Below are positions 1 to 64,000 of a stretch of 64,000 bases of DNA, piece after piece (positions within the stretch are counted from its first letter, which is position 1; the number at the start of each line of letters is the position of its first letter). A program made the translations under genes and the position numbers. Location: positions 1-64,000 of the forward strand of contig JANQQD010000255.1 in NCBI GenBank assembly GCA_028285185.1. The letters run 5' to 3'. The stretch comes from Anaerolineae bacterium. GTDB lineage: Bacteria; Pseudomonadota; Alphaproteobacteria; DSM-16000; Inquilinaceae. The notes under the pieces are model-generated. The model was not told where the DNA came from, made no database searches, and saw only the letters and a list, made by a program, of their open reading frames with translations.

Positions 1-5
1 GCCTG

Positions 6-95
6 GTGAATCTGCTCTAATTCTTAAGTGTAGAGCGGATTCACATGCTTAGACGCAAACACGAGAGTGTTTCCGTCTAAGCATGATCCGCTCTA
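6..95. repeat. Nested palindromic repeat, alternative hairpins
   Basis: Three segments can pair in two ways. GTGAATCTGCTCTA at 6-19 is complementary to TAGAGCGGATTCAC at 31-44, with one G-T pair. TAGAGCGGAT at 31-40 is also complementary to ATCCGCTCTA at 86-95. Inside that outer stem is an 18-bp arm pair with one mismatch, 45-62 against 67-84, around a GAGA loop. The right arm overlaps the stop codon of the regulator gene on the minus strand (93-95), so the hairpin could end or protect its transcript. There is no clear T-run. The layout resembles the short palindromic intergenic repeats common in alphaproteobacteria; membership of a named family is not claimed. Confidence 0.7.
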
Positions 96-1457
96 GGCCT
101 CGATCTCATACTTGGCCATCAGCCGATAGAGTCTGGGCCGCGAGGTCCCCAGGGCCCGGGCCGCCTTTGAAAGGTTGTGGCCGCTTGCCTTCAGGGCGCC
201 AAGAATCGCGTCCTTTTCCGCCTCCGCCCGGACCTCGTCCAACGTCAGCATCCGTACGCTTCGGCTTGGCTGTGCAAGCCCCAGATCGGAAGGCGTGATC
301 AGGCGGCCTTCGCACATCACCGTGGCGCGCCGGACCCGGTTGATGATCTCGCGAACGTTGCCTGGCCAGCCGTATTCGGCAATGGTCTGCAGCGCCTCAG
401 AGCTGAAGCCCTTGACCCTGTGGCTGGTTTCGCGCCGAAACCTCTGGAAGAAGAATTGGGCCAGCACCTCCATGTCGCCCTCGCGCTCGCGCAGCGCCGG
501 CATGTCGAGCCGCAGCACATTCAGGCGGAAATAGAGATCCTCCCTGAAGCGGCCCCTTGCGATCGCGCGCTCCATGTCGGTGTGGGTGGCCGCAATGACC
601 CGCACGTCGACCGGAATTTCCCTGGGGTTGCCGACCCTCTGTATGGCGCTTTCCTCGAGAAAGCGCAGCAGGTTGACCTGGAGATCGAGCGCGATGTCGC
701 CGATCTCATCCAGGAACAAAGTGCCGCCGTTTGCCGATTCGATGCTTCCCAGCTTGCGCCGCTGGGCGCCGGTAAAGGCGCCGCGCTCATAGCCGAACAG
801 CTCCGACTGGATCAGGGTCTCCGGCAGGGCCGCACAGTTCACTGCAACGAAGGGACCTTCGGATCGCCGCGAGCGCTCATGGATGGCGCGGGCGGCCAGT
901 TCCTTGCCGGTTCCGCTCTCGCCGGTGATCAGGACCGGCGCGTCGACCGCGGCGATCTTGCGGATGTTGGTGAAGACCTGCTGCATGGCCGGGCAGACTC
1001 CGACCATCTGCGGCTCGTCGGAGGCTTCGACCGACGGTTCGGCGGCAGCGCGGGCGAGACTCGCCATGCCGTCGGCGTGACCCAGCGTGGTGAGCAGACG
1101 CTGGATGTCGGCAGGCAGAGTGTGGAAGTCGTAGAAACACTCCCACAACAACCGGCCAATGTCCGGGTCCTGGCGGTCTTCGGGGCGCAGAAGGGCGACC
1201 CAGGGAAGATACCTGTCCGCGCCCGAGAAGCGCTCCAGGTCACTGCGCAGAGACCCGCAGGCAGACTGGTCCAGCTTGACCATCGCCGCGCCGAAGGTCC
1301 GCCGCTCCAGGAGGTCGCCGGCCTGCGCGCGATCGGCCGCAAGGTGAATCTGCCAGCCCGCCTGGGAGACCGCCGAAAGCCCGTCGTAGAGGCTTGGACC
1401 GGCTGGGTCCTCGGCCCCGGATGAGGGAGCGAAGTACAAGAGATGGCGGGCATCCAA
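93..1457 (-). CDS. Sigma-54-dependent transcriptional regulator, VpsR-like
   Basis: This is a bacterial enhancer-binding protein of 454 residues. Residues 1 to about 140 form an atypical receiver-like domain of the VpsR type, starting with [11 protein letters not shown]. The central AAA+ domain has Walker A GESGTGKE, the sigma-54 contact loop GAFTGA and Walker B-like [11 protein letters not shown]. The C-terminus is a Fis-type helix-turn-helix ([20 protein letters not shown]). It should activate sigma-54 promoters. The start is a TTG with a GGGGAGG sequence about 10 bases upstream; no better in-frame ATG exists near the conserved N-terminus. VpsR relatives control exopolysaccharide genes, but none is visible here, so the target is unknown. 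It is transcribed alone. Confidence 0.9.
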
Positions 1458-1768
1458 GGAAGCGGCCCCTCCCCACGACCCTCAGGCTCCGGAGAAAACA
1501 CAAGGGCCACGACGGGCCCCGCATGGTCCCCTGATCGGCTCTTCAGCGACGGACTTTCCGCAGCGCGAAGCCCCCTACGGCGGCGCGGCCTTCCACATGC
1601 GACCCGACGCTCGGACGAGGCGTCCATGATAGCGTCGCGGCAGTTCTCCGAGAAATAGGGGATACTGCGTAAGCAGTTCTACGTAGACCGCGCGGCAGAA
1701 TGAACCCCGCAAGCTTGCGGACTGATCAGACCGATCTCGGTGCCATGACAAAGGAGGATGCTGTCTCC
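1458..1768. other. Intergenic region, no gene seen
   Basis: About 310 bases lie between the sigma-54 regulator and the cytochrome b561 gene. Short open frames here have no recognisable similarity. I see only a short inverted GGAG/CTCC pair near 1753-1778, at the end of the b561 gene, too weak to call a terminator. Confidence 0.5.
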
Positions 1769-2305
1769 TCAAAGCATGCGCTGCAGAGTGCGGTGCCTAT
1801 CGATGAACTGATGTTTCAGCGCGGCACCGGCGTGAATGATGACCACCGCGATCAGGCCATAGGCGATGTAGTAGTGAACGGCGATGGCGAGGTCCCGGAC
1901 GGCTTCCGAGGCAGTCAGCAGCGCCGGGAACTCGAAAAAACCGAAGATCGAGAAGCCCTGTCCGGCCGATGTCGAGATCACATAGCCGGTGACCGGGATC
2001 GCAAACATGGCCAACAGCAGAATCGTGTGAGCCGTCTTTGCCCCCCGCTTTTCCCAGGGCTTGAGTTCACTCTGAAGCGCCGGAGAGGGCGAAATAAGCT
2101 TCCAGCCTGCGAACAAAAGGGCGAGCCCCAACAGCACCATGCCGATGGCGCGGTGGAGCTCTAAGCCCAGGTTGTACCAGCGATCGTAGTAGCTGAGACC
2201 GACCATCCACCAGCCGAGCCAGATCATCCCGATGATGCCCAGGGCGATCAGCCAGTGGAGGGTTTTCGTCACCAGTCCATAACGGTCACGGGTGTTTTGC
2301 AGCAT
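1769..2305 (-). CDS. Cytochrome b561 family protein
   Basis: A di-heme inner-membrane cytochrome b of 178 residues. Four hydrophobic segments lie around residues 15-37, 50-68, 92-112 and 145-163. Candidate heme ligands are histidines in the segments TLHWLIALG, ELHRAIGM, AHTILLLAM and VHYYIAYG, matching the YodB/CybB family. The ATG at 2305 is used rather than the TTG one codon before. It begins 18 bases after the YceI gene on the same strand, so the two are probably one operon. A b561 next to a YceI protein is a frequent arrangement, sometimes linked to quinone or superoxide chemistry. The exact electron donor cannot be told. Confidence 0.9.
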   Translation of the reverse strand: MLQNTRDRYGLVTKTLHWLIALGIIGMIWLGWWMVGLSYYDRWYNLGLELHRAIGMVLLGLALLFAGWKLISPSPALQSELKPWEKRGAKTAHTILLLAMFAIPVTGYVISTSAGQGFSIFGFFEFPALLTASEAVRDLAIAVHYYIAYGLIAVVIIHAGAALKHQFIDRHRTLQRML

Positions 2306-2323
2306 CAACCCGCCGCCAGGTCG

Positions 2324-2911
2324 TTACTGACGGATCGCTTCCACGTAGAGGCCGACCTCGACCTCCAACGCGCCCGGCCCGAGGTTGTACTCCATGCCGA
2401 AATCGCTTCGGGTCAGCGTGTAGCTTCCTTCGAACCCGGTCCGGTACCCGCCCCAGGGATCGTCGCCTTCACCAATCTTCTTGATATCGAACGAGATTGT
2501 CTTCGTCACCCCGTGCAAGGTGAGATCGCCGGTCAAGGTGCCGCCACTCTCATCGCCATCGAAGCCGGTGCTCTTGAAGGTAGCGGTCGGATACTCCGCC
2601 ACATTGAGGAAGTCCGCGCTCCGCAGATGCTTGTCGCGCTCGGCATGGTTGGTGTCGATGGAAGCTGTATCGATGATGATCTCGATCGCCTGCGCGTCCG
2701 CTCCCGCAGATGGATCGAACGTCAAGTTCCCCTCGACCGTGTTGAACCGGCCATGCAGCCAACTGAAGCCGAGATGCAGCGTCTTGAACTTCACGAAGGA
2801 GTGGGCCGGATCGACTTTGTAGTTCGCCGCCGACACTGGCAGCGTGGCGGCGGCCAGCAGGGCGGCCGCCAGGAACGTGGGGGCACTTGTCTTGAACAGG
2901 CGAGGATTCAT
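2324..2911 (-). CDS. YceI family periplasmic lipocalin-like protein
   Basis: A secreted protein of 195 residues. Residues 1 to about 28 are a signal peptide ending in LPVSAA, followed by the YceI start NYKVDPAHSFVKFK. The family folds as a lipocalin-like barrel binding isoprenoid or amphiphilic ligands. Typical family motifs follow, such as GDLTLHGVTKTISFD and RSDFGMEYN near the C-terminus. The start at 2911 is preceded by AAAGGAGG six bases upstream. A longer reading from 2938 would place the initiation codon upstream of this Shine-Dalgarno sequence and is rejected. It is the first gene of a probable pair with the b561 gene. Confidence 0.92.
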   Translation of the reverse strand: MNPRLFKTSAPTFLAAALLAAATLPVSAANYKVDPAHSFVKFKTLHLGFSWLHGRFNTVEGNLTFDPSAGADAQAIEIIIDTASIDTNHAERDKHLRSADFLNVAEYPTATFKSTGFDGDESGGTLTGDLTLHGVTKTISFDIKKIGEGDDPWGGYRTGFEGSYTLTRSDFGMEYNLGPGALEVEVGLYVEAIRQ

Positions 2912-3220
2912 CGAGGCCTCCTTTGCGAGGTTTTCCAAACACGTCGGGCGTCCCGATCACAGGACGTGGACCAGGTGATCAGCGTTCGTTCAGGATAATC
3001 CCGACTTCCCAATAGGACGAGACTCTCATTCCGAGTCCGAGCCTGATGCCCCACAAATGGCATCTGCACCTGCTCTTGCACCGCGAACTCGGTCTGAGCC
3101 TTCAGGCCCGTGAAATGTGGGCTTTGTGGTCGCTTTCCCCATGCCTTACCCAATTGGCAAGGTCCGCCAGACGCAGAAACAGGGCTAGCTAATATGGTCA
3201 ATCTTCCGTGAGCGACAGCG
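2912..3220. other. Intergenic region, no gene seen
   Basis: About 309 bases between the YceI start and the end of the amidotransferase-like gene. It probably holds the promoter of the YceI-b561 pair, reading leftwards, but I cannot pick out convincing promoter boxes. No RNA gene or repeat is apparent. Confidence 0.4.
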
Positions 3221-3952
3221 CTAAGGTCTTCTTTCTCTCGGATTGCCACTGGCCGCGTCGAGGTTGGCGCAAAAGAACCCTGCGACCCATTCGGCAATGG
3301 CCGCATTGTCAACGCCGAGCTTCAGAATGCTCTGTTCCGCTGAATCCACGACGTCGGAGGGAAGCGTTTCGCGCTTTTTCTCGAGCAAGAAACGCGCATA
3401 CCCCTCGACGAATTCAGGGTGGTATTGAACAGACAAGGCTGGAAAGCTATAGGCGAGGGCGCCAATCGGACACTGCGGGCTTGAGCCGATCACCGTCGCG
3501 CCCTCCGGAACTGACTCGACCTGGTCCTGATGGAACACGTAGGCCGGTCCGTTCCCGCATTTGGCGCCCTCCGTGTAGTCGTAGGGCTGGGCGCCGATCA
3601 TCCAGCCCCGTTCCGACTTCCGCACCTCCGCGCCATAGGTCTGGGCCATGATCTGGTGCCCGAAGCAAATTCCGAAGACCGGCACGCGCAGCCGTCTGGT
3701 CGCTTTGAGGAAAGCGCGGAGCGGGTCCATCCAAGGAAGGTTCTCGTAAACCCCGTAGCGCGACCCGGTAATGATGTAGCCGTCAGATACCGTCGGCTCC
3801 GGCAGCGTTTCGCCGCCGATGAGCGAAATCGTTGCGAAGGAAGCGTCCGGCAGCGCGGGTGCCAGCCAGGCCTCGATCATCACCGGATACGACGAGTAGG
3901 TTGGCCGCGCCTCTTCGGGCATGGGCCCGACCTCGATCACGCTCAGACGCAT
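3221..3952 (-). CDS. Class I glutamine amidotransferase-like protein
   Basis: A 243-residue protein of the GMP-synthase-like GATase1 family. The nucleophile elbow is GICFGHQ with Cys96, and the other catalytic residues are in QYHPEF (His178, Glu180). The start at 3952 (MRLSVIEVG) is chosen because a longer reading to 4081 runs into the aldehyde dehydrogenase gene and adds no conserved sequence. It is the last gene of a long leftward run beginning at the ferredoxin. In aniline catabolism (TdnT/AtdA2) a GATase-like protein partners a glutamine-synthetase-like ligase. A ligase of that type is present here at 15374-16663, so a role in handling a gamma-glutamyl amide is a reasonable inference. Confidence 0.85.
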   Translation of the reverse strand: MRLSVIEVGPMPEEARPTYSSYPVMIEAWLAPALPDASFATISLIGGETLPEPTVSDGYIITGSRYGVYENLPWMDPLRAFLKATRRLRVPVFGICFGHQIMAQTYGAEVRKSERGWMIGAQPYDYTEGAKCGNGPAYVFHQDQVESVPEGATVIGSSPQCPIGALAYSFPALSVQYHPEFVEGYARFLLEKKRETLPSDVVDSAEQSILKLGVDNAAIAEWVAGFFCANLDAASGNPRERRP

Positions 3953-3992
3953 CCTGCCGTGCCTTTGCCGACGATCAGGAGGAAACTGCCCG

Positions 3993-5426
3993 TCACCAAC
4001 CGCTGACCGCTTTGACCTCCAGGAAGTCGAGAATGCCCCAATACCCGCCCTCGCGTCCGATCCCCGACTGCTTGTACCCACCGAAAGGGCTGCCCGCGGG
4101 CCGCGATGCGCCGTTCATCTGCACCATGCCGCTGCGAAGCCGGCGAGCCATGCGCCGGGCGCGGTCTTGATCGCCGGACTGCACATAGGCCGTCAGGCCG
4201 TAGGGCGTGTCATTCGCGATCCTGATCGCCTCCTCTTCCGTCTCGAAGGGAATCATCGACAACACGGGGCCGAAGATCTCTTCCCGGGCGATGCGCATCG
4301 CATTGTCGACCTCGGCAAACACCGTGGGCCGCGCATAGTAACCGCGATTCAATCCTTCCGGCCTTCCCGGTCCGCCTGCGACGAGACGGGCACCTTCGTC
4401 GATACCGGCCTGGATCAACTCCTGCACCTTCTCGAACTGGGCCGCGCTGGCCAGAGGCCCGATGTGAGGCCCTTCCCGTGTGGGGTCCCCGACCAATGTC
4501 GCTTCCGCCGTCGCCGCCGCGATCTCCACGGCGCGATCATAGATCCCGCGTTCGACGAGCATCCGCGTCGGCGCGTTGCAGGACTGGCCGGTGTTGTAGA
4601 AACAGCTCCGCGCGCCGCGTTTGACCGACCGCTCGGGCTCGGAGTCCGCGAATACGATGTTTGCGCCCTTTCCGCCGAGTTCGAGAAGCACGCGCTTGAT
4701 CGTGTCCGCGGAGCTCTTCGTGACGGCGATACCGGCCCGCGCAGAACCGGTCAAGGACATGGCATCGATGTCGGCGTGTGTGCTCATGGCTTCACCGACC
4801 GTCGGGCCGTCGCCGTTGACGAGATTGAACACGCCGGCCGGACAGCCGGCCTCGTCCATGAACTCCGCGAACAGCATCGATGAAACCGGCGCAACCTCCG
4901 ACGGCTTCAGAACCATGGTGCAGCCGGCGGCGAGCGCCGCTCCGACCTTGAGGGCGACCTGGTTCATGGGCCAGTTCCAGGGCGTTATCAAGCCGACCAC
5001 CCCGACAGGCTCATGGACGATGCGCTCGCTTTGGGCGTCGGCACGTAGCGGGTGCTCCCAGGGAAAATTCTCCAGCGCCTTCAAGAACCCGCGAAGATGA
5101 AAGCTGCCCGCGATGGCCTGGTCGTCCTTTGCCATCGAGATCGGCGCGCCCATCTCGGCCGAGATGGCCTGAGCCATTTCGTCATTGCGCCGTTCGTAGA
5201 CGGCAGCGAGTTTCTCTATGAAAGCGATGCGTTCCGCCGGGTCCGTCCGGCCCCAGGCCTCGAACGTACGCTTGGCCGCAGCGACGGCCTTGTCCACGTC
5301 CGCCTTGCCGCCCATGGAAATCTCTGTGAAGGGCTCTTCTGTCGCCGGGTTGACCACGGTCAACGTTTCGGTCGTCGAAGGATCGACCCACTGTCCGTCA
5401 ATGTAGAATTTCCTGTGATTGGACAC
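3993..5426 (-). CDS. NAD(P)-dependent aldehyde dehydrogenase
   Basis: A full-length aldehyde dehydrogenase of 477 residues that oxidises an aldehyde to the acid. Cofactor-site residues are in PWNWP (Asn151). The general base is Glu249 in LELGGKG and the nucleophile is Cys283 in NTGQSCNAP. The C-terminal GGYKQSGIGREGG is typical of the superfamily. The GTG start at 5426 has AGGAG upstream at good spacing. It lies 99 bases after the TctC gene and 40 bases before the GATase-like gene, so all three probably share a transcript. The substrate is unknown; context suggests a semialdehyde or aldehyde in an aromatic or amine pathway. It is a paralogue of the gene at 13867-15330. Confidence 0.93.
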   Translation of the reverse strand: MSNHRKFYIDGQWVDPSTTETLTVVNPATEEPFTEISMGGKADVDKAVAAAKRTFEAWGRTDPAERIAFIEKLAAVYERRNDEMAQAISAEMGAPISMAKDDQAIAGSFHLRGFLKALENFPWEHPLRADAQSERIVHEPVGVVGLITPWNWPMNQVALKVGAALAAGCTMVLKPSEVAPVSSMLFAEFMDEAGCPAGVFNLVNGDGPTVGEAMSTHADIDAMSLTGSARAGIAVTKSSADTIKRVLLELGGKGANIVFADSEPERSVKRGARSCFYNTGQSCNAPTRMLVERGIYDRAVEIAAATAEATLVGDPTREGPHIGPLASAAQFEKVQELIQAGIDEGARLVAGGPGRPEGLNRGYYARPTVFAEVDNAMRIAREEIFGPVLSMIPFETEEEAIRIANDTPYGLTAYVQSGDQDRARRMARRLRSGMVQMNGASRPAGSPFGGYKQSGIGREGGYWGILDFLEVKAVSGW

Positions 5427-5525
5427 GGCAGAACTCCTGGCCGAGAAGGGCGTTGATCGACTGTCCCGTCGTTTGCGGGATAGGCAGCCGGTGGTGTCCC
5501 GGCCGCCTATCCCGAGCCGAGGTCT

Positions 5526-6497
5526 TTAGAGTTCGCCAATCGACTTGAGGATGTTCATGGTGGTTTCGTGATCCCGCTTGATCCGCGCCGCCGATTCCTC
5601 GGCGTTCTGCCAATAGATCAGCGTGCCCGTCTGTTTGCCGTAGTCGAGTGCCGCCTTGCTCTGCAGTGCCTTCTGGGCGGCCTTGGCAATGACGTCCTTG
5701 GCTTCCTGCGGCGTTCCCGCCGGAACGAAGAGGCCGTTCCAGAGCGACAGGTTCAGATCCGGGATCTGCTCGCCGATCGTCTTCACGTTCGGCAGCAGCG
5801 CGATCCGGCTTTCCGTCACCGCGGCGACGATCTTCAACTCGTTCAGGCACGGCAGAATCTGCGGTACCGTCGTGGTGATGAGGTCCGCGTCACCGCTGGC
5901 CAGCGTATTGCAGTCGAGCGCATCGAAAGCGCTGTCGCCCGAGAACTCGAATCCCTTGTTCTCGGCCATCGCGAAAGCGATGTTGGTCGGCGCGATGCCG
6001 TGCCCGAAGTGCCCCAGAACGACATCGTTGTCCTTGGCGTGGGCCGCAAGGCCGTCGATGTCGTCGAAGGGCGCATCTGCCGCCGCCGCGAAGACGAAGG
6101 GATAGGTCAGAAAAATGCCGATCGGGTCGAAGGTCTCGAGCGTGATCCCCTCGATCTGATAGATGTCGCCGACGACCGGCACGCCGATGACGAAAGACCC
6201 CACGGTGTAGCCGTCCGCGGGCGCGTTCTTCACGAAGGCCGCGCCAGGGAACGGGCCACCGCCGCCGCCCGGCTTGTTGATGACGGCCGCGGGCGAGCCC
6301 GTCTGGCTCTGCAGTTCCTCGGCGATCAAGCGAGTCAGAATGTCTTCGGCGTCGCCCGGCGGCCAGGGTACGATGAACTCGACAGGCTTGCTCGGATAGC
6401 TCTGTGCCGCGGCTTGCAGCGAGGCGGCGGTCGATAGTCCAAGGGCGACGGCCGCGCCGGCCGCCAGATGAACACTAGCCCGAAATAGTCCCTTCAT
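5526..6497 (-). CDS. tctC: Tripartite tricarboxylate transporter substrate-binding protein
   Basis: A periplasmic solute receptor of the Bug/TctC family, 323 residues. A signal peptide covers residues 1 to about 31 (hydrophobic HLAAGAAVALG, cleavage near QAAAQ). The mature protein starts SYPSKPVEFIVPWPPGD, the family hallmark, followed by a glycine-rich ligand loop (KPGGGGG). The ATG at 6497 has GGGAG upstream; a GTG three codons earlier lies inside this Shine-Dalgarno region. It is separated by about 12 kb from tctB and tctA (19117-21150), with which it presumably forms a carboxylate uptake system. It sits 15 bases after the sulfatase gene, in the same operon. Confidence 0.9.
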   Translation of the reverse strand: MKGLFRASVHLAAGAAVALGLSTAASLQAAAQSYPSKPVEFIVPWPPGDAEDILTRLIAEELQSQTGSPAAVINKPGGGGGPFPGAAFVKNAPADGYTVGSFVIGVPVVGDIYQIEGITLETFDPIGIFLTYPFVFAAAADAPFDDIDGLAAHAKDNDVVLGHFGHGIAPTNIAFAMAENKGFEFSGDSAFDALDCNTLASGDADLITTTVPQILPCLNELKIVAAVTESRIALLPNVKTIGEQIPDLNLSLWNGLFVPAGTPQEAKDVIAKAAQKALQSKAALDYGKQTGTLIYWQNAEESAARIKRDHETTMNILKSIGEL

Positions 6498-6512
6498 GGA
6501 TTTCACTCCCGT

Positions 6513-8219
6513 TCATGTGGTTTGACCCTGGGCGCCGTGCGTGCGCGATGGCTGGCGCGCAACGAAGTCGGCGCGTTTTGCCTGCTCTTCCGCCAGATCG
6601 CCGCGATCCCAGTATCCGATCAGAATGTTGGCATCGATGACCGCGTCATAGGCGGCGATGGCCTCGGCCGCCGTGGCAATGGCCTCGCGCGCGACGGTGG
6701 TTCTGTTCGACTGTTTGCGGCACCAGTCGAACATCTGCTTGTGCATCCCGGCCAGGATGTCTTCATGGCCGCCGTCTCGTCCGAGATCGCGCCGCTCCAG
6801 CGGATCGTTTTGGAGATCGAACAGCATCGGCGGGTGGTCGGGAACGTGAATGTATTTCCACCGCCCATCGAACAGCATCGTGGCACTGCTGTCGTCCACC
6901 GGCGTACCGACGCGCAGACGCGCGCCATCATAGGCGTAGTCGTATTCTGAGAAGACGTGGCTGCGCCAGCCATCCGGCCGCCTGCCTTCCAGCAGCGGGA
7001 GAAGGGACCGCCCGTCGAGCTGATGGTGCCGTTCCTGCGATACCGCGTCGCCCGCAATGAAGTCGAGGAATGTCGGTACGAGATCGATCATCTCGACGAG
7101 GTCGCTCGAGACGCTTCCCCGCGTTGCGGCAGCGGCCGGCCGCGGGTCCCTCACGATCATGGGAATGCGCACCGAAGGGTCGTGGAACAGGTACTTCTCG
7201 CCCAGCCAGTGGTCGCCCAGATAATCGCCATGGTCGGCCGTGAAGACGATCAGCGTGTCGTCCCAAAGCTCCCGCTCGCGGAGGAAGGCGAAGAGCCGTG
7301 CCAGGTTGTCGTCGACTTCGCTGATGAGCCCCATATAGGCGGGGACGACGCGGTCGCGGACTTCGTCCCGGCAGAAGGCGGCCGAGTAGCGCTCCTGCAT
7401 GAAGGCCGCATAGAGCGGATGCGGGTTCGCGCGCTCCTCTTCCGAACGGTTGGCCGCAGTGACCTGCGAGGCATCGTACATCGCGTGATAGGGATCGGGC
7501 GCGAGATACGGCCAATGCGGCTTGATGTAGGAAAGATGCAAACACCATGGGCGATCTCCCGAAGCGCGCTCGGCAATGAAGTCGATCGCCCGGTCGGTGA
7601 TCCAGGCCGTCTCGGAATGCTCCTTCGGCACGCGCGCCGGGCGGTGGGCATTCTCCATGAACCAGCCGCTGACAAAGGCGCCGTTCTCGTCAATGGCGCC
7701 ATTGGCATAGGCTTCCCAGGGGTTGTCCGCATCGAACCCCTTGGCGCGGAGGTAGTCGTTGTAGGTCGGATCCGGGTCGTAGTCGCCGTCCGGGTGCAGC
7801 CCGTCATGGCGTTCGAAGGGGAAGAACCCCGCCTCGCGAAGGCGGATGCCGATGTCGCTCGTGCCCGCCACTCCGAGACGGGCCAGTCCCGGCTCATCGG
7901 CCCGGACATGGGTCTTGCCGACGAGGACCGCTTCCGCGCCGATGGACGCAAGATGGTCGCCCAGCGTCGTTTCACCCACGCGCAGGGGCACTTCATTGCC
8001 GCTGGCACCGTGGTTGCGCACATAGCGCCCGGTGTAGGCCGACATCCGCGATGCCCCGCAGATCGTGGACTGCGCGAAGGCCGAGTCGAAGCGCACACCA
8101 TCCCGGGCCAGGGCATCGAGCGCCGGCGTCTTGATGTGGGGATGCCCGGCACAACCGAGGTAGTCGTGGCGCATCTGATCGCACATGATCCAGAGAACGT
8201 TTCGCGAGCCCTTCGCCAT
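6513..8219 (-). CDS. Sulfatase / phosphonate monoester hydrolase family enzyme
   Basis: A 568-residue alkaline-phosphatase-superfamily hydrolase. Metal-binding Asp is in IMCDQMRHDY near the N-terminus. The formylglycine motif is CGASR, with Cys54, fitting the C-x-[PA]-x-R rule. Later metal ligands are in FTADHGDYLGDH, and the lysine-containing GEKYLFHDPS is also typical. The usual signature has Pro; Ala is the less common variant. No signal peptide is visible, so the enzyme is probably cytoplasmic. The ATG at 8219 follows the stop of the UspA gene by four bases, ruling out the longer reading to 8255. It may hydrolyse an aryl or alkyl sulfate taken up by the neighbouring transporter, but phosphonate or phosphate esters are also possible. 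Confidence 0.88.
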   Translation of the reverse strand: MAKGSRNVLWIMCDQMRHDYLGCAGHPHIKTPALDALARDGVRFDSAFAQSTICGASRMSAYTGRYVRNHGASGNEVPLRVGETTLGDHLASIGAEAVLVGKTHVRADEPGLARLGVAGTSDIGIRLREAGFFPFERHDGLHPDGDYDPDPTYNDYLRAKGFDADNPWEAYANGAIDENGAFVSGWFMENAHRPARVPKEHSETAWITDRAIDFIAERASGDRPWCLHLSYIKPHWPYLAPDPYHAMYDASQVTAANRSEEERANPHPLYAAFMQERYSAAFCRDEVRDRVVPAYMGLISEVDDNLARLFAFLRERELWDDTLIVFTADHGDYLGDHWLGEKYLFHDPSVRIPMIVRDPRPAAAATRGSVSSDLVEMIDLVPTFLDFIAGDAVSQERHHQLDGRSLLPLLEGRRPDGWRSHVFSEYDYAYDGARLRVGTPVDDSSATMLFDGRWKYIHVPDHPPMLFDLQNDPLERRDLGRDGGHEDILAGMHKQMFDWCRKQSNRTTVAREAIATAAEAIAAYDAVIDANILIGYWDRGDLAEEQAKRADFVARQPSRTHGAQGQTT

Positions 8220-8223
8220 CGGC

Positions 8224-9063
8224 CTAGTGCGCCATCCAAACGGGGAAGGTCGCATCGCGAAGGATCGTCTCGGTCACGCCGCCGAAGGTGTCCTCGCGGA
8301 ACTTGCTGTGCTCATAGGCGCCCATGATCAGGGAATCCGGACGGTGTTTGGCGCAGACCTCCATGATCGCCTCTGCGATGCTGCGGTGCCCTTTCCGCTT
8401 GACCGTCACCGCGATGTGTTCGGTCTCGATGTCGTGGCGCCGCAAGTGTTCGAGCAAGCGGTCGACCCGGATCTGTGACTTCTCCTGCGCCTCCTCGATC
8501 GTCAGCACGCTGATCCGCTGCGATTCGCTGTGGAGTTGCAGCGCGTCGGAGAGAGCCCTGGATGCCGCCCGCTTGCCGTCCCAGGCAACGATCAGATGAT
8601 CCGTGATCGGCCCAGGATCGAAGGCGGCAGGAACATGAATGAGCGGCTTGCCGGACTGCAGCGCGATCCGGTCGGGGTGCAGAATTGTCTGCGGGTCGGT
8701 CGTCCCGATGTCGTATTGCCCGATGAAAATCAGATCGAAGAACCGCGCCTGCTCGATCACGTTGGTGTTCACGTCGCCCGGAAGCTGCATCCAATGCGTC
8801 TTCTCCGGCCGGCCGTTTCCGCCGACCATCCCGGCCCACTTGTTGGCCACTTCCTCGTGGAGCTTTTCTTCCGCGTCCTTGAGGGCCAGGTGGACGCTAT
8901 CCGGCAGCCAGCCGCGCACCTGCCCGGACATCCGGGACAGCCCGCAGGCCGACAGCCCCGTCACGTGGGTGTCGAATTCCCTTTGGAAGATCAGTGCCGC
9001 TTTCAACGCCATCTCACTCGAAGGGCTGTCGTTGAAGGCAACAAGCGTGTTCCGGACGGTCAT
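8224..9063 (-). CDS. UspA-type universal stress protein, two domains
   Basis: A 279-residue protein with two tandem Usp domains. The first starts RNTLVAFNDSPSSEMALKAA. The second starts HLIVAWDGKRAASRALSDA and ends with the nucleotide-binding-like MGAYEHSKFRE then TFGGVTETIL. Such proteins bind nucleotides or small molecules and often accompany stress or catabolic operons. It lies 18 bases after the ferredoxin and 4 bases before the sulfatase, so it belongs to the catabolic operon. Its specific role there is not evident. Confidence 0.9.
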   Translation of the reverse strand: MTVRNTLVAFNDSPSSEMALKAALIFQREFDTHVTGLSACGLSRMSGQVRGWLPDSVHLALKDAEEKLHEEVANKWAGMVGGNGRPEKTHWMQLPGDVNTNVIEQARFFDLIFIGQYDIGTTDPQTILHPDRIALQSGKPLIHVPAAFDPGPITDHLIVAWDGKRAASRALSDALQLHSESQRISVLTIEEAQEKSQIRVDRLLEHLRRHDIETEHIAVTVKRKGHRSIAEAIMEVCAKHRPDSLIMGAYEHSKFREDTFGGVTETILRDATFPVWMAH

Positions 9064-9081
9064 CTGCTCACGCCCGCCGCG

Positions 9082-9396
9082 CTAGAACTCGCTGGACACG
9101 GTGACGACCAGACCGTCCAGTTCGTCGGTCATCTTGATTTGGCAACCCAGGCGCGACGTCGCTGTGCGTTCGGCCGCCATTTCCAGCATTTCGTCCTCGT
9201 CGTCGGAGACCGCGCCGGTTCGCTCGAACCAGTCGGGGTCAACGATGACATGGCAGGTGGCGCAACTCAGACAGCCACCGCAGGTCCCCTCGATTCCCAT
9301 CATTTCGTCGCGACCGACCTCCATGACGGTCGAGCCGGCTTCGACATCGAACGTCTTGGTCTCGCCGTCTGGAGACGTCATTACGAGCTTGGGCAT
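9082..9396 (-). CDS. 2Fe-2S ferredoxin, adrenodoxin/putidaredoxin type
   Basis: A 104-residue vertebrate-type ferredoxin. Cluster ligands are Cys39, Cys45 and Cys48 in TCGGCLSCATCH and Cys85 in RLGCQIK, the expected C-x5-C-x2-C...C spacing. An acidic helix (DDEDEMLEMAAERT) matches the surface that contacts P450s and reductases. Together with the FAD reductase at 10688-11908 and the P450 at 16693-17967 it forms a complete class I P450 electron chain. It is the first gene of a run of six on the minus strand. Confidence 0.95.
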   Translation of the reverse strand: MPKLVMTSPDGETKTFDVEAGSTVMEVGRDEMMGIEGTCGGCLSCATCHVIVDPDWFERTGAVSDDEDEMLEMAAERTATSRLGCQIKMTDELDGLVVTVSSEF

Positions 9397-9531
9397 GACC
9401 GAACCTCATATCCATTGGCATCGGCCGCGATGACGGCCGAACCCCAATGACAGCGGAAAACAGGAGATACCTTAGGTCTGCGCGGTCACCCGCGCTTAAC
9501 AGAAGCGGACAACTCGCACCTTGTTTCCGCT

Positions 9532-10569
9532 CTATTCCGCCGCAATGACTAGCTGCGGGCTCGCTGCCCCGGCGTTGGCGACACAGCGGTACTGCTGTGG
9601 CGACATCTCGTTCCAGCGGCGAAACGCCCGGGTGAACGAGCTGTGCTCCGTATAGCCGAGCTGCACGGCAAGCTCGGCGATTGAGGCGTCGGGACGGCGT
9701 TGCAGCTCCAATACCGTCGCCTCCATTCGGCACTGGTCGACGATCCCCTGGAAGCTCGACTCCTTCTGCTCGAGCTTCCGCCGCAAGGTCCGGCGGGACA
9801 TGCCCATCTCCTTGGCGATCGTCGTCTGATCGACGTCGGCGATGCCGATAGACTTGAAGACGAGATAGCGCACCAGCTCTTCAATCGGGGTCGATCTGCG
9901 CTGCACCACGACCTGTTCATTGAGGGTGCGCCGCAATCCCGGGTTCTCGGACTTCAGCCCGACCGGCAGGTTCAGCCAGGATACGGGGATGCGGATCATG
10001 TTCCGCACAGCGCCATAGCCGCAGTTCGTCTGCAGGTAGTCCGAGATTCCGTGGCCCCATCGTGGCGAGTCGAGCTCGAAGACGACTTCGGCGTGCCGCC
10101 ACTCGTACTTGACGACGCTCCTGATGAGCTTCGAGACGATGCCGAGAGTGAATTCGGCATCCGAACTGCGCGGCCAGATCGAGGGGTCGAGAATGCGATA
10201 CCCAATGGTCGCGAACTGGTCATCGACCGAGAAGGTCATCTCGCTCGAATCCTGCAGCAGCGAAAAGTAGGCGGCAAACTTCTTCAGCGCGCCACCGAGG
10301 GTTCGAGACGACAGCACTTCGCCACCGATGGGCCGCAGCAGGGAAAGATCGTAGACCTCACCCGCGCGCCAGAAGAATTCGGACCGCTTGATCTGCGTTG
10401 CGGCAACTTCGAGGAACTGCACGAACTTCGGCAACCCAACCCGACCGTCGGCGCAGCCGGACAGGTCGATTTGAAGCTCGTCGCACAAGAACTGTGCATC
10501 CACACCCTGGCGCGGCAACAGATCGCTCCACCCCACCAGGGCCGCGCCGCTGACGACGCCGCTCATCAT
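9532..10569 (-). CDS. AraC family transcriptional regulator
   Basis: A 345-residue regulator. The N-terminal part matches the arabinose-binding-like effector domain of the OruR/ArgR-type subgroup. The C-terminal part is an AraC/XylS double helix-turn-helix (TIAKEMGMSRRTLRRKLEQK, then IAELAVQLGYTEHSSFTRA and FRRWNEMSPQQYR). The start is placed at the adjacent ATG pair at 10569, preceded by GGAGG. An upstream extension to 10737 overlaps the reductase gene and is not conserved. It sits between the ferredoxin reductase and the ferredoxin, so it is the obvious local regulator of the catabolic genes. The effector is unknown. Confidence 0.9.
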   Translation of the reverse strand: MMSGVVSGAALVGWSDLLPRQGVDAQFLCDELQIDLSGCADGRVGLPKFVQFLEVAATQIKRSEFFWRAGEVYDLSLLRPIGGEVLSSRTLGGALKKFAAYFSLLQDSSEMTFSVDDQFATIGYRILDPSIWPRSSDAEFTLGIVSKLIRSVVKYEWRHAEVVFELDSPRWGHGISDYLQTNCGYGAVRNMIRIPVSWLNLPVGLKSENPGLRRTLNEQVVVQRRSTPIEELVRYLVFKSIGIADVDQTTIAKEMGMSRRTLRRKLEQKESSFQGIVDQCRMEATVLELQRRPDASIAELAVQLGYTEHSSFTRAFRRWNEMSPQQYRCVANAGAASPQLVIAAE

Positions 10570-10687
10570 GGCACATGCCTCCCCAGGCGACCGGCTTTTC
10601 TGGACGAAACTCGAACGAAGCCGGTGAACCAGCCCAAAATTAGAGCGGTCGCCCCAAATGATGTCAATTGCTTTCCAGGAAGCGCCC

Positions 10688-11908
10688 TCAGACCTTTCGT
10701 TTCGCCAGTTCCAAAAGGTCATTGCTTGCGTCGTCAATCTCGCTGCGCTTCACCGGGCTCTTGCCGGCGAAAAGCTTCTTGCCGAGCATGAATGCGGGAA
10801 CGAAATCAAATGCTTCGACCGAAACCAGGGTGTCCCCCTTGAAGGCGAAGGCGGCCCCGGCGTTCTCCGCGGCCCCGGCGCGCCAGACGACGCTGTCCCA
10901 GTCGAGAGGGATGCCGACGGATTGGAGCTTGCCGCCGTGCTGGTCCGACCAGAACCAAGGCGCCTCGTATGACGGCGGATCGAGGCCCAGGGCGTGATGC
11001 GCGGCGACAGCGGCAGTGAACTGGGCATTGTGAATGGATTCCACCCGCATTCTCGCAAAGGGCCAGGGGTACTTTGCAATGTCGCCGATCGCGTAGATGT
11101 CCGGATGGCTGGTCTGGCAAGCGGCCGAGACTGGGATACCATTCTCATCCTGTTCGTCGAGGAACGACAGAAGCCCGAGATCCGGCACCACGCCAATGCC
11201 GGCGACAACGGCATCACATTCAATGGTCTCGCCGCTCGACGTGACGACCCTCTCGACCCGCGACCCACCCTCGATGCGGTCGACGGCGGTGCCGACGACC
11301 AAACCGACGCCGTGCCGCTCGTGGAGACCGTGAAAGAATGCGGACATCGCCGGCGTCGCCACCCGGGCGAGGAGACGCTCGGCCATCTCGATCACCGTGA
11401 CGTCCTTCCCGAGCCCCTTCAGGCATGCGGCGACCTCAAGGCCGATATAGCCGCCGCCGACAATCACCGCTTTTTCCACCGCGCCCAGGTCGTCGCGCAA
11501 CGCCTCCACGTCAGCGAGAACACGCACGTAGTGGACGCCCTTGAAGTCATGGCCAGAACAGGTCAGCCGCCGTGGAATAGCGCCGGTGGCAAGAGCGAGT
11601 TTCGACCAGGCGATCGTCTCGCCGGCACCGGTGCTGACACTGCGTCCGCTGGGATCGATGGCGGTCACGCTTGTCCCGTCCAGGAGCTGGACATCGGCCT
11701 TCTCGAACCACTTTGCCGACTGGATGTAGTTCCGCTCCAGAGGCCAGTCCATCTTGAGGGCAGCCTTGGAGAGAGGCGGACGCTGAACCGGTGTTCCCTT
11801 CTGCCGTTCGATCAGAACGATACCGTCGGTCCATCCGCGTTGTCGCAGGCTGCTCGCGAGCGAGACGCCTGCATGGCTCGCACCGATGATGACGAAGGGA
11901 TCGCCCAT
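10688..11908 (-). CDS. FAD-dependent ferredoxin reductase, putidaredoxin reductase type
   Basis: A 406-residue pyridine-nucleotide-disulfide oxidoreductase passing electrons from NAD(P)H to a 2Fe-2S ferredoxin. The FAD dinucleotide fold is FVIIGASHAGVSLASSLR, the NAD(P) fold is VIVGGGYIGLEVAA, and the second FAD motif is DIYAIGDIAKYP. The C-terminal domain (ESIHNAQFTAAVAA then PWFWSDQ) is typical of putidaredoxin and rhodocoxin reductases. It starts nine bases after the FAH-family gene. The natural partners are the ferredoxin at 9082-9396 and the P450 at 16693-17967. Confidence 0.93.
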   Translation of the reverse strand: MGDPFVIIGASHAGVSLASSLRQRGWTDGIVLIERQKGTPVQRPPLSKAALKMDWPLERNYIQSAKWFEKADVQLLDGTSVTAIDPSGRSVSTGAGETIAWSKLALATGAIPRRLTCSGHDFKGVHYVRVLADVEALRDDLGAVEKAVIVGGGYIGLEVAACLKGLGKDVTVIEMAERLLARVATPAMSAFFHGLHERHGVGLVVGTAVDRIEGGSRVERVVTSSGETIECDAVVAGIGVVPDLGLLSFLDEQDENGIPVSAACQTSHPDIYAIGDIAKYPWPFARMRVESIHNAQFTAAVAAHHALGLDPPSYEAPWFWSDQHGGKLQSVGIPLDWDSVVWRAGAAENAGAAFAFKGDTLVSVEAFDFVPAFMLGKKLFAGKSPVKRSEIDDASNDLLELAKRKV

Positions 11909-11917
11909 AGACGTCGG

Positions 11918-12799
11918 CTAGTCTTTCAGTTTGGACTTGTAGAAGGCCGCGCCCTGTCCACCGGCCGCGCGTTTGCCTCTGTGTTCCCAGTCTCCGCCCA
12001 GGGCCGTTGAGATGACCTCTTCCGATTCCGTCGGCTGCGCGCCGACATCCTCGCGGATTGGGGTCGGCCCCTCGACGATGCGGTTTGTCAGCTTTCCGAG
12101 GCCTTCGACCTCCACCTCGACCACATCGCCGGGGACCACCGGGCGGCTGTTGGCGGGCGTGCCGGAGAGCAGCACGTCGCCCGGCACCAGCGTGATGTTG
12201 CGCGCGATGTCGGCGACGAGATAGTGCATGTCCCACTCCATCTCATCCGTATTGCCGTCCTGACGAACCTCTCCGTTGACCAGCGTGCGAATAGACTTGC
12301 CCCGGAAGTCCCACCCCGTGACCAAGCCCGGACCGATGGGGCAGAGGGTATCCGATCCCTTGACGCGCAGCATCGAGCCGGCGTCCGTGTCGCGGAAATC
12401 GTGCAAGCCGTAGTCGTTGGAAACGGCATAGCCGAGAATGTAGTCACCCGCCTCCGCCGGACTGACGTTCCGGCACTGCCTGCCGATGACGATTGCGATC
12501 TCGCCTTCATAGTTCAACCACTTGCAACGCTGCGGGCGAACGACATCGGCCTTGTGGCTGTTCAGCGCCGTGAGCGGTTTGTGGAAGTATGTCGGCGCCG
12601 GCGGAAGCGTCGTCATGTATTCGTCGACGCGGCTCTTGTAGTTCAGGTGGACGCAGATGATCTTCGTTGGATCGACGGGCGGCAGGTGAACGGCGCTGTC
12701 GATGTCCACCGTCCTGCCGTCACGGCACACCAGCACGTCCCCGTCTCGTTCGACGAGAACGGGATATCCATCCAAGAGGATCTTTCTGTATTCAGCCAC
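11918..12799 (-). CDS. Fumarylacetoacetate hydrolase family protein
   Basis: A 293-residue FAH-fold enzyme, the superfamily of HpaG decarboxylase/isomerases, hydratases and 3-ketoacyl hydrolases. The metal-site acidic residues are in LNYEGEIAIVIG, with family motifs YAVSNDYGLHDFR and GDVLLSGTPAN. The GTG at 12799 (followed by AEYRKILLDGYPV) is preferred because an AAGGA sequence precedes it and the 16 residues upstream look unrelated; an ATG at 12847 is the alternative. Beside a LigB-type dioxygenase and a semialdehyde dehydrogenase it fits a meta-cleavage pathway of homoprotocatechuate type. That assignment is inference. Confidence 0.9.
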   Translation of the reverse strand: MAEYRKILLDGYPVLVERDGDVLVCRDGRTVDIDSAVHLPPVDPTKIICVHLNYKSRVDEYMTTLPPAPTYFHKPLTALNSHKADVVRPQRCKWLNYEGEIAIVIGRQCRNVSPAEAGDYILGYAVSNDYGLHDFRDTDAGSMLRVKGSDTLCPIGPGLVTGWDFRGKSIRTLVNGEVRQDGNTDEMEWDMHYLVADIARNITLVPGDVLLSGTPANSRPVVPGDVVEVEVEGLGKLTNRIVEGPTPIREDVGAQPTESEEVISTALGGDWEHRGKRAAGGQGAAFYKSKLKD

Positions 12800-13004
12800 G
12801 GCACCGCATCCTTGTCCGGCATCGAGGCACACGGGGCCCCGGGTCAATACTCTGCCGTGTAGTATCGCCGTAAATCCGGGGGTGGCTTAGCATTATCGGA
12901 CAATTCGCCAAGGCCCTGCGGGTCGCAAATAGACTTTGGAAAAATCGCTCAGTAGGTTCGGATCAATTCCACCGTCACCCGTTGCTGAAAGGGATATCGG
13001 AGCG
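12800..13004. promoter_or_regulatory. Divergent intergenic region
   Basis: About 205 bases between two divergent genes (FAH family leftwards, acetoacetate-decarboxylase-like rightwards) that must hold promoters for both. I cannot identify convincing boxes by eye; no sigma-54 GG/GC pair with correct spacing stands out. A GGAG precedes the rightward start at 13005. Confidence 0.45.
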
Positions 13005-13796
13005 ATGAAGGGTTTCATGTTCCCGCGGACTCCAACCGGCCAGGGTACGGTCCTGCCGCCGCCACCGTGGCATTACAGCGGCCAGCTTCTGACCTTCGAG
13101 TATCGGACCGATGTTGACGCCGTGAAGGCACACCTGCCGCCGGGCGTCGAGCTGGCGGATGAAGACCCGGGCGCCGTCGGCCTGATCTGGGCGGACTGGC
13201 AGAGCTGCGGTGACGACTTCTCTCAGTTGGTCGATCCCGTAAGGTCGCAATACAAGGAAGTCTTCCTGGTCGTCCGCTGCAAGTATCAGGGCGAAACCTA
13301 CACCCGCTGTTTGTTCATCTGGGTCGACAAGGATTTCGCGATGCTGCGCGGTATTCTTCAGGGATATCCGAAGCGCCTGGGATCGATCTACGTCACGCGC
13401 CCCGTCACCGTCGGCAAGGCTGGCCCAAGGCTTCAGACCGGCGGCACCTTCGGGGCGACCCTGGCGGTCAACGAACGCCGGGTCGCGGAAGGCGTTTTCA
13501 CCATCACCGGCGAAAGCGAGTCCAACGGTTTCGTGAACGGACACCCGATGCTGCACCACCGATGGATGCCGAATATCGAGATTGACGGACGGGATGCGTT
13601 GAACGAGGTGATCGCCTCCGCGGGCAGCGATGCGGAGATCGGTGCCACCTTCACCGGCGATTTCGAACTTAATCTCATCGAGTCACCGGCCGAGGAGCTT
13701 CATCTCCTTCCGGTCCGGGAAAAGATCGGCGCCTATTGGCGCGACATCGGCGTGACCTGGCGCCAGGGCAAGACGCTCTCCCGCAACAATCTCTAG
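13005..13796 (+). CDS. Acetoacetate decarboxylase family protein
   Basis: A 263-residue member of the acetoacetate decarboxylase superfamily. The Schiff-base lysine region is visible as ILQGYPKRLGSI, and the start PPPPWHYSGQLLTFEYRTD is typical. The superfamily decarboxylates beta-keto acids but also contains hydratases and aldolases, so the reaction is uncertain. The ATG at 13005 is preceded by GGAG; a reading from 12936 adds 23 unconserved residues. It is transcribed alone and ends at a strong hairpin terminator. Context suggests it acts on a ring-cleavage product. Confidence 0.87.
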   Translation: MKGFMFPRTPTGQGTVLPPPPWHYSGQLLTFEYRTDVDAVKAHLPPGVELADEDPGAVGLIWADWQSCGDDFSQLVDPVRSQYKEVFLVVRCKYQGETYTRCLFIWVDKDFAMLRGILQGYPKRLGSIYVTRPVTVGKAGPRLQTGGTFGATLAVNERRVAEGVFTITGESESNGFVNGHPMLHHRWMPNIEIDGRDALNEVIASAGSDAEIGATFTGDFELNLIESPAEELHLLPVREKIGAYWRDIGVTWRQGKTLSRNNL

Positions 13797-13817
13797 TCTG
13801 CTGGCCCGGCAACGACA

Positions 13818-13853
13818 AACCGCCGCTCTCGCGAGCGGCGGTTCACTTTTTTG
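13818..13853 (+). terminator. Rho-independent terminator
   Basis: An 11-bp perfect stem, AACCGCCGCTC (13818-13828) with GAGCGGCGGTT (13833-13843), around a TCGC loop, followed by a T-rich tract. It lies 22 bases after the acetoacetate-decarboxylase-like stop and just before the end of the convergent aldehyde dehydrogenase gene, so it may also help insulate that transcript. Confidence 0.92.
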
Positions 13854-13866
13854 TCTCGAAGGTGTT

Positions 13867-15330
13867 TTAGCTGACCGATCCTTCGAAGATCTGCAGCGTC
13901 TTGAGATCGGCATGGAAGTCGAGCGCGTAGTCGCCGCCTTCGCGTCCGATGCCGCTTTCGCCGATGCCGCCGAAGGGCGCGGTCAGATCGCGGATCAGGA
14001 AGCAGTTGACCCAGACGATGCCGGAGCGGACCGCGCGGCCGACCCGCTCTGCCCGTTCGGCGCTGGAGGTGTAGACGATGCCCGAGAGCCCATAATTCGT
14101 GCTGTTGGCAAGCGCGATGCCCTCCTCCTCGGAATCGAAACCCTGGATGGTCAGGACCGGGCCGAAGATTTCGTTCTGGACGACCTCGCTGTCATTGCCC
14201 TTCGGGCGAATCAGCGTCGGCTCGTACCAGAGACAGCCTTCCTTATGGACTTTTCCGCCCCGCACGATTTCGTCACCGTTTGCTCTTGCCCGATCCACGA
14301 ATCCCGCCACGCGCGCGAAGTGCTCGGGGTGGATCATGGCCGTCATCGTCGTCGCAGAATCGCGACTGTCCCCCATCACGTGAGTGTCGGTGAAGGCGTG
14401 GAACTTTTCCAGGAACGGCGCCATGATCCCGTTCTGCACCAGGAGGCGCGTGCCGGCGAGGCACACCTGTCCTGAGTCGTCGAACTGGCCCGCCGCCTTC
14501 TTCGCCGCCGCCTCCAGGTCGCAGTCCTCGAACACCATGAGCGGACCCTTGCCGCCGAGCTCGGCAGTGAAGGGCACGATGTTTTCCGCTGCGGCATGGC
14601 CGATCTTGCGCGCCGTTTCCGGTGAGCCGGTAAAACTGAGCCGCTTGACCCGCGGATCGGCCACCAGCGCGGCGCCAAGATCGTGACCGTAGCCCTGTAC
14701 GATGTTGAAGGTGCCCTTCGGAAACCCCGCCTCGTTGATCAGATCGGACAGCTTGGCGGCGGACAGCGGGGACCACTCGGCCGGCTTGAGGATCACTGTG
14801 TTTCCCGACGCGAGCGCCGGTGCGACCTTCCAGGTCGATAGCATGAACGGCGCATTCCAGGGCGTGATGATGACGGCCGGACCCGCCGGCATCCGGATCA
14901 CCGTATTGGTCGTGCCTTTCGACGACCAAACCCGCTCCTCGTGCGCCTCGATGATGTCGGCGTAGTTCCGGAAGTTCAACGCACCACGCGGCACGAGTCG
15001 CAGCTTCAGGCTTTCCAGAAGCATCGCCATATCGAGGCACTCGACGGTGGCGATGTCGTCCTTGTTTTCCTCGATCAGATCGGCCAGGCGGTTGAGGCAG
15101 CCAGCCCGGTCCCTCACGGAATAGCCGCTCCAGATCGGGAAGGCTTCTGCCGCCGCCGTCACGGCTTTATGGGCTGTTGCCGCCGTACCGCGTGCGATGT
15201 CGGCCAGTTTCCAGTCCCAGTCGAAGGGGCAACGTGTCTCGAACGTCGTCTCGGACGGTATGTGTTCACCGCCGATGAAATGTCCCGTCGGGACCGATAC
15301 GCCGTCGACGTCGGTGCGCTCAGTTGCCAT
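13867..15330 (-). CDS. Aldehyde dehydrogenase, semialdehyde dehydrogenase-like
   Basis: A 487-residue aldehyde dehydrogenase. Motifs are TPWNAPFMLS for cofactor binding, AELGGKGPL for the general base and DSGQVCLAGTRLL for the catalytic cysteine. The C-terminal GGIGESGIGREGG is present. It resembles 5-carboxymethyl-2-hydroxymuconate semialdehyde dehydrogenase (HpaE) and 2-hydroxymuconic semialdehyde dehydrogenase. The ATG at 15330 has GAGAGG upstream; the longer reading to 15483 overlaps the glutamine-synthetase-like gene. It is third in a P450, ligase, dehydrogenase operon. A role oxidising the semialdehyde made by the LigB-type dioxygenase is likely but unproven. Confidence 0.92.
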   Translation of the reverse strand: MATERTDVDGVSVPTGHFIGGEHIPSETTFETRCPFDWDWKLADIARGTAATAHKAVTAAAEAFPIWSGYSVRDRAGCLNRLADLIEENKDDIATVECLDMAMLLESLKLRLVPRGALNFRNYADIIEAHEERVWSSKGTTNTVIRMPAGPAVIITPWNAPFMLSTWKVAPALASGNTVILKPAEWSPLSAAKLSDLINEAGFPKGTFNIVQGYGHDLGAALVADPRVKRLSFTGSPETARKIGHAAAENIVPFTAELGGKGPLMVFEDCDLEAAAKKAAGQFDDSGQVCLAGTRLLVQNGIMAPFLEKFHAFTDTHVMGDSRDSATTMTAMIHPEHFARVAGFVDRARANGDEIVRGGKVHKEGCLWYEPTLIRPKGNDSEVVQNEIFGPVLTIQGFDSEEEGIALANSTNYGLSGIVYTSSAERAERVGRAVRSGIVWVNCFLIRDLTAPFGGIGESGIGREGGDYALDFHADLKTLQIFEGSVS

Positions 15331-15373
15331 ATCCCTCTCTTTTCCTATGTGAAGAATGAGGCCGCGAACTCGA

Positions 15374-16663
15374 TCAAATGAACGGGCCGTAGTAGGCGAA
15401 CTCTCCGGCCGTATCGAGACCCTTGGTCTTCTCGACTTCGGCCTCTTTGATCGCGACGAAATGCTCGACGAGCTCCCGGCCAACGGCTGCGGTCAGAACC
15501 GTATCGGCCTTCAGATCCTCAAGGGCGCCGACGAGGGTGTCCGCGATATGCTTCTCCGCATCGGTCTTCTCGAAGCAATCCCCGGTCTCGGCCGGCTGAA
15601 GGGCGAGCTTGTTGTCGAGGCCCAGTTTCGCCGCCATCAGGATCGCTGCGGTGGCGGTGTAAGGGTTGGCGGCGGCATCGGCCATCCGGTGTTCGATCCG
15701 GGTCCCCTTGCCGCGCTCGCCAGGAATTCTGACGGTCACACCCCGGTGGTCGTATCCCCAATTCGCCCAGTAGCCGGACATGCTGGCGGGCTGGAGGCGC
15801 CGGTATGAATTGCTGATCGGTGCGAGCAGTGCCCCGAGCCCCCGGTGATGCTCGATCAGGCCGGCGACCATGTGACGCGTCATCTCGGCGAGGCCGTCCT
15901 CCGACTTGGGATCGACCAGCGCGTTTTCGCCATGCGTATCGTTGAAACTGAAATTCACGTGAAAGCCGCTGCCGCCCATCTCGTCATGCGGCTTCGGCAT
16001 GAAGCTCAAGAGAAGGCCCATCTCGGCCGCCACCTCCCGGGCCATCAGGCGCAGCAGAAAGCCATTGTCGATGCAGTCGAGCGCGTCGGAATAGTGAAGC
16101 GTCAACTCGATCTGGCCGGCGTCGAACTCGCTGTTCATGGATTCTATCGGCAGGCCGACTTCGTTGATTCTGTCCCACATGGTTTCGAGGAATCCACGCG
16201 GGTCCGCGGCCGGCCCGGTTCCATAGACGTAGGAGCCGGGCGCGCGATAGGGCACCCAGTTTCCGTCGTCGTCCTTCTCGAAGACGTTCGCCTCGAACTC
16301 GACCCCGACCATCGGCTCCAGGCCGATGTCCCGCCACTGCTGAATTGCCTTTTTCAGCAGGCTGCGGCCACAAAGCGGCAACGGCTTTCCTTCATAGTGG
16401 AGGTCGGCGAGGACGATCTTCGTGTGCGGTTGCCAGGACTCGTAGAGCTCCTGCGGATCGAAGATCATCTCCATGTCCGGAAGGCCCGTCAGCAGACCAC
16501 CGCCGGGTGCCGGAATCAGATCGCGGTCGTAGGTCACGGCAAAGACGCCAAGACAGAGCCGCGCCTCGCCGCGCGAAGCAAACGACTGCGGCAGGTATTT
16601 GCCGCGGGCAATATTCAGATGGTCGGCGAAGAGGGCGCGCACTCTCTCGTTAGCTGTGACCAC
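15374..16663 (-). CDS. Glutamine synthetase-like gamma-glutamyl ligase
   Basis: A 429-residue type III / PuuA-like glutamine synthetase relative that should join glutamate to an amine using ATP. Metal and substrate motifs are visible: GVEFEANVF, NSEFDAGQIELTLHYS, GSGFHVNFSF, NSYRRL and TRIEHRMADAAANPY. The GTG start at 16663 sits five bases after a strong GGGAGG; the reading from 16852 overlaps the P450 gene. It lies 29 bases after the P450. Ligases of this kind act on aniline (TdnQ/AtdA1), isopropylamine (IpuC) and polyamines. Similar genes also accompany P450s in morpholine and piperidine degraders. An amine intermediate is therefore likely here. Confidence 0.9.
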   Translation of the reverse strand: MVTANERVRALFADHLNIARGKYLPQSFASRGEARLCLGVFAVTYDRDLIPAPGGGLLTGLPDMEMIFDPQELYESWQPHTKIVLADLHYEGKPLPLCGRSLLKKAIQQWRDIGLEPMVGVEFEANVFEKDDDGNWVPYRAPGSYVYGTGPAADPRGFLETMWDRINEVGLPIESMNSEFDAGQIELTLHYSDALDCIDNGFLLRLMAREVAAEMGLLLSFMPKPHDEMGGSGFHVNFSFNDTHGENALVDPKSEDGLAEMTRHMVAGLIEHHRGLGALLAPISNSYRRLQPASMSGYWANWGYDHRGVTVRIPGERGKGTRIEHRMADAAANPYTATAAILMAAKLGLDNKLALQPAETGDCFEKTDAEKHIADTLVGALEDLKADTVLTAAVGRELVEHFVAIKEAEVEKTKGLDTAGEFAYYGPFI

Positions 16664-16692
16664 AAAGTCCTCCCTTTGAGGCGGGGATGTTT

Positions 16693-17967
16693 CTAGGCGC
16701 GTTGAATGCGTATCGGCAGGTAGCGAATGCCACCAATGAAGTTGGAGCGCAGGTACTTTTGATCCCCTGACTGCTCCAGTCCGCTCAGGCGCCTGGTCAG
16801 CTCCTGCAACACCACCTTGACCTCGAGCCGTGCCAGCCACATGCCCAGGCAAACGTGCGGTCCGCCTTGCCCGAAGGCGACATAGCGATTGGGCGATCGG
16901 GTCAGATCGATGTCATAAGGGTTTTCGAACGCGTCTTCATCCCGGTTGCCCGAGACGAACCAGAGGACGACCTTGTCGCCTTCGCGCACGCTTCGGCCGT
17001 GCAGATCGAAGTCCCGCGTCGCGGTCCGACGGAAGTGCATGGTTGGCGAGGCCCAGCGAATCAGCTCGTCGACCGCCGTGTTGTAGATCGACTCGTCGGA
17101 GTCCTTCAGTTGCTTGAACAGATCGGGAAAGTTCGCGAGCGCCTTGATCGATGAAGCGATCGAATACCGCGTCGTGTCGTTCCCGGCTGCGACAAGTAGG
17201 CAAAAGAAGTTCCTGAACTCGATCTCGGTCATCGAGGTGCCCTCCTTGGTCGGCTGCAGGATCATGGAAAGCACGTTATCGGTCTTCCCCTCATCCTGCA
17301 GCCGTTCCAGGTGCCGCTTGGCATACTCGAACAGGTCCGCACCGGCGGGCGAGCGGAACGGCATCAGCCGGAATTCGCTGGTGTCGACCTTGTCGACGAC
17401 GAAGTCCGTGTAGTTCGGATCCGTGTTGGCGATCAGTTCGTCCCCCTTGGCGACCAGCCAGTCGCCGTCGGAATCGGGAACGCCGATGATCCGGGCAAGC
17501 ATGCGCATGGGCAGCTGCCGGGCGATCATTTCGACAGCGTCGAACTCGTCGCTTTCGAAGGCCGCGTCCAGGATCTCCGACGCCAGCGCACGAATGAGAT
17601 CCTCGTATTGCTGAACGACGGGCCGGGAGAACGCCTTGTTGACGAGCGCGCGCGTATGGCGGTGCTGCGGCGGATCGGTTTCCTGAAACGTCCGCCGCGC
17701 CAGATACTCTTCCTCCGTCTGGTCCTCCATACGGATGCCTCGCGCGGAGGAGAGCAGATCGAATTGGCGGTTGTAGTCGAGGATGTCCGCGTGACGGGTG
17801 ATCGACCAGAAGCCCTTGCTGCCGTCGCTCGAATCCATCCACGCCAAGGGCTCTTCGTTCCGCAGCCGGGCGAAGGTTGCATGAGGGACGCCATTCACGA
17901 AGGCGTCGTGCGACGACAGATCCGCAAAGGCATCTTCAGAGTGGGAGAACTCAGACTGCATCGGCAT
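16693..17967 (-). CDS. Cytochrome P450 monooxygenase
   Basis: A soluble bacterial P450 of 424 residues. The I-helix oxygen-binding motif is AAGNDTTR, the K-helix ExxR is ELIRW and the heme loop is FGQGGPHVCLG with the axial ligand Cys373. It lacks a fused reductase, so it needs the separate ferredoxin and ferredoxin reductase encoded in the same region. It heads the leftward operon with the glutamine-synthetase-like ligase and the semialdehyde dehydrogenase. The substrate cannot be inferred beyond a ring- or N-containing compound. Confidence 0.96.
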   Translation of the reverse strand: MPMQSEFSHSEDAFADLSSHDAFVNGVPHATFARLRNEEPLAWMDSSDGSKGFWSITRHADILDYNRQFDLLSSARGIRMEDQTEEEYLARRTFQETDPPQHRHTRALVNKAFSRPVVQQYEDLIRALASEILDAAFESDEFDAVEMIARQLPMRMLARIIGVPDSDGDWLVAKGDELIANTDPNYTDFVVDKVDTSEFRLMPFRSPAGADLFEYAKRHLERLQDEGKTDNVLSMILQPTKEGTSMTEIEFRNFFCLLVAAGNDTTRYSIASSIKALANFPDLFKQLKDSDESIYNTAVDELIRWASPTMHFRRTATRDFDLHGRSVREGDKVVLWFVSGNRDEDAFENPYDIDLTRSPNRYVAFGQGGPHVCLGMWLARLEVKVVLQELTRRLSGLEQSGDQKYLRSNFIGGIRYLPIRIQRA

Positions 17968-18213
17968 TTCAGTATGGTCCCGAATAGGCAGACGCTGGCT
18001 GCGCCGAGTAGGCGCCTTGATGAGACTATGGTTGGTCTTGACCGCCGTGCCTTAGCAGAACCGGACAGAATAGCGCTCAAACCATGACGACGGCGCTCCG
18101 TCGGTGGACCGTGAAGATGATTCTTGTATCTTCGGTGCTGCGAGACGAACGCACGATCATCGGTAACGGCTTGCCGGTGTTTGTCGTCGCAAGAGGCTTG
18201 AGAGGAGGAGGCG
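17968..18213. promoter_or_regulatory. Divergent promoter region of the P450 and dioxygenase operons
   Basis: 246 bases between the leftward P450 operon and the rightward dioxygenase operon. Both promoters must lie here and it is the natural place for AraC-type regulator binding. A strong Shine-Dalgarno sequence, AGGAGGAGG, ends just before the GTG start at 18214. No confident -35/-10 boxes or direct repeats were picked out by eye. Confidence 0.5.
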
Positions 18214-19095
18214 GTGGGCGAAATCGTTGGCGTCGGGATCATTGCACACGCCCCGACCATCATGTTGCCGGACGACATCCGGATCGGCCTGAACGACGGC
18301 AAGGAGAGCACGCTCTACTCCGGGCTGTTCGACCTGAAACGCGAGGTCATGGACGATCTCAAGCCGGACACGGTGATCGTGATCGACACTCACTGGGGAA
18401 CCGTCGTCGAATACATCATCACCGCGCACGAACGCCGCAACGGCAAGTATACCTCCGAGGAGCTGCCGCGCGGCATGAGCCAGATCCCCTATGACCTGAA
18501 GGGCAACCCGGAGCTGGGCCGCGCCATCGCCGAGACGTGTTCGGCCAAGGGTGTCCGCACCTCGGCCATCGACGATCCCTATCTTCCCATCCAGTACCCG
18601 ACGATCAATCTGGCGCACTTCCTGCGTGACCCGGATCGCGACGAGGAGTGGCTGTCTCTGTCTTGCTGCATGACCAGCGACGCAGATGACTGTCATCGCC
18701 TTGGCGTGGGCATCAAGGAAGCCGTGGAGGCATCCGACCGCCGCGTCGTCATCATGGCCTCCGGTGCCTTCAGTCATCAGTTCTGGCCACTGAAGGAGCT
18801 GGTGAAGCACGAAGCGGCCGACCCGATCCACGTCCGCACGCCGGCACACCGTGCCGCCGACGAGCAGCGGATCGAATGGATGCGCGCGGGCGATCATGCC
18901 TCCGTCCTGGCGGCGATGCCGGAGTTCTATCAGTTCAAGCCTGAGGCGGGCTTCCAACACTACCTGATCATGATGGGCGCCATCGGCGGGCAAGCCTGCA
19001 CCGCGGTTGGCCGTCCCTACAGCGACTATGAAAACTCCACCGGGACCGGGCAGATCCACATCTGGTTCGACAGACCGGCCGCCGGCTGGGTCTAG
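18214..19095 (+). CDS. LigB-family class III extradiol ring-cleavage dioxygenase
   Basis: A 293-residue non-heme iron dioxygenase of the LigB superfamily, the group containing 3,4-dihydroxyphenylacetate 2,3-dioxygenase and protocatechuate 4,5-dioxygenase beta. Likely iron-site histidines are His12 (IIAHAPTI) and His60 (VIDTHWG). A further conserved histidine, His188, is in GAFSHQFW. It would open a catechol-type ring next to its hydroxyls. The GTG start has a near-ideal Shine-Dalgarno sequence. It leads an operon with tctB and tctA (gaps of 21 and 18 bases), which ties aromatic ring cleavage to carboxylate uptake. Confidence 0.92.
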   Translation: MGEIVGVGIIAHAPTIMLPDDIRIGLNDGKESTLYSGLFDLKREVMDDLKPDTVIVIDTHWGTVVEYIITAHERRNGKYTSEELPRGMSQIPYDLKGNPELGRAIAETCSAKGVRTSAIDDPYLPIQYPTINLAHFLRDPDRDEEWLSLSCCMTSDADDCHRLGVGIKEAVEASDRRVVIMASGAFSHQFWPLKELVKHEAADPIHVRTPAHRAADEQRIEWMRAGDHASVLAAMPEFYQFKPEAGFQHYLIMMGAIGGQACTAVGRPYSDYENSTGTGQIHIWFDRPAAGWV

Positions 19096-19116
19096 GCGCA
19101 AAGACGGGCGGCAGCG

Positions 19117-19659
19117 ATGTCCGAGGACCCAGGCCCAAGCGAGTCACGGCTGAGGCCGGGCGAACTCACCTTTACCGTGGTCCTGCTCCTGGCTTCGGTG
19201 GTCCTGGTTTCTCTCATCGGAGTGGAGACGCGGGCGTACAGGCGCCTGGCAATGCCGACGCAACCCTGGTTCTGGCCGGGTGTCGCGCTGGGCGGTATGG
19301 TCCTCTGCAGTCTGGCGCTTTTGGTCAGCCACTGGAGAGAGAGGGCGCGTTCCGGACAGCAGAGCGGAGAACTGAACGAGGTCGCGTTTATTGCACGATC
19401 CGTCGAGTTCATGTGCTGGTTCATGGCCTACGTCTGGCTCACGCCGTGGATCGGGTACTTGCTTTCCACGGTCCTGTTCATGCTGTGCCTGTCGTGGCGT
19501 GCCGGCTACCGCAATGGGCGCACGTTGGGAATCGCCGCGGGGCTGGGTGCCTTCATCGTCGTGCTCTTCAAAGCCTTCTTGAACGTGAAGATCCCCGGCG
19601 GCGCGGTCTATGACCTGCTCCCGCCGGGCGCGGCCAATTTCATGATCACCAACTTCTAG
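19117..19659 (+). CDS. tctB: Tripartite tricarboxylate transporter small membrane subunit
   Basis: A 180-residue TctB protein with four predicted membrane helices, around residues 18-38, 49-70, 93-125 (probably two short spans) and 136-152. It forms the membrane pore with TctA in a proton- or sodium-driven, binding-protein-dependent carboxylate importer. It lies between the dioxygenase and tctA. The binding protein is encoded at 5526-6497. Confidence 0.88.
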   Translation: MSEDPGPSESRLRPGELTFTVVLLLASVVLVSLIGVETRAYRRLAMPTQPWFWPGVALGGMVLCSLALLVSHWRERARSGQQSGELNEVAFIARSVEFMCWFMAYVWLTPWIGYLLSTVLFMLCLSWRAGYRNGRTLGIAAGLGAFIVVLFKAFLNVKIPGGAVYDLLPPGAANFMITNF

Positions 19660-19677
19660 GGCTGGCGCTGGACGGAT

Positions 19678-21150
19678 ATGGACACGGTCATCTCCGCGTT
19701 TGGGCACATCGCAAGCCTTCAGGTCCTGATCGCTCTCCTCGTCGGGTCGATCGGCGGTGTGATTATCGGTGCCATCCCGGGTGTCGGCCCGGCGGTGGGG
19801 ATCGCGATCCTGCTGCCCGCGACCTTCTCGCTGGAGCCGATCGTCGGGCTGACGCTGTTGCTTGGGATCTACGGGTCGTCGATGTACGGGGGCGCGCTGC
19901 CGGCGATCCTCATCAACACGCCGGGGACGGCCGTGAACGCCATGACGACCTATGACGGCTTCCCGATGACAAGGCGCGGCGAAGCCGGCCGGGCGCTGTC
20001 ACTGGCCTACTCGGCATCGTTCTTCGGTGGCGTCTTCGCCATTGTGATGCTCGTCATGTTGGCCCCGGTGTTGGCGGCCGTGGCGCCGATGTTCGGCTCG
20101 CGGGAGATCTTCCTGGCGGCACTCCTGGGTTTGGTCCTGGTCGTCGTCACGCATCGCGGCCAGCATGTGATTTCGCTTCTCCTGGTGTGTTTCGGGATAT
20201 TCATCAACACCATCGGTCTGGAACCCGTCCGTTATTCGAAGCGCTACACCTTCGATCAGGAATGGCTCTCCTCGGGAATCAACCTCATCGTCGTCGTCCT
20301 TGGGCTTTTCGCCTTGAGCCAGGCATTCCTCCTGTTGCTGGAACGCGACGGCGCGATCAAGCCGCCCGCCGTCAAGATGGGGGTCTTGAACGGCCTTCGG
20401 GAGGTCGTCAAACGGCCGAAGGTCGCGACATCCTCGTCTGTCTTCGGCGTGATGATGGGGATCATCCCCGGTGTCGGGGAATTTCTCGCCCAGTTCCTGT
20501 CCTACAGCTTCGCCATGAAGACCTCGAAGGCACCGGAGGAATTCGGGAAAGGCAGCCCGGAAGGCTTGGTCGCCTGCGAGGCGGCGAACAACGCGGTTCC
20601 GCCCGCGGCCATGATTCCCCTTCTCGCTCTCGGAATTCCCGGCGAGGCATTGACGGCGATGATGCTGACCGTCTTCCACGTACACTCTGTCATCCCGGGG
20701 CCGGCGTTGTTCGAGGAGCAGCCCGATTTCGTGCTCGCGCTCTACATCTGCCTCCTCTTGTTGAACGTATTCGTCCTTCTGTTCCTCGGCCTCTCCAACA
20801 AGGTCCTGCTCAAGATCGTGCAGATTCCGTCTCGCTTCATCGGCGTCGTCGTGCTGACGCTGTCCTTCGTCGGTGTCTACTCGCTGCGCAACTCTGCGGT
20901 CGACTGCCTCATCGCCGCCGTCTTCGGGGTGCTGGGACTGGTCCTGCGGCGGCTGAACTGGCCGATCGTGCCGATCATTCTGGGAATGGTGCTCGGCGGA
21001 ATCATGGAGGCGAAGCTCCGCACCTCGTTGCCGCGCCTCAAGGAGCCGTGGGATCTGGTCAACCGCCCCATTGCCGCGATCATCTTCTCGATGATCGTCC
21101 TGGCCATCGCCTTGCATGTCTGGAGCCTGATCCGCGCTCGACGCAATTGA
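19678..21150 (+). CDS. tctA: Tripartite tricarboxylate transporter large membrane subunit
   Basis: A 490-residue TctA permease with about a dozen hydrophobic segments. The family-specific GAIPGVGPAVGIAILLP near residue 35, GSSMYGGALPAILINTPG near residue 64 and GIIPGVGEFLAQFLSY near residue 262 are all clear. The gene is intact and ends the dioxygenase-tctB-tctA operon. No terminator hairpin with a T-run is obvious after it. Confidence 0.95.
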   Translation: MDTVISAFGHIASLQVLIALLVGSIGGVIIGAIPGVGPAVGIAILLPATFSLEPIVGLTLLLGIYGSSMYGGALPAILINTPGTAVNAMTTYDGFPMTRRGEAGRALSLAYSASFFGGVFAIVMLVMLAPVLAAVAPMFGSREIFLAALLGLVLVVVTHRGQHVISLLLVCFGIFINTIGLEPVRYSKRYTFDQEWLSSGINLIVVVLGLFALSQAFLLLLERDGAIKPPAVKMGVLNGLREVVKRPKVATSSSVFGVMMGIIPGVGEFLAQFLSYSFAMKTSKAPEEFGKGSPEGLVACEAANNAVPPAAMIPLLALGIPGEALTAMMLTVFHVHSVIPGPALFEEQPDFVLALYICLLLLNVFVLLFLGLSNKVLLKIVQIPSRFIGVVVLTLSFVGVYSLRNSAVDCLIAAVFGVLGLVLRRLNWPIVPIILGMVLGGIMEAKLRTSLPRLKEPWDLVNRPIAAIIFSMIVLAIALHVWSLIRARRN

Positions 21151-21324
21151 TGCCGAAGAGACGGCGCTGCGACGGCAACCCTCTGCGCCCGCGCTCAGCG
21201 CTCGGCGCGCTCGCCAACCCCAAGTAAAAGAGCTACAAAGCGACGAGACCGGCTTGGGAACGCGGGAGAGCCGAGGCCTCGGACCTGCGCGTCAGCGGTT
21301 CTATAGAAACACCTGAGGGAACAG

Positions 21325-21756
21325 ATGACAAAGCGCGGCCACTGCCTCTGCGGCGCGACTCGTTGGGAGTTTCACGGTGAGGTCACCTGGGCCTGCTACT
21401 GCCATTGCGACGACTGCCGCCGCAACTGTGCGGCACCGCTGGTCGCCTGGCTCGGCGTGCCCGCCAGAAACTTCAGGTGGCTCGGCGCTGCGCCGAGAAC
21501 ATTCGAAAGTTCCAAAGGCGTAAGGCGTCACTTCTGCGCGACCTGCGGCTCCCCGATGGGATTCGAAGCGGATCACTACCCTGGCGGCATGCACCTCTAC
21601 GCCGCGTCCTTGGAAGACCCCGACGACTTCGAACCGACGTTCCACGTGAACTATGGAAGCAGGCTTCCCTGGCTTCAGATCGACGACGACCTTCCAAAGT
21701 ACGAAGGCACGCTGCTGGAGTCCCCGGAAGACCCAAAGGGCTACAAGTCGGAATAA
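21325..21756 (+). CDS. GFA family (CENP-V/GFA domain) zinc protein
   Basis: A 143-residue protein of the glutathione-dependent formaldehyde-activating (GFA) family. Zinc-binding cysteines are visible in GHCLCGAT, CYCHCDDCR and FCATCGSPMGF. The family name comes from S-hydroxymethyl-glutathione synthase, though many members have other or unknown roles. It is a single gene with its own spacing (174 bases after tctA) and is the last chromosomal gene before the island insertion. Confidence 0.92.
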   Translation: MTKRGHCLCGATRWEFHGEVTWACYCHCDDCRRNCAAPLVAWLGVPARNFRWLGAAPRTFESSKGVRRHFCATCGSPMGFEADHYPGGMHLYAASLEDPDDFEPTFHVNYGSRLPWLQIDDDLPKYEGTLLESPEDPKGYKSE

Positions 21757-21788
21757 GTGCGGATCGCTAAGACTGACCGCGCGAGCTC

Positions 21789-21874
<86 letters not shown>

Positions 21875-22062
21875 ATCGTTTCAGGTCGTTTTCCCGACGG
21901 TGGACGAAAGTAGCGGATACTGGATAAAATGCTGTAAGAGAAGGGTTATTTTGAATCACTCCGTTTGATAGAATAGGCGGCAGATAGCGTTAACTTGCGT
22001 CCAAGTGGTACCTATATGGTACCTGAAATGAGCTGGCGCAGGGCGCAGCCAGGAGCCGCCAA
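21875..22062. promoter_or_regulatory. Region between attachment site and integrase
   Basis: 188 bases holding the integrase promoter and probably arm-type integrase sites. Two GGTACC palindromes lie 11 bases apart (22007-22012 and 22018-22023), separated by TATAT, close to the integrase start. They could be an operator or arm sites. No excisionase gene is seen here. Confidence 0.45.
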
Positions 22063-23223
22063 ATGCCGAAACTCACCAAGCGTGTCGTCGATGCCTTGAA
22101 GCCGGAAGCGTCGGAAGTCGTCCATTGGGACTCCGCCCTTTCGGGTTTCGGCGTGCGAGTGTGGCCTACCGGTCGAAAGTCGTACATCGTCAAATGCCGC
22201 TGCCGTGGTCGCCAAATCAAGATGACGATCGGGACACACGGCCCCATGACCGTCGAGCAAGCCCGGACCAAGGCGCGGGGCATCATTGCGGAGGCGAAGG
22301 CCGGGCAAGACCCGTCCGCAGAGCACTCTCAGATGCGGAAATCACCGACGATGAAGGACCTCGGGCAGCGCTTTCTCGACGAGTACGTGCCAACCCATTG
22401 TCGCCCTACCACCGAACGCGAGTACCGGCGCTCGGTCGAGCTCTTCATCAACCCGGAGATCGGCACACGGAAGGTCATCGACATTGAGCGGACCGATATC
22501 GCCAAACTGCACCATGGCTTGCGAGAAAAGCCGTACCAGGCCAATCGAACGCTCGGCGTCCTGTCAAAGATGTTCAACCTCGCCGAAATCTGGGACCTTC
22601 GTTCGGACGGCTCGAACCCCTGCCGACATGTGAAAAAATACAAAGAGGAAAAGCGTGAGCGCTTTCTCTCCGACGAAGAATATAAGCGGCTCGGCGAAGC
22701 GTTACGCAAAGCCGAGGCCGAAAAGACGGAAACGCAATCGGCGATCAATGCGATCTGGCTGCTCATGCTCACAGGCTGCCGGCTGAATGAGATCATGACC
22801 TTGAAGTGGGCCTTTGTTGATCTCGAAGCCAAAGAGCTACGCCTGCCCGACTCGAAAACGGGTGCTAAGACCGTTCATCTCGGTACGGCGGCGATTGACC
22901 GGCTCAAGGCGATCACCAAGCTCGAGGGCAACGATTTCGTCATTACAGGAAAGAAGCCCGGAGGACGCCTCACAGATCTTCAGCATCCCTGGAGACGCAT
23001 CCGAAAAACGGCTGGTCTCAACGATGTGCGGCTCCACGACCTTCGGCACTCATTTGCCAGCCGTGGCCTGATTGTCGGCGAAGGACTGCCAATGATCGGA
23101 AAGCTGCTCGGGCACTCACAAATTCAGACAACGGCTCGTTATGCACATCTGGCAAACGATCCAATCAAATCGGCTGCCGACCGAATTGCTGATGGAATTT
23201 CGATGTCGGCCGCCGCCTCGTGA
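22063..23223 (+). CDS. int: Tyrosine-type site-specific integrase, P4 family
   Basis: A 386-residue phage/island integrase. Residues 1 to about 80 are the DUF4102 arm-binding domain (SGFGVRVWPTGRKSYIV), about 95-185 the SAM-like core-binding domain and the rest the catalytic domain. The active site is complete: Arg240 (TGCRLNEIM), Lys265, His325 and Arg328 (LHDLRHSFAS), His351 (LLGHSQ) and Tyr360 (ARYAH). It should catalyse recombination between the element and the tRNA-fMet anticodon-loop region next to it. It is transcribed away from the attachment site into the island. No obvious damage is seen. Confidence 0.96.
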   Translation: MPKLTKRVVDALKPEASEVVHWDSALSGFGVRVWPTGRKSYIVKCRCRGRQIKMTIGTHGPMTVEQARTKARGIIAEAKAGQDPSAEHSQMRKSPTMKDLGQRFLDEYVPTHCRPTTEREYRRSVELFINPEIGTRKVIDIERTDIAKLHHGLREKPYQANRTLGVLSKMFNLAEIWDLRSDGSNPCRHVKKYKEEKRERFLSDEEYKRLGEALRKAEAEKTETQSAINAIWLLMLTGCRLNEIMTLKWAFVDLEAKELRLPDSKTGAKTVHLGTAAIDRLKAITKLEGNDFVITGKKPGGRLTDLQHPWRRIRKTAGLNDVRLHDLRHSFASRGLIVGEGLPMIGKLLGHSQIQTTARYAHLANDPIKSAADRIADGISMSAAAS

Positions 23224-23824
23224 CAGTCGATCAAACTGGTCATAGCTTCCGCGATTTCGCAGCCGGAGCATGGAGAGCTCGGCCAAATCACCACACATGG
23301 CAATGCCGTGCTGATATCGACGGGTGCGTGGGCCCGCAACCGTCGACAGCAGCAGAGCCTTTTCCAAACAACGGCGTAAAGAGCAAGGCCAATCCAAGAG
23401 AGCGCCAAAGTGGCTGAGTTCAACCAAATTGAGCCAGTCGTTCCGGGCAACCTCGACGACCGCATCGAGCCCATTCTCGCCTTCCGTCGACCTTGCCGTT
23501 TGCATCTGCGAAGTTATAAGACGCGTTTGTCGCAATTGCGGCGCACCATGAAAACGGGACGATGAGGCAAAACTCAATGGATCGTGTGGATAGAATCACA
23601 CAACGCGAACAAACTGCTTTTGGTATTCTTGTCTTGGACGTTCACATCGAAAAGCGAATACCGGCAATGCCACTCTGGTGCCAAGGCATTGTCAGTGTTA
23701 CTCGTAGCGTTACCAAGCTCACTAAGTTAAGTAAGCATCACTCCGCCGCAATCTTCACGTTGCGTCGATTCTGAGAAGAATCGTGCGTCTACTAGCTGCG
23801 CTACTCTCAGAGATAGAGTAGTTT
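23224..23824. other. Intergenic region, no gene seen
   Basis: About 600 bases after the integrase. Open frames on both strands (longest about 150 codons, minus) overlap the integrase end and match no family I know. Codon use is poor. It may be decayed island DNA. Confidence 0.4.
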
Positions 23825-24949
23825 TCATTCGGTGACCATTCTCACTTTCACGGACCCCGCATCCGCGTCAGACACGCGTTCCATTGTGTTGATCGATACA
23901 TGCGGCCAGCGGGCTCTGCCGGGATGACCGTCGGGTCGACCAATAAAGTCTAATATCACATTCTGCACGTACTGCATGAAATGCCGTGTCTGGCCGTTTT
24001 CCGCATCCTCCACCTCATAAATCAGAAAAGTTGAATTCATCGCAATGGCATCAGCCTGCCGCACGACGAATGGAATGTTGACTATTCCAGCAGAATTCAA
24101 GGTTTTTACGCCAGCATGATCAAAGGCGGAATCGACATGCAATCGCATGGTTTTCTTCACTTCACCTGGCAGCACCTTGGCTACTGCATGACGGAGCATA
24201 TCCGTCATGTCGACCGGCTCAAAACCCTTGAAGCCGGGAATGGCAACGGTACCTTTAAAGGGATTCTCGTGAAAATGTTTGTATGGAGCAAAGTATATCG
24301 GCTCAAGATCATCTTCGTCAGGATCAACTCCACCGCCAACTACGACACCGTTCACGTTTGGAATGAGTCGAGGGTCGAACCCAGAAAATGGTTCATCTGG
24401 TGCACTACCGACAGCAAGGACACTGTTTCCATGCGGAATAGTCCCTAAGCGCGCTACATTTATCTTAGCGTCATTGGGACTATTGGCCACTTCAGTTTCA
24501 AAATTGGTCATATAGAGCCAAAGCCCCGGTTCTTTGTGAATTGCCTTTCCATCGAATTTTTGTGCTTCACCACTAACCGGAAAATCTTCAGCAGCGATCT
24601 GGACGATCTTCTGATCGTAATCCAGTGCGACAATGATCTGATCGGTTATGATCGGGGCACCTGTTGCCGGATCGAATCCGCTCCCCCGGTTCGGTACGCC
24701 CTTGTCAACAATCGAAAAATGCAATTCTTCATCATATTGGTTCATCAACAACCGATACCCATTCCCATTGGGGTCCGTTGCAAACGGCAACGCAATCATA
24801 TTGAAGCCAAAACCATGAAGTGCATCTGTGTTTTTCCAAACACCCGGCAGCATGCTGAGCGGTCCAAGAGTCTCATCGCCGGCACTGGCAGTCGCAATTC
24901 TTCGCCCTTTGTCGACCATATCTTGAATGAGTTTTTCGGATAGTGCCAT
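23825..24949 (-). CDS. Possible heme-binding beta-barrel protein
   Basis: A 374-residue protein without signal peptide or membrane segment. The segment LSMLPGVWKNTDALHGFGFN resembles the GTWxGxG opening of nitrobindin-like (FABP-type) heme-binding barrels, and the rest is beta-rich. I recognise no catalytic motif, so the function is open. The ATG at 24949 has AAAGGA upstream. Base composition is clearly lower in GC than the chromosomal genes and the LodA operons, similar to the cupredoxin and multicopper oxidase genes downstream. It is separated from the beta-propeller gene by a ferritin-like gene fragment on the other strand. Confidence 0.6.
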   Translation of the reverse strand: MALSEKLIQDMVDKGRRIATASAGDETLGPLSMLPGVWKNTDALHGFGFNMIALPFATDPNGNGYRLLMNQYDEELHFSIVDKGVPNRGSGFDPATGAPIITDQIIVALDYDQKIVQIAAEDFPVSGEAQKFDGKAIHKEPGLWLYMTNFETEVANSPNDAKINVARLGTIPHGNSVLAVGSAPDEPFSGFDPRLIPNVNGVVVGGGVDPDEDDLEPIYFAPYKHFHENPFKGTVAIPGFKGFEPVDMTDMLRHAVAKVLPGEVKKTMRLHVDSAFDHAGVKTLNSAGIVNIPFVVRQADAIAMNSTFLIYEVEDAENGQTRHFMQYVQNVILDFIGRPDGHPGRARWPHVSINTMERVSDADAGSVKVRMVTE

Positions 24950-25271
24950 GTTACGTCCTTTCTCAAAACAACATGACTACCGCGCAAAAAAGTTCCAAAA
25001 CAGAGACTATCTAGTTAGCCTCTTTTTCCAACTGAGCATTGTCAGAAACTACGGTTGAGATGCTCGTGAGTGTACTTGACCTCAGGCGACAATGCAATTT
25101 AAACGGTCATTCAATGCCGGACATTCGCCCACAGCAGCTCAACTCGAACACCGAGCCATGTCACAATTATCAGAACAGATTCTCTGATACTGGAACATTT
25201 GTTGTCTGGTTTTGTCGTTGGCGGTGGCAACCAATGAAACATCGAACAAAATAGAGGTGGACTCTCCTTAA
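24950..25271. other. Intergenic region, no gene seen
   Basis: About 320 AT-rich bases between the start of the barrel-protein gene (leftwards) and the ferritin-like fragment. It should contain the leftward promoter. No RNA gene or clear repeat is seen. Confidence 0.4.
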
Positions 25272-25615
25272 GCCGAAGCTTTCGGTGCGGAGACGATCGC
25301 GCCACTAAGTGCCCCCGCCGTCAAGTCGGAGCTCGACAAGGTTTTAGAGAGTCCCGCATTTCAAAACGCAGCACGATCTTCTCTTATCCTCGAAAGTTCG
25401 CACCAGCGGCAACAATTGCCTACGGTGGTTGATCCGGACACGGACCTGCTTGTCGATCCTAACGTTGAGTTGAGAGTTCTGCTCAGCAACGCTGCAGGGA
25501 TCGAGTACGGACTGATGGTTCAGTACCTCTATGCAGCCTATGCGGCCACAGAGGAGCTTACCGCGGCGTCCGGACCCGTCATTCCAGGGCACGACCCGCT
25601 AGTGCTGCGGCGCTA
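25272..25615 (+). pseudogene. Fragment of a VioB/RebD-like ferritin-domain gene
   Basis: An open frame with no in-frame ATG or plausible start after the stop at 25269-25271. It encodes about 115 residues including AAGIEYGLMVQYLYAAYAA. This closely resembles LAGIEHALMVEYLYAYYSI in the ferritin-like domain of the 690-residue protein at 31264-33336. The frame then runs into the antisense of the neighbouring beta-propeller gene, so similarity stops near 25615. It is truncated at both ends and probably non-functional. It looks like debris from an earlier copy or rearrangement of this gene family. Confidence 0.7.
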
Positions 25616-26863
25616 TCAGGCCCCCGGCGCGGCAGCGGGCGATATCGCCACAAACCCCGATGACGCACATGACACCACGTGCGGGACGGCAGGGCTCCCG
25701 AACTCCGTAATGGCCAGTTCCCAAGTATTGGCGGGCAGGTTGGTGGGATTCTCGGTGACCACACCAGTCTCGTAGTTGACCTGCACGAGTGAAGTTCCAA
25801 ATGGCGTCCCGCCGTGTTCAGGCAAGCCGGTAGCAATGAAACAGGTGTCGTCAACGCCCTTAACCGCAATCGCTCCGAAATAGGCATGGCCGCCCGGTAG
25901 GGCGATCGATCGCTCGATCGATGGCGCGGCACCATCGACGCGCACCACACGCAAGGTGTTAACATCGGCGTCCACCAGGAGCAGACGGGACTGATCCGGG
26001 GTGATAGCGATGCCATCAATGAAGGTGAATTCCGGATTTGTGATGTTGGTTCGCGTGAACGCGGGATCGTCAAGGTCGAACACCGCACATCCCGGGACAG
26101 GGTAGTTATTTGATAAAGTCATGAACGCGCGATTGCCGATGCCTGGAACGTTGGCGCAACGCACAGAGCGCGCACACGGGCCACCCGGGCCGGCGCCCGC
26201 ACCGTCGAAACCGTCAATCTCCGCTGCGAGGACTCTGTGGTCGGCGGCCTTGAAGATCGTCACCGTGCCCTGGTTGTAGTTGGCGATCACTCCGGTTTCC
26301 TCGTCCGCCGAGAAGCCGATCTCCTCGGGTAGCCGGCCGCAGTCGATCCACGCAATCGTCTTCAGGTAGTCGCCCGAATCTGGGTCGATATCGACAACGG
26401 CGACGAAGAGCCCATTCCAATCAGGGTTGCGCACCTCGGTCAGGAAGGATGCCGGAACATACAGCCTCTTGTACTTGTGATTGATGCCACCGCGCGCGAA
26501 CGGACTGACTTTCGGCAGGGTCGGCAGGTCGTTGGGAAAGGGTGTGGCCGGGTTTGGATGAATCATGACCTGAAAGGTCTCGTCGACCCGTTCGGTGAGG
26601 GTGTTGACCACATTGCCGATGCCGGAAGAATTGACGCTAAAAATCCGCGCGCCGTCAGCCGAAACCTTGCACATCCGCTGGGTTCCAGAGACCGGCACAA
26701 TGACGGTCGACGGTTTGGCGGGAATAACGCTGGACGACGCGGCGAAGGATTGCGGCAACTCAGGCGCCGAGTGATAGGCGGTCGGATAGCCAGCCCGGAC
26801 CTCGACCGGCGGGTAATCTGGGCCGCGAGGATCGCGCATCTGGATGGTGCTTTGATCAGACAT
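25616..26863 (-). CDS. Beta-propeller-like protein of unknown function
   Basis: A 415-residue protein with repeated beta-rich blocks of the YncE/NHL/lactonase type, for example ARIFSVNSSGIGNVV, TGVIANYNQGTVTIFKAA and SRLLLVDADVNTLRVVRVDG. There is no signal peptide. The ATG at 26863 has a strong GGAGGGA upstream. The C-terminus ends exactly where the ferritin-like fragment on the other strand breaks off, so the last few residues may have been altered by that junction. It is likely a partner or accessory in the redox block. I cannot assign a reaction. Confidence 0.65.
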   Translation of the reverse strand: MSDQSTIQMRDPRGPDYPPVEVRAGYPTAYHSAPELPQSFAASSSVIPAKPSTVIVPVSGTQRMCKVSADGARIFSVNSSGIGNVVNTLTERVDETFQVMIHPNPATPFPNDLPTLPKVSPFARGGINHKYKRLYVPASFLTEVRNPDWNGLFVAVVDIDPDSGDYLKTIAWIDCGRLPEEIGFSADEETGVIANYNQGTVTIFKAADHRVLAAEIDGFDGAGAGPGGPCARSVRCANVPGIGNRAFMTLSNNYPVPGCAVFDLDDPAFTRTNITNPEFTFIDGIAITPDQSRLLLVDADVNTLRVVRVDGAAPSIERSIALPGGHAYFGAIAVKGVDDTCFIATGLPEHGGTPFGTSLVQVNYETGVVTENPTNLPANTWELAITEFGSPAVPHVVSCASSGFVAISPAAAPGA

Positions 26864-27032
26864 TTTGCAATCCCTCCAAATTAACGACTTAGGTGTGGTT
26901 TAGGCGGGTTACATACAAAGCTCTGAGTTCTTGCCGGCTCCGACGGCATCGGAGATCACGCAGCCAAGGCCATTAGCCGTCTGCGCCGCTGTTCACCGAG
27001 CTTGGTCTCGGCTTCCGTCGCGCCATCCGGTT

Positions 27033-27527
27033 TCAATCTCTTTTGAGCGTAACTTTCATGCCTTGCTTATGCTGTGTGCACCACAGCATAAGCGATCCTT
27101 CAAAGTTGTCTTTGACCTCTATTCTGGTCATCTCGACCGGATCCCCAGTAACCCCTGGGAGAATAGCTCCAAACTTTGAATCACCATCACCTAATTCGAC
27201 GACGATCTGTGTATTATTCTCGCCATCTCCAAGTTTTCTAATCTTCGCAGGATTCTCCGTGTCGGTTTCACCTATACCGTGTTGAATAAAATGCGCTTGG
27301 CGAAACACGATGATATCTCCGGGTTCCACGGAAACTTCAACGTGTTGCCCCGCATCGTCAGGCTGACCGTTGGCGTCGACCTGGGTACAGCGATCGCATT
27401 CAGCTTCCCACTTTGAGAACCCGGTAGCGTCAACCAATATTTCTTCAGCCAAAAGCGGCGTCGAGGCAGAGGCCGCCGAAACAAAGCCAAGCAAAACGGC
27501 AGCCAGCATACTGGGACAAACTTTCAT
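27033..27527 (-). CDS. Secreted cupredoxin-like copper protein
   Basis: A 164-residue protein with a signal peptide (residues 1 to about 28, ending near TPLLAEE). Its C-terminal segment LMLWCTQHKQGMKV is a type 1 copper loop with Cys150, His153 and Met157. The upstream histidine ligand is His83 or His79 in QAHFIQHGIG. It should carry single electrons in the periplasm. The start has GGAGGGG upstream. It lies 74 bases downstream of the multicopper oxidase on the same strand, so the two probably work as donor and acceptor. Confidence 0.82.
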   Translation of the reverse strand: MKVCPSMLAAVLLGFVSAASASTPLLAEEILVDATGFSKWEAECDRCTQVDANGQPDDAGQHVEVSVEPGDIIVFRQAHFIQHGIGETDTENPAKIRKLGDGENNTQIVVELGDGDSKFGAILPGVTGDPVEMTRIEVKDNFEGSLMLWCTQHKQGMKVTLKRD

Positions 27528-27601
27528 CAGAACCCCTCCATTGATTTTGCGGTAGTTTTAAACCGCCGCGCTACGAGCTCAGTTATGATTCGATGCTGGT
27601 T

Positions 27602-30016
27602 TCATAAGCCCTGGTCTTTTGGATCCCACACTTCTATGGGCGCCATCAGACCGCTGTCTTCATGCTTGAGAATATGGCAGTGGTAAACGAAGCGACCCAC
27701 CTGTGCATTGTCGACAAAGCTCATCATTACGTAGACAGGGCTACTTACTTCCTCGCGACCTGGAGGTACTGTTACGCTGAATGGTGGCATTGGGATCGTA
27801 TCGTGCCACTCAACTATCGAATTGATTGTTTCGCCTTCGGCAAACTCTGCCCTGCCAAGATTTGAAACTGATCTGCGTTGAGACGATTCAGGTTCATAAA
27901 ACTTATAGTCTGGCCCATCGCAATTGGTAACGCCATCACAGACGCTCGATACCGGAGGGGGGACAATGCCGTGACGGTTAAGATCATCGATGGTCGCCAA
28001 ACGAAACTTCATCTGGTGGATATGAAAATTATGCAAATCGGCGGTGGGGTTAGAAAGTTCCCATAGTTGTGGGCTCGCGTCCGCACTTTTGTCCAGCCGT
28101 ATACAAGTATGCAGCAGGTCAGAATCCCCCCCGTCCCATTTAATAGAATGATCGTCGTTGAGATAGGCCTCGAAAGGCGCATTAATTGTCAAAGGATCTC
28201 CATTTTCGTCTTTAACGACAGATCCATTCCTCATGATAGAAGTGACGATCTTCCATTCAGCCATAATTTTGGGATCATCATTCTTTGTAAATTCAACTCT
28301 TCTATACTCACCGTTGCGCAGGTCGCGCATGCAGCCGGGCGGAAGAGGCCGACTAACTCTATCTGCGCTGTCCGCCGGCAACAAACCAGCAACGACCGGT
28401 TCAGGTTCAGCGATTGATGCATTCAACGCAATCAAGACCGGGTCTCTTTTAGTCTCTTTGAAGGTGATACGCGCCAGCTGAATTTCCGGCCACCCATCCG
28501 ACTCCGGGTTAATACTAATCCATTCATCCCCTGGAGCCCCAATGCGCTGCGGAGGGATTGATCCAGTAAGCAGTTTTTTCGTTCGCAGGACAAATGCGGT
28601 GTCTTTGGCTGGATCGATCTCCCGCCGGTCGATATAGATCTCAACACGTGAGGCCGGCATGAGAAGCAAGTCAGGAACTCGATAAGAAGGTACGGAAATC
28701 TGCTCTCCGCCGTCTGCGGCGGGCTGGGGTTTAGCAGGGACAACCCCATCGACGCTCAGGATCGTCATCTTCTTGCGGACGAATTCACCATTGGCTGGAT
28801 CCGAAGCTTCCTCGTCATAGAGTTCCAGCCAGTAGGCGAAATTGGGGCTTAAGTTGCCCAGTCTCAGCAAGACCCCGGTCTTGGTTTCGTCCACTTCGAT
28901 TGTCGGGAATTTCTGGCCATTGATCGTGAAAAGCCAGAGCTTGTCTGGATCGGCCGCGCTTTGATCTCCGTTCAGGTCAGGCTGGCAAAACCCCTTGCGC
29001 AATCCTGTATTGCGGGTATCGAACGTGACCCCGTCCTGACCCACGACGCCGCAGACGCGACCCTGCCCGAAGTTTTGGCCATCGGGATCGGGAGCCCAGC
29101 CGCCTTCATCATTTCGTTTGAGCGATATATCGCGCAGGAGCGCATACTTCACGAGAGTGTTTCTGCGAAGTTCCGCTGTTTTTTCTTCGCATTCAACGAA
29201 ACTTAGTTCTTCGCAATCTGCCCTCAGGTTCGCATCTCGGCGTCCCACCGAGAGCAGCCCCGCCATGCCGCCCATCACCTGGTTCGAAGAAATCCCGTGA
29301 AGGTGGGAATGATACCAGTTCAGCCCTGGGGGATGGGAGATTCTTCCCGCACCTTCCAGAACCGCCGCATTGAGCTCCTCAAATCCCGGGATCGGCACGG
29401 TGAACGTGTGCTCTTGCTGCCTTTCCAGACAGCTGTAGATATTGTCGCCGGTGCCCCAGCGCGCTGAATCAGGCGGGCCTCCATGTAGGTCTTCGATTTC
29501 GCAATGTCCGGGACGAGCAGAAGTCGCGTTGCACGTGGTGACAATCCCGCCGTGGAAGTAGTGCAAATTGGTCGGATTGGAAGCCAGCGGAGGCGTTGGA
29601 TGAACCTCGTCAGGCTCGCAATGATGCGGGTGTTTGGGCTCGACGAGTGGTTTGTCCAGCGCGTTGGTCAAAGTAACCTCGACCGTATCACCTGCCCGGG
29701 CTTCGACGACGGGCGGCAGGTAGGTCCCATAATTCTCCGTCTTTATTGAATGGCCACCAATAGTTATTTCTTTGGTTTGAGCCTTCAGATTGATTTTTAC
29801 AATCTTGCGCTCTTCATCATTATTGTCCCTGCCGCTATTTGCGACCTCACAACCAAATGGGTTGTTATTAGGTATTGGCTCAAAAGAGGAGCAAATTGGC
29901 GGATCCTTAAACTCAATTATACCCGCTTGCGGTAACAAATCTTGCGCATCGCTTGCGCTCACCGTGAAGCTTGCGACCAATATCCCTGCACATACGAAGT
30001 TCGAGAATCTATCCAT
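27602..30016 (-). CDS. Large secreted multicopper oxidase
   Basis: An 804-residue multicopper oxidase with a signal peptide (MDRFSNFVCAGILVASFTV, then SASDAQ). All four copper motifs are present: LHYFHGG (about 151-157), NWYHSHLHG (about 234-241), HNFHIHQMKF and YHCHILKHEDSGLM, with the type 1 ligands Cys780, His785 and Met791. It couples one-electron oxidation of a substrate to four-electron reduction of oxygen. It is longer than common laccases (about 500 residues), with extra cysteine-rich and loop insertions, more like bilirubin-oxidase or phenoxazinone-synthase relatives. The start at 30016 is chosen for its signal peptide and a GTGAGG upstream; 30094 would add 26 unrelated residues. Confidence 0.92.
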   Translation of the reverse strand: MDRFSNFVCAGILVASFTVSASDAQDLLPQAGIIEFKDPPICSSFEPIPNNNPFGCEVANSGRDNNDEERKIVKINLKAQTKEITIGGHSIKTENYGTYLPPVVEARAGDTVEVTLTNALDKPLVEPKHPHHCEPDEVHPTPPLASNPTNLHYFHGGIVTTCNATSARPGHCEIEDLHGGPPDSARWGTGDNIYSCLERQQEHTFTVPIPGFEELNAAVLEGAGRISHPPGLNWYHSHLHGISSNQVMGGMAGLLSVGRRDANLRADCEELSFVECEEKTAELRRNTLVKYALLRDISLKRNDEGGWAPDPDGQNFGQGRVCGVVGQDGVTFDTRNTGLRKGFCQPDLNGDQSAADPDKLWLFTINGQKFPTIEVDETKTGVLLRLGNLSPNFAYWLELYDEEASDPANGEFVRKKMTILSVDGVVPAKPQPAADGGEQISVPSYRVPDLLLMPASRVEIYIDRREIDPAKDTAFVLRTKKLLTGSIPPQRIGAPGDEWISINPESDGWPEIQLARITFKETKRDPVLIALNASIAEPEPVVAGLLPADSADRVSRPLPPGCMRDLRNGEYRRVEFTKNDDPKIMAEWKIVTSIMRNGSVVKDENGDPLTINAPFEAYLNDDHSIKWDGGDSDLLHTCIRLDKSADASPQLWELSNPTADLHNFHIHQMKFRLATIDDLNRHGIVPPPVSSVCDGVTNCDGPDYKFYEPESSQRRSVSNLGRAEFAEGETINSIVEWHDTIPMPPFSVTVPPGREEVSSPVYVMMSFVDNAQVGRFVYHCHILKHEDSGLMAPIEVWDPKDQGL

Positions 30017-30187
30017 AAACCTCACCCCCGTTTGTATTCGAGTGCTGCGCCCAAGGGGTAATGACTGCCGAGCAAAAGGCAGAGCTCTGCTCAACTTTTC
30101 CTAGTATATGCTAACGCCGTTGGCTCGCGATCTCAACAAGCAGTGTTTTGCAAGGATGAGACTATGGCGCTTGGCGCATCGCCCGGA

Positions 30188-31267
30188 TCAGGCGTCCGCC
30201 AGGATCGGCCCCCTTATCCCCTCAAAGTGCATCCGTAAGGCTGGCCGCTCGGTCGTGCGCCGCGGGTCTATCTGGGAGAGGGCTTGCCGCATCTCGTGAA
30301 TTTCGCCCGACCAGGCATCGGGCACCTGGATCGAACCGTAGTATCGCAGACAATGGGTCAGATGCGACGAGAACGCAAAGTCGTATCGGTTAGCAACATG
30401 GCCGAGAATGGCCGCCGCGCTGCCGCCCTCGGCCAGAGCGTTGAGCGCGCCGACCGCGAGACACACAGACCGGAGCCCTTGGCCCGTGCCATCGCCCGAG
30501 ATCGGATCGAAGCTCACTGCCCGATCGCCGGCCGGAAGCGCTGCCGCGCTTGCCGGAGGCGGCCCAAGGCGCGGCGCGATGGCGGTGTGATGCGGCGGCT
30601 CGGTTTCCAGCGATCCAAGCAATGGCGCGAGATGTGCAGACAGCGTACCGCCTGGCGCGTGCCGAAGCCGCTTGGCCAAGCGGGAAAGATCGAGGCGCGC
30701 CTCCGGGGTCGCAAGCTGAACCGTCATACGGTCGCAGCTTGTGGGCAAAAGGAACATCCAGAACCCGTCGCCCGCAAGCGTTTCGCTCTGGTGTGACAGC
30801 CGCGGTTCAAGCGGCAGCGCTGGCCAGACCGCCATAGTGCGCTTTCCGGCCGTGATCTGACAGGCCTCGGGCAAAGCGGGACCGCGGGCATCGATCAGGT
30901 AGGTACCCGTGTCGCTGGGCACGTCTGCAATGATCTCGACCCCGCTGAGGCATGTCTCGAGCCCAGCGGCGAGCTCGGCAGCGTCGAGGCTGAGAGCCGC
31001 GATCTCAATAACATCGGCCGCGGGACCCGACCACGCGACACGGCGCTGGGACAGCCTATGCGTCGGGACGAATTCTTGCACCGGCTTGCCCCAAATGTCA
31101 GCGAACATCGCCTCGGTCTCAGCCGGCAAGGCAATGGCGCGGCTTTGCCTTGCGCAGGATGCCACCAACCGCACTGACCAGCCGCCATCGGCTAACAGCT
31201 TGGCGGCGGTTAGCCCGGCCGGGCCCGCGCCCAGCACGGTGATATCGCGAGGGCGGCTCTGGCTCAA
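30188..31267 (-). CDS. FAD-dependent monooxygenase, LodB/QhpG-like
   Basis: A 359-residue flavoprotein. The FAD-binding fold is ITVLGAGPAGLTAAKLLA at the N-terminus and the second FAD motif is GDRAVSFDPISGDGTGQGL. This pattern matches the LodB/QhpG and tryptophan-halogenase-like group. LodB and QhpG are required to build CTQ in LodA and in quinohemoprotein amine dehydrogenase, where QhpG hydroxylates the precursor tryptophan. The start overlaps the stop of the LodA-C/ferritin gene by four bases (ATGA). It is the last of four overlapping genes, so a role in maturing the product of that operon is the simplest reading. Confidence 0.82.
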   Translation of the reverse strand: MSQSRPRDITVLGAGPAGLTAAKLLADGGWSVRLVASCARQSRAIALPAETEAMFADIWGKPVQEFVPTHRLSQRRVAWSGPAADVIEIAALSLDAAELAAGLETCLSGVEIIADVPSDTGTYLIDARGPALPEACQITAGKRTMAVWPALPLEPRLSHQSETLAGDGFWMFLLPTSCDRMTVQLATPEARLDLSRLAKRLRHAPGGTLSAHLAPLLGSLETEPPHHTAIAPRLGPPPASAAALPAGDRAVSFDPISGDGTGQGLRSVCLAVGALNALAEGGSAAAILGHVANRYDFAFSSHLTHCLRYYGSIQVPDAWSGEIHEMRQALSQIDPRRTTERPALRMHFEGIRGPILADA

Positions 31268-33336
31268 ACGCCGCCGCCCATAACCTCGAGAAACGCCCGG
31301 CGGATGCTCGCCAGAGCGTCGCTTGAGCGCTCGGCCCGCGCGCGCAGCTCGGCATTGCCCGAAGCTAGCGCCTCGGTATTAAGCGTATCGAGCGGCTGGG
31401 TTGCGTTGGCCATTACTGCGGCCAGTCCGCCAGCCGCTGCGTCAGGCGCCGGCGCCCGGGCCACCTCAATACCTGGGCCTGTCGCGGGGCTTGGCCCGGC
31501 GGTGAAAATCCCCAGATTCACATCGCCCGCCAAGGTCGGCGGGGTGAAGAGCGGCGCGCCGCCGGCCGCGATGAGCGCGCGGATCTCGATATCCATGCTG
31601 TCGACCATTGCGATCCGGGTTGCTTCCAGAAGCCGCCCATGCTCGCTATCTCCGCGCCCGAAAACCACGAGAAGCAGGTTCAGGATCACCTCATAACTGC
31701 GGTCGACGCGCAGCTCGAACGCTTTGCCGGCGCTTGTCACGGCAAGCGGCGCAGGGTTTGATGCGGTTCGCAGATAGCTTTCATCGGGCGGCTCAGGCAA
31801 CAGCTGGCGGACACGCTGGAAACGGTGGAAATGGTCGTAACCTTCATCAATGATCAACTTGATCAGATGCAGCACGCGGTCTTTGATCGCATCGCTGATC
31901 TCGCCGCTTTTCTCGATGCTAAGGTAAAGCCGCGTATACATCCCGTCGACAGTGTCCGAGGCCACATCCGGGTCCACATCCTTGCTGCTGCGTTCGACAG
32001 TGATGAACCAATCGATCTGGTCGCGGGTCGCGGCGGTAAGCGCGAATGTATGAGGCAGGAAGCGGTTATTGCCGTCTTTGTCTTGGGTCTTGGCCGCTCG
32101 TGCCATCACCGGTGTCTCACCTAAAAGCACAAGGATTTCGTTCACCCAGCGGAAGTGGCGCATCTCGTCGATTGCGACGCCGAGGATAGTGCTGGCGGCT
32201 TCGTAAAGGCGAATCGCGGCGGTCTCATCCTGCGGCGGCGGCGTGGCGGGCGCGTTGATCGAGTAATAGGCGTAGAGATATTCGACCATCAGCGCGTGCT
32301 CGATCCCGGCAAGATAGGTCAACCGGTCGATGATGGTCGGGCGGTCGGGGAAAAGCTCGCTGTCGGGAAGGGTTTCCGGGCTACGCTTGGTGAACCGGTC
32401 GGTTTCACGGTCGTCGATCACGACGGGCAGGATTTCCCAGCCGTTGATCAGCTCCGCATGGTTCATCTGGCGCGGCACCCGCTCGGAAGGCGGCTCGGAC
32501 GTGGTCGCGGGATGTCCGCCTCGCCAAAGCCCCTGCCGGACCACGGGCGGATGGGTCGGCGGCTCGGGCGCAATCTCGCCGCTGCGCACCCGCTGGAAAT
32601 TGTAGATCTGCGGGCCCTCGGGGTCGACGGCGACCATATCGGGCTTGTTCGAGGCCCAGTACCAGCAGCCGCAATCGGTGAAATCGTATTGCCAGGGCGA
32701 ACACAGCGAACGCGTCAGATCACCGGGCTCATACATGTCGGGATCGATTACGCCATCTATCAAATAGGCGCTGCGGGTGCCGAAAATCACCGAAATCGCC
32801 GCCTGGCCCGGTACCGGGATCGAGCTGCTTTGCCCGGTGTTCAGTGCCGCAATGATTGCGCTCTGCTGCGCCATCGGGATCGGGGTGATATCGGGTCCAA
32901 GGACGATAGCGACGGGTCCCGGCTCGAACTCGCGGATGATCTGCCAAATGGCGCTGCCGGGAGGATTTTCGGCGCTGGCCGACATACGTATGGTCCACTG
33001 CAGCGTCGGACCGGCGTTTTCGGGCGCCTCGAGATCGGGAATGATACCACCCACCGCCAGCACCCGCAGCCCTGCGGTGAAATCCGCCTCGGCGATCGGA
33101 AAGCCGCGCGTAGGGTCATAGTCGCGCAACCAGCCGCCGGTGCCGGCATGCAGCTCGATCAAAAGCCCGTCGATAAATCGTTTTTCCAGGTTCCGGTGAT
33201 CGAATTCGAGGCCGGGAAAGGTGTTTTCGACCGTCGCGTCGGGCCGGGTGGTCACCGGATTGCCACGCACCGCCACATAGGAATGCGCGGTCTGGTTCAA
33301 CGGCATGATTTTTTGCGATTTGAGCGCGTCAGACAT
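31264..33336 (-). CDS. LodA C-terminal-like domain with CTQ-type motif fused to a ferritin-like domain
   Basis: A 690-residue two-part protein. Residues about 35-260 resemble the C-terminal half of LodA: FPGLEFDHRNL matches FHPGIEVTWPFR of the full-length homologue at 38323-40245. The cofactor region CSPWQYDFTDCGCWYWASN matches its PWQTDEASC and FWGARVPN. Asp218, Cys222 and Trp227 are candidate CTQ residues. Residues about 330-590 form a VioB/RebD-like ferritin domain with acidic and His ligands in AGIEHALMVEYLYAYY and IDEMRHF. No signal peptide is seen. The ATG at 33336 overlaps the radical SAM gene by eight bases and has AAGGGAAA upstream; 33666 would add residues antisense-like to that gene. 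The missing N-terminal LodA half is encoded at 34663-36150. Confidence 0.75.
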   Translation of the reverse strand: MSDALKSQKIMPLNQTAHSYVAVRGNPVTTRPDATVENTFPGLEFDHRNLEKRFIDGLLIELHAGTGGWLRDYDPTRGFPIAEADFTAGLRVLAVGGIIPDLEAPENAGPTLQWTIRMSASAENPPGSAIWQIIREFEPGPVAIVLGPDITPIPMAQQSAIIAALNTGQSSSIPVPGQAAISVIFGTRSAYLIDGVIDPDMYEPGDLTRSLCSPWQYDFTDCGCWYWASNKPDMVAVDPEGPQIYNFQRVRSGEIAPEPPTHPPVVRQGLWRGGHPATTSEPPSERVPRQMNHAELINGWEILPVVIDDRETDRFTKRSPETLPDSELFPDRPTIIDRLTYLAGIEHALMVEYLYAYYSINAPATPPPQDETAAIRLYEAASTILGVAIDEMRHFRWVNEILVLLGETPVMARAAKTQDKDGNNRFLPHTFALTAATRDQIDWFITVERSSKDVDPDVASDTVDGMYTRLYLSIEKSGEISDAIKDRVLHLIKLIIDEGYDHFHRFQRVRQLLPEPPDESYLRTASNPAPLAVTSAGKAFELRVDRSYEVILNLLLVVFGRGDSEHGRLLEATRIAMVDSMDIEIRALIAAGGAPLFTPPTLAGDVNLGIFTAGPSPATGPGIEVARAPAPDAAAGGLAAVMANATQPLDTLNTEALASGNAELRARAERSSDALASIRRAFLEVMGGGV

Positions 33337-34666
33337 CGGGCTTTCCCTTTGAATTGGAGGGGCGTCGGGTAAAGAAATCGGGTCGGGCATGTTGCAACTC
33401 GGCATAGGCCGAGAGACAGAAGTCGAGCCAGCCACGGATGTAGTCGCAGCCGATCCGGCCACGATTTTTGACTTCGTGATAGCAGCCTCCGCCGCAGAGA
33501 TAGCGCGCCCAGCAGCTCTTGCAGGGCTCTTGCCGGTCGACATGGGCGGCAGCGAGATGTGCGGTGCGGCGGCCATAGTCGGCGCCGTTTGCAAGATCGC
33601 CAAAGGCGAAATCCGGGTCGTCAACCAGCCGATGACAGCCATAAAGCGCGCCCTCCGCGCTGACACTCAGATAGCCCGCGCCGGCCCCGCAGGGATAAGG
33701 CATATGCGCGCCGCGATGGATTTGCTGCATTGCGGTTTGAAAATTGGAGAACGGCAGGACGACACCTTTCAACGCAGCCGCTTTGGCGCGGCGGCCGCAA
33801 ACGATCATCTCGTCGAGGAAGCGGGCGAGTTCGTCCGGGCAATAGGCCGGCGCCCCGGGCGGTGCAGCAATGACCGGGCCAAAGCCCACCTCGTCGAGAT
33901 CGAGGCTCAGGAGGTGATCAAGCATCTCGGGCAAGGCGCCAGTAAAGGGTGTCACCGTTGCGCGCGCCGACAGATGCAGGGGCCGGGTGGCCGCGAGCCG
34001 CGCAAGCCCCGTGATGGCGGCGTCATAGGCGCTGCCCCGCCCGTTCCGCCGCCGCCGCTGGCCGTCATTGCTGGCGCGCGTTCCGTCGAGCGAGACAGCC
34101 ACCGCGAAAGGATAGTTGGCAAGCAGCGCTGCATCCTCATCTCCGATCAGCGTCGCATTGGTGGTGATGGAGAAGCGCACCCGATGCCCGGCCCGGTCGG
34201 CGGCACGCGCCGCATAGCGGGTGGCGGCGTGGACGAGGCGCTGGTTGATGAAAGGCTCGCCACCCATGAACCCCACTAGCAGATCGCTCTCAGGCGGCGC
34301 ATCGGCGATTAGCCGGTCGATCGCGTCCTCAGCCACACGTTCAGGCATGAGCCGAGCCGCACCGCCGAAGCGGCCTTCATCGGCATAGCAGTAGCTACAG
34401 GACAGATTGCAGGCCTGCGCCACGTTGAGCGAAAGCGATTTAACCGGCGGCGGCGCGGCCGCTTCGGAGCCGATGTAGCGCCGGGTCCCGCCGATCAGAC
34501 CGGCTAGCGCTTCGGGAACTCGGCCTGCATCGATGTCAGTAGCGACGGCCTGTGCGGTGTCACGGTCGAGATCGAAGATGCGGCTGCCGTCAGCGAGATA
34601 GAGGTGGTCGCCGCGACCGCTGGAAAACACCCGCGCCTCGGCTTGAATGTCGAACCGGGCGTTCAT
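33329..34666 (-). CDS. Radical SAM/SPASM peptide maturase
   Basis: A 445-residue radical SAM enzyme. The SAM-cluster motif is ACNLSCSYCYADEG (Cys86, Cys90, Cys93), followed by the GGEPF SAM-binding motif. The C-terminal SPASM region binds auxiliary clusters (YPCGAGAGYLSVSAEGALYG and later CKSCWARYLCGGGCYHE). Such enzymes modify peptides or proteins, for example QhpD, which makes thioether crosslinks in the CTQ subunit of quinohemoprotein amine dehydrogenase, and anaerobic sulfatase maturases. It overlaps both neighbours (ATGA with the LodA-N gene, eight bases with the LodA-C/ferritin gene), so it almost certainly acts on one of them. No short precursor-peptide gene is seen nearby. Confidence 0.9.
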   Translation of the reverse strand: MNARFDIQAEARVFSSGRGDHLYLADGSRIFDLDRDTAQAVATDIDAGRVPEALAGLIGGTRRYIGSEAAAPPPVKSLSLNVAQACNLSCSYCYADEGRFGGAARLMPERVAEDAIDRLIADAPPESDLLVGFMGGEPFINQRLVHAATRYAARAADRAGHRVRFSITTNATLIGDEDAALLANYPFAVAVSLDGTRASNDGQRRRRNGRGSAYDAAITGLARLAATRPLHLSARATVTPFTGALPEMLDHLLSLDLDEVGFGPVIAAPPGAPAYCPDELARFLDEMIVCGRRAKAAALKGVVLPFSNFQTAMQQIHRGAHMPYPCGAGAGYLSVSAEGALYGCHRLVDDPDFAFGDLANGADYGRRTAHLAAAHVDRQEPCKSCWARYLCGGGCYHEVKNRGRIGCDYIRGWLDFCLSAYAELQHARPDFFTRRPSNSKGKPDV

Positions 34667-36150
34667 CCGATGTGGCCGCTTGTGCGCAATCCTTCGACCC
34701 AGCGCTGCAGCATTTCGTATTGCCGGCGCGTGATGTTCATGGCCCGCCCGTGCGAGCCGCGCATCAGCGGCGGCATGCGGCGGTCGAAGCGCTGAAACTC
34801 ATCGAGCGGCTTGCGGATCCAGGTGTCGATCAGCTGAGGATCCTCGCGCAGCCGGTCGCGCAGATATTCCAGCGCAGTGTAGCGGCGATGCTTGCGGCGG
34901 CCGCGGTACGAGACCGGAAGGGCATCGGATCGGTGGGCGGTGGGGGCGATCTCGTCGCGGGTTGCCCAAATCGTGTTGAGCGCCAACTCGTCGCGGTCCC
35001 CGGTCGCGCGCGGCAGGCGAACCTCTTCGTCTTGCGTTGCCGGATGCAACCGATCCAACTCGGTGTCCTTGTTCATCAGATCCGAGGTTTCGAGCGCCCG
35101 TTCGAACAGATCGCGCACCAGATCTTCCAACTCGTCGAGATCGGCCTCTCGGATGCCAGCCCGGTCGACCCGGTCGGCGAGCCCATCCTGCAGAGATGTC
35201 AGATGCCGTCGGTCGGGCGCGAAATCGGGCGGCCCTACGGCGACGCGGGCAACAGCCGTAAGGCCGCCGACGCTGCACTCGATGATCCCGTCGGTGACAT
35301 CGTCGACGAGGCCGAGACTGACATTCGTACTTCTCAAATCGCCGAAGAACGCGTGGATGCCACCGGGGGTCTTTCGCGTGTCTCCCGGGATGAAGGGTGG
35401 GCCGACTCGTTGCCCTAGCACGTAGTTTGGCCAAGCGGCCCGGGGATTGAGAATCAGCCGGCCCGGCAAATCGAACCCAGCCCATTCGCCGGGTCTGGGC
35501 TCTGCCGCGATGCGCTGCAAGAGATCGGTCGGCCCATAGACCAGACCTTTCGGCGGATAGAATCGGAGCCGGATTTCGGGCAATTCGTCGTTCGGCTGCG
35601 CTACCTGCACCTCGCCGACCGGGATCGACTCACCATGCGGCAGAAGGCGGGAGGATTCGTCACCCTCGGTTGCGGTCAAGGCAAGCCGGACGCGGGTTGT
35701 GGTGCCGGCCGGTATTTGCTCTTCACACGTAAGCCGGTCTCCATCGCTCAGCGTGAATTCATAGGCTTTGAGATTGGCCAGCCGGATCTGCCAGCGGACC
35801 TGGGACAGGTCGAGGCCCGAGTCTTCGAGCACGAGTTTCGTGATCGGCCCGCTGCTGGTCGTGCCGTTGATGGTCCAGCGGCCATGCAGTTCGAAATAGG
35901 GGCAGACGGGGCGGAAATGCCAGGTTCCGTTGCCGTCCTCTTCCTTGAAGATCACCTCATCCGCAGGTTCCACAATACTGGGATTGCCGTTCGCGTCCAG
36001 CTCCACCGACGGGGCGGCGCGCAAGGTAGTCTTACCGGTGCCACCAGGGCCATCATCGGTGGGGCCCCAGGTGAAGTTCGGGCATGGAGTTTCGCTGGAG
36101 CCCAGTCGGGCTATGGCAATCGGCGGCGTCAGCCAGATGGCGTCAATCAC
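34663..36150 (-). CDS. Separate LodA N-terminal-like domain protein
   Basis: A 495-residue protein matching only the N-terminal half of LodA-type oxidases. Pairs with the full-length homologue at 38323-40245 are IWLTPPIAIARLGSS with VAIHPAIGVARVGNA, WQIRLANLKAYEF with WRVEVANLKAGWY, DDVTDGIIECSV with DDICDGPVRARV, and VGPPDFAP with VAPPNYGP. At the end, MPPLMRGS then RRQYEMLQRWVEGL matches LPPIYGDA then GLQYEHLQNWADGT. It stops there, just before the cofactor half, which is found in the next-but-one gene. The GTG at 36150 follows GGGGGGAG; the GTG at 36204 would put that Shine-Dalgarno sequence inside the gene. There is no signal peptide. Confidence 0.8.
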   Translation of the reverse strand: MIDAIWLTPPIAIARLGSSETPCPNFTWGPTDDGPGGTGKTTLRAAPSVELDANGNPSIVEPADEVIFKEEDGNGTWHFRPVCPYFELHGRWTINGTTSSGPITKLVLEDSGLDLSQVRWQIRLANLKAYEFTLSDGDRLTCEEQIPAGTTTRVRLALTATEGDESSRLLPHGESIPVGEVQVAQPNDELPEIRLRFYPPKGLVYGPTDLLQRIAAEPRPGEWAGFDLPGRLILNPRAAWPNYVLGQRVGPPFIPGDTRKTPGGIHAFFGDLRSTNVSLGLVDDVTDGIIECSVGGLTAVARVAVGPPDFAPDRRHLTSLQDGLADRVDRAGIREADLDELEDLVRDLFERALETSDLMNKDTELDRLHPATQDEEVRLPRATGDRDELALNTIWATRDEIAPTAHRSDALPVSYRGRRKHRRYTALEYLRDRLREDPQLIDTWIRKPLDEFQRFDRRMPPLMRGSHGRAMNITRRQYEMLQRWVEGLRTSGHIG

Positions 36151-36426
36151 TTGTTTTCTCCCCCCAAACAATGACTGCAACCAATACGTCGGGAAATGCG
36201 CCACAGCATATCGGTTTCGAAAGCCGAATTTCCTCTTTCACGGTCTTTGCTGACAAACCCGTCGACACATAACAGCCTTCCCGCTACGATTGTGCTCAAT
36301 ATAGCACAAACAACCAACAACGGCGAGGTGAAGACGCCCCCCCCTGCACTTAATGGACGGCGTGCATAGTCAGCGGCGCCATTGGCGTGCTTTGTTGGTT
36401 TGGTTGCATGATGGAAAGGGTCGCAT
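36151..36426. promoter_or_regulatory. Divergent promoter region between the two LodA-type operons
   Basis: 276 bases, locally lower in GC, between the split-LodA operon (leftwards) and the metzincin/LodA operon (rightwards). It must hold both promoters, suggesting joint control. A short inverted pair TTGTGC/GCACAA lies near 36290-36312 and could be an operator. No regulator gene is adjacent except the broken sigma factor at 44409-44903. Confidence 0.5.
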
Positions 36427-37683
36427 TTGGACTTCAACGGACTGACGCCAGCACCCCGCAGAAGACGGGTCTTTTCGGCAAGCTCGGGCGGGTCGGTTTC
36501 CATTCTTGATATCGAAGTGACGCAGGCGATCCAGAACCTGCGCCATGAAGTGCGACTGATCGCGGGCAAGAAAACCGTCGTTCGCGTCTATCTGAAGCCG
36601 AACGCCCTGCCGCGTAATATGCGGGTGCGCGGCGAGATTCTAATATCGCGCGGGACCACGGCACCGGCGCGCTTTGTGATGTCTAAAAACACGATTACGC
36701 TAAAAGGGTCCGGCAATCCGTCGCTCGGAACGCAGCGCCGGAACGCGGAGTTGAGCCTCAATTTCGAGTTGCCGGGTAGAGGCGTAGGGCCGCTTCTCAT
36801 TCAGCTCAACCGGGTCATGCCGGCGACCCGCGGCGACGATATCCCGATCAGCAATCCCGGCCAGACGCGACAGGTGGAATTCGTTTCGGCTCCGCCTTTG
36901 CGCATCCGCGTCCTGGGCCTGCGCTATGTCGATGACCGGCAGACACCGGCGCAGACGTTTGCGCCGGATGCACTCCATTTCGACTTTCTGAAGTCCTACC
37001 TGACGCGGACCTATCCCGTCCCGCGGCTCGAATGGTCGCAGATCGTGGTAAATGCCGGCCCTAATATCAATCCGCCGTTTCACAGCCCAGATTTCCCGCG
37101 TATCGACCCGATTTGGTCGGCGGTTGCGGGCCGAGTGATCGCGCGGCTGCAGCTTCTGCGCCAGGCGGATGTGAATAGCGGTCGCGACCCGCGGACGCAT
37201 TACTATGGGCTCGTCGCTGATGACAGCGGGTTCTTTCGCGGGCGCGCGTCGCGGGTAGCGACCCTCGCCGACCCTTCGGTGGTTGCCTTCGGCCCAACTG
37301 GCAATCCTTCGAATTATGCGAACTTTGCCTGGGACGAGGATTCCTCGTTCGGCGACTGGTACGGCGCGCATGAGCTGGCGCATACGCTGGGCTGCCGGCA
37401 TCCGGGATGCCAGAAGACGCCGACGAGCCAGCCGAGCCAGGGCCGCGACCCCCAATCGACCTATCCTTACGTGTTGGGGCGGCTTTCGGATGCGGCAGAG
37501 GATTGCATTGGCTTCGATACAGGTGACCCCGATCTGGGCATGCCTATGCGGGCTTATCCCCACGCGACCTCCAGCGATTTTATGACGTATTGCGATGACC
37601 AATGGGTGTCCCGGCACACCTATGACGAGCTGTTCGACCGGCTCGTTGAAGAGGATGAGAACTTTGCGCCGGAGAACATCTGA
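36427..37683 (+). CDS. Metzincin-type zinc metalloprotease
   Basis: A 418-residue protein with the extended zinc motif HELAHTLGCRH (His315, Glu316, His319, His325) and a Met-turn at FMTYCDD (Met386), which defines metzincins. The N-terminal half (about 25-160) is a beta-rich domain with no evident catalytic motif. There is no signal peptide. The start is a TTG at 36427 with GGAAAGGG upstream; this choice is moderately secure. It leads the operon with LodA, LodB-like flavoprotein and DyP peroxidase. In quinohemoprotein amine dehydrogenase maturation a protease (QhpE, of a different family) trims the CTQ subunit, so a processing role here is possible. Confidence 0.85.
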   Translation: MDFNGLTPAPRRRRVFSASSGGSVSILDIEVTQAIQNLRHEVRLIAGKKTVVRVYLKPNALPRNMRVRGEILISRGTTAPARFVMSKNTITLKGSGNPSLGTQRRNAELSLNFELPGRGVGPLLIQLNRVMPATRGDDIPISNPGQTRQVEFVSAPPLRIRVLGLRYVDDRQTPAQTFAPDALHFDFLKSYLTRTYPVPRLEWSQIVVNAGPNINPPFHSPDFPRIDPIWSAVAGRVIARLQLLRQADVNSGRDPRTHYYGLVADDSGFFRGRASRVATLADPSVVAFGPTGNPSNYANFAWDEDSSFGDWYGAHELAHTLGCRHPGCQKTPTSQPSQGRDPQSTYPYVLGRLSDAAEDCIGFDTGDPDLGMPMRAYPHATSSDFMTYCDDQWVSRHTYDELFDRLVEEDENFAPENI

Positions 37684-37701
37684 TTAGACGCGGGATCTCG
37701 G

Positions 37702-38295
37702 ATGAGCAATTGGATTCAAGTGGTTGGCGTCTTCGACTCACAAGCCAACACGGGTGAGATCCTGGGCGTACAACCGGCGCTCGCGCCCAAATCGGCCACC
37801 GGAGAGGCAAGCGAGATAACGCTGACCGCGTTGAGCGGCGCCGGCGAAGTGCTGGCCGAAGTGCCGGTAACGCCTGACTATGGCAGCTGCGACGACAATG
37901 CGGAGGTGGGCACGTTTCAGATCTATATCGATCTGCCCTCCGCCACGCGCGCCCTGAGCCTGCAGCATCAAGGCGTGCATCTTGCGCAATTCGTGCCGGA
38001 CGATCCCGCCGCCTCGGCAGCAGGCGAAAGCTTCGGTCTGTCACCGCAGGCCGACCACCGGGTGCGGCTTGAGGGAACATCCGGTAGCCCCTCGAATGCA
38101 ACCTATATCCTGCAGGCGCGACCCAAAGGCACGACAATCTGGGAAACGCTCGATATCGGGCTCGACAGGCCCGAGACCGCGACGGTCGATCTGAGGCAGT
38201 TTCCCGATGCCGAAGTTGTGGAAGTGCGAATTCTAAAATCATCGGGTTTCGAGACAGTCGAGCTCGACCGACAAACCTTCGATTTCAACGAGTAA
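37702..38295 (+). CDS. Hypothetical beta-rich protein
   Basis: A 197-residue acidic protein I do not recognise. It has alternating beta segments and no signal peptide, membrane helix or cysteine motif beyond one Cys in DYGSCDDN. It starts 18 bases after the metzincin and ends 27 bases before the LodA gene, in the same operon. It could be a binding or chaperone subunit for either neighbour. No function is assigned. Confidence 0.6.
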   Translation: MSNWIQVVGVFDSQANTGEILGVQPALAPKSATGEASEITLTALSGAGEVLAEVPVTPDYGSCDDNAEVGTFQIYIDLPSATRALSLQHQGVHLAQFVPDDPAASAAGESFGLSPQADHRVRLEGTSGSPSNATYILQARPKGTTIWETLDIGLDRPETATVDLRQFPDAEVVEVRILKSSGFETVELDRQTFDFNE

Positions 38296-38322
38296 TTTCC
38301 AGATCATCGAAATGGAGATGTC

Positions 38323-40245
38323 ATGGACGCTTCGCCGATTGTGTCTGTCGCCATTCATCCCGCCATCGGTGTTGCCCGGGTCGGCAACGCTCGAGAAGAA
38401 TGGTTTCTGGCCGCCGATCTTCGCGGCAGCGCGCCCGCTGATCCGGACGGCTATCGCGACGCAGACGGGCGGATTAAGCGCCAGGTTTCCAGGTTCCGGA
38501 TCTATGCCACCCATGCCTCGGGCGAGGTGCGCGAGCTGACTCTGGATGAGGCCGAGATCGAATGGCGGGTCGAGGTCGCCAATCTGAAAGCGGGCTGGTA
38601 CCAGTTCAATTACCCGCTCGATCTGCCGGTCGCGGGGATTGAAGCGCCAGAACGGCGGAACGCGGCCTTTACCGGCGGGGATCGCGGCAGGCTGGATATC
38701 AGGCCGAGCGAAAAGGCAATTTCGGGCCGGAACGAGGCCGGGGCGCCGTACCGGTTCGACGATGGCGAGTTCTTCGGCAAACGGGTCTATCTCGGAGAAC
38801 TGCGGACCGATTCGGCGGGACGGCTCCTGGTCTTCGGCGGCCGTGGCGCAAGCGCGCCGCTGACCCCCGGCACCGCGCCCCGGACGTTCGCCAATAACGA
38901 TGGCTGGCACGATGATATCTGCGATGGGCCGGTGCGGGCGCGGGTGCGGGTCGGAGGCGAAACCTTCGAAGCGGAGCCCGCACATGTCGTCGTCGCGCCG
39001 CCGAACTACGGGCCGGGCCTTTTCGGCGTGGTCACGATGGATGACGTGTTGCAGGATCTCTACGTCCGCGAAGGCTGGGTCGCCGCGCCCGAGGTTACCC
39101 GCTTCACGCGCGACATCTGGCCGGTCTTCGACCGGATTAGCGGGCATCAATGGGTGAATGACGGGTTCTTGCCGATCGTGGGCGTGGGTTCGCCACTCGA
39201 TGCGCGCAGCCCGGAGATCATCGCGAAGCTGCAGGAAGGCTCAAGCGCGAACGCCGGGTTTCGGGCTCAGGTGCATGCGCTCTTCCGGCAGCCCGGTGAC
39301 GAGCGGCCCGAAGCGCTGCCGCCCATTTATGGCGATGCGCTGAGTGACCGGCGGCCGGATGGGACACTTCTCGATCCGACCCGGCAGGAGTTGTTTCTGA
39401 CCGGCCTGCAATATGAGCATTTGCAGAATTGGGCGGACGGAACCTTCGAGGCCGATTGGCAGGGCATGCCGGAATTCCCGGATTTCGATGCGCTGCCGCC
39501 GAAGGCGCAGACCGAAGAGCTGGACCGGGCAGGCATGTATGAATGCCTCGGTGGGCCGTTTCATCCTGGCATCGAGGTCACCTGGCCGTTCCGGTTGGCG
39601 ATCATGTGGAAAGCGCCCTACCGGTTACGGGCGCTGCCCGAAGGCACCGCCGTCCGCCAGGATTACGGCGAGACGCTTTCGGTCGAAACCGCCCTGGCGG
39701 CTGACGGGCCGCATGGCGCTTCAGGCCCCGGTTCGCTGACCCGTTGGCTGGGTGTGCCCTGGCAGACAGATGAGGCATCGTGCAATTCAGGCCTGCTATA
39801 CAGCCCCGAGCTTTACCTTTCGAGCCCGAGCTTTTGGGGTGCGCGCGTGCCGAACCAGGTGTTGTCGCAAGAGGCATTTGCGCTTGCCAGCTCGGGCAGG
39901 TTGAGCCCCGAAGAGGCCGACAGGCATTTTGCCAAGCGGCATCTGTGGCTCCGCGATATCAATGGCAGAGGCTATTTTGAGCGGATCGACGCGATGGTGA
40001 CGCGCTGGTGGAAACTGGGCTTGGTAGCGGCCAAGACCCCGCCCGAAGGCTCGGACCTGCCCGATCCGACCTTTGTCGAAACCGGCCGCCAGCCATCGGC
40101 GACGGCAGATCCGTCGCTTGAACTGTTGCTGGCGGTGCTCGCGCTGGAGGACAGCGATGGCGCGGCGGAACTTGGGGCCGGACCGGGCGGGACGCCGCCG
40201 GAGGAGAGGCGCGGCTACAAGACCTTCTCGCGCGGCGAGATTTGA
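38323..40245 (+). CDS. LodA-like CTQ-dependent amino acid or amine oxidase
   Basis: A 640-residue full-length member of the LodA/GoxA family, quinoproteins that oxidise L-lysine, glycine or other amines, releasing aldehyde, ammonia and hydrogen peroxide. The N-terminal hallmark is AIHPAIGVARVGNA. The cofactor region is VPWQTDEASCNSG with Asp483 and Cys487, followed by SFWGARVPNQVL with Trp505. These match the Asp, Cys and Trp that form cysteine tryptophylquinone in LodA. The C-terminal helix region (HFAKRHLWLRDINGRGYFE) is also typical. There is no signal peptide, as in other LodA proteins. It overlaps the flavoprotein gene by one base (TGATG). The substrate cannot be predicted. Confidence 0.88.
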   Translation: MDASPIVSVAIHPAIGVARVGNAREEWFLAADLRGSAPADPDGYRDADGRIKRQVSRFRIYATHASGEVRELTLDEAEIEWRVEVANLKAGWYQFNYPLDLPVAGIEAPERRNAAFTGGDRGRLDIRPSEKAISGRNEAGAPYRFDDGEFFGKRVYLGELRTDSAGRLLVFGGRGASAPLTPGTAPRTFANNDGWHDDICDGPVRARVRVGGETFEAEPAHVVVAPPNYGPGLFGVVTMDDVLQDLYVREGWVAAPEVTRFTRDIWPVFDRISGHQWVNDGFLPIVGVGSPLDARSPEIIAKLQEGSSANAGFRAQVHALFRQPGDERPEALPPIYGDALSDRRPDGTLLDPTRQELFLTGLQYEHLQNWADGTFEADWQGMPEFPDFDALPPKAQTEELDRAGMYECLGGPFHPGIEVTWPFRLAIMWKAPYRLRALPEGTAVRQDYGETLSVETALAADGPHGASGPGSLTRWLGVPWQTDEASCNSGLLYSPELYLSSPSFWGARVPNQVLSQEAFALASSGRLSPEEADRHFAKRHLWLRDINGRGYFERIDAMVTRWWKLGLVAAKTPPEGSDLPDPTFVETGRQPSATADPSLELLLAVLALEDSDGAAELGAGPGGTPPEERRGYKTFSRGEI

Positions 40246-41273
40246 TGGAGACGCAAAAGCGGTTCGAGGTCTTGGTCGCAGGGCGAGGCCCTGCGGGCCT
40301 TGCGGCATCCATCGCATTGGCCGAGCGGGGCATCGAAGTGGTGAGCCTTGCGCCGGTCGGGGCGTCTCCGGCCTTGGCGCGTGCCGAGATGCTGTCCCTC
40401 GCAGTCGAGGCCATCCTGGCGCGGCTCGGGCTCGGCGACGTGCTGGCGCGAGCGGTGAGGCTTCGGGGCGTGGAGCGCCACTGGAACAGAGCGCGGCCCG
40501 AGCTGCAGGACGGCCTGTCGCCTGACGCCGCGGGCCCCGGGTGGAGCGTCGACCGTGCCGACCTGCAAGAGGCGCTGACGACGCGCGCCGCGGCGTTGGG
40601 CGTGACGGAGGCGCAGGGCCAAATTCGCGGCGTCGCCGGCCAACCTGGGCGTTGGCGTGTAACGCTCCCGAATGGCGGCAGTCTTGACGCACGATTCCTG
40701 GTCGATGCTACGGGCCGGCCCGCGGCACTGGCGCGCAGGCTGGGCGCGAAACTACGGTTCGGCCTGCCGCTTCTTGCCCGGGTCTGGACCGCAACGGCGC
40801 CGGCACCGTCACGATTGGTGGCCAAAGCCGAGCCGGACGGGTGGCGCTACACCCTACCCCATCCGGCGGGCGGCGCCTCGGTTGGCTGGCTGACTCGCCC
40901 CGGCCTGGTCCGCGACGCGCCGCCCAGCTTTGCCTCGACCCGTGCACAGGACGCGCGGAGCATGCAGCTCAGCCCGGTGGCCGGGCCCGGTTGGCTCGCT
41001 GCCGGAGATTCCGCCGCCGCCTTCGACCCGATCGCCTCACAGGGTCTCTTCAACGCGCTCTCCGGTGGTTTTTTTGCCGGCAATGCGGCGGCGGATGCGG
41101 TGCGGGGGGCTCCAGAAAACATCACGGTCTACCGGCTCCTGACAGAGCGCACTGCGGCGCGGACGCATCATCTGATCCCCAGCCAATATGCCGCCAGCGG
41201 ATACCGGACCTCCTTCTGGGCCGAGCGCGCGCAGCAAACAATTCTGAGCAAAGGAGTGACTTATGGACTTTAG
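40245..41273 (+). CDS. LodB-like FAD-dependent maturation protein
   Basis: A 342-residue flavoprotein. The FAD fold is FEVLVAGRGPAGLAASIALA, where the usual GxGxxG reads GRGPAG, and the second FAD motif is GDSAAAFDPIASQGLFNALS. LodB proteins are needed to form CTQ in their cognate LodA, usually from the adjacent gene, exactly as here: the start overlaps the LodA stop by one base and the gene ends 11 bases inside the next one. It is a distant paralogue of the flavoprotein at 30188-31267; each probably serves its own LodA-type partner. Confidence 0.87.
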   Translation: METQKRFEVLVAGRGPAGLAASIALAERGIEVVSLAPVGASPALARAEMLSLAVEAILARLGLGDVLARAVRLRGVERHWNRARPELQDGLSPDAAGPGWSVDRADLQEALTTRAAALGVTEAQGQIRGVAGQPGRWRVTLPNGGSLDARFLVDATGRPAALARRLGAKLRFGLPLLARVWTATAPAPSRLVAKAEPDGWRYTLPHPAGGASVGWLTRPGLVRDAPPSFASTRAQDARSMQLSPVAGPGWLAAGDSAAAFDPIASQGLFNALSGGFFAGNAAADAVRGAPENITVYRLLTERTAARTHHLIPSQYAASGYRTSFWAERAQQTILSKGVTYGL

Positions 41274-42810
41274 CCCTCCGGCAAATCAGGACGATCTGTC
41301 CGACCGACCGATCGACCGCGACGCGCTTCTGACGCTTTGGAACCGGCAGAGTACACCGGCGGACGAGCGCTCGTTTTACATGGGCGATTATGTAACGGCG
41401 GCTGCACGAAACCCGAACTATGTCGATCCGCGCCAGGTGACGCCGAGCGGCACCCCAAGCCCCGTGCCCTGGAACGGATTTCCCCGGCTCTTGTCGCGGT
41501 TTTACAATGACCAAGCCTCCGAGGCGGCACGCGCCCAGGCCGACGCAATAGCTGATGTGCCGACGCCCTGGCTCTATTGGGTCGCACCTGGGCAACCGCT
41601 CGGTGCCGGGCCGCCGCATCAACTGCCCTTCTTCGCCCAGCGACTTGGCGTGCCGGAGGCCTTTCTGCGCGCCGTGGCTGGACCGCTTCATGCTGTCAAT
41701 GCGGATGGTACGATCGGCGACCCGATCCCACAACTCCGCCGTCAGCAGGACGAGTATCTCGAATGGCATGCCGACCGGAACGCGGATGGCACGATCCGTC
41801 GGATCTGCTTCACCGCGGAGCCGCCCGATTATTGGGAGGCATTGGCCGAGGTGGCGCCTGACCGGGTGCTGGCGCTGTATCAGCAACATGTGAACCCATC
41901 GATTACTCGCGACGCTCTGTTTTATCCCGACCAGGTGGCCGCGCCCGGTTTTGATGCGAACGGCAATTTCCTGTGGCGGATCGTCCCCTGGCTGGGAGGG
42001 ACCTATGACCCGCTCAACCGCTGGACGACGACGGACGGGATCATGCATCTGACCCATAGCGCGAACACGCTTGGCGCCGAGGTCAATCTGGCAGGAGATG
42101 CCAGCGTACCGCGCTCGGTCGACAGCCAGCCGCGTACGCCCGGTCAGGATCCGGCGCCGCAGGTGCTGCGCATCGCCTGCGGTGCCTACGGCGGGATCAA
42201 CCGGTCTAGCGACCCGAATATCGGGCTTATCGTCGGCGATCTGGTGAAGGACGGGAACCGCATTACGCTGACCGATCCGGTGGGGCTCTATATCGGCAAG
42301 GTCGATCTTGCCGGTCTCCGCGGTCCGAATGGCGAGGTCCTGGAAACTGTCGCGGGTCGAGTGGTGCGCGGCTCCGATGACCCGTTCGAGCCGCGAATAC
42401 TGCGCTATGAGGTCGAGCTGCCGTCGGGAACGGCCTTCACGCTGTCCGATTGCAGCTTCGACAATCGGCCCTTGCTTCGGGGCGGCCAGATCGCTCGGGA
42501 GACGACCATCCGGCTTTACGCGAATGTCTATCCAAACTCGGCCACAGCCGCGGAAGAGGCCTGCAGCGCCGGGGTGTGCCGCAGCACCGAGAATGACCAG
42601 CTCTTTCTGATCGGCGACCCAACGCAATGCCCGCCGCCCAGCCACCCGTTCTGGCTGCTTGCTACCCCATACGAGGGCGATACTGGCGGGGCGGCGCTAG
42701 GTGTGGGCGAGCTGGAGGGTGCCGCGATCGACATCACGGACCGGGTCTCGGCCGAGGAAGCCCGCATGCCGGAGAAAAACGTCAATCCCTACAGGCTTCT
42801 GGGTTTCTGA
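41263..42810 (+). CDS. Hypothetical protein of the LodA operon
   Basis: A 515-residue protein of unknown family. It has no signal peptide or membrane helix. The middle contains RIACGAYGGINRSSDPNIG, reminiscent of a small beta domain. Cysteines are grouped near the C-terminus (EEACSAGVC, then DPTQC). The start has AAGGAG upstream and overlaps the flavoprotein end by 11 bases, and the stop overlaps the DyP start by one base (TGATG). Tight coupling says it belongs to the LodA system, perhaps as a structural or acceptor subunit, but nothing in the sequence proves this. Confidence 0.6.
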   Translation: MDFSPPANQDDLSDRPIDRDALLTLWNRQSTPADERSFYMGDYVTAAARNPNYVDPRQVTPSGTPSPVPWNGFPRLLSRFYNDQASEAARAQADAIADVPTPWLYWVAPGQPLGAGPPHQLPFFAQRLGVPEAFLRAVAGPLHAVNADGTIGDPIPQLRRQQDEYLEWHADRNADGTIRRICFTAEPPDYWEALAEVAPDRVLALYQQHVNPSITRDALFYPDQVAAPGFDANGNFLWRIVPWLGGTYDPLNRWTTTDGIMHLTHSANTLGAEVNLAGDASVPRSVDSQPRTPGQDPAPQVLRIACGAYGGINRSSDPNIGLIVGDLVKDGNRITLTDPVGLYIGKVDLAGLRGPNGEVLETVAGRVVRGSDDPFEPRILRYEVELPSGTAFTLSDCSFDNRPLLRGGQIARETTIRLYANVYPNSATAAEEACSAGVCRSTENDQLFLIGDPTQCPPPSHPFWLLATPYEGDTGGAALGVGELEGAAIDITDRVSAEEARMPEKNVNPYRLLGF

Positions 42811-44354
42811 TGGAACTAAGCGCCGAACCGGTCTTGGAGATCGACGACATCCAAGGGCATATCCTCGTCGGGTTCCGCGGACCGTATCAGGAGATCGTGG
42901 GGTTCCGGCTTGACCCGGCAGCTCTCGGACCTGCGCGGACGGCGCTGTTGCCCTGGGCTAACAGGGTGACGTCGACCCGTACGGCGCTGGCACGGCGCAA
43001 CGCGGCGAAAGAGGCCGAGGCCGCCGGAGCGCCGCTGCCTGCGTCGGATTCGGTGATGATGGCGATGGCGTTGACCGCAGAGGGGCTGTCATGCCTCAAC
43101 GCGGCGGCGCGGCCCGAGGATCCCGATTTCCTGGCCGGTGCAGCGCGTTCGGCGGCGACACTGAGCGACGTGACCGACCCCTCAAATGGCGTGCCGCTTG
43201 GCTGGGTGTATGGCGACGTTCCGGAGCGTATTCCCGATGTTTTGGTGATCTTCGGGGGCGACAGCGAAACGGCGGTGCGCGGAATGGCCGACACGTTGAT
43301 CGCTGATCTCGACAGACTGGCCACGATCGCGTTGCGCGACACCGGCGTGCGACTGCCCGAAGACAAGGAGCATTTCGGCTTTGTCGATGGTATCTCGCAG
43401 CCCGCACCGCGCGGCCGGATCGCAGAGGATACGGCGCTTGTGCACCGCGCGCTGCCTCCGGGCGACCCGATCGCGGGGCGCTTCGCGCGCCCGGGGCGCC
43501 CGCTGGTTTGGCCGGGGCAATATCTGTTCGGCGAGCCGACGCAGTTGGCCGACAGTCTCGCTCCCGGCCCCATCGCGGGTGGGGTGGGCACCGCGTTGAA
43601 AAACGGATCGCTACTGGTGCTGCGCCGGCTTCGGCAGGATGTGGCGGCATTTCAGCGCGGCATGGAGAACCTTGCGGCAAGTTTTGCCGGTCAGGGGCTG
43701 AGTGCCGATGCGGCGACCGTGGCCGCCTGGTGCGTGGGGCGCTGGTCGGACGGAACGCCGCTGGTTCTGTCGCCCGACGCGCCCGACCCGTCGATCGGTG
43801 GCAACATCCATCGGCGGAACGGGTTTCTCTTCAGCCAGGCCCTGGATTCCGCAGATTTGCGGTTACCGGACGGATCGGAGGTTCGATTTCCGGGATCGCC
43901 GGCCGATCTCTTCGGGCAGGCCTGCCCGTTCTTTGCCCATATCCGGCAGGTTAACCCGCGCGACGACCCGGTCGATTTCGGCGGCCACGGAATCACGCTG
44001 CAGGCGCAGATGCTGCGCCGCGGGATCCCTTACGGACCGGCCTGGACCGGCGCCGACGACGGGGTCGATCGCGGGTTGATTTTCATGGCCTATCAGACCT
44101 CGATCGCCAACCAGTTTCACCGGCTCATGAAACGCTGGGTGAATGACAATACGGCGCCGCTGTCACGTTCGGGGATCGACCCAGTGATTGGGGCGGATAA
44201 GTCGCCCGGGCGCGCGCTGGAGCGGAGGCATGCGGATGGACACTTTGCGCGGAGCCTGCTCAGGGGTAACTGGGTGACGGCGACTGGCGCGGTCTATGCG
44301 TTTACGCCGGGACTTTCCGCGCTGCGCCGGATGCTGACGGAACAGACATCCTGA
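42810..44354 (+). CDS. DyP-type heme peroxidase
   Basis: A 514-residue dye-decolorizing peroxidase. The catalytic GxxDG motif is GFVDG (Gly190-Gly194, Asp193 distal). The proximal heme histidine is in FFAHIRQVNPRDD. The opening IDDIQGHILVGFRG is typical of the longer DyP subgroup, and no Tat or Sec signal is seen. It uses hydrogen peroxide, the by-product of LodA-type oxidases, so it may remove peroxide or use it to oxidise a second substrate. The start overlaps the previous stop by one base. It is the last gene of the operon and of the cargo block. Confidence 0.92.
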   Translation: MELSAEPVLEIDDIQGHILVGFRGPYQEIVGFRLDPAALGPARTALLPWANRVTSTRTALARRNAAKEAEAAGAPLPASDSVMMAMALTAEGLSCLNAAARPEDPDFLAGAARSAATLSDVTDPSNGVPLGWVYGDVPERIPDVLVIFGGDSETAVRGMADTLIADLDRLATIALRDTGVRLPEDKEHFGFVDGISQPAPRGRIAEDTALVHRALPPGDPIAGRFARPGRPLVWPGQYLFGEPTQLADSLAPGPIAGGVGTALKNGSLLVLRRLRQDVAAFQRGMENLAASFAGQGLSADAATVAAWCVGRWSDGTPLVLSPDAPDPSIGGNIHRRNGFLFSQALDSADLRLPDGSEVRFPGSPADLFGQACPFFAHIRQVNPRDDPVDFGGHGITLQAQMLRRGIPYGPAWTGADDGVDRGLIFMAYQTSIANQFHRLMKRWVNDNTAPLSRSGIDPVIGADKSPGRALERRHADGHFARSLLRGNWVTATGAVYAFTPGLSALRRMLTEQTS

Positions 44355-44408
44355 CCCGCGTTGAAGCAAGATGCCGCAAAATCTGACTCAGGAATCGCTT
44401 CTTCGAAA

Positions 44409-44903
44409 TCACCACGCCGCCGGTTTCGAACGCGATTTCTGGTAAGCCATGCTTCTGCTAAAGCAGCTTTCCCTCAATTCAGCGGCCTCGCGGCAGGGCT
44501 GAGTCGGTTCGCCAATCGATCCGCCTGGCGTCCGAGCGCCCTCGTAATCGGCCACGTCGCTGGCAATCTCCCGCGCCTCCGCATCTTGTTCCTGCCGGCG
44601 CAGAGTATCGACCGCCGCACGAACTACGACCGTGTAGAAGTAGTTGTAGGGATCCGAAATTTCGCCCGGATTTTCGCGCTCTCGGCCATGAAACCGTTCG
44701 AATCCGGTTGAAATGCAGTCCTCTATCTCGTCGTCATCATACCTGCCACGACTTCGGATGTAGCGCCTGAGCCTTGGGCGAGCTTCATCCAACAGGAGCG
44801 CATAGAATTCGGCAACCTTACTGTTCTTCCAAGCGGCATTAACCCGTTCCTTTAGGTCGGGGTCTTCATCGAGTGGAGTTTCAGGCTCTGTGTCAGATTC
44901 CAC
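44409..44903 (-). pseudogene. Truncated ECF-like sigma factor
   Basis: A 164-residue frame whose middle resembles sigma-70 region 2: DDDEIEDCISTGFERF followed by DPYNYFYTVVVRAAVDTLRR. Region 4 (the -35-binding helix-turn-helix) is missing. After about residue 140 the sequence becomes atypical, and only 54 bases separate the stop from the end of the convergent DyP gene. Most likely the 3' end was lost when the LodA cargo joined the conjugation backbone. A short functional variant cannot be excluded. Confidence 0.65.
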
Positions 44904-45069
44904 GAACTAACCGTTCCCAAGGACATTGGACCGCTGAAACAAGGCAGAGCCGAATTCTTTCTACCATTTGTTAGACGGGGCCCGTGACCATTCCGTTCCA
45001 GACGAGTGCTGGGGTCGTGCGGCCGACAGCGGTTTACGCCTCCCTGCGATCCTCAGAACCGGGGCAATC

Positions 45070-45378
45070 TCAGTCGGGGCGTCGATTCCACACCAGGAAA
45101 GCCGCGCCGTCTTCCTCGAACAGTGCCGCGCGGATCGGCTCCGGGAAGCTCGGATCGTCGAGCTGGACGCTAAGGTAGTCGCGCGGGTCCTCTCCATTGC
45201 TGCGGGCTTTCCAGGCGGCGCCGAGCTCGGCGCGGCCGGCATAGACGCGGAAGTCCGGCGCACCCTCGCTCTTCTTCTGGTCGTTGGCGACGATCTTGGC
45301 CTTGACGTTGACCGTCAGGGTCCGGATCGTTCCGACATAGCCGTCCTTGCCGGCCGTGAAGCTTCCAATGGTAGCCAT
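45070..45378 (-). CDS. DUF736 family protein
   Basis: A 102-residue protein starting [20 protein letters not shown], the usual DUF736 opening, with [10 protein letters not shown] and [12 protein letters not shown] typical of the family. Members are common on plasmids and integrative elements of alphaproteobacteria and have no established function. It follows the DUF2274 gene with a three-base gap and ends the conjugation operon. Confidence 0.9.
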
Positions 45379-45381
45379 CGC

Positions 45382-45636
45382 TCAGGTCTCCTTTGGTTGG
45401 GGTGACGATGATTGGCGCACTTCGTCAAGCTGCCTGCGCGCCCGTTTGAAGCCCGGATCGGCGTTCATGAACGCCTCCAGCATGAAGGGGATGAGATCGG
45501 CGACACTCTCCTTCTGCCCATAGGCGCGCCGGTAGATTTCGGCGTAGTCGTTGAGGGCCACCTTGAGGTCGGCATCGGCCGTGAAAGTGACCTTGACGCT
45601 CTCGCGATCGGGCAGCCTGTCAAGCTTGAGGGTCAT
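45382..45636 (-). CDS. DUF2274 family protein
   Basis: An 84-residue protein starting MTLKLDRLPDRESVKVTF, resembling a ribbon-helix-helix protein and matching the DUF2274 genes that routinely follow trbI in such elements. The ATG at 45636 has GAGGAG upstream; one at 45651 overlaps the trbI stop as ATGA and is less likely. A regulatory or accessory role in transfer is presumed. Confidence 0.85.
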   Translation of the reverse strand: MTLKLDRLPDRESVKVTFTADADLKVALNDYAEIYRRAYGQKESVADLIPFMLEAFMNADPGFKRARRQLDEVRQSSSPQPKET

Positions 45637-45647
45637 GCTGCGTCTCC

Positions 45648-46928
45648 TCACTCACGATAGGGCCTCAGCACCATGTCCTTGTTGACGATGATGCGGAGCG
45701 GCCAGCCAGGACGAATGGTGATGGTGGGCTGGATATTGAGGTTGCGCTCGGTGATGCGCTGGCCGACCTGATTGGCGCTATCTTGGGCGGACTCGCGGAT
45801 CGCCTCGACGAGATCGTCCTCTTCGTCGCCGAAGGTAAGCTCGGTGCCGACGCCGAGCAGCGTCGACAGCACGATGCCCTTGAGGAGGCGCCAAGTGTGG
45901 AAGTTCACCTCGTCCTCGAGCCCGGCATAGCCTGTGGTGTCGGTCGCCGGCAGGTTCTCGATCACGACCGACGAGCCGTCGGGCATGATGATCCGCTGCC
46001 AGACAACCAGCGCGCGCTCCTGGCCGAAGGCGACGACGCTGTCATAGGTGCCGATCACGCGGGAGCCTTGCGGGATCAGCAGATAGCGCCCCGACACGGT
46101 GTCGTAGACGTTCTCGGTCACTTGCGCGATGACGCGGCCCGGCAGATCGGAGTTGATGCCCGTCACGAGACTCGCGGAGATGACGGTTCCCGCCATGACT
46201 TGATAAGGCGAGGCCGGGTCCTGAAGCGTGTGCGGATTGTAGATGTCCGCGTCGACATCCTGGTTCAGGAAATCGAGCTTGCGGCCTTGCAGATTTTGGT
46301 CGCTCTGGAGATCGAGACCGAGCCCTTGGTCGGGCGTGTCCGCGCGGAGAACGTCGAAGGGATTGCGGTCGGGCGTCGCCGATACCTGCGTCGGGCTATC
46401 AGCTGGTTGGGCGCCGGTCGCGGTGCGGGAGGTGAGCTGAAAGAACACGCCGGCCTCGCGGCCCTGCTGCGCCAGGCGCGCTTGCCGGATGCGCTCGGCG
46501 CGCGCCGCGTCATCCTCCGGGCTTGGGCGAAACGGCAGATTGGGCGGCGGGCCGATCCCCAGATCCTGCTCGGCGCCGACGACGGCAGGGCCAATATCGC
46601 CGGGTAGTGGCGGCCCCAACTGCACCGGCGGCGGCAGGTCGCCATAGTCGCGCGGCAGCGCGTCCAGCCCCTCCGGCCTAGGTGCGTTCTCGGTTCGGAT
46701 CAGCTCGCGGCCGGTGTCGTCTCGGTCGAAGAGCCGCGGCGGATCGAGGGCGAAGATCGTCGCCCCGAAGAGCAACAGGAGTCCCGTCCCGGAGAGAACG
46801 ATCAGCACCCGTCGGTCAATTCGGGTCACCGGCCTGGGCTTGGCGCGCAGCGCCAGGTTCTCCGGATCGACTTTCGGGGTGGCCGGCGGCTCGGGACCCG
46901 ATGGCTCCTCTCGTCGCTCGTCCGTCAT
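45648..46928 (-). CDS. trbI: Type IV secretion protein TrbI (VirB10-like)
   Basis: A 426-residue VirB10-like protein. It has a short cytoplasmic part, one membrane helix at about 42-64 (RVLIVLSGTGLLLLFGATI), a proline-rich periplasmic stretch and the conserved C-terminal barrel domain (YQVMAGTVISASLVTGINSD, then NVYDTVSGRYLLIPQGSRV). It spans the envelope as part of the core channel for conjugative transfer. It overlaps trbG by four bases (ATGA). Confidence 0.95.
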   Translation of the reverse strand: MTDERREEPSGPEPPATPKVDPENLALRAKPRPVTRIDRRVLIVLSGTGLLLLFGATIFALDPPRLFDRDDTGRELIRTENAPRPEGLDALPRDYGDLPPPVQLGPPLPGDIGPAVVGAEQDLGIGPPPNLPFRPSPEDDAARAERIRQARLAQQGREAGVFFQLTSRTATGAQPADSPTQVSATPDRNPFDVLRADTPDQGLGLDLQSDQNLQGRKLDFLNQDVDADIYNPHTLQDPASPYQVMAGTVISASLVTGINSDLPGRVIAQVTENVYDTVSGRYLLIPQGSRVIGTYDSVVAFGQERALVVWQRIIMPDGSSVVIENLPATDTTGYAGLEDEVNFHTWRLLKGIVLSTLLGVGTELTFGDEEDDLVEAIRESAQDSANQVGQRITERNLNIQPTITIRPGWPLRIIVNKDMVLRPYRE

Positions 46929-47971
46929 CGGTGGTTCCCCACCTGGAACACGCCGTCGTCACTTGTGACTTCGTCCGTCCGTTCACGGCTCGACACGGCT
47001 GGGTGGCCGTCGGTGCGGGTGATGCGCACCACCTGCTGCGGCTCCTCGCCAAGGCGGAGCTCTGCGGCGGCGAACAGCCGATCTACGATGTAGTAGCGGC
47101 CGCGGACCCGATAGTTGACGAGTTGGTTGTCGCCGTCCGGCCCAACCACGAAGAGCGGCGGAGCCTGCCCCTGGTCGAGGCGCGCCGGGAACTGGATATA
47201 GACTTTGTGGGTGTCGTCAAAGACGCGCACCGGCCGCCAGGGCGGCTCATCACCGCTGATCGCATAGCGGAAGCGCAGCTTGTCGATGTCGAGCCCGCTA
47301 TCGATCACGCGCTCGGCAGCGTCCTCGGCGGCCACGTTGCGACTTGTCAGCGCCAGAAGCTCATCGCGCGGATAATGCCAGGAGACCGACGCCATATAGG
47401 TCTCGGGCGTGCTGGTGAGCTCCAGATGATAGGCGCGCCGGTCGGTGATGATGACGAGGTTGGTGGAGAGGCCTTCGGCAATCGGCTTCACCAGCACATG
47501 GGCGCGCGCCTTCTCGCCCGAGCCGCTCACCGTGTCGCCGATGACCCAGCGCACGGTGTCGCCCGCCGAGACGGCGACGATCTCCTCGCCCGGCTGAAGC
47601 GCGATGTTGCTGACGTTTTCTGGCGCCGTATAGAGCTGGTAGAGCGCACCTTCCGTATAGGGATAGACCTGGACGGCGTTGACATAACCGTCCGCGCTCG
47701 GCTCGACGGCCGCGTCGGCGTTGGCGTCCGCCACCCGCTCTTCCGGCGGCCGATGATCTTCCGCACGGGGTTCGTTGCCCGGCAGCCGCTTCAACTGGCC
47801 TGGCAGCGGCAGCGGCTCGGGCACCTTTACGATCTGGACCGGCCGCGGCGATTCTACCGTCAGGGCCGCGGCGTCGAAGTCTTCCGCATCGTAGCTGATC
47901 TTTGGTGGCGGCTGCTTGGTGGCGCAGGCGGCGACAAACGCGGTCATGGTCAGGACAAGGATCATTTTCAT
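46925..47971 (-). CDS. trbG: Type IV secretion protein TrbG (VirB9-like)
   Basis: A 348-residue VirB9-like outer-membrane core component. The N-terminus is a lipoprotein signal with lipobox FVAAC (Cys16), so this protein may anchor in the outer membrane. The C-terminal VirB9 domain (DTVRWVIGDT, then NLVIITDRRAYHLEL and FRYAISGDEPPW) is clear. It overlaps trbF and trbI by four bases each. Confidence 0.94.
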   Translation of the reverse strand: MKMILVLTMTAFVAACATKQPPPKISYDAEDFDAAALTVESPRPVQIVKVPEPLPLPGQLKRLPGNEPRAEDHRPPEERVADANADAAVEPSADGYVNAVQVYPYTEGALYQLYTAPENVSNIALQPGEEIVAVSAGDTVRWVIGDTVSGSGEKARAHVLVKPIAEGLSTNLVIITDRRAYHLELTSTPETYMASVSWHYPRDELLALTSRNVAAEDAAERVIDSGLDIDKLRFRYAISGDEPPWRPVRVFDDTHKVYIQFPARLDQGQAPPLFVVGPDGDNQLVNYRVRGRYYIVDRLFAAAELRLGEEPQQVVRITRTDGHPAVSSRERTDEVTSDDGVFQVGNHR

Positions 47972-48666
47972 TCATTTTCTCCCGCGATGAGGTCGCGGCT
48001 CCAATTGAGGCCGTGGACGTAGATTCCGAGGGGGTTCCTCCTGAGCGCCTCTTCGGTGCGCGGCAGCTGCAGGACAATGGAGAGGACGGCCGTGTAGCGC
48101 GTAGTCCCTGCCAATGCGCCGTTCTCGTAAGCGCGCTCGCGCCAGCGCACGTCGAAGCTGTCGCCAGACGAGCGCACAACGCTGGTCACTTCGACGGTGA
48201 CCGTGCGCTGACCGATGTTGGAGAACGGGTCGTTCTCGCGGGCGTAGTCGTTGAGCGTATTGGCGGCCTGTGGCGTCGCGTAGTCGTAGGCTCTCAGCCA
48301 ATTCTGCCGCACGACGATGGGATCGATCGACAGTGAGCGGACATTCTCGATGAAACGCGCCAGGTGGTAGGCGATCTGCGCGTCGGCCGGGTCGTAGCTG
48401 GCAATAGCGGGACCCACCGCACGGACCTCGCCAAGTGTGCTGACCTCGACGACGTAGGGTGTGATGGTGCTGCGCCCGGCCTGCCAGACCACCCCTCCGG
48501 AAAGCCCGATCGCGAGCACGAGGCAGCCAAACGCCATTAGCCGCCAGTTCCGCGCCTGAACACGGGCGGAGCCGATACGCTCGTCCCAGACCTGGGCCGC
48601 CTTCTGATATGGCGTGACTGGCGTCGGCGTCTGGCCGTAGCTGGTCGTCGATCGCTTGAACATCAC
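47968..48666 (-). CDS. trbF: Type IV secretion protein TrbF (VirB8-like)
   Basis: A 232-residue inner-membrane protein with one helix at about 42-65 (WRLMAFGCLVLAIGLSGGV) and a periplasmic VirB8 fold with the usual QNWLRAYDYATPQAANTLND segment. It helps assemble the transfer channel. Start and stop overlap trbL and trbG respectively. Confidence 0.94.
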   Translation of the reverse strand: MMFKRSTTSYGQTPTPVTPYQKAAQVWDERIGSARVQARNWRLMAFGCLVLAIGLSGGVVWQAGRSTITPYVVEVSTLGEVRAVGPAIASYDPADAQIAYHLARFIENVRSLSIDPIVVRQNWLRAYDYATPQAANTLNDYARENDPFSNIGQRTVTVEVTSVVRSSGDSFDVRWRERAYENGALAGTTRYTAVLSIVLQLPRTEEALRRNPLGIYVHGLNWSRDLIAGENE

Positions 48667-49994
48667 TCCTCGTCCCTCAGTCGCGGGTTGTCGCCGGACG
48701 CCGGCCGGTCGCCTTCACGGATCGTGTGTGCGGTGATGGTCGCGCCCTCACGCAGGCGTTGTTCGCGGCGCAGCCTTTGCGCCCAGCCGGGCGCGCCACT
48801 GGCGGCCGCCACGGCCGCTGGCGCCTCGCTGCTTGAGGGGAGCGTACCGCCTGTGGCGGCATACGCGCCGCGCTGGCCGGATTGAAACGACTGGCGGACA
48901 CCGGACGTGGCCCGGTCAGCAAAGCCGCGCACGCCCTGGCCGATAGCGCCGGCACCGGCGCGCGCCATGCCAGCGACGCCGGCGGCAACACCCGCAGCGC
49001 CCGAAGCGCCCGATGCTGCGCGCCCAAGCCCGTAGGCGCCGCTGGCGCCGCCAGCAACGGAGGCGGCGGCCTTTGTCGCACCTGCCGCGCCCGCACCGAG
49101 TGCGCGAGCGCCGCCCATTGCGACACTGGCTCCCGCAGCTCCGCCGATGGCGAGCCCGGCGACAGATCCGACAGCGGCGCCAGCGCCGAGCTGCGGCGCC
49201 CCTGAGACGAGCCCGGCCGCAATGCCGGGACCGAAGACCCCGAGCATGAAGATTGCCAGCGCGCCAAGGACGGTCGATAGCGCTTGTTCGATGGTGATGT
49301 CCCCGCCCGCAAAGGACGCGGCGAAGGCGCCGAACAACGTCGAGCCGATGCCGACGATCACAGCCAGCACCATGAGCTTGATGCCAGCCGCGATGACGTT
49401 GCCGAGCACCCGTTCTGCGAGGAAGGCCGTCTTGCCCCAGAGGGCAAACGGGACAAGCACGAAGCCCGCGAGCGTCGTCAGCTTGAATTCCAGGATGGTG
49501 ATGAAGAGTTGGATCGCGAGGATGAAGAAGGCGAGCAGCACGATGATCCAGGCGATCATCAGCACGGCGATCTGCACGAAATTCTCGAAGAACGCGATCG
49601 GGCCGATAAGATCGCTGACTTCGGCCAGAAGCGGCTGGGCAGCGACAAAGCCGGTCTCCGCGACGAAGCCCGGACGCACGAGGTCGTCGGCGCCGATGGG
49701 CGACCCGGTCGCCCTCAAGCCCAATCCGGCGAAGGAATCGAAAATGACGTCCGCGAGAAAGGAGAAGTTGTTCAGGATGAGGGCGAAGGCGCCGACGTAG
49801 AGGACCTTTTTGATCAGCGCCGGGATGATCGCCTTGTCATCCGCCATGGCCCAGAAGAGCCCCGCGAGAGTGATGTCGATCCCGATCAGGATGGTTGTGA
49901 GGAACGCAATGTCCGGCGTCAGCAGGCCAAAGCCGGAATCGATGTAGGTGACGAAAGTCTCCGTAAACTGATCGATGACGTTGAGGTCTTCCAT
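48663..49994 (-). CDS. trbL: Type IV secretion protein TrbL (VirB6-like)
   Basis: A 443-residue polytopic inner-membrane protein with about six helices in residues 25-260. They are followed by a long alanine/glycine-rich hydrophilic tail (about 265-440) containing repeated GASGA-like units and ending in acidic and arginine residues. This tail is common in TrbL proteins of such elements. It starts 15 bases after trbJ. Confidence 0.93.
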   Translation of the reverse strand: MEDLNVIDQFTETFVTYIDSGFGLLTPDIAFLTTILIGIDITLAGLFWAMADDKAIIPALIKKVLYVGAFALILNNFSFLADVIFDSFAGLGLRATGSPIGADDLVRPGFVAETGFVAAQPLLAEVSDLIGPIAFFENFVQIAVLMIAWIIVLLAFFILAIQLFITILEFKLTTLAGFVLVPFALWGKTAFLAERVLGNVIAAGIKLMVLAVIVGIGSTLFGAFAASFAGGDITIEQALSTVLGALAIFMLGVFGPGIAAGLVSGAPQLGAGAAVGSVAGLAIGGAAGASVAMGGARALGAGAAGATKAAASVAGGASGAYGLGRAASGASGAAGVAAGVAGMARAGAGAIGQGVRGFADRATSGVRQSFQSGQRGAYAATGGTLPSSSEAPAAVAAASGAPGWAQRLRREQRLREGATITAHTIREGDRPASGDNPRLRDEE

Positions 49995-50009
49995 CGCGCA
50001 CCTCTTTGA

Positions 50010-50735
50010 CTAGCGCCGCGTGTACGCGTTGCCGTCGCCCATGAACCGGACGAAACGGGCGCGCGCCTGTTCGCGCGCCGCCACCGCGCGGGCGCGGTCC
50101 AGCGCGTCAGCGCGGGCCGAAGCCGCGACAAGGGTCTGAAGCTGCATGGTCTGCTTGGCGGCAAGTGCAGTCAGCTGATTGCCAGCCTGCGCGACCTGGA
50201 GGTTACCGACGGCGCCTTGGCTCTCGGCGATGAGGGAGTCGAGCGTCACGCTGTCGGTGCGAACCTGACCGACGACTTCCGCCTGGACTTCGAGGCTGTG
50301 CTTGAAGCCCTCACGCGCCAGCGTCCAGGCCTCGTGGGCATCGGCGATGATCTGCGAGGAGGTGACTGCCGCGGCATATTGTTCGGGGAACAGCCGGCGG
50401 TATTCGCTGTCGATGACCGAAACCTGATAGGCGATACCTCTGGCGGTGGAAATCAGCGCATCGACCCGCGCGAGCGAGGTCCTGAGATCGGCCGCCACGG
50501 AATGCGGCAGGTTGGCCAGGTTCTGCGCCTGGTTGATCAGCATTTGGGCCTCATTGGCGAGCTGCTTCACCTGATTGCTGATCTGCTGGAGGGTACGCGC
50601 CGCCGTCAGGATGTTTTCGGCGTGGTTGGCCGGATCATAGACGACGTCGCCGATGCCGAAGATGGCGTGGGCATTCTGGATCGGCGCCATGGCCAGGCCT
50701 GCGGCAGCCACGGCCGCCAGAAGTTTACGTTTCAT
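50010..50735 (-). CDS. trbJ: Type IV secretion protein TrbJ (VirB5-like)
   Basis: A 241-residue secreted helical protein with a signal peptide (MKRKLLAAVAAAGLAMAPI, ending NAHA). The mature start FGIGDVVYDPANHAENI is the TrbJ hallmark, followed by a long coiled coil. It is probably a minor pilus component. The ATG at 50735 has GGAGG upstream and overlaps trbE by 11 bases; the reading to 50858 is antisense-like extension. Confidence 0.93.
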   Translation of the reverse strand: MKRKLLAAVAAAGLAMAPIQNAHAIFGIGDVVYDPANHAENILTAARTLQQISNQVKQLANEAQMLINQAQNLANLPHSVAADLRTSLARVDALISTARGIAYQVSVIDSEYRRLFPEQYAAAVTSSQIIADAHEAWTLAREGFKHSLEVQAEVVGQVRTDSVTLDSLIAESQGAVGNLQVAQAGNQLTALAAKQTMQLQTLVAASARADALDRARAVAAREQARARFVRFMGDGNAYTRR

Positions 50736-53175
50736 GGGTATCCTCCGTGTCGGGATGGTTGGGGGTCTGGTTATCGGCAGCCACGAGGTCAGCGGCCCAG
50801 TCGAGGCCTTTCGCCCGCAGCCAGGAGTCAGCGAACTCGTCTTCACCATGAGCGGCAATCAGCTCGTCCATCAGAGCGTGATCCTGCTTGGTGGAGGCGG
50901 CGGTGAAGGCAAGCGCGACTTCGCCGAGGCTGAGCTCGAACAGCCGGTTCCCTTGACGCGATTGGTAGTAGTAGTCGCGCTTGGGCACGGCGCGGGCGAC
51001 GATTTCGATCTGCCGGTCGTTAAGTCCGAAGGCTTCGTAGACTGTTTTCGCTTGGGGCTCGATCGCCCGGTCGTTGGGCAAGAAGATACGGCTCGGACAG
51101 CTCTCGATGATTGCCGACGCAATAGAGCTTCCGGCGATGTCCGACAGGCCCTGCGTGGCGAAGATGACGGAGACGTTCTGCTTGCGGAGGGTCTTCAGCC
51201 ACTCGCGGATACGCGCGGCGAAGGCCGGATTGTCGAGGAAAAGCCATGCCTCATCGAGAATCAGAAGTGACGGCCGGCCGTCGAAGCGCGCTTCGAGCCG
51301 ATGGAAGAGATGGGTGAGCACCGGCGGCACGGCGCCGGCCTCGTGCATCAGCTCCTCCATCTCGAAGCACTGGATGGCGCCCAGCGTCAGGCTGTCGTCG
51401 TCGGCGTCGAGGAGCCGGCCGTAAGGCCCTTCTAGCGTATAAGGCTGGAGCGCTTGACGGAGTTCGCTCCGCTGCAGAAGCGTCGCAAGCCCCGTAAGCG
51501 TGCGTTCGGACGTGGGCGCTGCCGCAAGATTCGAGAGGGCCGACCAGACCGCATCTTTCACCTCGGGCGTCACGGCCACGCCCTCATGGGCGACCAGGCC
51601 TAGGACCCAATCGTGCGCAAAGGAGCGCTCCGCGGTGACATCGATCCTGGCAAGCGGCTGAAACGCCAGAGCGCCCTCCGCCCCGAGATCGAATTGGGCG
51701 CCGCCCATGCCGAGCACCGCCGCACGCGCGGAACCGCCCTTGTCGAAGATCGTGACCTGAGCGTTCTCGTAGCGGCGGAACTGGAGCGCGATCAGCGCCA
51801 GCAGGACCGATTTGCCGGCGCCGGTCGGTCCGACCACGAGCGTGTGGCCGACATCGCCGAAATGGGTGGCGAGCCGGAACGGCGTCGTCTCATTCGTCCG
51901 TACCGTGAGGAGCGGAGGGCCGCCCAGATGCTCGTTGCGCGCCGGTCCCGCCCAGGTCGCAGACAACGGCATCATGTGCGCTAGGTTCAGCGTGTTGACC
52001 GGCGCCTGCCGGACGTTGGCATAGACCTGGCCCGGCAGCGAAGAGAGCCAAGCTTCGACCGCATTCGCGCTTTCCTCGATGGTGGCAAAGCCGCGACCGT
52101 CGATGACTCGTTGGGCGGCACGGACCTTCTCTCGAACAACGGCGGCATCGCCATCCCAGACCACAAAAGTCGTCGTGACGTAGCCGTAGGAAACGAGGTC
52201 GGCGCCGAGCTCCTGCAGCGCCGCATCGGCATCCGCGGTCTTGTTGTCCGCGTCCGTATCGACGAGAACCGATTGCTCGTTGGTGAGCACTTCCTTGATG
52301 ATGGCGGAGATCGACTTGCGCTTCGCGAACCATTGGCGGCGAAAGCGCTTGATCGACTTTTCCGCCTCCGCCTTGTCGAGGGGGATGAACCGCGTCATCC
52401 AACGGTACTCGAAGCCGAGGTGATTGAGCCCGTCGAGCAGACCCGGTGTGGTCGAGCCAGGGAAACCTAAGACCGTTAGAACCCGGAGATGCGCGTCGCC
52501 CAGCATGGGCGCGAGCCCGCCGGTCAGCGCGGTGTCGACCAGAACGGCGTCGAGATATGCGGGAATCTCTGGCACGGCCAACGACACGCGCCGATTCGAT
52601 ATGCAATCGTGCAGATAGGTGAGCGTCTCTTCGTCGCTGAGCGGCTCGGCCTCCGGCATGAGTTGCGCCAGAAGGTCGAGCGCGCGGTCGGTTTGCCGGA
52701 TGAAGGCGTCGAGATGATCGCGGTAATCGAGGCCGCGGCGTTTCCCTTCGCTTTCGATTAGAAGCTGCTCCGCGCGGCCGATGTTCTCGGCCGGCGGCAG
52801 ATGGGCGAAAGTCAGGATGTAGCGGCTTTCGAACAGGGCGCCCGACTCGGTGAAGGCGGCCCGCCGCTCCTCATCGACCAGCCTGGAAAGCGGGTCCAGA
52901 AAGTTGGACTGCGGATAATCCCGCGCCGGATGCCGCTCCGCCTCGAAGAAGAGTGCCCAACCGGACCCAAAACGTCTCAGCACGTTATTGATCCGCGCGC
53001 AGGTGGCGACGAGCTCGGTCTCGGTGGCGCTTTCAAGGTCCGGACCGCGGAACCGCGCCGAGCGCTGGAAGCTGCCGTCCTTATTGAGGACAACGCCCGG
53101 CGCCACCAAGCAGGCCCACGGCAGATAGTCGGCAAGCAATGCCGGCGGTGAGCGGTATTCCGCCAGACTCAACAT
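50725..53175 (-). CDS. trbE: Conjugal transfer ATPase TrbE (VirB4-like)
   Basis: An 816-residue VirB4-type ATPase powering pilus assembly and substrate transfer. The N-terminal CagE/VirB4 domain starts SLAEYRSPPALLADYLPW. Walker A is VVGPTGAGKSVLL and Walker B is LLILDEAWLFLD. The true start at 53175 overlaps trbD by seven bases; the extension to 53274 lies antisense-like within trbD and is rejected. Confidence 0.96.
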   Translation of the reverse strand: MLSLAEYRSPPALLADYLPWACLVAPGVVLNKDGSFQRSARFRGPDLESATETELVATCARINNVLRRFGSGWALFFEAERHPARDYPQSNFLDPLSRLVDEERRAAFTESGALFESRYILTFAHLPPAENIGRAEQLLIESEGKRRGLDYRDHLDAFIRQTDRALDLLAQLMPEAEPLSDEETLTYLHDCISNRRVSLAVPEIPAYLDAVLVDTALTGGLAPMLGDAHLRVLTVLGFPGSTTPGLLDGLNHLGFEYRWMTRFIPLDKAEAEKSIKRFRRQWFAKRKSISAIIKEVLTNEQSVLVDTDADNKTADADAALQELGADLVSYGYVTTTFVVWDGDAAVVREKVRAAQRVIDGRGFATIEESANAVEAWLSSLPGQVYANVRQAPVNTLNLAHMMPLSATWAGPARNEHLGGPPLLTVRTNETTPFRLATHFGDVGHTLVVGPTGAGKSVLLALIALQFRRYENAQVTIFDKGGSARAAVLGMGGAQFDLGAEGALAFQPLARIDVTAERSFAHDWVLGLVAHEGVAVTPEVKDAVWSALSNLAAAPTSERTLTGLATLLQRSELRQALQPYTLEGPYGRLLDADDDSLTLGAIQCFEMEELMHEAGAVPPVLTHLFHRLEARFDGRPSLLILDEAWLFLDNPAFAARIREWLKTLRKQNVSVIFATQGLSDIAGSSIASAIIESCPSRIFLPNDRAIEPQAKTVYEAFGLNDRQIEIVARAVPKRDYYYQSRQGNRLFELSLGEVALAFTAASTKQDHALMDELIAAHGEDEFADSWLRAKGLDWAADLVAADNQTPNHPDTEDTHET

Positions 53176-53426
53176 GAGAGATGGCCCTTGTGGCGGATGT
53201 GACGGACCAGGACTTCCATGAAGGCCGGGTCCTTGCGCGCGGCGTAGACGGCGGCTGCATGACCGACGAGCCAAACCGCGATGCCTGCGAGCCAGAGTTG
53301 GAGGCCGAGCCCCAGGGCGGCGGCGAGCGTGCCGTTGACGATCGCGACCGTGCGCGGTGCGCCGCCCATCAAGATCGGCTCGGTCAGCGCGCGGTGAAGC
53401 GGGATCTCATAACCCTCGACCCTCAT
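53169..53426 (-). CDS. trbD: Type IV secretion protein TrbD (VirB3-like)
   Basis: An 85-residue inner-membrane protein (YEIPLHRALTEPILMGGAPR, the TrbD signature) with two adjacent helices between about 30 and 65. It works with TrbE and TrbC in pilus assembly. It overlaps trbC by four bases and trbE by seven. Confidence 0.93.
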   Translation of the reverse strand: MRVEGYEIPLHRALTEPILMGGAPRTVAIVNGTLAAALGLGLQLWLAGIAVWLVGHAAAVYAARKDPAFMEVLVRHIRHKGHLSC

Positions 53427-53773
53427 GCGATGAGCGCCCCGCCGCCGAAGGAAAAGAAGCTGAGGAAGAAGCTCGTCGCGGCGAACGCGATGGATAGGCC
53501 GAAAACGATCTGGATCAGCCGCCGGAAACCGCCGCTGGTCTCGCCGAAGGCAAGCGAAAGGCCGGTGATCACGATAATGATGACGGCGATGATGCGGGCG
53601 ACCGGCCCCTCGATCGATTCGAGGATCGCGGTAAGCGGCGCCTCCCACGGCATGCCCGAGCCGGCCGCGTGCGCGGCATCCGGCCAGGCAAGCGCAACAC
53701 CAGTTATTAGACCGGTGATCGCAACCTGCCGGTAGGGGTGGCGGGCATAGTGATTGGCGGCGAATGGTTTCAT
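53423..53773 (-). CDS. trbC: Conjugal pilin TrbC (VirB2-like)
   Basis: A 116-residue pilin precursor with a long signal region (residues 1 to about 36, cleavage near DAAHAAG) and two hydrophobic helices separated by a short loop (ETSGGFRR). It overlaps trbD by four bases. The ATG at 53773 is chosen because upstream sequence overlaps trbB. Confidence 0.92.
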   Translation of the reverse strand: MKPFAANHYARHPYRQVAITGLITGVALAWPDAAHAAGSGMPWEAPLTAILESIEGPVARIIAVIIIVITGLSLAFGETSGGFRRLIQIVFGLSIAFAATSFFLSFFSFGGGALIA

Positions 53774-53789
53774 ACGAACGTCTCCCTGG

Positions 53790-54770
53790 TCAGGCGGATG
53801 GAACGAGCTGGACGGGTGTGAGCGGCGCGAGTCGGTAATCCCCGTCCGATGCAAGGCCTTCGAGCGCGGCGACGGTTTCCACGCGGCGGCCGGAGCCACG
53901 GCCCTTGAGAAACACGACGACGTCGATCGCCTCGGCGATCAGCCGGCGCGGCACGGTGACGACCGCTTCCTGAATGAGCTGTTCGAGCCGGTAGAGCCCG
54001 GCATGGGCGGAGTTGGCGTGGAGCGTGGTAATTCCGCCGGGATGGCCCGTGTTCCAGGCCTTGAGCATATCGAGCGCCTCGGAGCCTCGGACCTCGCCGA
54101 CGATGATCCGGTCGGGTCGGAGCCGAAGCGTCGAGCGCACCAGATCGCCAAGGGATGCGACACCGGGCTTCGTCCGCAGACTGACGCAATCCTCTGCGGC
54201 GCAGTGAAGCTCGCGGGTATCCTCGATCAGGATCACCCGGTCGCCGCCGGTCGCGACTTCTGCGAGAAGCGCATTAACGAGCGTTGTCTTGCCCGAACTC
54301 GTACCGCCGACGACGACGATGTTCTTGTGCGCGCCGATAGCTTCTCGCAGAGCCTTTGCCTGGAGCGCGGTCATGATCCTGGCCTCGACGTAGTCGGAGA
54401 GCCGGTAGAGCACGCGCGCGGGCTTGCGGATGGCAAAGCACGGGGCCGGCGCCACTGGCGGCAACAACCCTTCGAACCGCTCGCCGCTCTCCGGCAGTTC
54501 GGCAGACACCACGGGACGCTCGCGGTGGCACTCCTGGCCGACATGGCTCGCCACCAGCCGAATGATCCGCTCGACTTCGGCGGCGCCGATCTGTTCGCCG
54601 GTCACAGCACGGCCATCGCCGTGGCGGTCGAGCCAAAGCCGGCCGTCGGGATTGACCATGACCTCAATGACCGACGGATCGGCGAGCGCCTTTGCGATCG
54701 CCGGCCCCATGGCGGTGCGCAACATGCTGCGCTGACGATCGACGGTTGCTGGATGAAAGCGATCAGGCAT
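53790..54770 (-). CDS. trbB: Conjugal transfer ATPase TrbB (VirB11-like)
   Basis: A 326-residue hexameric secretion ATPase. Walker A is GGTSSGKTT (about 155-163), the Asp box is [10 protein letters not shown], Walker B is [16 protein letters not shown] and the His box is [11 protein letters not shown]. It cooperates with TrbE. The ATG at 54770 overlaps the CopG-like gene by eight bases; the reading to 54812 is not conserved. Confidence 0.95.
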
Positions 54771-55287
54771 TGTCTGCCTCGCTTCGGGCCGCTGCCCCGT
54801 TTGGCTTTCCATCGTTCGGGGAAGCGGCGTCTCTTACGGCCCGCAAGGCGTCCAGTTCCTCCGGCGTGAAGAAGTCGCTCTCTTCTGCGCTGATCTCTTC
54901 GAGCACATCTCGGATCATGTTCTTGCCGCCCGCTAGGCGCCGCGCGAGCTGGCCGATGAAGTAATCGAATCGCTCCTTGCCCAGCGCGCGAGCGGCATCC
55001 TGATCAACGTTCGGCAAGGGCGGCGTGACGGTCAGGAAGAAGCGGACAAAGAGCGCCAGTGTCTCGGTGGCGATGGAGAGGTTTCGTTCAAGCCGTTCAT
55101 ATTGCCGGGTCATCCGGTCGAGCCGCCGGATGAGCGCACCGTCGCGCTGGTCGTCGAACTCCTTCGAGAAAAAGCCCATCAGCGCCGCCTCGACCACAGC
55201 CGCCTTGGTGACGCCGGGCCGCTTGGCCGCGATCTCCACCTTGTCGAACAACTCATCGGCGACATGGACGTTCAGGCGGGGTTTCAT
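54763..55287 (-). CDS. CopG-like ribbon-helix-helix protein
   Basis: A 174-residue protein. Residues 1-45 fit a ribbon-helix-helix DNA-binding fold (RLNVHVADELFDKVEIAA then VTKAAVVEAALMGFF). The rest is helical with an acidic middle. In this class of element a gene of this kind always lies between traG and trbB and probably regulates the transfer genes or helps the relaxosome. It starts 11 bases after the traG stop. Confidence 0.88.
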   Translation of the reverse strand: MKPRLNVHVADELFDKVEIAAKRPGVTKAAVVEAALMGFFSKEFDDQRDGALIRRLDRMTRQYERLERNLSIATETLALFVRFFLTVTPPLPNVDQDAARALGKERFDYFIGQLARRLAGGKNMIRDVLEEISAEESDFFTPEELDALRAVRDAASPNDGKPNGAAARSEADNA

Positions 55288-55298
55288 GGGCGTTTCCT

Positions 55299-57326
55299 CT
55301 AAAAGCTCGGAATCAGGTCGTCGTCGGCTTGGTCCATGGCGTGGGCGCGTCGGACCACCGCGGCGTTTCGGGCGAGCCGGTCCATCCGCCTGGCGTCGTT
55401 GGGGTCGAACTCGTCGTCGAGAAGACCGGCGTCAGGCGCTTTCTCAGGTTCGGCTTTCGCGGGCGCCTCGTCGGGCAGCGTAGGGTGACGTTTCAAGCCG
55501 CCGTCATTGTCGTCACCACTCGAAACAAGTTCGGACCAGGGCTTGATGAGCTCGGCATGAGGGGCGCGAACCTGTCCCGACCAATCGTCGGCGCGGGATG
55601 GCGGACGGTCCGTATAGGAACCGTCCGCCTTGAGGGCCGGCGGGGGGCTCACTCGGCCCGTGAAATTGGCGTCTTCGAAATAGCGCAGCTTCTTCGCACG
55701 GATCGGCGCCTGGCCGGAGACCATGACCAGCTCCTCGTCGGTCGGCAGCTGCATGACCTCGCCGGGCGTCAGAAGCGGGCGCGCCGTCTCCTGCCGCGAC
55801 ACCATGACGTGCGCCAGCCAAGGAGCTAGGCGATGACCCGCATAGTTGCGTTGGGCGCGAAGCTCCGTGGCGGTTCCGAGTGAATCCGAGATGCGCTTGG
55901 CCGTACGCTCGTCATTCGAGGCGAAGGCGATCCGCACATGGCAATTGTCGAGAATGGCGTTGTTCTCGCCATAGGCCTTGGATATCTGATTGAGCGACTG
56001 CGCAATCAGGAAGCTGCGCACGCCGTATCCGGCCATGAAGGCGAGCGCGCTCTCGAAAAAATCGAGCCGCCCGAGCGCCGGGAACTCGTCCAGCATCATC
56101 AGAAGCAGGTGGCGGTGGCGCTTCCCGGGCTCGCCCTCCAAGCGCTCAGTCAGCCTGCGACCGATTTGATTGAGGACCAATCTGACCAAGGGCTTCGTAC
56201 GGGAGATGTCGGACGGCGGAATGACGAGGTAGAGCGAGACGGGACGCTCCGCGTCCATCAGATCGGCGATACGCCATTCACAGGCGCTCGTCGTCTCCGC
56301 AACGGTCGGGTCGCGGTAGAGCCCAAGGAACGACATGGCGGTGGAGAGCACGCCGGAGCGCTCGTTCTCCGACTTGTTCAGGAGTTCCCGCGCGGCTTGA
56401 GCGACAACGGGATGGACTTGGGGCGCATCATCCGTCCCGAGATGATTGGTGCTCATCATGACACGGAGCGTTCGCTCGAAGGACCGCGACGGGTCGGAGA
56501 GGAACGCGGCCACACGAGCGAGCGTCTTTTCCTTCTCGGCGTAGAGCACGTGCAAGATGACGCCGACCAGCAATGCGTGGCTTGTTTTCTCCCAGTGATT
56601 CCGCCGTTCGAGAGCGCCTTCGGGATCAACCAGGATGTCGGCGATGTTCTGGACGTCGCGAACCTCGTGACGACCCTTTCTGACTTCGAGGAGCGGGTTG
56701 TACTTCGCGCTCGCCGGATCGGTCGGATTGAACAGGACGCAGTGCGAGAAACGCTGTCGCCAGCCCGAGGTGAGCTGCCAATTTTCTCCTTTGATGTCGT
56801 GGACGACGGCGGAATGCGGCCAGGAAAGCAGCGTCGGTATGACGAGGCCGACGCCCTTGCCCGAGCGCGTCGGGGCGAAGCACATCACATGCTCCGGCCC
56901 GTCATGGCGCAGATAGCGATCCCTCAGCCTCCCGAGGAATACGCCGCACGCGTCGAACAAACCGGCGTTCGCGATCTCGCTTCTGGTCGCCCAGCGAGAC
57001 GAACCGTAGGTCGTAACAAGCCGGTCTTGTCGCGCCCGCCAGAGCGACCCCGCGATCGCAACGATGACGCCGAGCATGCCGCCGGCGGCCGCCATCGCGC
57101 CGGCCCGGTTGAACACCGCCGGTGCGTAGGCCTCGTAGGCGTACCACCACTCAAAAAGCCGCCATGGGATATAGAGAGGATAGCCGGCGACCTCGAACCA
57201 GGCCGGGCCAAGGCGCGGTTGATAGTCGAACTGTCCAGCCGTCCACTGTGTGGCGCCCCACATTGCGCCGATCACGATCGCGAAGACGATCAGGATCTGG
57301 CCTATGAGGAGCTTGGTCGGGGTCAT
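55299..57326 (-). CDS. traG: Conjugal coupling protein TraG (VirD4-like)
   Basis: A 675-residue type IV coupling protein. Two N-terminal membrane helices (about 6-28 and 78-98) precede the ATPase domain with Walker A FAPTRSGKGVGLVIP and Walker B-like MMLDEFPALGRLDF. It links the DNA-relaxase complex to the secretion channel. The ATG at 57326 gives the usual N-terminus (MTPTKLLIGQ); the reading from 57374 adds 16 unconserved residues. It is the first gene of the transfer operon seen here. Confidence 0.95.
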   Translation of the reverse strand: MTPTKLLIGQILIVFAIVIGAMWGATQWTAGQFDYQPRLGPAWFEVAGYPLYIPWRLFEWWYAYEAYAPAVFNRAGAMAAAGGMLGVIVAIAGSLWRARQDRLVTTYGSSRWATRSEIANAGLFDACGVFLGRLRDRYLRHDGPEHVMCFAPTRSGKGVGLVIPTLLSWPHSAVVHDIKGENWQLTSGWRQRFSHCVLFNPTDPASAKYNPLLEVRKGRHEVRDVQNIADILVDPEGALERRNHWEKTSHALLVGVILHVLYAEKEKTLARVAAFLSDPSRSFERTLRVMMSTNHLGTDDAPQVHPVVAQAARELLNKSENERSGVLSTAMSFLGLYRDPTVAETTSACEWRIADLMDAERPVSLYLVIPPSDISRTKPLVRLVLNQIGRRLTERLEGEPGKRHRHLLLMMLDEFPALGRLDFFESALAFMAGYGVRSFLIAQSLNQISKAYGENNAILDNCHVRIAFASNDERTAKRISDSLGTATELRAQRNYAGHRLAPWLAHVMVSRQETARPLLTPGEVMQLPTDEELVMVSGQAPIRAKKLRYFEDANFTGRVSPPPALKADGSYTDRPPSRADDWSGQVRAPHAELIKPWSELVSSGDDNDGGLKRHPTLPDEAPAKAEPEKAPDAGLLDDEFDPNDARRMDRLARNAAVVRRAHAMDQADDDLIPSF

Positions 57327-57613
57327 CGATCCTTCGCCACTATTCGAGCCAAAGGCTCGTTCGAATTCGGCCAAAGATCGCGATGAATTTACCTGTCAAT
57401 CAATGAAGTAACTTCCAGTGTTATCCAAGTACGGAAGAAAGAAGAAGAGAGCGCCAACAAAGGCGAACACTACCCAAGTCCATCAGACCTTATCTTTTCG
57501 CGCCGGCCGCGTTATGATCTTGGCTGGAGCTGGACCGAAGCGTTGGTGCATCACCGGTCCCGCAAAAAGGCCAACAATCATTGGGACCTGAGGGGGTGGA
57601 GAAGGAGTCATCC
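57327..57613. promoter_or_regulatory. Divergent region between traG and cargo block 2
   Basis: 287 bases, locally AT-rich near 57400-57450, between the leftward transfer operon and the rightward cargo genes. It should hold both promoters. An AAGGAG lies 7-12 bases before the start at 57614. No oriT-like inverted repeat was recognised with confidence. Confidence 0.45.
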
Positions 57614-58651
57614 ATGCCTGTCGCCGGCCGTTCGACCCTGTGGAGCCTTGCCATCGTCGCGTTGCTCGGGACCGCTCATGTCGCCTCGGCGCAAACAACC
57701 CACTATGAGGTTCGACAGTTCGACGGAGGACCCGCCTGGTTCGTCTTCGATGAGACCGTCGATGTGGCGCTCCATGTCTTGCGGCCGGACGATCCTAAAT
57801 GCCATGAAATCGGCGAGATCATTCTCCTGTTCGAAGACCCCGAACAACTGCGGGACAGTGAGCTCGTCGAGAGCGCTGCACTCAAGGGCATGACCCGCTA
57901 TGCCGAACTGTGCCAATCGCTCGGCGCCAATCCTTCAAATCAGCGCCAGGTGGCGGGCCTGATCGTCGGCGCGGGCGCGCCCGGCGCCCAAGGTCGCGTC
58001 ATGGGCGACGCGCGTGTCCTGGACGCTGTGGTCTCCTCGTTTACTGGCAGCTATCAGCTCAGGGTTCGGCGTAATGCAGTGACTGCGGGGAACGCTGCGG
58101 CAGCTGCGATCATCAAGGATCGGGATCAGGGACTCCCCAGAGAGCAGTCGGAAAGTGCGGCCAATGACCGTACTACGCAGATTGCGCAACTTCGTGCGTC
58201 TTATGACGCGGCGCTGCGGGAGAGTGAAGCAAATGCCCGAGCGCCTGGGCTCACCAACCGCGTGACCGGCGGCGACCGGGCCGCGCTCACCGGCGTCTGG
58301 TCCGGCAGTCAGGCGGAATGCAGCCGCGAACGGCTGATCCTGTTCGAGCTCGAAGGAACGGGCACGGTCGAATGGTGGCGCATGTCAGACGAGACCGTCG
58401 GCCTGCTGCCTTGGCGGACCGGGCGCTGGGAGTTGCGGGATGACACGGTAATTATGACTTTCAATCACCGCGTCGAGTATGACGACTTCCTGCGAAGGCT
58501 CCGCGACGACGCCGTCGACGAGACCGTCCAGTTCGCGCTCAAGAGTGTGGGCAGATCAGAGCTGCGCCTTGCCGCGACCGCTGGTGGGATTTCGTCCGAA
58601 GCGTTGTTCCTCGGCGGTGCGGAGAAGCTGTTCATAAGGTGCGGAGACTGA
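57614..58651 (+). CDS. Secreted protein with C-terminal barrel-like domain
   Basis: A 345-residue protein with a signal peptide (LWSLAIVALLGTAHVASAQ). The middle is alanine-rich and helical (about 140-210). The C-terminal part (about 225-345) starts LTGVWSGSQAECSRERLILF and looks like a small lipocalin-like barrel with cysteines at both ends (AEC, IRCGD). I do not recognise a named family. It is first in the rightward cargo block and has its own good ribosome-binding site. A role with the downstream nuclease-like and caspase-like genes is possible but unproven. Confidence 0.65.
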   Translation: MPVAGRSTLWSLAIVALLGTAHVASAQTTHYEVRQFDGGPAWFVFDETVDVALHVLRPDDPKCHEIGEIILLFEDPEQLRDSELVESAALKGMTRYAELCQSLGANPSNQRQVAGLIVGAGAPGAQGRVMGDARVLDAVVSSFTGSYQLRVRRNAVTAGNAAAAAIIKDRDQGLPREQSESAANDRTTQIAQLRASYDAALRESEANARAPGLTNRVTGGDRAALTGVWSGSQAECSRERLILFELEGTGTVEWWRMSDETVGLLPWRTGRWELRDDTVIMTFNHRVEYDDFLRRLRDDAVDETVQFALKSVGRSELRLAATAGGISSEALFLGGAEKLFIRCGD

Positions 58652-58658
58652 TCGTCTT

Positions 58659-58680
58659 GCCCCTGTGCACGGCCAGGGGC
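58659..58680 (+). terminator. Possible weak hairpin after the secreted-protein gene
   Basis: GCCCCTG and CAGGGGC form a 7-bp stem with an 8-base loop just after the stop at 58651. There is no T-run, so it may only attenuate or stabilise the transcript. Confidence 0.35.
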
Positions 58681-58749
58681 CGGCGCTGACCAAAGAAGTC
58701 CGGCTGAAACCACTGTTGTATCTTGCTTTATGACGATTGGAGTATGGCA

Positions 58750-59859
58750 ATGCACCTCCGGCTTGCGACGTACAACGTCGAGAACCTGTTTGGCCGAGCC
58801 AAGGTCCTCAACTTCGCCAAACATGAGACCGGCGACGAGAAGATGCTCAAGATCGCCGAGCTGCAGTCGATCCTAGAGAAGGCCACCTACAGCACGGCCG
58901 ACCGGGACCGCGCAGGCCGGCTTTACGACGAGCTACGCAGCTTCATTGGCTACAACATCCTGCGCTCGGAAATTGGCTTCTTCCTGTTCCGCCGACACGA
59001 CGCAGATGGCGATGGTGAGAAGGAGACCTACCGGCTCGCGCCGACGCGGAGGGACCAGTGGCAAGGCTTCCTGACCTACGACCGCGACACCTTCTCCGAC
59101 GAGACCTCGCGCCACACGGCCCGCGTGATCGAGGAGGTTGATGCGGACGTCCTCTGCATCAACGAGGTCGAAAGCCGGCCTGTGCTCGACAACTTCAACG
59201 CCGATCGGCTCGACCGGCGCTACCCCTACAACATCCTGATCGACTGCAAGACCGACCCGCGCGGGATCGACGTCGGCATCTATTCGAAGCACCCAATCGG
59301 CACCGTCCGCACGAATATTTTTGCGACCGATGACGAGGGTACGGCGATCTTCTCTCGCGATTGTCTTGAGGTCGAAGTCCTGACGGACCAGGGTCCTCTC
59401 CATCTGCTCGCCAACCACTTGAAGAGCAAATTCCGCGGCGGCGACGACAAGCGCAAAGCACAGGCGCAGGAAGTGCGGCGCATCTTGGAGGAGCGCTACG
59501 ATCTAACGACCCAGCGGGTCGCAGTGCTCGGCGATCTCAACGATACGCCGGACAGCGACCCGCTCTCGCCTCTGATAGGCATGGCCGGGCTCACCGATGT
59601 GCTCGCGTCCTCCGCCGGTCCGCCGGCAGATCGCCGCTGGACCTACCGCTTCGAGGACGAGTTCAACCAGATTGACTATATTTTGGTCTCCGAACCGCTT
59701 GCCGCCGCTGTGACGGGTGCCGGCATCGAACGTCGGGGGATGCCGCCCGAGGCACTCGACGGCAGCAACGCCAGCGTGCAGCCCTTCCCTGGGATCACGA
59801 GCTGGCGCAATGCGGGTTCGGATCATGCCGCCGTCTTCGCCGATTTCAATCTAAACTGA
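58750..59859 (+). CDS. Endonuclease/exonuclease/phosphatase family protein
   Basis: A 369-residue metal-dependent hydrolase of the EEP (DNase I/sphingomyelinase-like) superfamily. Key motifs are all visible: RLATYNVENLF (Asn and Glu), CINEVES (metal Glu), VLGDLNDTPDSDPL (Asp/Asn) and GSDHAAVFAD (Asp-His). There is no signal peptide, so it acts in the cytoplasm, on nucleic acid or a phosphoester. The start at 58750 lies seven bases after GGAG; 58744 is an alternative. It is second in the cargo block and may be the effector of a defence-like system, or an independent enzyme. Confidence 0.88.
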   Translation: MHLRLATYNVENLFGRAKVLNFAKHETGDEKMLKIAELQSILEKATYSTADRDRAGRLYDELRSFIGYNILRSEIGFFLFRRHDADGDGEKETYRLAPTRRDQWQGFLTYDRDTFSDETSRHTARVIEEVDADVLCINEVESRPVLDNFNADRLDRRYPYNILIDCKTDPRGIDVGIYSKHPIGTVRTNIFATDDEGTAIFSRDCLEVEVLTDQGPLHLLANHLKSKFRGGDDKRKAQAQEVRRILEERYDLTTQRVAVLGDLNDTPDSDPLSPLIGMAGLTDVLASSAGPPADRRWTYRFEDEFNQIDYILVSEPLAAAVTGAGIERRGMPPEALDGSNASVQPFPGITSWRNAGSDHAAVFADFNLN

Positions 59860-59955
59860 AATGAAACAGGTCCTGCAAAGGAGGCGATGCAGATACGTTC
59901 GTGTCTTTCGTTTCTAGCGCGGACGGGGAACCAAACTGTCTACTCAGGGGGCAAC

Positions 59956-60285
59956 ATGTCTCTAACCAGCATGCTCACGGTCTTCGTGGTTGGCGCACTT
60001 GGCGGAGCTCTCTTAGAACTCGTTCACTGGTGGAACCTAAGACGTCGGAACGCCAGGTTTCCGAACTATGCGAAATCGCCCTTCTATTGGTGCGTGACAA
60101 TCCTAATGGCTTTAGCTGGAGGTGCCGTCGCGGTGTTTTATTTCGGCGAACAGGCTGAGGCCATGGTGGCACTACATGTCGGAATCTCAACACCTTTGAT
60201 TCTCCAGAAGCTCGCCACGACAATGGCATCTCCCGGCGCACGCTCCGCGAATGAAATGCGCCTCGTCGATTTCTTTACCTGGTGA
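59956..60285 (+). CDS. Small membrane protein
   Basis: A 109-residue protein with two or three membrane helices, about 5-22 (MLTVFVVGALGGALLEL), 45-63 (WCVTILMALAGGAVAVFYF) and possibly 70-90. No family is recognised. The ATG at 59956 follows a GGGGG; an upstream ATG at 59887 would add 23 residues that spoil the first helix. It ends six bases before the caspase-like gene, so the pair is probably translated together and may act at the membrane as a unit. Confidence 0.7.
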   Translation: MSLTSMLTVFVVGALGGALLELVHWWNLRRRNARFPNYAKSPFYWCVTILMALAGGAVAVFYFGEQAEAMVALHVGISTPLILQKLATTMASPGARSANEMRLVDFFTW

Positions 60286-60291
60286 TGCCGA

Positions 60292-62901
60292 ATGCGCGTC
60301 GGAGCAGCGTTGTTTGGAGTCTCGCGCTACGCAGCGCAGGTATTGAACGATGGACCCAACCGTCTTCAGTACGCCGCCGATGATGTTCGATCTTTTGCTA
60401 GATATGCACGGGCGGCGTGGGCCAACGCGGACTCACTAACACTACGTCTGGCAACAGACGACGGTGCGTCATCGACATCCTGGACCGAAGCGATTGACAC
60501 ACTCCGTGAGGCAAGGCTCGACCTCTTTATCGGCTACCTTGCGGGGCATGGCATCAAGCGCGACAGTGACCACTTCTATTTCTGTCTTCATGACGCGGAC
60601 ATAGAAAATGGGAGCCGGCAGGGCACAATTTCGGGCACCGACATCGATCATGCCTTCGCACGCGTGGGCGCTCGCACGACGATCCTGTTTCTCGATTGCT
60701 GCCATGCAGAGGGCATTGTCGCGGGCACTTCCTACTTCCGTTCGCTAAACGGTGACCGCGCCCGTCTATTTCTCGTCTCCGCCCGCAGTGACCAACGTGC
60801 ATGGGAGGATCACTCCATCGGACACGGCCTTTTCTCGAACGCCGTGACGCAAGGACTGGCCGATGGATCCACTATCGCAGCGCCCGACGGCTTCGTCGAT
60901 GTTGAAGCTCTCTTCGCACGGGTCAGCGAGAACGTGGCCGCGCGGGCCTTCAGCCGTAAGAGCGGGGCTCGCCAGGAGCCCATCCGAGGCGGTGCGACGG
61001 CCGCCCCCGTCCGTCTTCCAACCGCTTCCGTCACGGCGCTAGAGGACCAAATTTCGACTTATGACGCATTGATTCTCAGCTTGCGCCGATGGTTGCAGCG
61101 CGTCTTGCTCATGGCTGTGGCCGCCGCCGTGGTCACCGACTTGTCGTTCCAGCATCTCGCCGTCGACGCGGACGGCGATATCGTCGCTCGGTCCGGCATA
61201 CGCCTACTCGACCCTTTCAGACGAACCCTTCCGGGCGGGATCGTCGATACCGGTTTTGATGCGGATGACATCGCGCCGCGCGATAACGTCGATACTTCGG
61301 ATTATGACGCTTTGAGGGACGGGCATCTTCTCGCCAATCGCCTACGTGGCCTCGGTGGTTGGCCCACAAAGCTCGACCCTCTCCTCAAACCTCGAGTGCA
61401 GACCTCTTTGTACCTGCTTCTCTCTGGGGAACTGCCCGCGTCTGCGGAAATGATCGAATCCACAATGCACCCGCCCCCCCTCGACGAACTCGCCGCCCTC
61501 ATCAGCCTGAGAGCCGGCGAGACCATCGACGCCGCCGCGCGTAGCTTCGAATATCATGTGCCGGAAGAAAGTCTCGATTGCGCGGCTGATGTCTCGCGAA
61601 CGGTTGATTTCTCGCATCTAAATCCCAGGACGGCTGAATTTCTCAAAGAGTTGGATTGGCGCATGGCGCTCGCCAAGGACCGATCAAGGGCCCTGGCAAC
61701 TGCCGGGCGTCTTGTCGCCTATCGCCTGAACGTACACGTCCGCGAGGGCTCATTTAGTGATGAGAACCGTAACTATGACGCCAGACGCGAGTTTGCGCGG
61801 TTCGCGGCCTGGAGCGCAGGCAGCGCGGTGTCTGACTTCGACGCCGGCGGGTGGTGCAAGCCGGCAGCTCTGCTTCTAGCTGCCCTTGGGAATGAAGGCG
61901 ATGTGGCCGCGGCTGCCGAGCGGGCGCTGGTCGAAACCGTCCGCACCTTTGATCTTGGTACCCATGGGGACGTGGCTCCGCCCGAAGTCGAGATTTCGCT
62001 CTTCTTGCTGGCGATCATCGCGCAGCACCGCGCTCTGGAAGGCGCTACAATCGACGGTGTTGCCGGGTTTCTTCGCGAAGACGAACGCGGTCTCAATGGG
62101 CCACCCATCTTCGTGCAATGGCTTTCGACTATCGCGCCCTTCACGGCATTTCCCGATATCACGCGTGAATTCCTGCTCGACGCTCTAAGCCGTCCAGAAA
62201 CCGAGTTCGAATTCCGCCAGGTGACCGCATTTGAGATCCTCTGCCGGCAAGTCCTTTACCTTAACGAAACAGATCGCGAACTGCTTTTGAATTGGCGCCG
62301 TGACAATCAGGACGAGTTTGGAACGTTCGATTCCTTCGCAGCTGGCGTCGCCGGCCTCGCGCCCTTTATGCCTGACGAAGAGGTCCTTTCGCTAATCCAA
62401 GAGATGAGCGCTCGGGCGTCGGCGGCTCACGCCCTCGTCCCACTCGCAGCGACGTGGCGGGGGGACATGATGATCTCTCCGACCGGTCTGCCCGAACGGA
62501 TGGCGATCGCCAGAATGGCGCAAACGGTCGATCTATCCCCGGCAGCCAAAGAGGAGCTTGCCGCCTACGCGGCCGTCGCGCCGGAATACGCGCCCCGGAC
62601 CGCCGCGCTGCTCGCGGTCGCGCATCAGAACGACGCCATCCGATCGCGGGATTGGCCGGCCTTTCGTCGCGCGCTTGGCCACTCTACCGCCGAGGCGTGG
62701 AGACGTGACCTCCTGGCCGACGCCGCGGCGACGCAGCTGTGTGTAGACTCCGCGCCCGAGCGGCACTCTGCCTTCGACGAGTTGCGAGCTCTTTGGAAGC
62801 GCGAACGCACACCAGTTATTCGACTTGGCCTTGGACGGACGCTACAAGTCGCGACGCTGTGCGCCTTTGCCAGTTCCGCTGACGTTGAAACACGCAATTA
62901 A
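60292..62901 (+). CDS. Caspase-like (peptidase C14) protein with membrane helix and helical-repeat tail
   Basis: An 869-residue protein. Residues 1 to about 220 form a caspase-fold protease with His86 in YLAGHGIK and the cysteine site ILFLDCCHAEG (Cys137 next to His138). A single helix at about 265-285 (LQRVLLMAVAAAVVTDLSF) could anchor it. The C-terminal 550 residues are alpha-helical and look repeat-like (HEAT/TPR-type), though I cannot define units. Caspase-like proteases joined to sensor domains occur in bacterial anti-phage and cell-suicide systems. The substrate and trigger are unknown. It follows the small membrane protein by six bases. Confidence 0.82.
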   Translation: MRVGAALFGVSRYAAQVLNDGPNRLQYAADDVRSFARYARAAWANADSLTLRLATDDGASSTSWTEAIDTLREARLDLFIGYLAGHGIKRDSDHFYFCLHDADIENGSRQGTISGTDIDHAFARVGARTTILFLDCCHAEGIVAGTSYFRSLNGDRARLFLVSARSDQRAWEDHSIGHGLFSNAVTQGLADGSTIAAPDGFVDVEALFARVSENVAARAFSRKSGARQEPIRGGATAAPVRLPTASVTALEDQISTYDALILSLRRWLQRVLLMAVAAAVVTDLSFQHLAVDADGDIVARSGIRLLDPFRRTLPGGIVDTGFDADDIAPRDNVDTSDYDALRDGHLLANRLRGLGGWPTKLDPLLKPRVQTSLYLLLSGELPASAEMIESTMHPPPLDELAALISLRAGETIDAAARSFEYHVPEESLDCAADVSRTVDFSHLNPRTAEFLKELDWRMALAKDRSRALATAGRLVAYRLNVHVREGSFSDENRNYDARREFARFAAWSAGSAVSDFDAGGWCKPAALLLAALGNEGDVAAAAERALVETVRTFDLGTHGDVAPPEVEISLFLLAIIAQHRALEGATIDGVAGFLREDERGLNGPPIFVQWLSTIAPFTAFPDITREFLLDALSRPETEFEFRQVTAFEILCRQVLYLNETDRELLLNWRRDNQDEFGTFDSFAAGVAGLAPFMPDEEVLSLIQEMSARASAAHALVPLAATWRGDMMISPTGLPERMAIARMAQTVDLSPAAKEELAAYAAVAPEYAPRTAALLAVAHQNDAIRSRDWPAFRRALGHSTAEAWRRDLLADAAATQLCVDSAPERHSAFDELRALWKRERTPVIRLGLGRTLQVATLCAFASSADVETRN

Positions 62902-63163
62902 CCGAGGGGAGCCTCTGAGTGTTCCTCGGGAGGCCGCCGATGGCTGTGATCTCCACCGCAGCCAATTTGTCGAACCTCGGCGACGGGGCAATGGCGGTTG
63001 CGGTCAAGTCGGTGCCTCGTCTTAGGTTGCTGGACATGCGTAACATGGCAACGGGTCAAAGCTGTTCATAATGACCCCGACCCGCAAGATCGCGCTTGGC
63101 GAGATAGGCGTCCCTAGTATTTTTCGGATCGAATGACGGCGTCGGGTCTGATTCGGACCTCCT
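62902..63163. other. Convergent intergenic region
   Basis: 262 bases between the caspase-like gene and the end of the relaxase gene. CCGAGG at 62902-62907 and CCTCGG at 62924-62929 can form a short stem just after the caspase-like stop. Nothing else is recognised; oriT is more likely upstream of the relaxase, off the window. Confidence 0.4.
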
Positions 63164-64000
63164 TTAGCGGATCCCAATCCCGCGCTTCTTCCCGATCTCG
63201 AAGGACACCAACGCGCCGCGCATCACGCCGCCCACCACCTTCCCGCGCTGCTGCTCCAGCACCGGCCGCCAGGGGACGAGCGTGAACTCCTTGGATTTTT
63301 CGATGACAGCGAACTTGCCGCTGGCGAGTCGCACTGGCCGCCGGTAGACGCCCTCGATACGGTCGCCGTCCTGCGTCTCCGTGAAGCTGAGCCCGATCTC
63401 CTTGGAGAGCCTCTCGCCGCGCGCCGCCAGTTCCCGTTCCCGGAGCAGCTTGAGCAGGTTCCGCTGATAGCGGACCGTCTGCCCGTCGCGCTTGGCGAGA
63501 CCCTGCGCAATCAATTGCTCTTCACGCTGACGCAGCGCTTCCGTGGCCGCCGCGCCAAATCGCTCACCGCGTAGCGCCGTCGGCTCCGTGGCGAGAAGCT
63601 GTCGGTCGAGCCATGTCGCGCCGTCGGCTTTAACTTGAGCCTCAAGGGGCAGGAACGACAGCACAGTGACGCTCCCGGGAAAGCGAGCCTTCTTCCTGTC
63701 GAGCGCGTCTACACGGTCTTCGAAGTCGTCTGGGATTTCCCACGAGCCGTCCGCGAAACGGCGGACGGCGTTCTGACGGCGCAGCGCTTCAAGCCTGCGC
63801 ACGTGCGCTTGAATGAAATCCTTGGACGCGCGCGGATCGAATGCGTGGTGGGCATCCCGTGTGTAGAGTCCTTCGTTCCTTTGAGCGACCTGAGCAATGG
63901 CGCGGTCAGCGGGCTTCGGCCCCTTCGCCAAGGGCTGCACCTCGACGACGGCGCCGAGCGGCAAATCCTCCATCTCCTGCCGCGGATCGAGCGCGACATA
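63164..64000 (-). CDS. Relaxase, DUF3363-type C-terminal part (runs off the right edge)
   Basis: About 279 residues of a VirD2-like relaxase/mobilization nuclease, cut by the window edge. The visible part is the DUF3363 region, with YVALDPRQEMEDLPLGAVVEV at the edge and a basic C-terminus EIGKKRGIGIR. The reading continues in frame to base 64000, so an internal ATG at 63973 is not the start. The N-terminal catalytic tyrosine and histidine triad are outside the window. It would nick the element at oriT and pilot it through TraG and the Trb channel. It has the same strand and usual neighbourhood as traG, from which cargo block 2 separates it. Confidence 0.88.
   Translation of the reverse strand, partial: YVALDPRQEMEDLPLGAVVEVQPLAKGPKPADRAIAQVAQRNEGLYTRDAHHAFDPRASKDFIQAHVRRLEALRRQNAVRRFADGSWEIPDDFEDRVDALDRKKARFPGSVTVLSFLPLEAQVKADGATWLDRQLLATEPTALRGERFGAAATEALRQREEQLIAQGLAKRDGQTVRYQRNLLKLLRERELAARGERLSKEIGLSFTETQDGDRIEGVYRRPVRLASGKFAVIEKSKEFTLVPWRPVLEQQRGKVVGGVMRGALVSFEIGKKRGIGIR

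Follow-up and report, generated by a model that had tools for sequence, protein, structure and literature searches.

Gene content of the locus

Four overlapping genes lie on the minus strand at positions 30188-36150 of the window, the whole 64,000-nucleotide stretch of DNA that was analysed (Table 1). They overlap by 4, 8 and 4 bases in the ORF list, and both the open reading frames and their family assignments agree with the arrangement proposed in the first-pass annotation. The two halves of a LodA-like quinoprotein are encoded on either side of a radical SAM gene, the second half is fused to a ferritin-like domain, and a flavoprotein completes the set. The same window holds a full-length oxidase that served for comparison; judged by its profile matches (LodA_N 1.3e-68, LodA_C 2.2e-33 and GoxA 3.5e-116 with Pfam and NCBIfam models), it is a true homologue of GoxA/LodA, accompanied by a flavoprotein of its own.

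Table 1. Coordinates of the split quinoprotein genes, their sequence features and the comparison genes in the window.
Feature	Position	Strand	Remarks
N-half, LodA-like quinoprotein, 495 aa	34663..36150	-	GTG start; alternative start 36204
QhpD-like radical SAM/SPASM maturase, 445 aa	33329..34666	-	ATG start
LodA C-half with QhpC-like cofactor motif and PF12902 ferritin-like domain, 690 aa	31264..33336	-	ATG start
Cofactor motif in the C-half, C212-SPWQY-D218-FTD-C222-G-C224-WY-W227-ASNKP-D233	32638..32703	-	Alignment to LodA and QhpC
Di-metal ferritin-like domain; ligand candidates E346, E391, H394, E448, H502	31747..32364	-	Invariance
QhpG/LodB-like FAD monooxygenase, 359 aa	30188..31267	-	TTG start; QhpG/LodB profile matches
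Ordinary full-length GoxA/LodA-type oxidase; comparison protein, outside the split set	38323..40245	+	LodA_N/LodA_C/GoxA profiles
LodB/GoxB/QhpG-like flavoprotein, partner of the oxidase at 38323-40245	40242..41273	+	GoxB 1.4e-33, QhpG 1.1e-31

Homology of the two halves to LodA

As single proteins, the LodA halves score under the Pfam gathering scores. The N-half gene alone matches LodA_N weakly (0.006) and the C-half gene alone matches LodA_C at 6e-4, below the cut-off, while PDB and Pfam searches with single sequences of either half are too weak to decide. For this reason family profiles were used. With LodA proteins removed beforehand from its alignment, the N-half profile aligns to the LodA alignment over 358 columns (hhalign; 99.2% probability, E 7.7e-20) and matches the window's own LodA at E 1.9e-13 (hmmsearch). 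The C-half profile aligns further along the same LodA proteins (hhalign, E 5.8e-7); a plain profile search with it matched ordinary LodA proteins down to 1.3e-6, and in blind genome searches ordinary LodA-type proteins appeared at 4e-5 and probably at 1e-6. By these profile comparisons, the N-half and C-half are homologous to the two halves of LodA, in the correct order, as the first-pass annotation had claimed. In the window, two genes encode the domains that share one polypeptide in LodA and GoxA.

Both halves are found on one natural protein in 16 relatives. In one such fusion (L039) the ferritin domain is part of the protein as well, and a few other relatives fuse ferritin to the N-half; these combinations indicate that all three parts work in one complex. 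A natural fusion of 718 residues (L055), modelled with AlphaFold (pLDDT 82, pTM 0.89), retrieves 11 chains below 1e-3 from the PDB, all of them LodA or GoxA (E 5e-12 to 6e-10), which together with the fusions themselves favours the idea of a split enzyme. Since its superposition on LodA is loose (TM-scores 0.30-0.37), the model is read as support for kinship of fold and not for atomic detail, and confidence in the predicted cofactor motif region is low. This fusion was used to assess the LodA fold because the window C-half, modelled alone with its ferritin domain, found only ferritins and no LodA; it matches the ferritin-like protein 3hl1 (E 6e-6). Plasmid-collection rows were left out of the alignments behind the structure models.

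Recurrence and gene order

The locus is one member of a widespread family and no isolated case. In a protein search, the C-half or its ferritin domain was found in 20 plasmid records, and the ten plasmid neighbourhoods that were read, from hosts including Streptomyces, Nostoc, Rhizobium, Microvirga, Bradyrhizobium and Mycetohabitans, have identical core partners each time. When one genome was scanned for each species, 197 confirmed relatives emerged, of which 80 were fetched. The fetched loci come from Pseudomonadota, Actinomycetota, cyanobacteria, Acidobacteria, Planctomycetes, Bacteroidota, myxobacteria and other groups. N-half, C-half, radical SAM enzyme, flavoprotein and ferritin domain all fall within 6.5 kb in 77 of 90 loci, a recurrence across many phyla that excludes chance; several of the remaining loci stop at a contig edge. 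The system is sparse and not common, as none of 398 genomes sampled within the window's phylum added another full member. A scan of viral contigs with the C-half gave no match.

The commonest gene order is that of the window, N-half, radical SAM, C-half with ferritin, flavoprotein (28 loci), followed by ferritin, N-half, C-half, radical SAM, flavoprotein (15 loci) and ferritin, fused N- and C-halves, radical SAM, flavoprotein (12 loci). On the radical SAM tree these three architectures need six changes, compared with 33 when labels are shuffled. An intact paralogue about 2 kb away (38323-40245) could point to the split genes being a degraded remnant of this neighbouring LodA-like gene, left by frameshift or decay. 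However, identity to the paralogue is 24% over part of the N-half, the overlaps with the radical SAM gene between the halves are clean, and the commonest order recurs with an invariant motif. We give this explanation next to no credence, and recurrence rules out a pseudogene.

The cofactor motif and its putative maturases

The C-half contains the motif C-x-P-W-x2-D-x3-C-x-C-x-Y-W-A-x3-P-D, which is invariant in all 90 C domains that include the motif region. Because the genome-scan loci were chosen with motif fragments, this conservation is somewhat inflated; the ten plasmid loci were found without the motif, and all carry it. The second Cys of the motif and the Trp that follows the invariant Tyr align (hhalign) with C516 and W581, the residues of the cysteine tryptophylquinone (CTQ) of LodA, and both are conserved in 90/90 C domains. 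The other two Cys are absent from the ordinary LodA proteins inspected. Four residues separate Cys and Trp in the present system, compared with about 10-64 in LodA types.

The additional residues recall QhpC, the small subunit of quinohemoprotein amine dehydrogenase (QHNDH), whose corresponding stretch reads SLC27-QPMEA-D33-LYG-C37-SDP-C41-W-W43-PAQVP-D49. The order Cys/Asp/Cys/Cys/Trp/Asp is common to both, the spacing of C212, D218 and C222 is exactly that of C27, D33 and C37, and W227 and D233 are spaced as W43 and D49 (W-x5-D). The inner loop is shorter than in QhpC, with a C-C spacing of 2 against 4 and a C-W spacing of 5 against 6. In QhpC, C27 pairs with D33. As the whole-profile comparison of the C-half with QhpC is not significant (hhalign, 15% probability), the link between them rests on motif spacing, which suggests common descent. 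QhpD bonds three Cys of QhpC to Asp or Glu, among them C41 to D49; QhpG dihydroxylates W43, which then forms CTQ with C37 (PMC7876137).

Relatives of both maturases are encoded in the locus. The radical SAM protein matches Radical_SAM at 2.1e-16 (Pfam), and its best curated family is QhpD (TIGR03906; E 7.9e-78, 262 bits, under the equivalog cut-off of 453). Across the family, 27 of 27 radical SAM sequences tested match QhpD, and the CxxxCxxC motif and all seven SPASM cysteines are invariant among them. The nearest solved structure, 5wgg, is that of CteB, which forms sactionine bonds (PMC7876137). The flavoprotein is likewise closest to QhpG (90.6 bits, E 9.8e-26, cut-off 240), with LodB at 1e-4; the flavoproteins of the set are diverse, and all 25 sampled match QhpG. 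Eight ordinary LodA loci all encode a flavoprotein and none this radical SAM enzyme (0/8); one of the eight (L109) has a distant radical SAM protein (91 bits) on the opposite strand. In two QHNDH loci this radical SAM enzyme is present, at 333 and 324 bits. The additional residues and the gene for the radical SAM enzyme go together, and this is the strongest argument for a crosslinking step.

Alternatively, the radical SAM enzyme of a LodA-type quinone oxidase might install another modification, such as a bond to Tyr226 or a Cys-Trp bond, giving a cofactor other than ordinary CTQ. Y226 shows the same invariance as the Cys and Trp, the C-C spacing is not that of QhpC, and the window enzyme is also near the thioether maturases PapB (244 bits) and SCIFF (198 bits). 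This option is nevertheless considered unlikely: the C/D/C/W/D order and the key spacings are as in QhpC, the window protein scores highest with QhpD, a family that all the tested sequences match, and a QhpG-like flavoprotein accompanies the radical SAM enzyme.

RiPP maturases otherwise abound in the radical SAM family, and the C-half could be a RiPP-like precursor from which a modified short peptide is released, its resemblance to LodA being ancestral only. Against this reading, which we regard as very improbable, the motif lies within a large conserved domain, the annotated loci showed no protease or exporter as a regular partner, and the conservation of the N-half and the N+C fusions point to an enzyme.

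The ferritin-like domain

Downstream of the motif, the C-half protein matches PF12902 (6.7e-14, Pfam). Its five candidate ligands are invariant in 91/91 homologous ferritin domains, which makes a working di-metal site likely. VioB and RebD, proteins of the same Pfam family, work next to the amino-acid oxidases VioA and RebO, and by this analogy a role on the imine product is the preferred guess for the domain. While the ferritin-like domain is common to both systems, here it is fused or adjacent to a quinoprotein, and the match to the VioB model is negligible (0.049).

A ferritin-like gene also adjoins two of the eight ordinary LodA loci. In the ordinary LodA loci L110 and L112, which do not have this radical SAM gene, the order is ferritin, LodA, LodB, with ferritin directly before lodA. 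Fungal lodA genes have a ferritin neighbour as well (PMC4417212), so the domain is not specific to loci with the radical SAM enzyme, and the idea that it is unique to the split system was rejected. The first-pass annotation had described LodA as known with LodB only and the ferritin domain as an addition; the set as such holds, but a ferritin neighbour was already known for fungal lodA.

Comparison with known systems and proposed maturation

The system shares with LodA/GoxA and LodB/GoxB (PF17990 and PF18417) the homology of both halves, the aligned cofactor Cys and Trp, an adjacent flavoprotein maturase and, in some members, a PF12902 ferritin neighbour. It differs in that most members are split into two genes and in the addition of two invariant Cys, a QhpD-like radical SAM gene and, nearly always, the di-metal domain. 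With QHNDH (QhpABCDEFG) it has in common, besides the motif order, a QhpD-like radical SAM/SPASM enzyme and a QhpG-like monooxygenase, both here under the equivalog cut-offs. Unlike in QHNDH, the motif lies within a LodA-like C-half and there is no 9-kDa gamma subunit with a leader: PF08992, the gamma subunit family, has no match in the window's genome, nor does PF09099, the check for the alpha subunit, in a search run without a positive control. Diheme alpha subunit, QhpE protease and QhpF exporter were not seen as constant partners in the annotated loci. A survey of the LodA family reports flavoprotein neighbours and makes no mention of radical SAM enzymes (PMC4417212). The claim that no system with such a gene set has been described agrees with full-text searches of an open-access library of papers, which found no description.

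Taken together, the locus probably encodes a LodA-fold quinone amine or amino-acid oxidase of two polypeptides and a di-metal domain, with QHNDH-type maturation (probability roughly 0.7, from sequence comparison). The first-pass annotation was essentially right but did not notice the QhpC-like motif or how widespread the family is. In the proposed route, the QhpD-like radical SAM/SPASM enzyme would make Cys-Asp thioethers in the C-half; the likeliest pairs are C212-D218 and C224-D233, which would leave C222 unbonded beside W227. W227 would then be hydroxylated by the QhpG-like flavoprotein and bonded to C222, giving CTQ. The matured C-half is predicted to join the N-half in a LodA-like enzyme that converts O2 to H2O2 as it oxidises an amine. 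The di-metal domain would be a constant component of this complex and would most likely work on the imine product or in O2/H2O2 chemistry.

The best reading is a third type of cysteine-tryptophylquinone oxidase, with the fold of LodA and a maturation like that of QHNDH. We lean slightly towards the broader proposal of a third widespread tryptophylquinone class, in which a radical SAM enzyme would crosslink a large globular protein of LodA fold at the positions used in the QHNDH small subunit and a built-in di-metal domain would serve a second oxidation. LodA and QHNDH have one cofactor and seemingly unrelated routes to it. The present loci unite a LodA scaffold with QHNDH-type crosslink residues and QHNDH-type maturases, which makes the evolutionary relation of the routes testable. 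If the proposal is true, LodA and QHNDH would be joined as branches of one cofactor lineage, and radical SAM thioether chemistry would reach beyond small peptides to proteins of 300-750 residues. The confirmed loci of the single scan also constitute a large reservoir of uncharacterised oxidases.

Genomic surroundings

Positions 41263-44354 encode a 515 aa protein without any family, followed by a DyP-type peroxidase. This pair recurs near the system in four other loci (L005, L008, L031 and L086) and may be a functional partner. The presence of a DyP-type peroxidase near some loci (the window, L005, L008 and L031) fits an oxidase that produces H2O2.

On the plus strand, 25272-25772 matches a ferritin-like family at E 3.4e-8 over about 32 residues and is probably the remnant of another ferritin-like gene. 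On the minus strand, a VirB10/TrbI-like protein of type IV secretion, recognised by eye at 45648-46928, hints at an adjoining conjugative element. The G+C content is 52-56% between 22000 and 30000, compared with 60-67% around it, and this stretch is perhaps of separate origin. It holds a small protein (27033-27527) and a multicopper oxidase (27602-30094); a multicopper oxidase also adjoins the system in Mesorhizobium (L013).

Follow-up and report, generated by a model that had tools for sequence, protein, structure and literature searches.

A block of four overlapping or abutting genes on the minus strand (36204-30188) of the 64,000-nucleotide stretch of DNA analyzed here (the window) appears from its predicted proteins to encode a five-part system, which is composed of the N-terminal and the C-terminal half of a LodA-type protein, a radical SAM enzyme, a flavin monooxygenase, and a ferritin-like diiron domain. 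Our favored and, we think, probable reading is that of a split LodA-type enzyme with the protein-derived quinone CTQ (cysteine tryptophylquinone), in which the radical SAM enzyme would form thioethers, the flavoprotein would then install CTQ from C222 and W227, and the ferritin-like domain would hold a diiron site.

Two routes to CTQ are known, one using a radical SAM enzyme together with a flavoprotein (quinohemoprotein amine dehydrogenase, QHNDH) and one using a flavoprotein without a radical SAM enzyme (LodA, the L-lysine epsilon-oxidase, and GoxA, a glycine oxidase). The family described here combines a LodA/GoxA protein with the maturation kit and the motif of QHNDH. Since a LodA/GoxA-like protein seemingly builds its quinone in the manner of QHNDH, the family may link both known cofactor routes.

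Organization of the locus

The features of the locus are listed in Table 1. The genes of the LodA N-half and the radical SAM enzyme overlap by 4 bases. The motif-bearing fusion protein, numbered from the ATG at 33336, matches PF18417 at about residues 201 to 232 (20 bits, below the cut-off) and PF12902 at about residues 344 to 493 (52.7 bits). A GoxA-like gene with its GoxB-like partner (38323-41273) lies on the opposite strand, about 2 kb upstream of the minus-strand cluster.

Table 1. Features of the locus and of the recurring GoxA gene set (window positions unless a locus is named)
Feature	Coordinates	Strand	Details
LodA N-half gene	34663..36204	(-)	513 aa; PF17990 weak, below cut-off
QhpD-like radical SAM/SPASM enzyme	33329..34666	(-)	445 aa; TIGR03906 262 bits
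LodA C-half + ferritin-like domain, motif-bearing fusion	31264..33336	(-)	690 aa from ATG 33336
QhpG/LodB-like flavin monooxygenase	30188..31267	(-)	359 aa; NF049967 QhpG 90.6 bits
Candidate CTQ motif C212-x5-D218-x3-C222-x-C224-xY-W227-x5-D233	32638..32703	(-)	homologue alignment
Putative diiron ligand set, ferritin-like domain: E346, E391, H394, E448, E/D498, H502	31831..32301	(-)	
Canonical GoxA-like neighbour	38323-40245	opposite	640 aa
Metalloprotease-like/197-aa/GoxA set	36427-40245; L040:9514-13463; L011:13063-15586; L067:2-3320		

Relation to LodA and GoxA

The LodA_N and LodA_C Pfam scores of the window proteins lie under the curated cut-offs, but family profiles and a structural comparison do lead to LodA and GoxA. 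A profile of the N-half, built from 20 homologues, matches the GoxA structures with an E value of 7e-10 and LodA with 1e-7. For a single-chain relative, LodA and GoxA are the top structural matches (Foldseek E 1e-9, Z scores of 14 to 15 over 225 to 268 residues). The beta domain of the QHNDH alpha subunit was also considered as a relative of this model and was left unused, because its Z scores of 7.3 to 7.8 are at the same level as those of immunoglobulin folds.

The window system shares with LodA and GoxA the sequence of both halves, the D-x3-C and W-x-A-x-x-P signatures, and a flavoprotein partner, but it divides the chain between two genes, carries an extra ferritin-like domain, and includes a radical SAM enzyme. 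LodA and GoxA are single chains with a LodB-like partner (LodB or GoxB), function without a radical SAM enzyme, have no equivalents of C212 and C224, and place 15 to 65 residues between the Cys and the Trp. The single-chain relatives of the window system carry the radical SAM gene too. The position of the GoxA residue His583 is mostly Phe or Tyr in the homologues, and glycine oxidation is therefore not to be assumed.

The candidate CTQ site

Translation of 31267-33336 (minus strand) gives PWQYDFTDCGCWYWA, with P214 at 32697 and W227 at 32658-32656, which bears out the originally reported motif position and the numbering of Asp218, Cys222, Cys224, Trp225, and Trp227. The motif reads LC212-SPWQY-D218-FTD-C222-G-C224-WY-W227-ASNKP-D233. 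As originally proposed, D218, C222, and W227 align with D483, C487, and W505 of the neighboring GoxA-like protein, and the spacing between Cys and Trp is 5 in the fusion protein versus 18 in the neighbor. The alignment of C222 to LodA and GoxA follows the D-x3-C signature and that of W227 follows W-x-A-x-x-P; in LodA, D512 and C516 lie within EPGDLTKRMACPWQADFFNCT, and the Trp of the CTQ is residue 581 (PMC4417212). Among 18 canonical LodA/GoxA comparators of the same class, the Cys-Trp spacing ranges from 15 to 37, the position of C212 is occupied by Ala, Gly, or Ser, that of C224 is never Cys, and only one of the 18 has an Asp at the position of D233. Both AlphaFold models have a pLDDT below 50 in the motif, for which reason we do not argue from distances within it.

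Conservation among homologues

We collected homologues in two ways. A tblastn search of plasmids, under query rules free of the motif, led to 15 fetched loci from Actinomycetota, Cyanobacteriota, and Pseudomonadota, in all of which the motif is intact and the radical SAM gene and the LodA N-half adjoin the C-half. An alignment-based scan of 84,980 species genomes yielded 199 relatives, 80 of which were fetched, giving together with the plasmid loci a conservation set of 95 proteins from 10 phyla. The scan used two peptide patterns; 57 of the 80 loci fit both, while 16 fit the first alone and 7 the second alone, so that the loci caught by one pattern serve as a test of the other; D233 is in neither pattern.

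C212, D218, C222, C224, Y226, W227, and D233 are invariant in all 95 proteins, and the Cys-Trp spacing is 5 throughout. The conservation of the motif exceeds chance. It supports C222 and W227 as the CTQ candidates of the original prediction, and a search for homologues that keep the radical SAM gene and have lost either residue returned no case. The further suggestion of additional crosslinks through Cys224 or Trp225 is compatible with the invariance of C224 and is unlikely for W225, which we discarded as the crosslinked Trp because its position varies and is mostly Tyr or Phe (Y 50, F 36, W 3, M 2, H 2, G 1, T 1).

The family is widespread in bacteria and apparently undescribed so far. A literature search with thin coverage of subscription journals found no publication in which a radical SAM enzyme is paired with LodA-like proteins. 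With the family, some 200 new candidates become available as enzyme substrates in which Cys-Asp thioethers may form.

Maturation enzymes

The best NCBIfam match of the window radical SAM enzyme is QhpD (TIGR03906), with 262 bits against an equivalog cut-off of 453. The same model ranks first for all 11 radical SAM proteins compared (the window protein and ten others, 262 to 352 bits, under the cut-off), followed by PapB, and all 10 cluster-binding Cys residues of QhpD are kept, these being the CX3CX2C motif and seven SPASM Cys. QhpD and PapB both form thioethers between Cys and Asp or Glu (PMC11002830). PapB, the freyrasin ranthipeptide maturase, belongs to a related radical SAM family forming Cys-Asp thioethers, but its substrate is a short peptide product and not an enzyme.

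The best match of the window flavoprotein is QhpG (NF049967; 90.6 bits, cut-off 240). The QhpG model is the top hit for all 11 flavoproteins, and the homologues in 7 of 10 scanned loci score above the cut-off. QhpG/LodB-type flavoproteins, whose known task is the hydroxylation of Trp, are encoded at nearly every locus. This presence, together with an invariant W227 that aligns with the CTQ Trp of LodA and GoxA, makes it very unlikely that the C-x-C and Asp residues form a copper or iron site in a LodA-like protein without a quinone, even though such residues are able to bind metals and the nearby genes include a copper oxidase and encode a diiron domain.

The radical SAM gene adjoins the C-half in all loci with room for it, with the exception of L071, L086, and L093. 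These three loci come from two genomes, both of which encode the same radical SAM enzyme elsewhere (45 to 47% identity), and they were consequently dismissed as counterexamples. Among 72,556 plasmids, the 19 records with a LodC-like protein are exactly those with a close radical SAM match (19/19). The sole additional close match is from an Azospirillum plasmid and does not count as an exception, its gene being truncated before an IS3 element; the next-ranked matches are QhpD proteins. The Azospirillum copy (L135:5457-8963) ends inside the radical SAM gene beside the IS3 element and represents a decayed operon. The QhpD-like enzymes of L132 and L134 were rejected as family members, as a profile search finds no LodA-like neighbor, and look like a separate peptide maturase. 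In the radical SAM tree, the enzymes of the system and QhpD are separate, but the system's enzymes form a single clade with low support (52) and the outgroup branches are very long, so we claim no order of descent from it.

The invariant C212 and C224, with the invariant Asp partners D218 and D233 at a spacing like that in QhpC, suggest a specific job for the radical SAM enzyme. In the proposed sequence of events, the QhpD-like enzyme would first make the thioethers C212-D218 and C224-D233 (equivalent to C27-D33 and C41-D49 of QhpC), both of which would hold the short loop. The QhpG-like flavoprotein would next hydroxylate W227 twice, whereupon C222 would close on W227 to give CTQ, and the mature cofactor would oxidize a primary amine.

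SPASM enzymes of other families form C-C and C-N crosslinks, and Y226 is conserved just as strictly as the Cys positions. The radical SAM enzyme might accordingly introduce a different bond, such as a carbon crosslink of Trp or Tyr or a Cys-Trp bond, with CTQ still formed from C222 and W227 and with another role for C212 and C224. We regard this as unlikely, considering that the nearest families are both thioether formers, that the models of cyclophane makers score far lower on the window enzyme, and that the motif has two Cys and two Asp residues to spare, placed at QhpC-like distances.

Resemblance to the QHNDH gamma subunit

We compared the motif with the Paracoccus QhpC gamma subunit (PDB ID 1JJU), which reads LC27QPMEAD33LYGC37ADPC41WW43PAQVAD49 and has the motif C27-x5-D33-x3-C37-x3-C41-x-W43-x5-D49. 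The distances in QhpC and in the C-half are 6 and 6 for C-D, 4 and 4 for D-C, 6 and 6 for W-D, and 6 and 5 for Cys-Trp, and several other QhpC sequences end in PD, as does the motif of the C-half. The thioether Cys41-Asp49 has been described, as have the functions of QhpD and QhpG (PMC7876137), and the short spacing of Cys37 and Trp43, which the original prediction had given, is correct with a value of 6 (PDB 1JJU sequence; PMC7876137). The shared features comprise the C-x5-D-x3-C...W-x5-D spacing, the short Cys-Trp distance, the QhpD-type radical SAM enzyme, and the QhpG-type flavoprotein. The remaining QhpC thioethers in 1JJU are C27-D33 and C7-E16. The third pair, C7-E16, has no counterpart in the C-half, and the CTQ motif of the window system resides in a LodA-type protein, whereas that of QHNDH resides in a 9-kDa subunit. 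In this genome, there was no match to the diheme alpha subunit (TIGR03908) and none to the 9-kDa gamma subunit (PF08992), the latter negative being weaker because the PF08992 control was also silent.

The profile-profile alignment selects precisely the motif stretch of QhpC, a match of about 25 residues in which C212, D218, C222, and D233 fall on C27, D33, C37, and D49 (P = 0.0065, hhalign probability only 5.8%). In a shuffle test, the scores of two QhpC sequences were reached by none of 1,954 and none of 1,842 shuffles, and a third sequence beat all but 4 of 1,916. The resemblance supports common descent and does not prove it. Convergence, with related pairs of radical SAM enzyme and flavoprotein acquired independently, is a serious possibility to which we give somewhat less than an even chance; it concerns descent and is compatible with the proposed chemistry, its premise being that CTQ sites with a short loop require thioether clamps. 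QhpC is only 9 kDa, the common stretch is short, and the hhalign probability is low, all of which fit convergence, but residues outside the chemistry also match (L26/L211, P29/P214, and W-[PA]-A-x-x-P-D), and the maturation enzymes common to both systems, as well as the shuffle test, speak against it.

With regard to the site itself, the original prediction of a distinct cofactor geometry needs refining, and the link between short spacing and the radical SAM gene is supported. The best reading of the sequences is that the geometry is not new, being QHNDH-like and housed in a LodA-type protein. A possible rule is that thioether clamps, and with them a radical SAM enzyme, are required wherever the Cys-Trp loop is short. 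More tentatively, and with a probability that we put below even, the system might represent a third class of CTQ enzyme, a LodA-type protein with a QHNDH-type, thioether-clamped CTQ and a diiron ferritin-like domain as redox partner replacing the hemes, in which case LodA and QHNDH would have CTQ sites of common ancestry.

Ferritin-like domain and gene arrangements

The C-terminal part of the fusion matches the ferritin-like fold of the PF12902 protein CC_0557 (PDB ID 3HL1; Foldseek E 1.4e-5). It has this fold in common with PF12902 proteins, a domain also found in VioB, but differs from them in being fused to the LodA C-half. Across 29 fused homologues, the residues E346, E391-x2-H394, E448, and E/D498-x3-H502 vary little or not at all, with E346, E391, H394, and E448 kept in 89 to 91 of 91 ferritin-like domains, and the set corresponds to the predicted ligands of a diiron site.

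The gene arrangements vary. With Fer for the ferritin-like domain, N and C for the LodA halves, and FMO for the flavin monooxygenase, the domain is separate or fused to the N-half in the orders Fer, N-C, rSAM, FMO; Fer, N, C, rSAM, FMO; and Fer-N, C, rSAM, FMO. It is fused to the C-half in the orders N, rSAM, C-Fer, FMO and N, C-Fer, rSAM, FMO, and N-C-Fer also occurs as one reading frame. The single-chain forms show that both halves belong to one functional unit, and since the ferritin-like domain can be joined to the N-half or to the C-half, it presumably acts in the same complex. Ferritin-like genes have also been described alongside LodA-like genes of fungi, with no mention of a radical SAM gene (PMC4417212), which makes it more likely that the domain supports the oxidase than that it takes part in thioether formation. 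Our guess is that it probably partners the quinone, either taking electrons or removing O2 or peroxide.

Neighboring genes

In Nitrospira, Microvirga, and Rhizobiales, the cluster with the radical SAM gene is accompanied by a canonical GoxA together with a metalloprotease-like gene and a gene of 197 aa (Table 1), so that CTQ enzymes of two kinds recur side by side. In several genomes, a 515-aa protein without a family is paired with a DyP-type peroxidase beside the system (window 41263-44354, L010:11702-14807, and L093:7508-10497), and the peroxidase may use the peroxide of the oxidase. The window cluster has a multicopper oxidase gene and a small gene of cupredoxin type as neighbors (27033-30094), and a multicopper oxidase and a tyrosinase lie nearby in L016; both enzymes have been described near other LodA-like genes (PMC4417212). 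A short frame at 25416-25775 of the window has a weak likeness to the ferritin-like part of VioB and overlaps a longer frame on the opposite strand; it is perhaps the remnant of a separate ferritin-like gene. In public plasmid records, the flavoprotein is labelled as tryptophan 7-halogenase (L014:9220-10608, L015:9269-10789, L019:9218-10669, and L020:8577-10061), and the LodA halves in the same records are labelled as hypothetical proteins.

What the first reader, a model, noticed from the sequence alone, without database searches (positions are those of the whole stretch)
36427..44354. LodA/LodB operon with metzincin protease and DyP peroxidase
Six rightward genes, several overlapping, encode a metzincin, an unknown small protein, LodA, LodB-like flavoprotein, an unknown 515-residue protein and a DyP peroxidase. 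A protease is needed for QHNDH maturation (QhpE), and a peroxidase would consume the peroxide that LodA releases. This suggests a self-contained oxidase-peroxidase unit, possibly with processing, that oxidises an amine and a second substrate.
Basis: partly seen in the sequence, partly recalled or inferred. Interest (0 to 1): 0.75.

Follow-up and report, generated by a model that had tools for sequence, protein, structure and literature searches.

The report
Mobile amine-oxidase and peroxidase operon
A bacterium carries, on what looks like a mobile DNA element, a compact operon that pairs a predicted peroxide-making amine oxidase with a peroxide-using enzyme, a protease and an unknown partner protein; versions of this set recur in unrelated bacteria, and a second oxidase beside it looks like a previously undescribed hybrid of two known quinone enzymes.

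Summary
Six tightly packed rightward genes (36427-44354) encode a metzincin-like protease, a 197-aa beta-rich protein, a LodA/GoxA-type oxidase with intact cysteine-tryptophylquinone residues, a LodB-type flavoprotein, a 515-aa protein of an undescribed family ('X') and a D-type DyP peroxidase. X sits next to DyP, another unknown family (Y), or tyrosinase/CxxCH genes in all 25 loci examined, and is fused to subtilase, phospholipase D or Y elsewhere, so it looks like a general effector partner. The QHNDH resemblance lies in the divergent genes at 30188-36204: a LodA split into two proteins, with QhpD-like radical-SAM and QhpG-like partners and an invariant QhpC-like Cys/Asp/Trp motif, pointing to a LodA/QHNDH hybrid. 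I found no description of it in the open-access library searched. Both sets appear to be cargo of a conjugative element. Activity, substrate and biological role are unproven.

The parts
36427..37683 (+). metzincin-like metalloprotease (TTG start uncertain); zinc motif HELAHTLGCRH at residue 315, Met-turn DFMTY
   Evidence: ORF; motif; Reprolysin_5 17.9 bits below cut-off; 42-47% identical relatives, each next to a 'small' gene
37702..38295 (+). 197-aa protein, no known family, predicted all-beta (low-confidence model)
   Evidence: relatives always directly follow the protease gene
38323..40245 (+). LodA/GoxA-family CTQ oxidase; predicted CTQ Cys487-Trp505, Asp483, His414
   Evidence: LodA_N/LodA_C; GoxA and LodA PDB relatives; residues
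40245..41273 (+). LodB/GoxB/QhpG-type flavoprotein, predicted CTQ maturase; GxGPAG FAD motif
41263..42810 (+). 515-aa protein X, undescribed family; recurrent partner of DyP, Y or tyrosinase/CxxCH genes
42810..44354 (+). D-type DyP peroxidase; Asp193 (GFVDG), proximal His377 (AHIRxxNPR)
36205..36426 (.). divergent intergenic region; inverted repeat TTGTGCT-N6-AGCACAA at 36290-36309, possible shared operator
   Evidence: promoter scan not above chance
34663..36204 (-). 513-aa protein, LodA N-terminal half (split LodA subunit 1)
   Evidence: hhalign to LodA residues 1-383, probability 98.8%, E 5e-17
33329..34666 (-). radical SAM/SPASM enzyme, QhpD-like (CNLSCSYC)
   Evidence: TIGR03906 262 bits (cut-off 453)
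31264..33336 (-). 690-aa protein: LodA C-terminal-like region with QhpC-like Cys/Asp/CTQ motif (C212-x5-D218-x3-C222-x-C224-x2-W227-x5-D233) fused to a VioB-type ferritin-like domain
30188..31267 (-). QhpG-like flavoprotein
   Evidence: NF049967 90.6 bits (below cut-off 240)

Best explanation
The operon encodes a two-step oxidative unit. LodB (flavoprotein) matures LodA by building its cysteine-tryptophylquinone (inferred from family). LodA then oxidises an amine or amino acid with O2 and releases H2O2 (inferred from family and intact active-site residues). The D-type DyP peroxidase, made from the same transcript and directly preceded by its recurrent partner X, uses that H2O2 to oxidise a second substrate (inferred; precedent GlxA-DtpA). 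X is probably a partner or scaffold that presents or positions effector enzymes, because it is linked or fused to DyP, subtilase, phospholipase D, tyrosinase-type genes or family Y. The metzincin and the small beta protein form a constant pair tied to this LodA clade; I think they are more likely a co-delivered protease with its partner protein than a LodA maturase. The unit is cargo of a conjugative element and most plausibly serves antagonism of competitors or predators, as other LodA-type peroxide producers do. A second, split LodA-type enzyme with a radical-SAM and QhpG-like maturation pair is encoded divergently and is probably co-regulated. Shown: gene content, catalytic residues, tight gene packing, recurrence. 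Inferred: activities, coupling, role.
For: Catalytic residues intact in LodA, DyP and the protease. LodA-LodB-X-DyP overlap end to start. Metzincin-small-LodA-LodB order with X on the same strand recurs in Bradyrhizobium L010, Mycetohabitans L011 and Microvirga L012. The LodA proteins in these loci are 49-53% identical to the window LodA, versus 40% or less for LodAs without the protease. X is adjacent to DyP in 12 of 25 loci, to Y in 10, to tyrosinase and/or the CxxCH protein in 3, counting the window. X is fused to S8 subtilase, PLD and Y, and DyP to LRRs. LodA-catalase fusions are known (PMC4417212). GlxA peroxide drives DtpA compound I (PMC4736821). Integrase, VirB/VirD4 genes and a relaxase-like gene are in the window.
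Against: Only Mycetohabitans repeats LodA, DyP and metzincin in one run; Bradyrhizobium has a divergent DyP-like gene 2.3 kb away on the other strand, and Microvirga has none within the locus examined. X-DyP also occurs without LodA (Nocardia, Bacteroidetes, cyanobacteria), so DyP must be able to get peroxide elsewhere. No protein of the operon shows an obvious signal peptide (by eye), which is awkward for an external weapon. No activity data.
Confidence: 0.58

Rival explanations
1. DyP (with X) is there for protection or maturation rather than for using LodA's peroxide: it detoxifies leaking H2O2 or supports cofactor formation, as DtpA is needed for GlxA maturation.
For: DtpA deletion disturbs GlxA maturation (PMC4736821); catalase-like domains are fused to many LodAs.
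Against: X-DyP pairs stand alone in several phyla; LodA clades without DyP have only LodB; DtpA-GlxA dependence was relieved by copper.
Confidence: 0.18
2. The metzincin (with the small protein) is a maturation protease for LodA, as the reader suggested by analogy with QhpE.
For: The protease-small pair is constant and directly upstream of one LodA clade in all three loci that keep LodA besides the window; a Mycetohabitans relative without LodA has a broken protease gene (L007).
Against: Other LodA-LodB pairs lack it; QhpE is a subtilisin-like enzyme acting on a leader that LodA lacks; nearby proteases in related loci belong to unrelated families (S53, S8, C25, M4, M48).
Confidence: 0.15
3. 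No shared pathway: mobile elements accumulate a shuffled arsenal of independent effector enzymes (proteases, oxidases, peroxidases, lipases) and the operon is one local assortment.
For: X, DyP, LodA and the divergent split-LodA module occur in many combinations with S8, S53, C25, PLD, tyrosinase, caspase or CHAT genes.
Against: Fixed order metzincin-small-LodA-LodB; overlapping reading frames in the window; X always next to one of three partner types; clade-specific association.
Confidence: 0.3

Closest known systems
LodA/LodB and GoxA/GoxB operons (Marinomonas, Pseudoalteromonas)
   Same: CTQ oxidase gene followed by an overlapping flavoprotein maturase gene; CTQ Cys/Trp, Asp and His residues kept
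   Different: below the GoxA (388.6 vs 750) and LodA (168.5 vs 600) equivalog cut-offs; adds protease, small protein, X and DyP
LodA-catalase (pfam00199) fusions, group III LodA-like proteins (PMC4417212)
   Same: peroxide-making LodA coupled genetically to a haem, peroxide-handling protein
   Different: separate DyP peroxidase gene plus X instead of a catalase-fold domain
GlxA-DtpA of Streptomyces (PMC4736821)
   Same: oxidase with protein-derived crosslinked cofactor working with a DyP that uses its H2O2
   Different: copper-radical oxidase, secreted Tat DyP, no LodB or X
QHNDH maturation (qhp operon: QhpC, QhpD, QhpE, QhpG)
   Same: divergent cluster has QhpD-like rSAM, QhpG-like flavoprotein and a QhpC-like Cys/Asp/Trp motif
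   Different: motif sits in a LodA C-terminal-like protein fused to or beside a ferritin-like domain; partner is a LodA N-half, not QhpA/QhpB; no QhpE or QhpF identified
Fungal lodA-lodB loci with PF12902 ferritin-like genes (PMC4417212 Fig. 1C)
   Same: ferritin-like PF12902 gene beside lodA-type genes
   Different: no radical SAM or split LodA described there

Membership tests
LodA/GoxA CTQ oxidase family (window LodA) | LodA_N and LodA_C domains | tested here: met
   231.7 and 115.5 bits, cut-offs 26.3 and 25
LodA/GoxA CTQ oxidase family (window LodA) | CTQ Cys and Trp, catalytic Asp and His | tested here: met
   C487, W505, D483 invariant in the nine aligned proteins; H414 in the FHPG motif of the 6 checked
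GoxA or LodA equivalogs (glycine or lysine-epsilon oxidase) | curated equivalog cut-off | tested here: not met
   388.6 of 750 and 168.5 of 600 bits; substrate not assigned
LodA/GoxA CTQ oxidase family (window LodA) | quinone formed and H2O2 released | not testable with these tools
   needs protein
LodB/GoxB maturase | FAD-binding flavoprotein directly downstream of and overlapping the lodA-type gene | tested here: met
   below GoxB/LodB/QhpG equivalog cut-offs
DyP-type peroxidase | family cut-offs, GxxDG Asp, proximal His, distal Arg | tested here: met
   101.5 bits vs 100.5, PF21105 and PF20628 above cut-off, motifs; closest PDB relative an ancestral D-type DyP
Metzincin protease | HExxHxxGxxH and Met-turn | tested here: met
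   HELAHTLGCRH, DFMTY; the G is Q in relatives
Metzincin protease | named Pfam family cut-off (M12 Reprolysin_5) | tested here: not met
   17.9 of 27 bits
QhpE-type CTQ maturation protease | subtilisin-like serine protease cleaving a QhpC leader | tested here: not met
   the protease is a metzincin-like zinc enzyme
QHNDH gamma subunit QhpC (window 690-aa protein) | PF08992 domain | tested here: not met
   no match
QHNDH gamma subunit QhpC (window 690-aa protein) | CxPxxxD-xxx-C(CTQ)...C...W...D crosslink motif | tested here: met
   C-x5-D-x3-C-x-C-x2-W-x5-D in all 14 distinct C-part proteins, C-x5-D-x3-C-x3-C-x-W-x5-D in two QhpC
QhpD radical SAM maturase | TIGR03906 equivalog cut-off | tested here: not met
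   262 of 453 bits, best family hit

The most novel reading that the evidence does not exclude
The element encodes two CTQ oxidases. One is a new hybrid class: a LodA split into two subunits whose CTQ half carries QhpC-type Cys-Asp thioether sites installed by a QhpD-like radical-SAM enzyme and a QhpG-like flavoprotein, fused to a VioB-type ferritin-like domain. It would bridge the LodA/GoxA and QHNDH families. Both oxidases feed peroxide to a DyP positioned by a new adaptor family (X) in a mobile antagonism system.
Probability: 0.35. Interest if true: 0.82.

Novelty: new variant of a known kind. Interest (0 to 1): 0.62.

Why it matters
It would show that mobile elements carry ready-made oxidase-peroxidase pairs, and it introduces a widespread unknown protein family (X) that travels with oxidative and hydrolytic enzymes. 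The neighbouring split LodA with radical-SAM and QhpG-like partners would be a missing link between the two known routes to cysteine tryptophylquinone. It would make a testable case that LodA- and QHNDH-type cofactors share an origin.

Tried and rejected
(1) Fold of X: AlphaFold model with pTM 0.74 (core well predicted, tail disordered); no Foldseek match below E 0.2 and no VIA Z of 2 or more; no convincing sequence relative in the PDB. The fold stays unknown. (2) Single-sequence model of the 197-aa protein: pLDDT 46, all-beta only; Pfam gave only a weak galactose-binding hit in two relatives. (3) Known anti-phage systems: no PADLOC model for operon proteins; the weak viperin hit of the rSAM reflects the superfamily. 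(4) Phage origin: no X in phage records. (5) LodA in genomes with chromosomal X: none found, so LodA is not required for X-DyP. (6) Assigning glycine or lysine as substrate: rejected, below both cut-offs. (7) Promoter/terminator consensus scan: not above shuffles. (8) PDB hits to a short fragment of the 690-aa protein (designed beta-propellers, antibodies): treated as chance. (9) Searching genome contigs with X alone found only three loci; an alignment would have been a better use of that single scan. (10) QHNDH gamma subunit in the window's own genome: none found.

Full report
Observation. The six rightward genes are real and tightly packed: protease 36427-37683, small 37702-38295, LodA 38323-40245, LodB to 41273, X 41263-42810, DyP 42810-44354. 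The last four overlap end to start, which implies one transcript. LodA carries LodA_N and LodA_C well above cut-off and aligns with solved GoxA and LodA. The residues that form CTQ (Cys487, Trp505), the catalytic-site Asp483 and His414 are present; C487, W505 and D483 are invariant in the nine proteins aligned. It scores below both NCBIfam equivalog cut-offs, so its substrate cannot be named. LodB is a GoxB/QhpG-type flavoprotein. DyP passes its family thresholds and keeps GFVDG, the proximal His and the distal Arg; its nearest solved relatives are D-type DyPs. The protease has the metzincin zinc motif and Met-turn but passes no Pfam cut-off. The 197-aa protein and X match no family.

Recurrence. 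Searching 72,556 plasmids and reading the loci gave a clear picture, checked with one uniform scan. The order protease-small-LodA-LodB recurs in Bradyrhizobium barranii (L010), Mycetohabitans endofungorum (L011) and Microvirga lotononidis (L012), each time with X on the same strand nearby; the proteases are 42-47% and the LodAs 49-53% identical to the window's, the small proteins 27-31%. LodAs at about 40% or below have other neighbours. In Mycetohabitans X-DyP directly precedes the protease gene. In Bradyrhizobium a divergent DyP-like gene lies 2.3 kb downstream.

Protein X. In 25 distinct loci (window included, all phyla sampled) X is next to DyP (12), to a ~520-aa unknown family Y (10), or to a tyrosinase and/or a secreted CxxCH protein (3). 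It is fused to a subtilase (L038), phospholipase D (L046) and Y (L012, L061), and a neighbouring DyP is fused to leucine-rich repeats (L045). This argues for a general partner or adaptor of effector enzymes rather than a DyP-specific factor (inference). Its predicted core is confident in part (170 residues at pLDDT 90 or more) but matches no solved fold.

How it probably works. From family knowledge, LodB-matured LodA oxidises an amine or amino acid and releases H2O2. A D-type DyP uses H2O2. Precedents for such a pair are LodA-catalase fusions (PMC4417212) and GlxA-DtpA, where GlxA-made peroxide drives the DyP to compound I (PMC4736821). The same paper reports that the DyP is needed for maturation of the oxidase, which I keep as a rival. 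The protease is unlikely to be a QhpE equivalent: QhpE is a subtilisin-like, single-turnover enzyme acting on the QhpC leader (PMC7876137), and other LodA-LodB pairs lack this protease.

The divergent cluster. Across a 222-bp intergenic region with a perfect 7-bp inverted repeat (36290-36309) lies a second system. The 513-aa protein aligns over LodA residues 1-383 (hhalign probability 98.8%, E 5e-17). The 690-aa protein aligns with the CTQ region of LodA (76%, E 2.2e-5; its Trp227 on LodA Trp505) and continues into a VioB-type ferritin-like domain. Between them lies a QhpD-like radical-SAM enzyme, and a QhpG-like flavoprotein follows. The CTQ region has C-x5-D-x3-C-x-C-x2-W-x5-D, invariant in all 14 distinct members found, window included. 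Two QhpC proteins fetched for comparison read C-x5-D-x3-C-x3-C-x-W-x5-D. In QhpC the CTQ is Cys37-Trp43 and Cys41-Asp49 is a QhpD-made thioether (PMC7876137); the third pair, Cys27-Asp33, I place from memory of the family. LodA itself lacks the two extra cysteines. So the cluster reads as a split LodA matured by QHNDH-type enzymes. It occurs in alpha- and betaproteobacteria, actinobacteria and cyanobacteria. It lies in the same locus as X in the window, L005, L010, L012, L015, L047 and L061; in Nostoc (L015) it runs straight into X-DyP. I found no description of it in the open-access library, which is limited.

Setting. An integrase gene (22063), VirB/VirD4-type conjugation genes (45.6-57.4 kb) and a relaxase-like gene (63.2 kb) surround the clusters, and third-position GC is lower than in one upstream gene taken for host DNA, TctA. 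Related loci sit largely on plasmids, many conjugative, of soil, plant-associated and endofungal bacteria, together with proteases, phospholipases and caspase or CHAT genes. A mobile antagonism or conflict function is the most plausible role but rests on association only.

Verdict. Observation confirmed; interpretation partly supported; new variant of known kinds with one undescribed protein family, and a neighbouring hybrid quinoprotein system that is probably the more novel part.

Noticed in passing
30188-36204 (-): Split LodA with QhpD-like radical SAM, QhpG-like flavoprotein and ferritin-like domain; QhpC-like Cys/Asp/Trp motif invariant in 14 distinct members.
   Followed up: yes
22063-23223 and 45648-63973: Integrase, VirB8/9/10/4/11, VirD4 and DUF3363 relaxase-like genes: the clusters are probably cargo of an integrative conjugative element.
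   Followed up: partly
60292-62901 (+): 869-aa protein with caspase-like motifs (LAGHG, LDCCHA) by eye, no Pfam hit; caspase or CHAT genes also lie near related loci (L009 as annotated, L012, L010).
   Followed up: partly
27033-30094 (-): Secreted-looking multicopper oxidase (divergent, 52% GC) and a small cupredoxin-like protein next to the split LodA; multicopper oxidases and LodA-like genes are also neighbours in group ID operons of PMC4417212.
   Followed up: no
44409-44903 (-): Short ECF-type sigma factor (region 2 only, possibly truncated) converging on the DyP gene; a sigma factor gene also precedes the Nostoc locus L015.
   Followed up: no
L037 6112-7689, L038 7205-8956, L010 8359-9822, L009 6083-7735: Family Y, ~520 aa, no Pfam match, upstream of or fused to X and never together with a DyP adjacent to that X: a possible functional substitute for DyP.
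   Followed up: partly
L008 11385-12890, L033 9894-11591, L034 6636-8294: Secreted proteins with a single CxxCH haem motif following X, with a tyrosinase upstream in L008 and L033.
   Followed up: no
L045 9980-13507: DyP peroxidase fused to leucine-rich repeats in Sinorhizobium meliloti SM11, beside X and two radical SAM genes.
   Followed up: no
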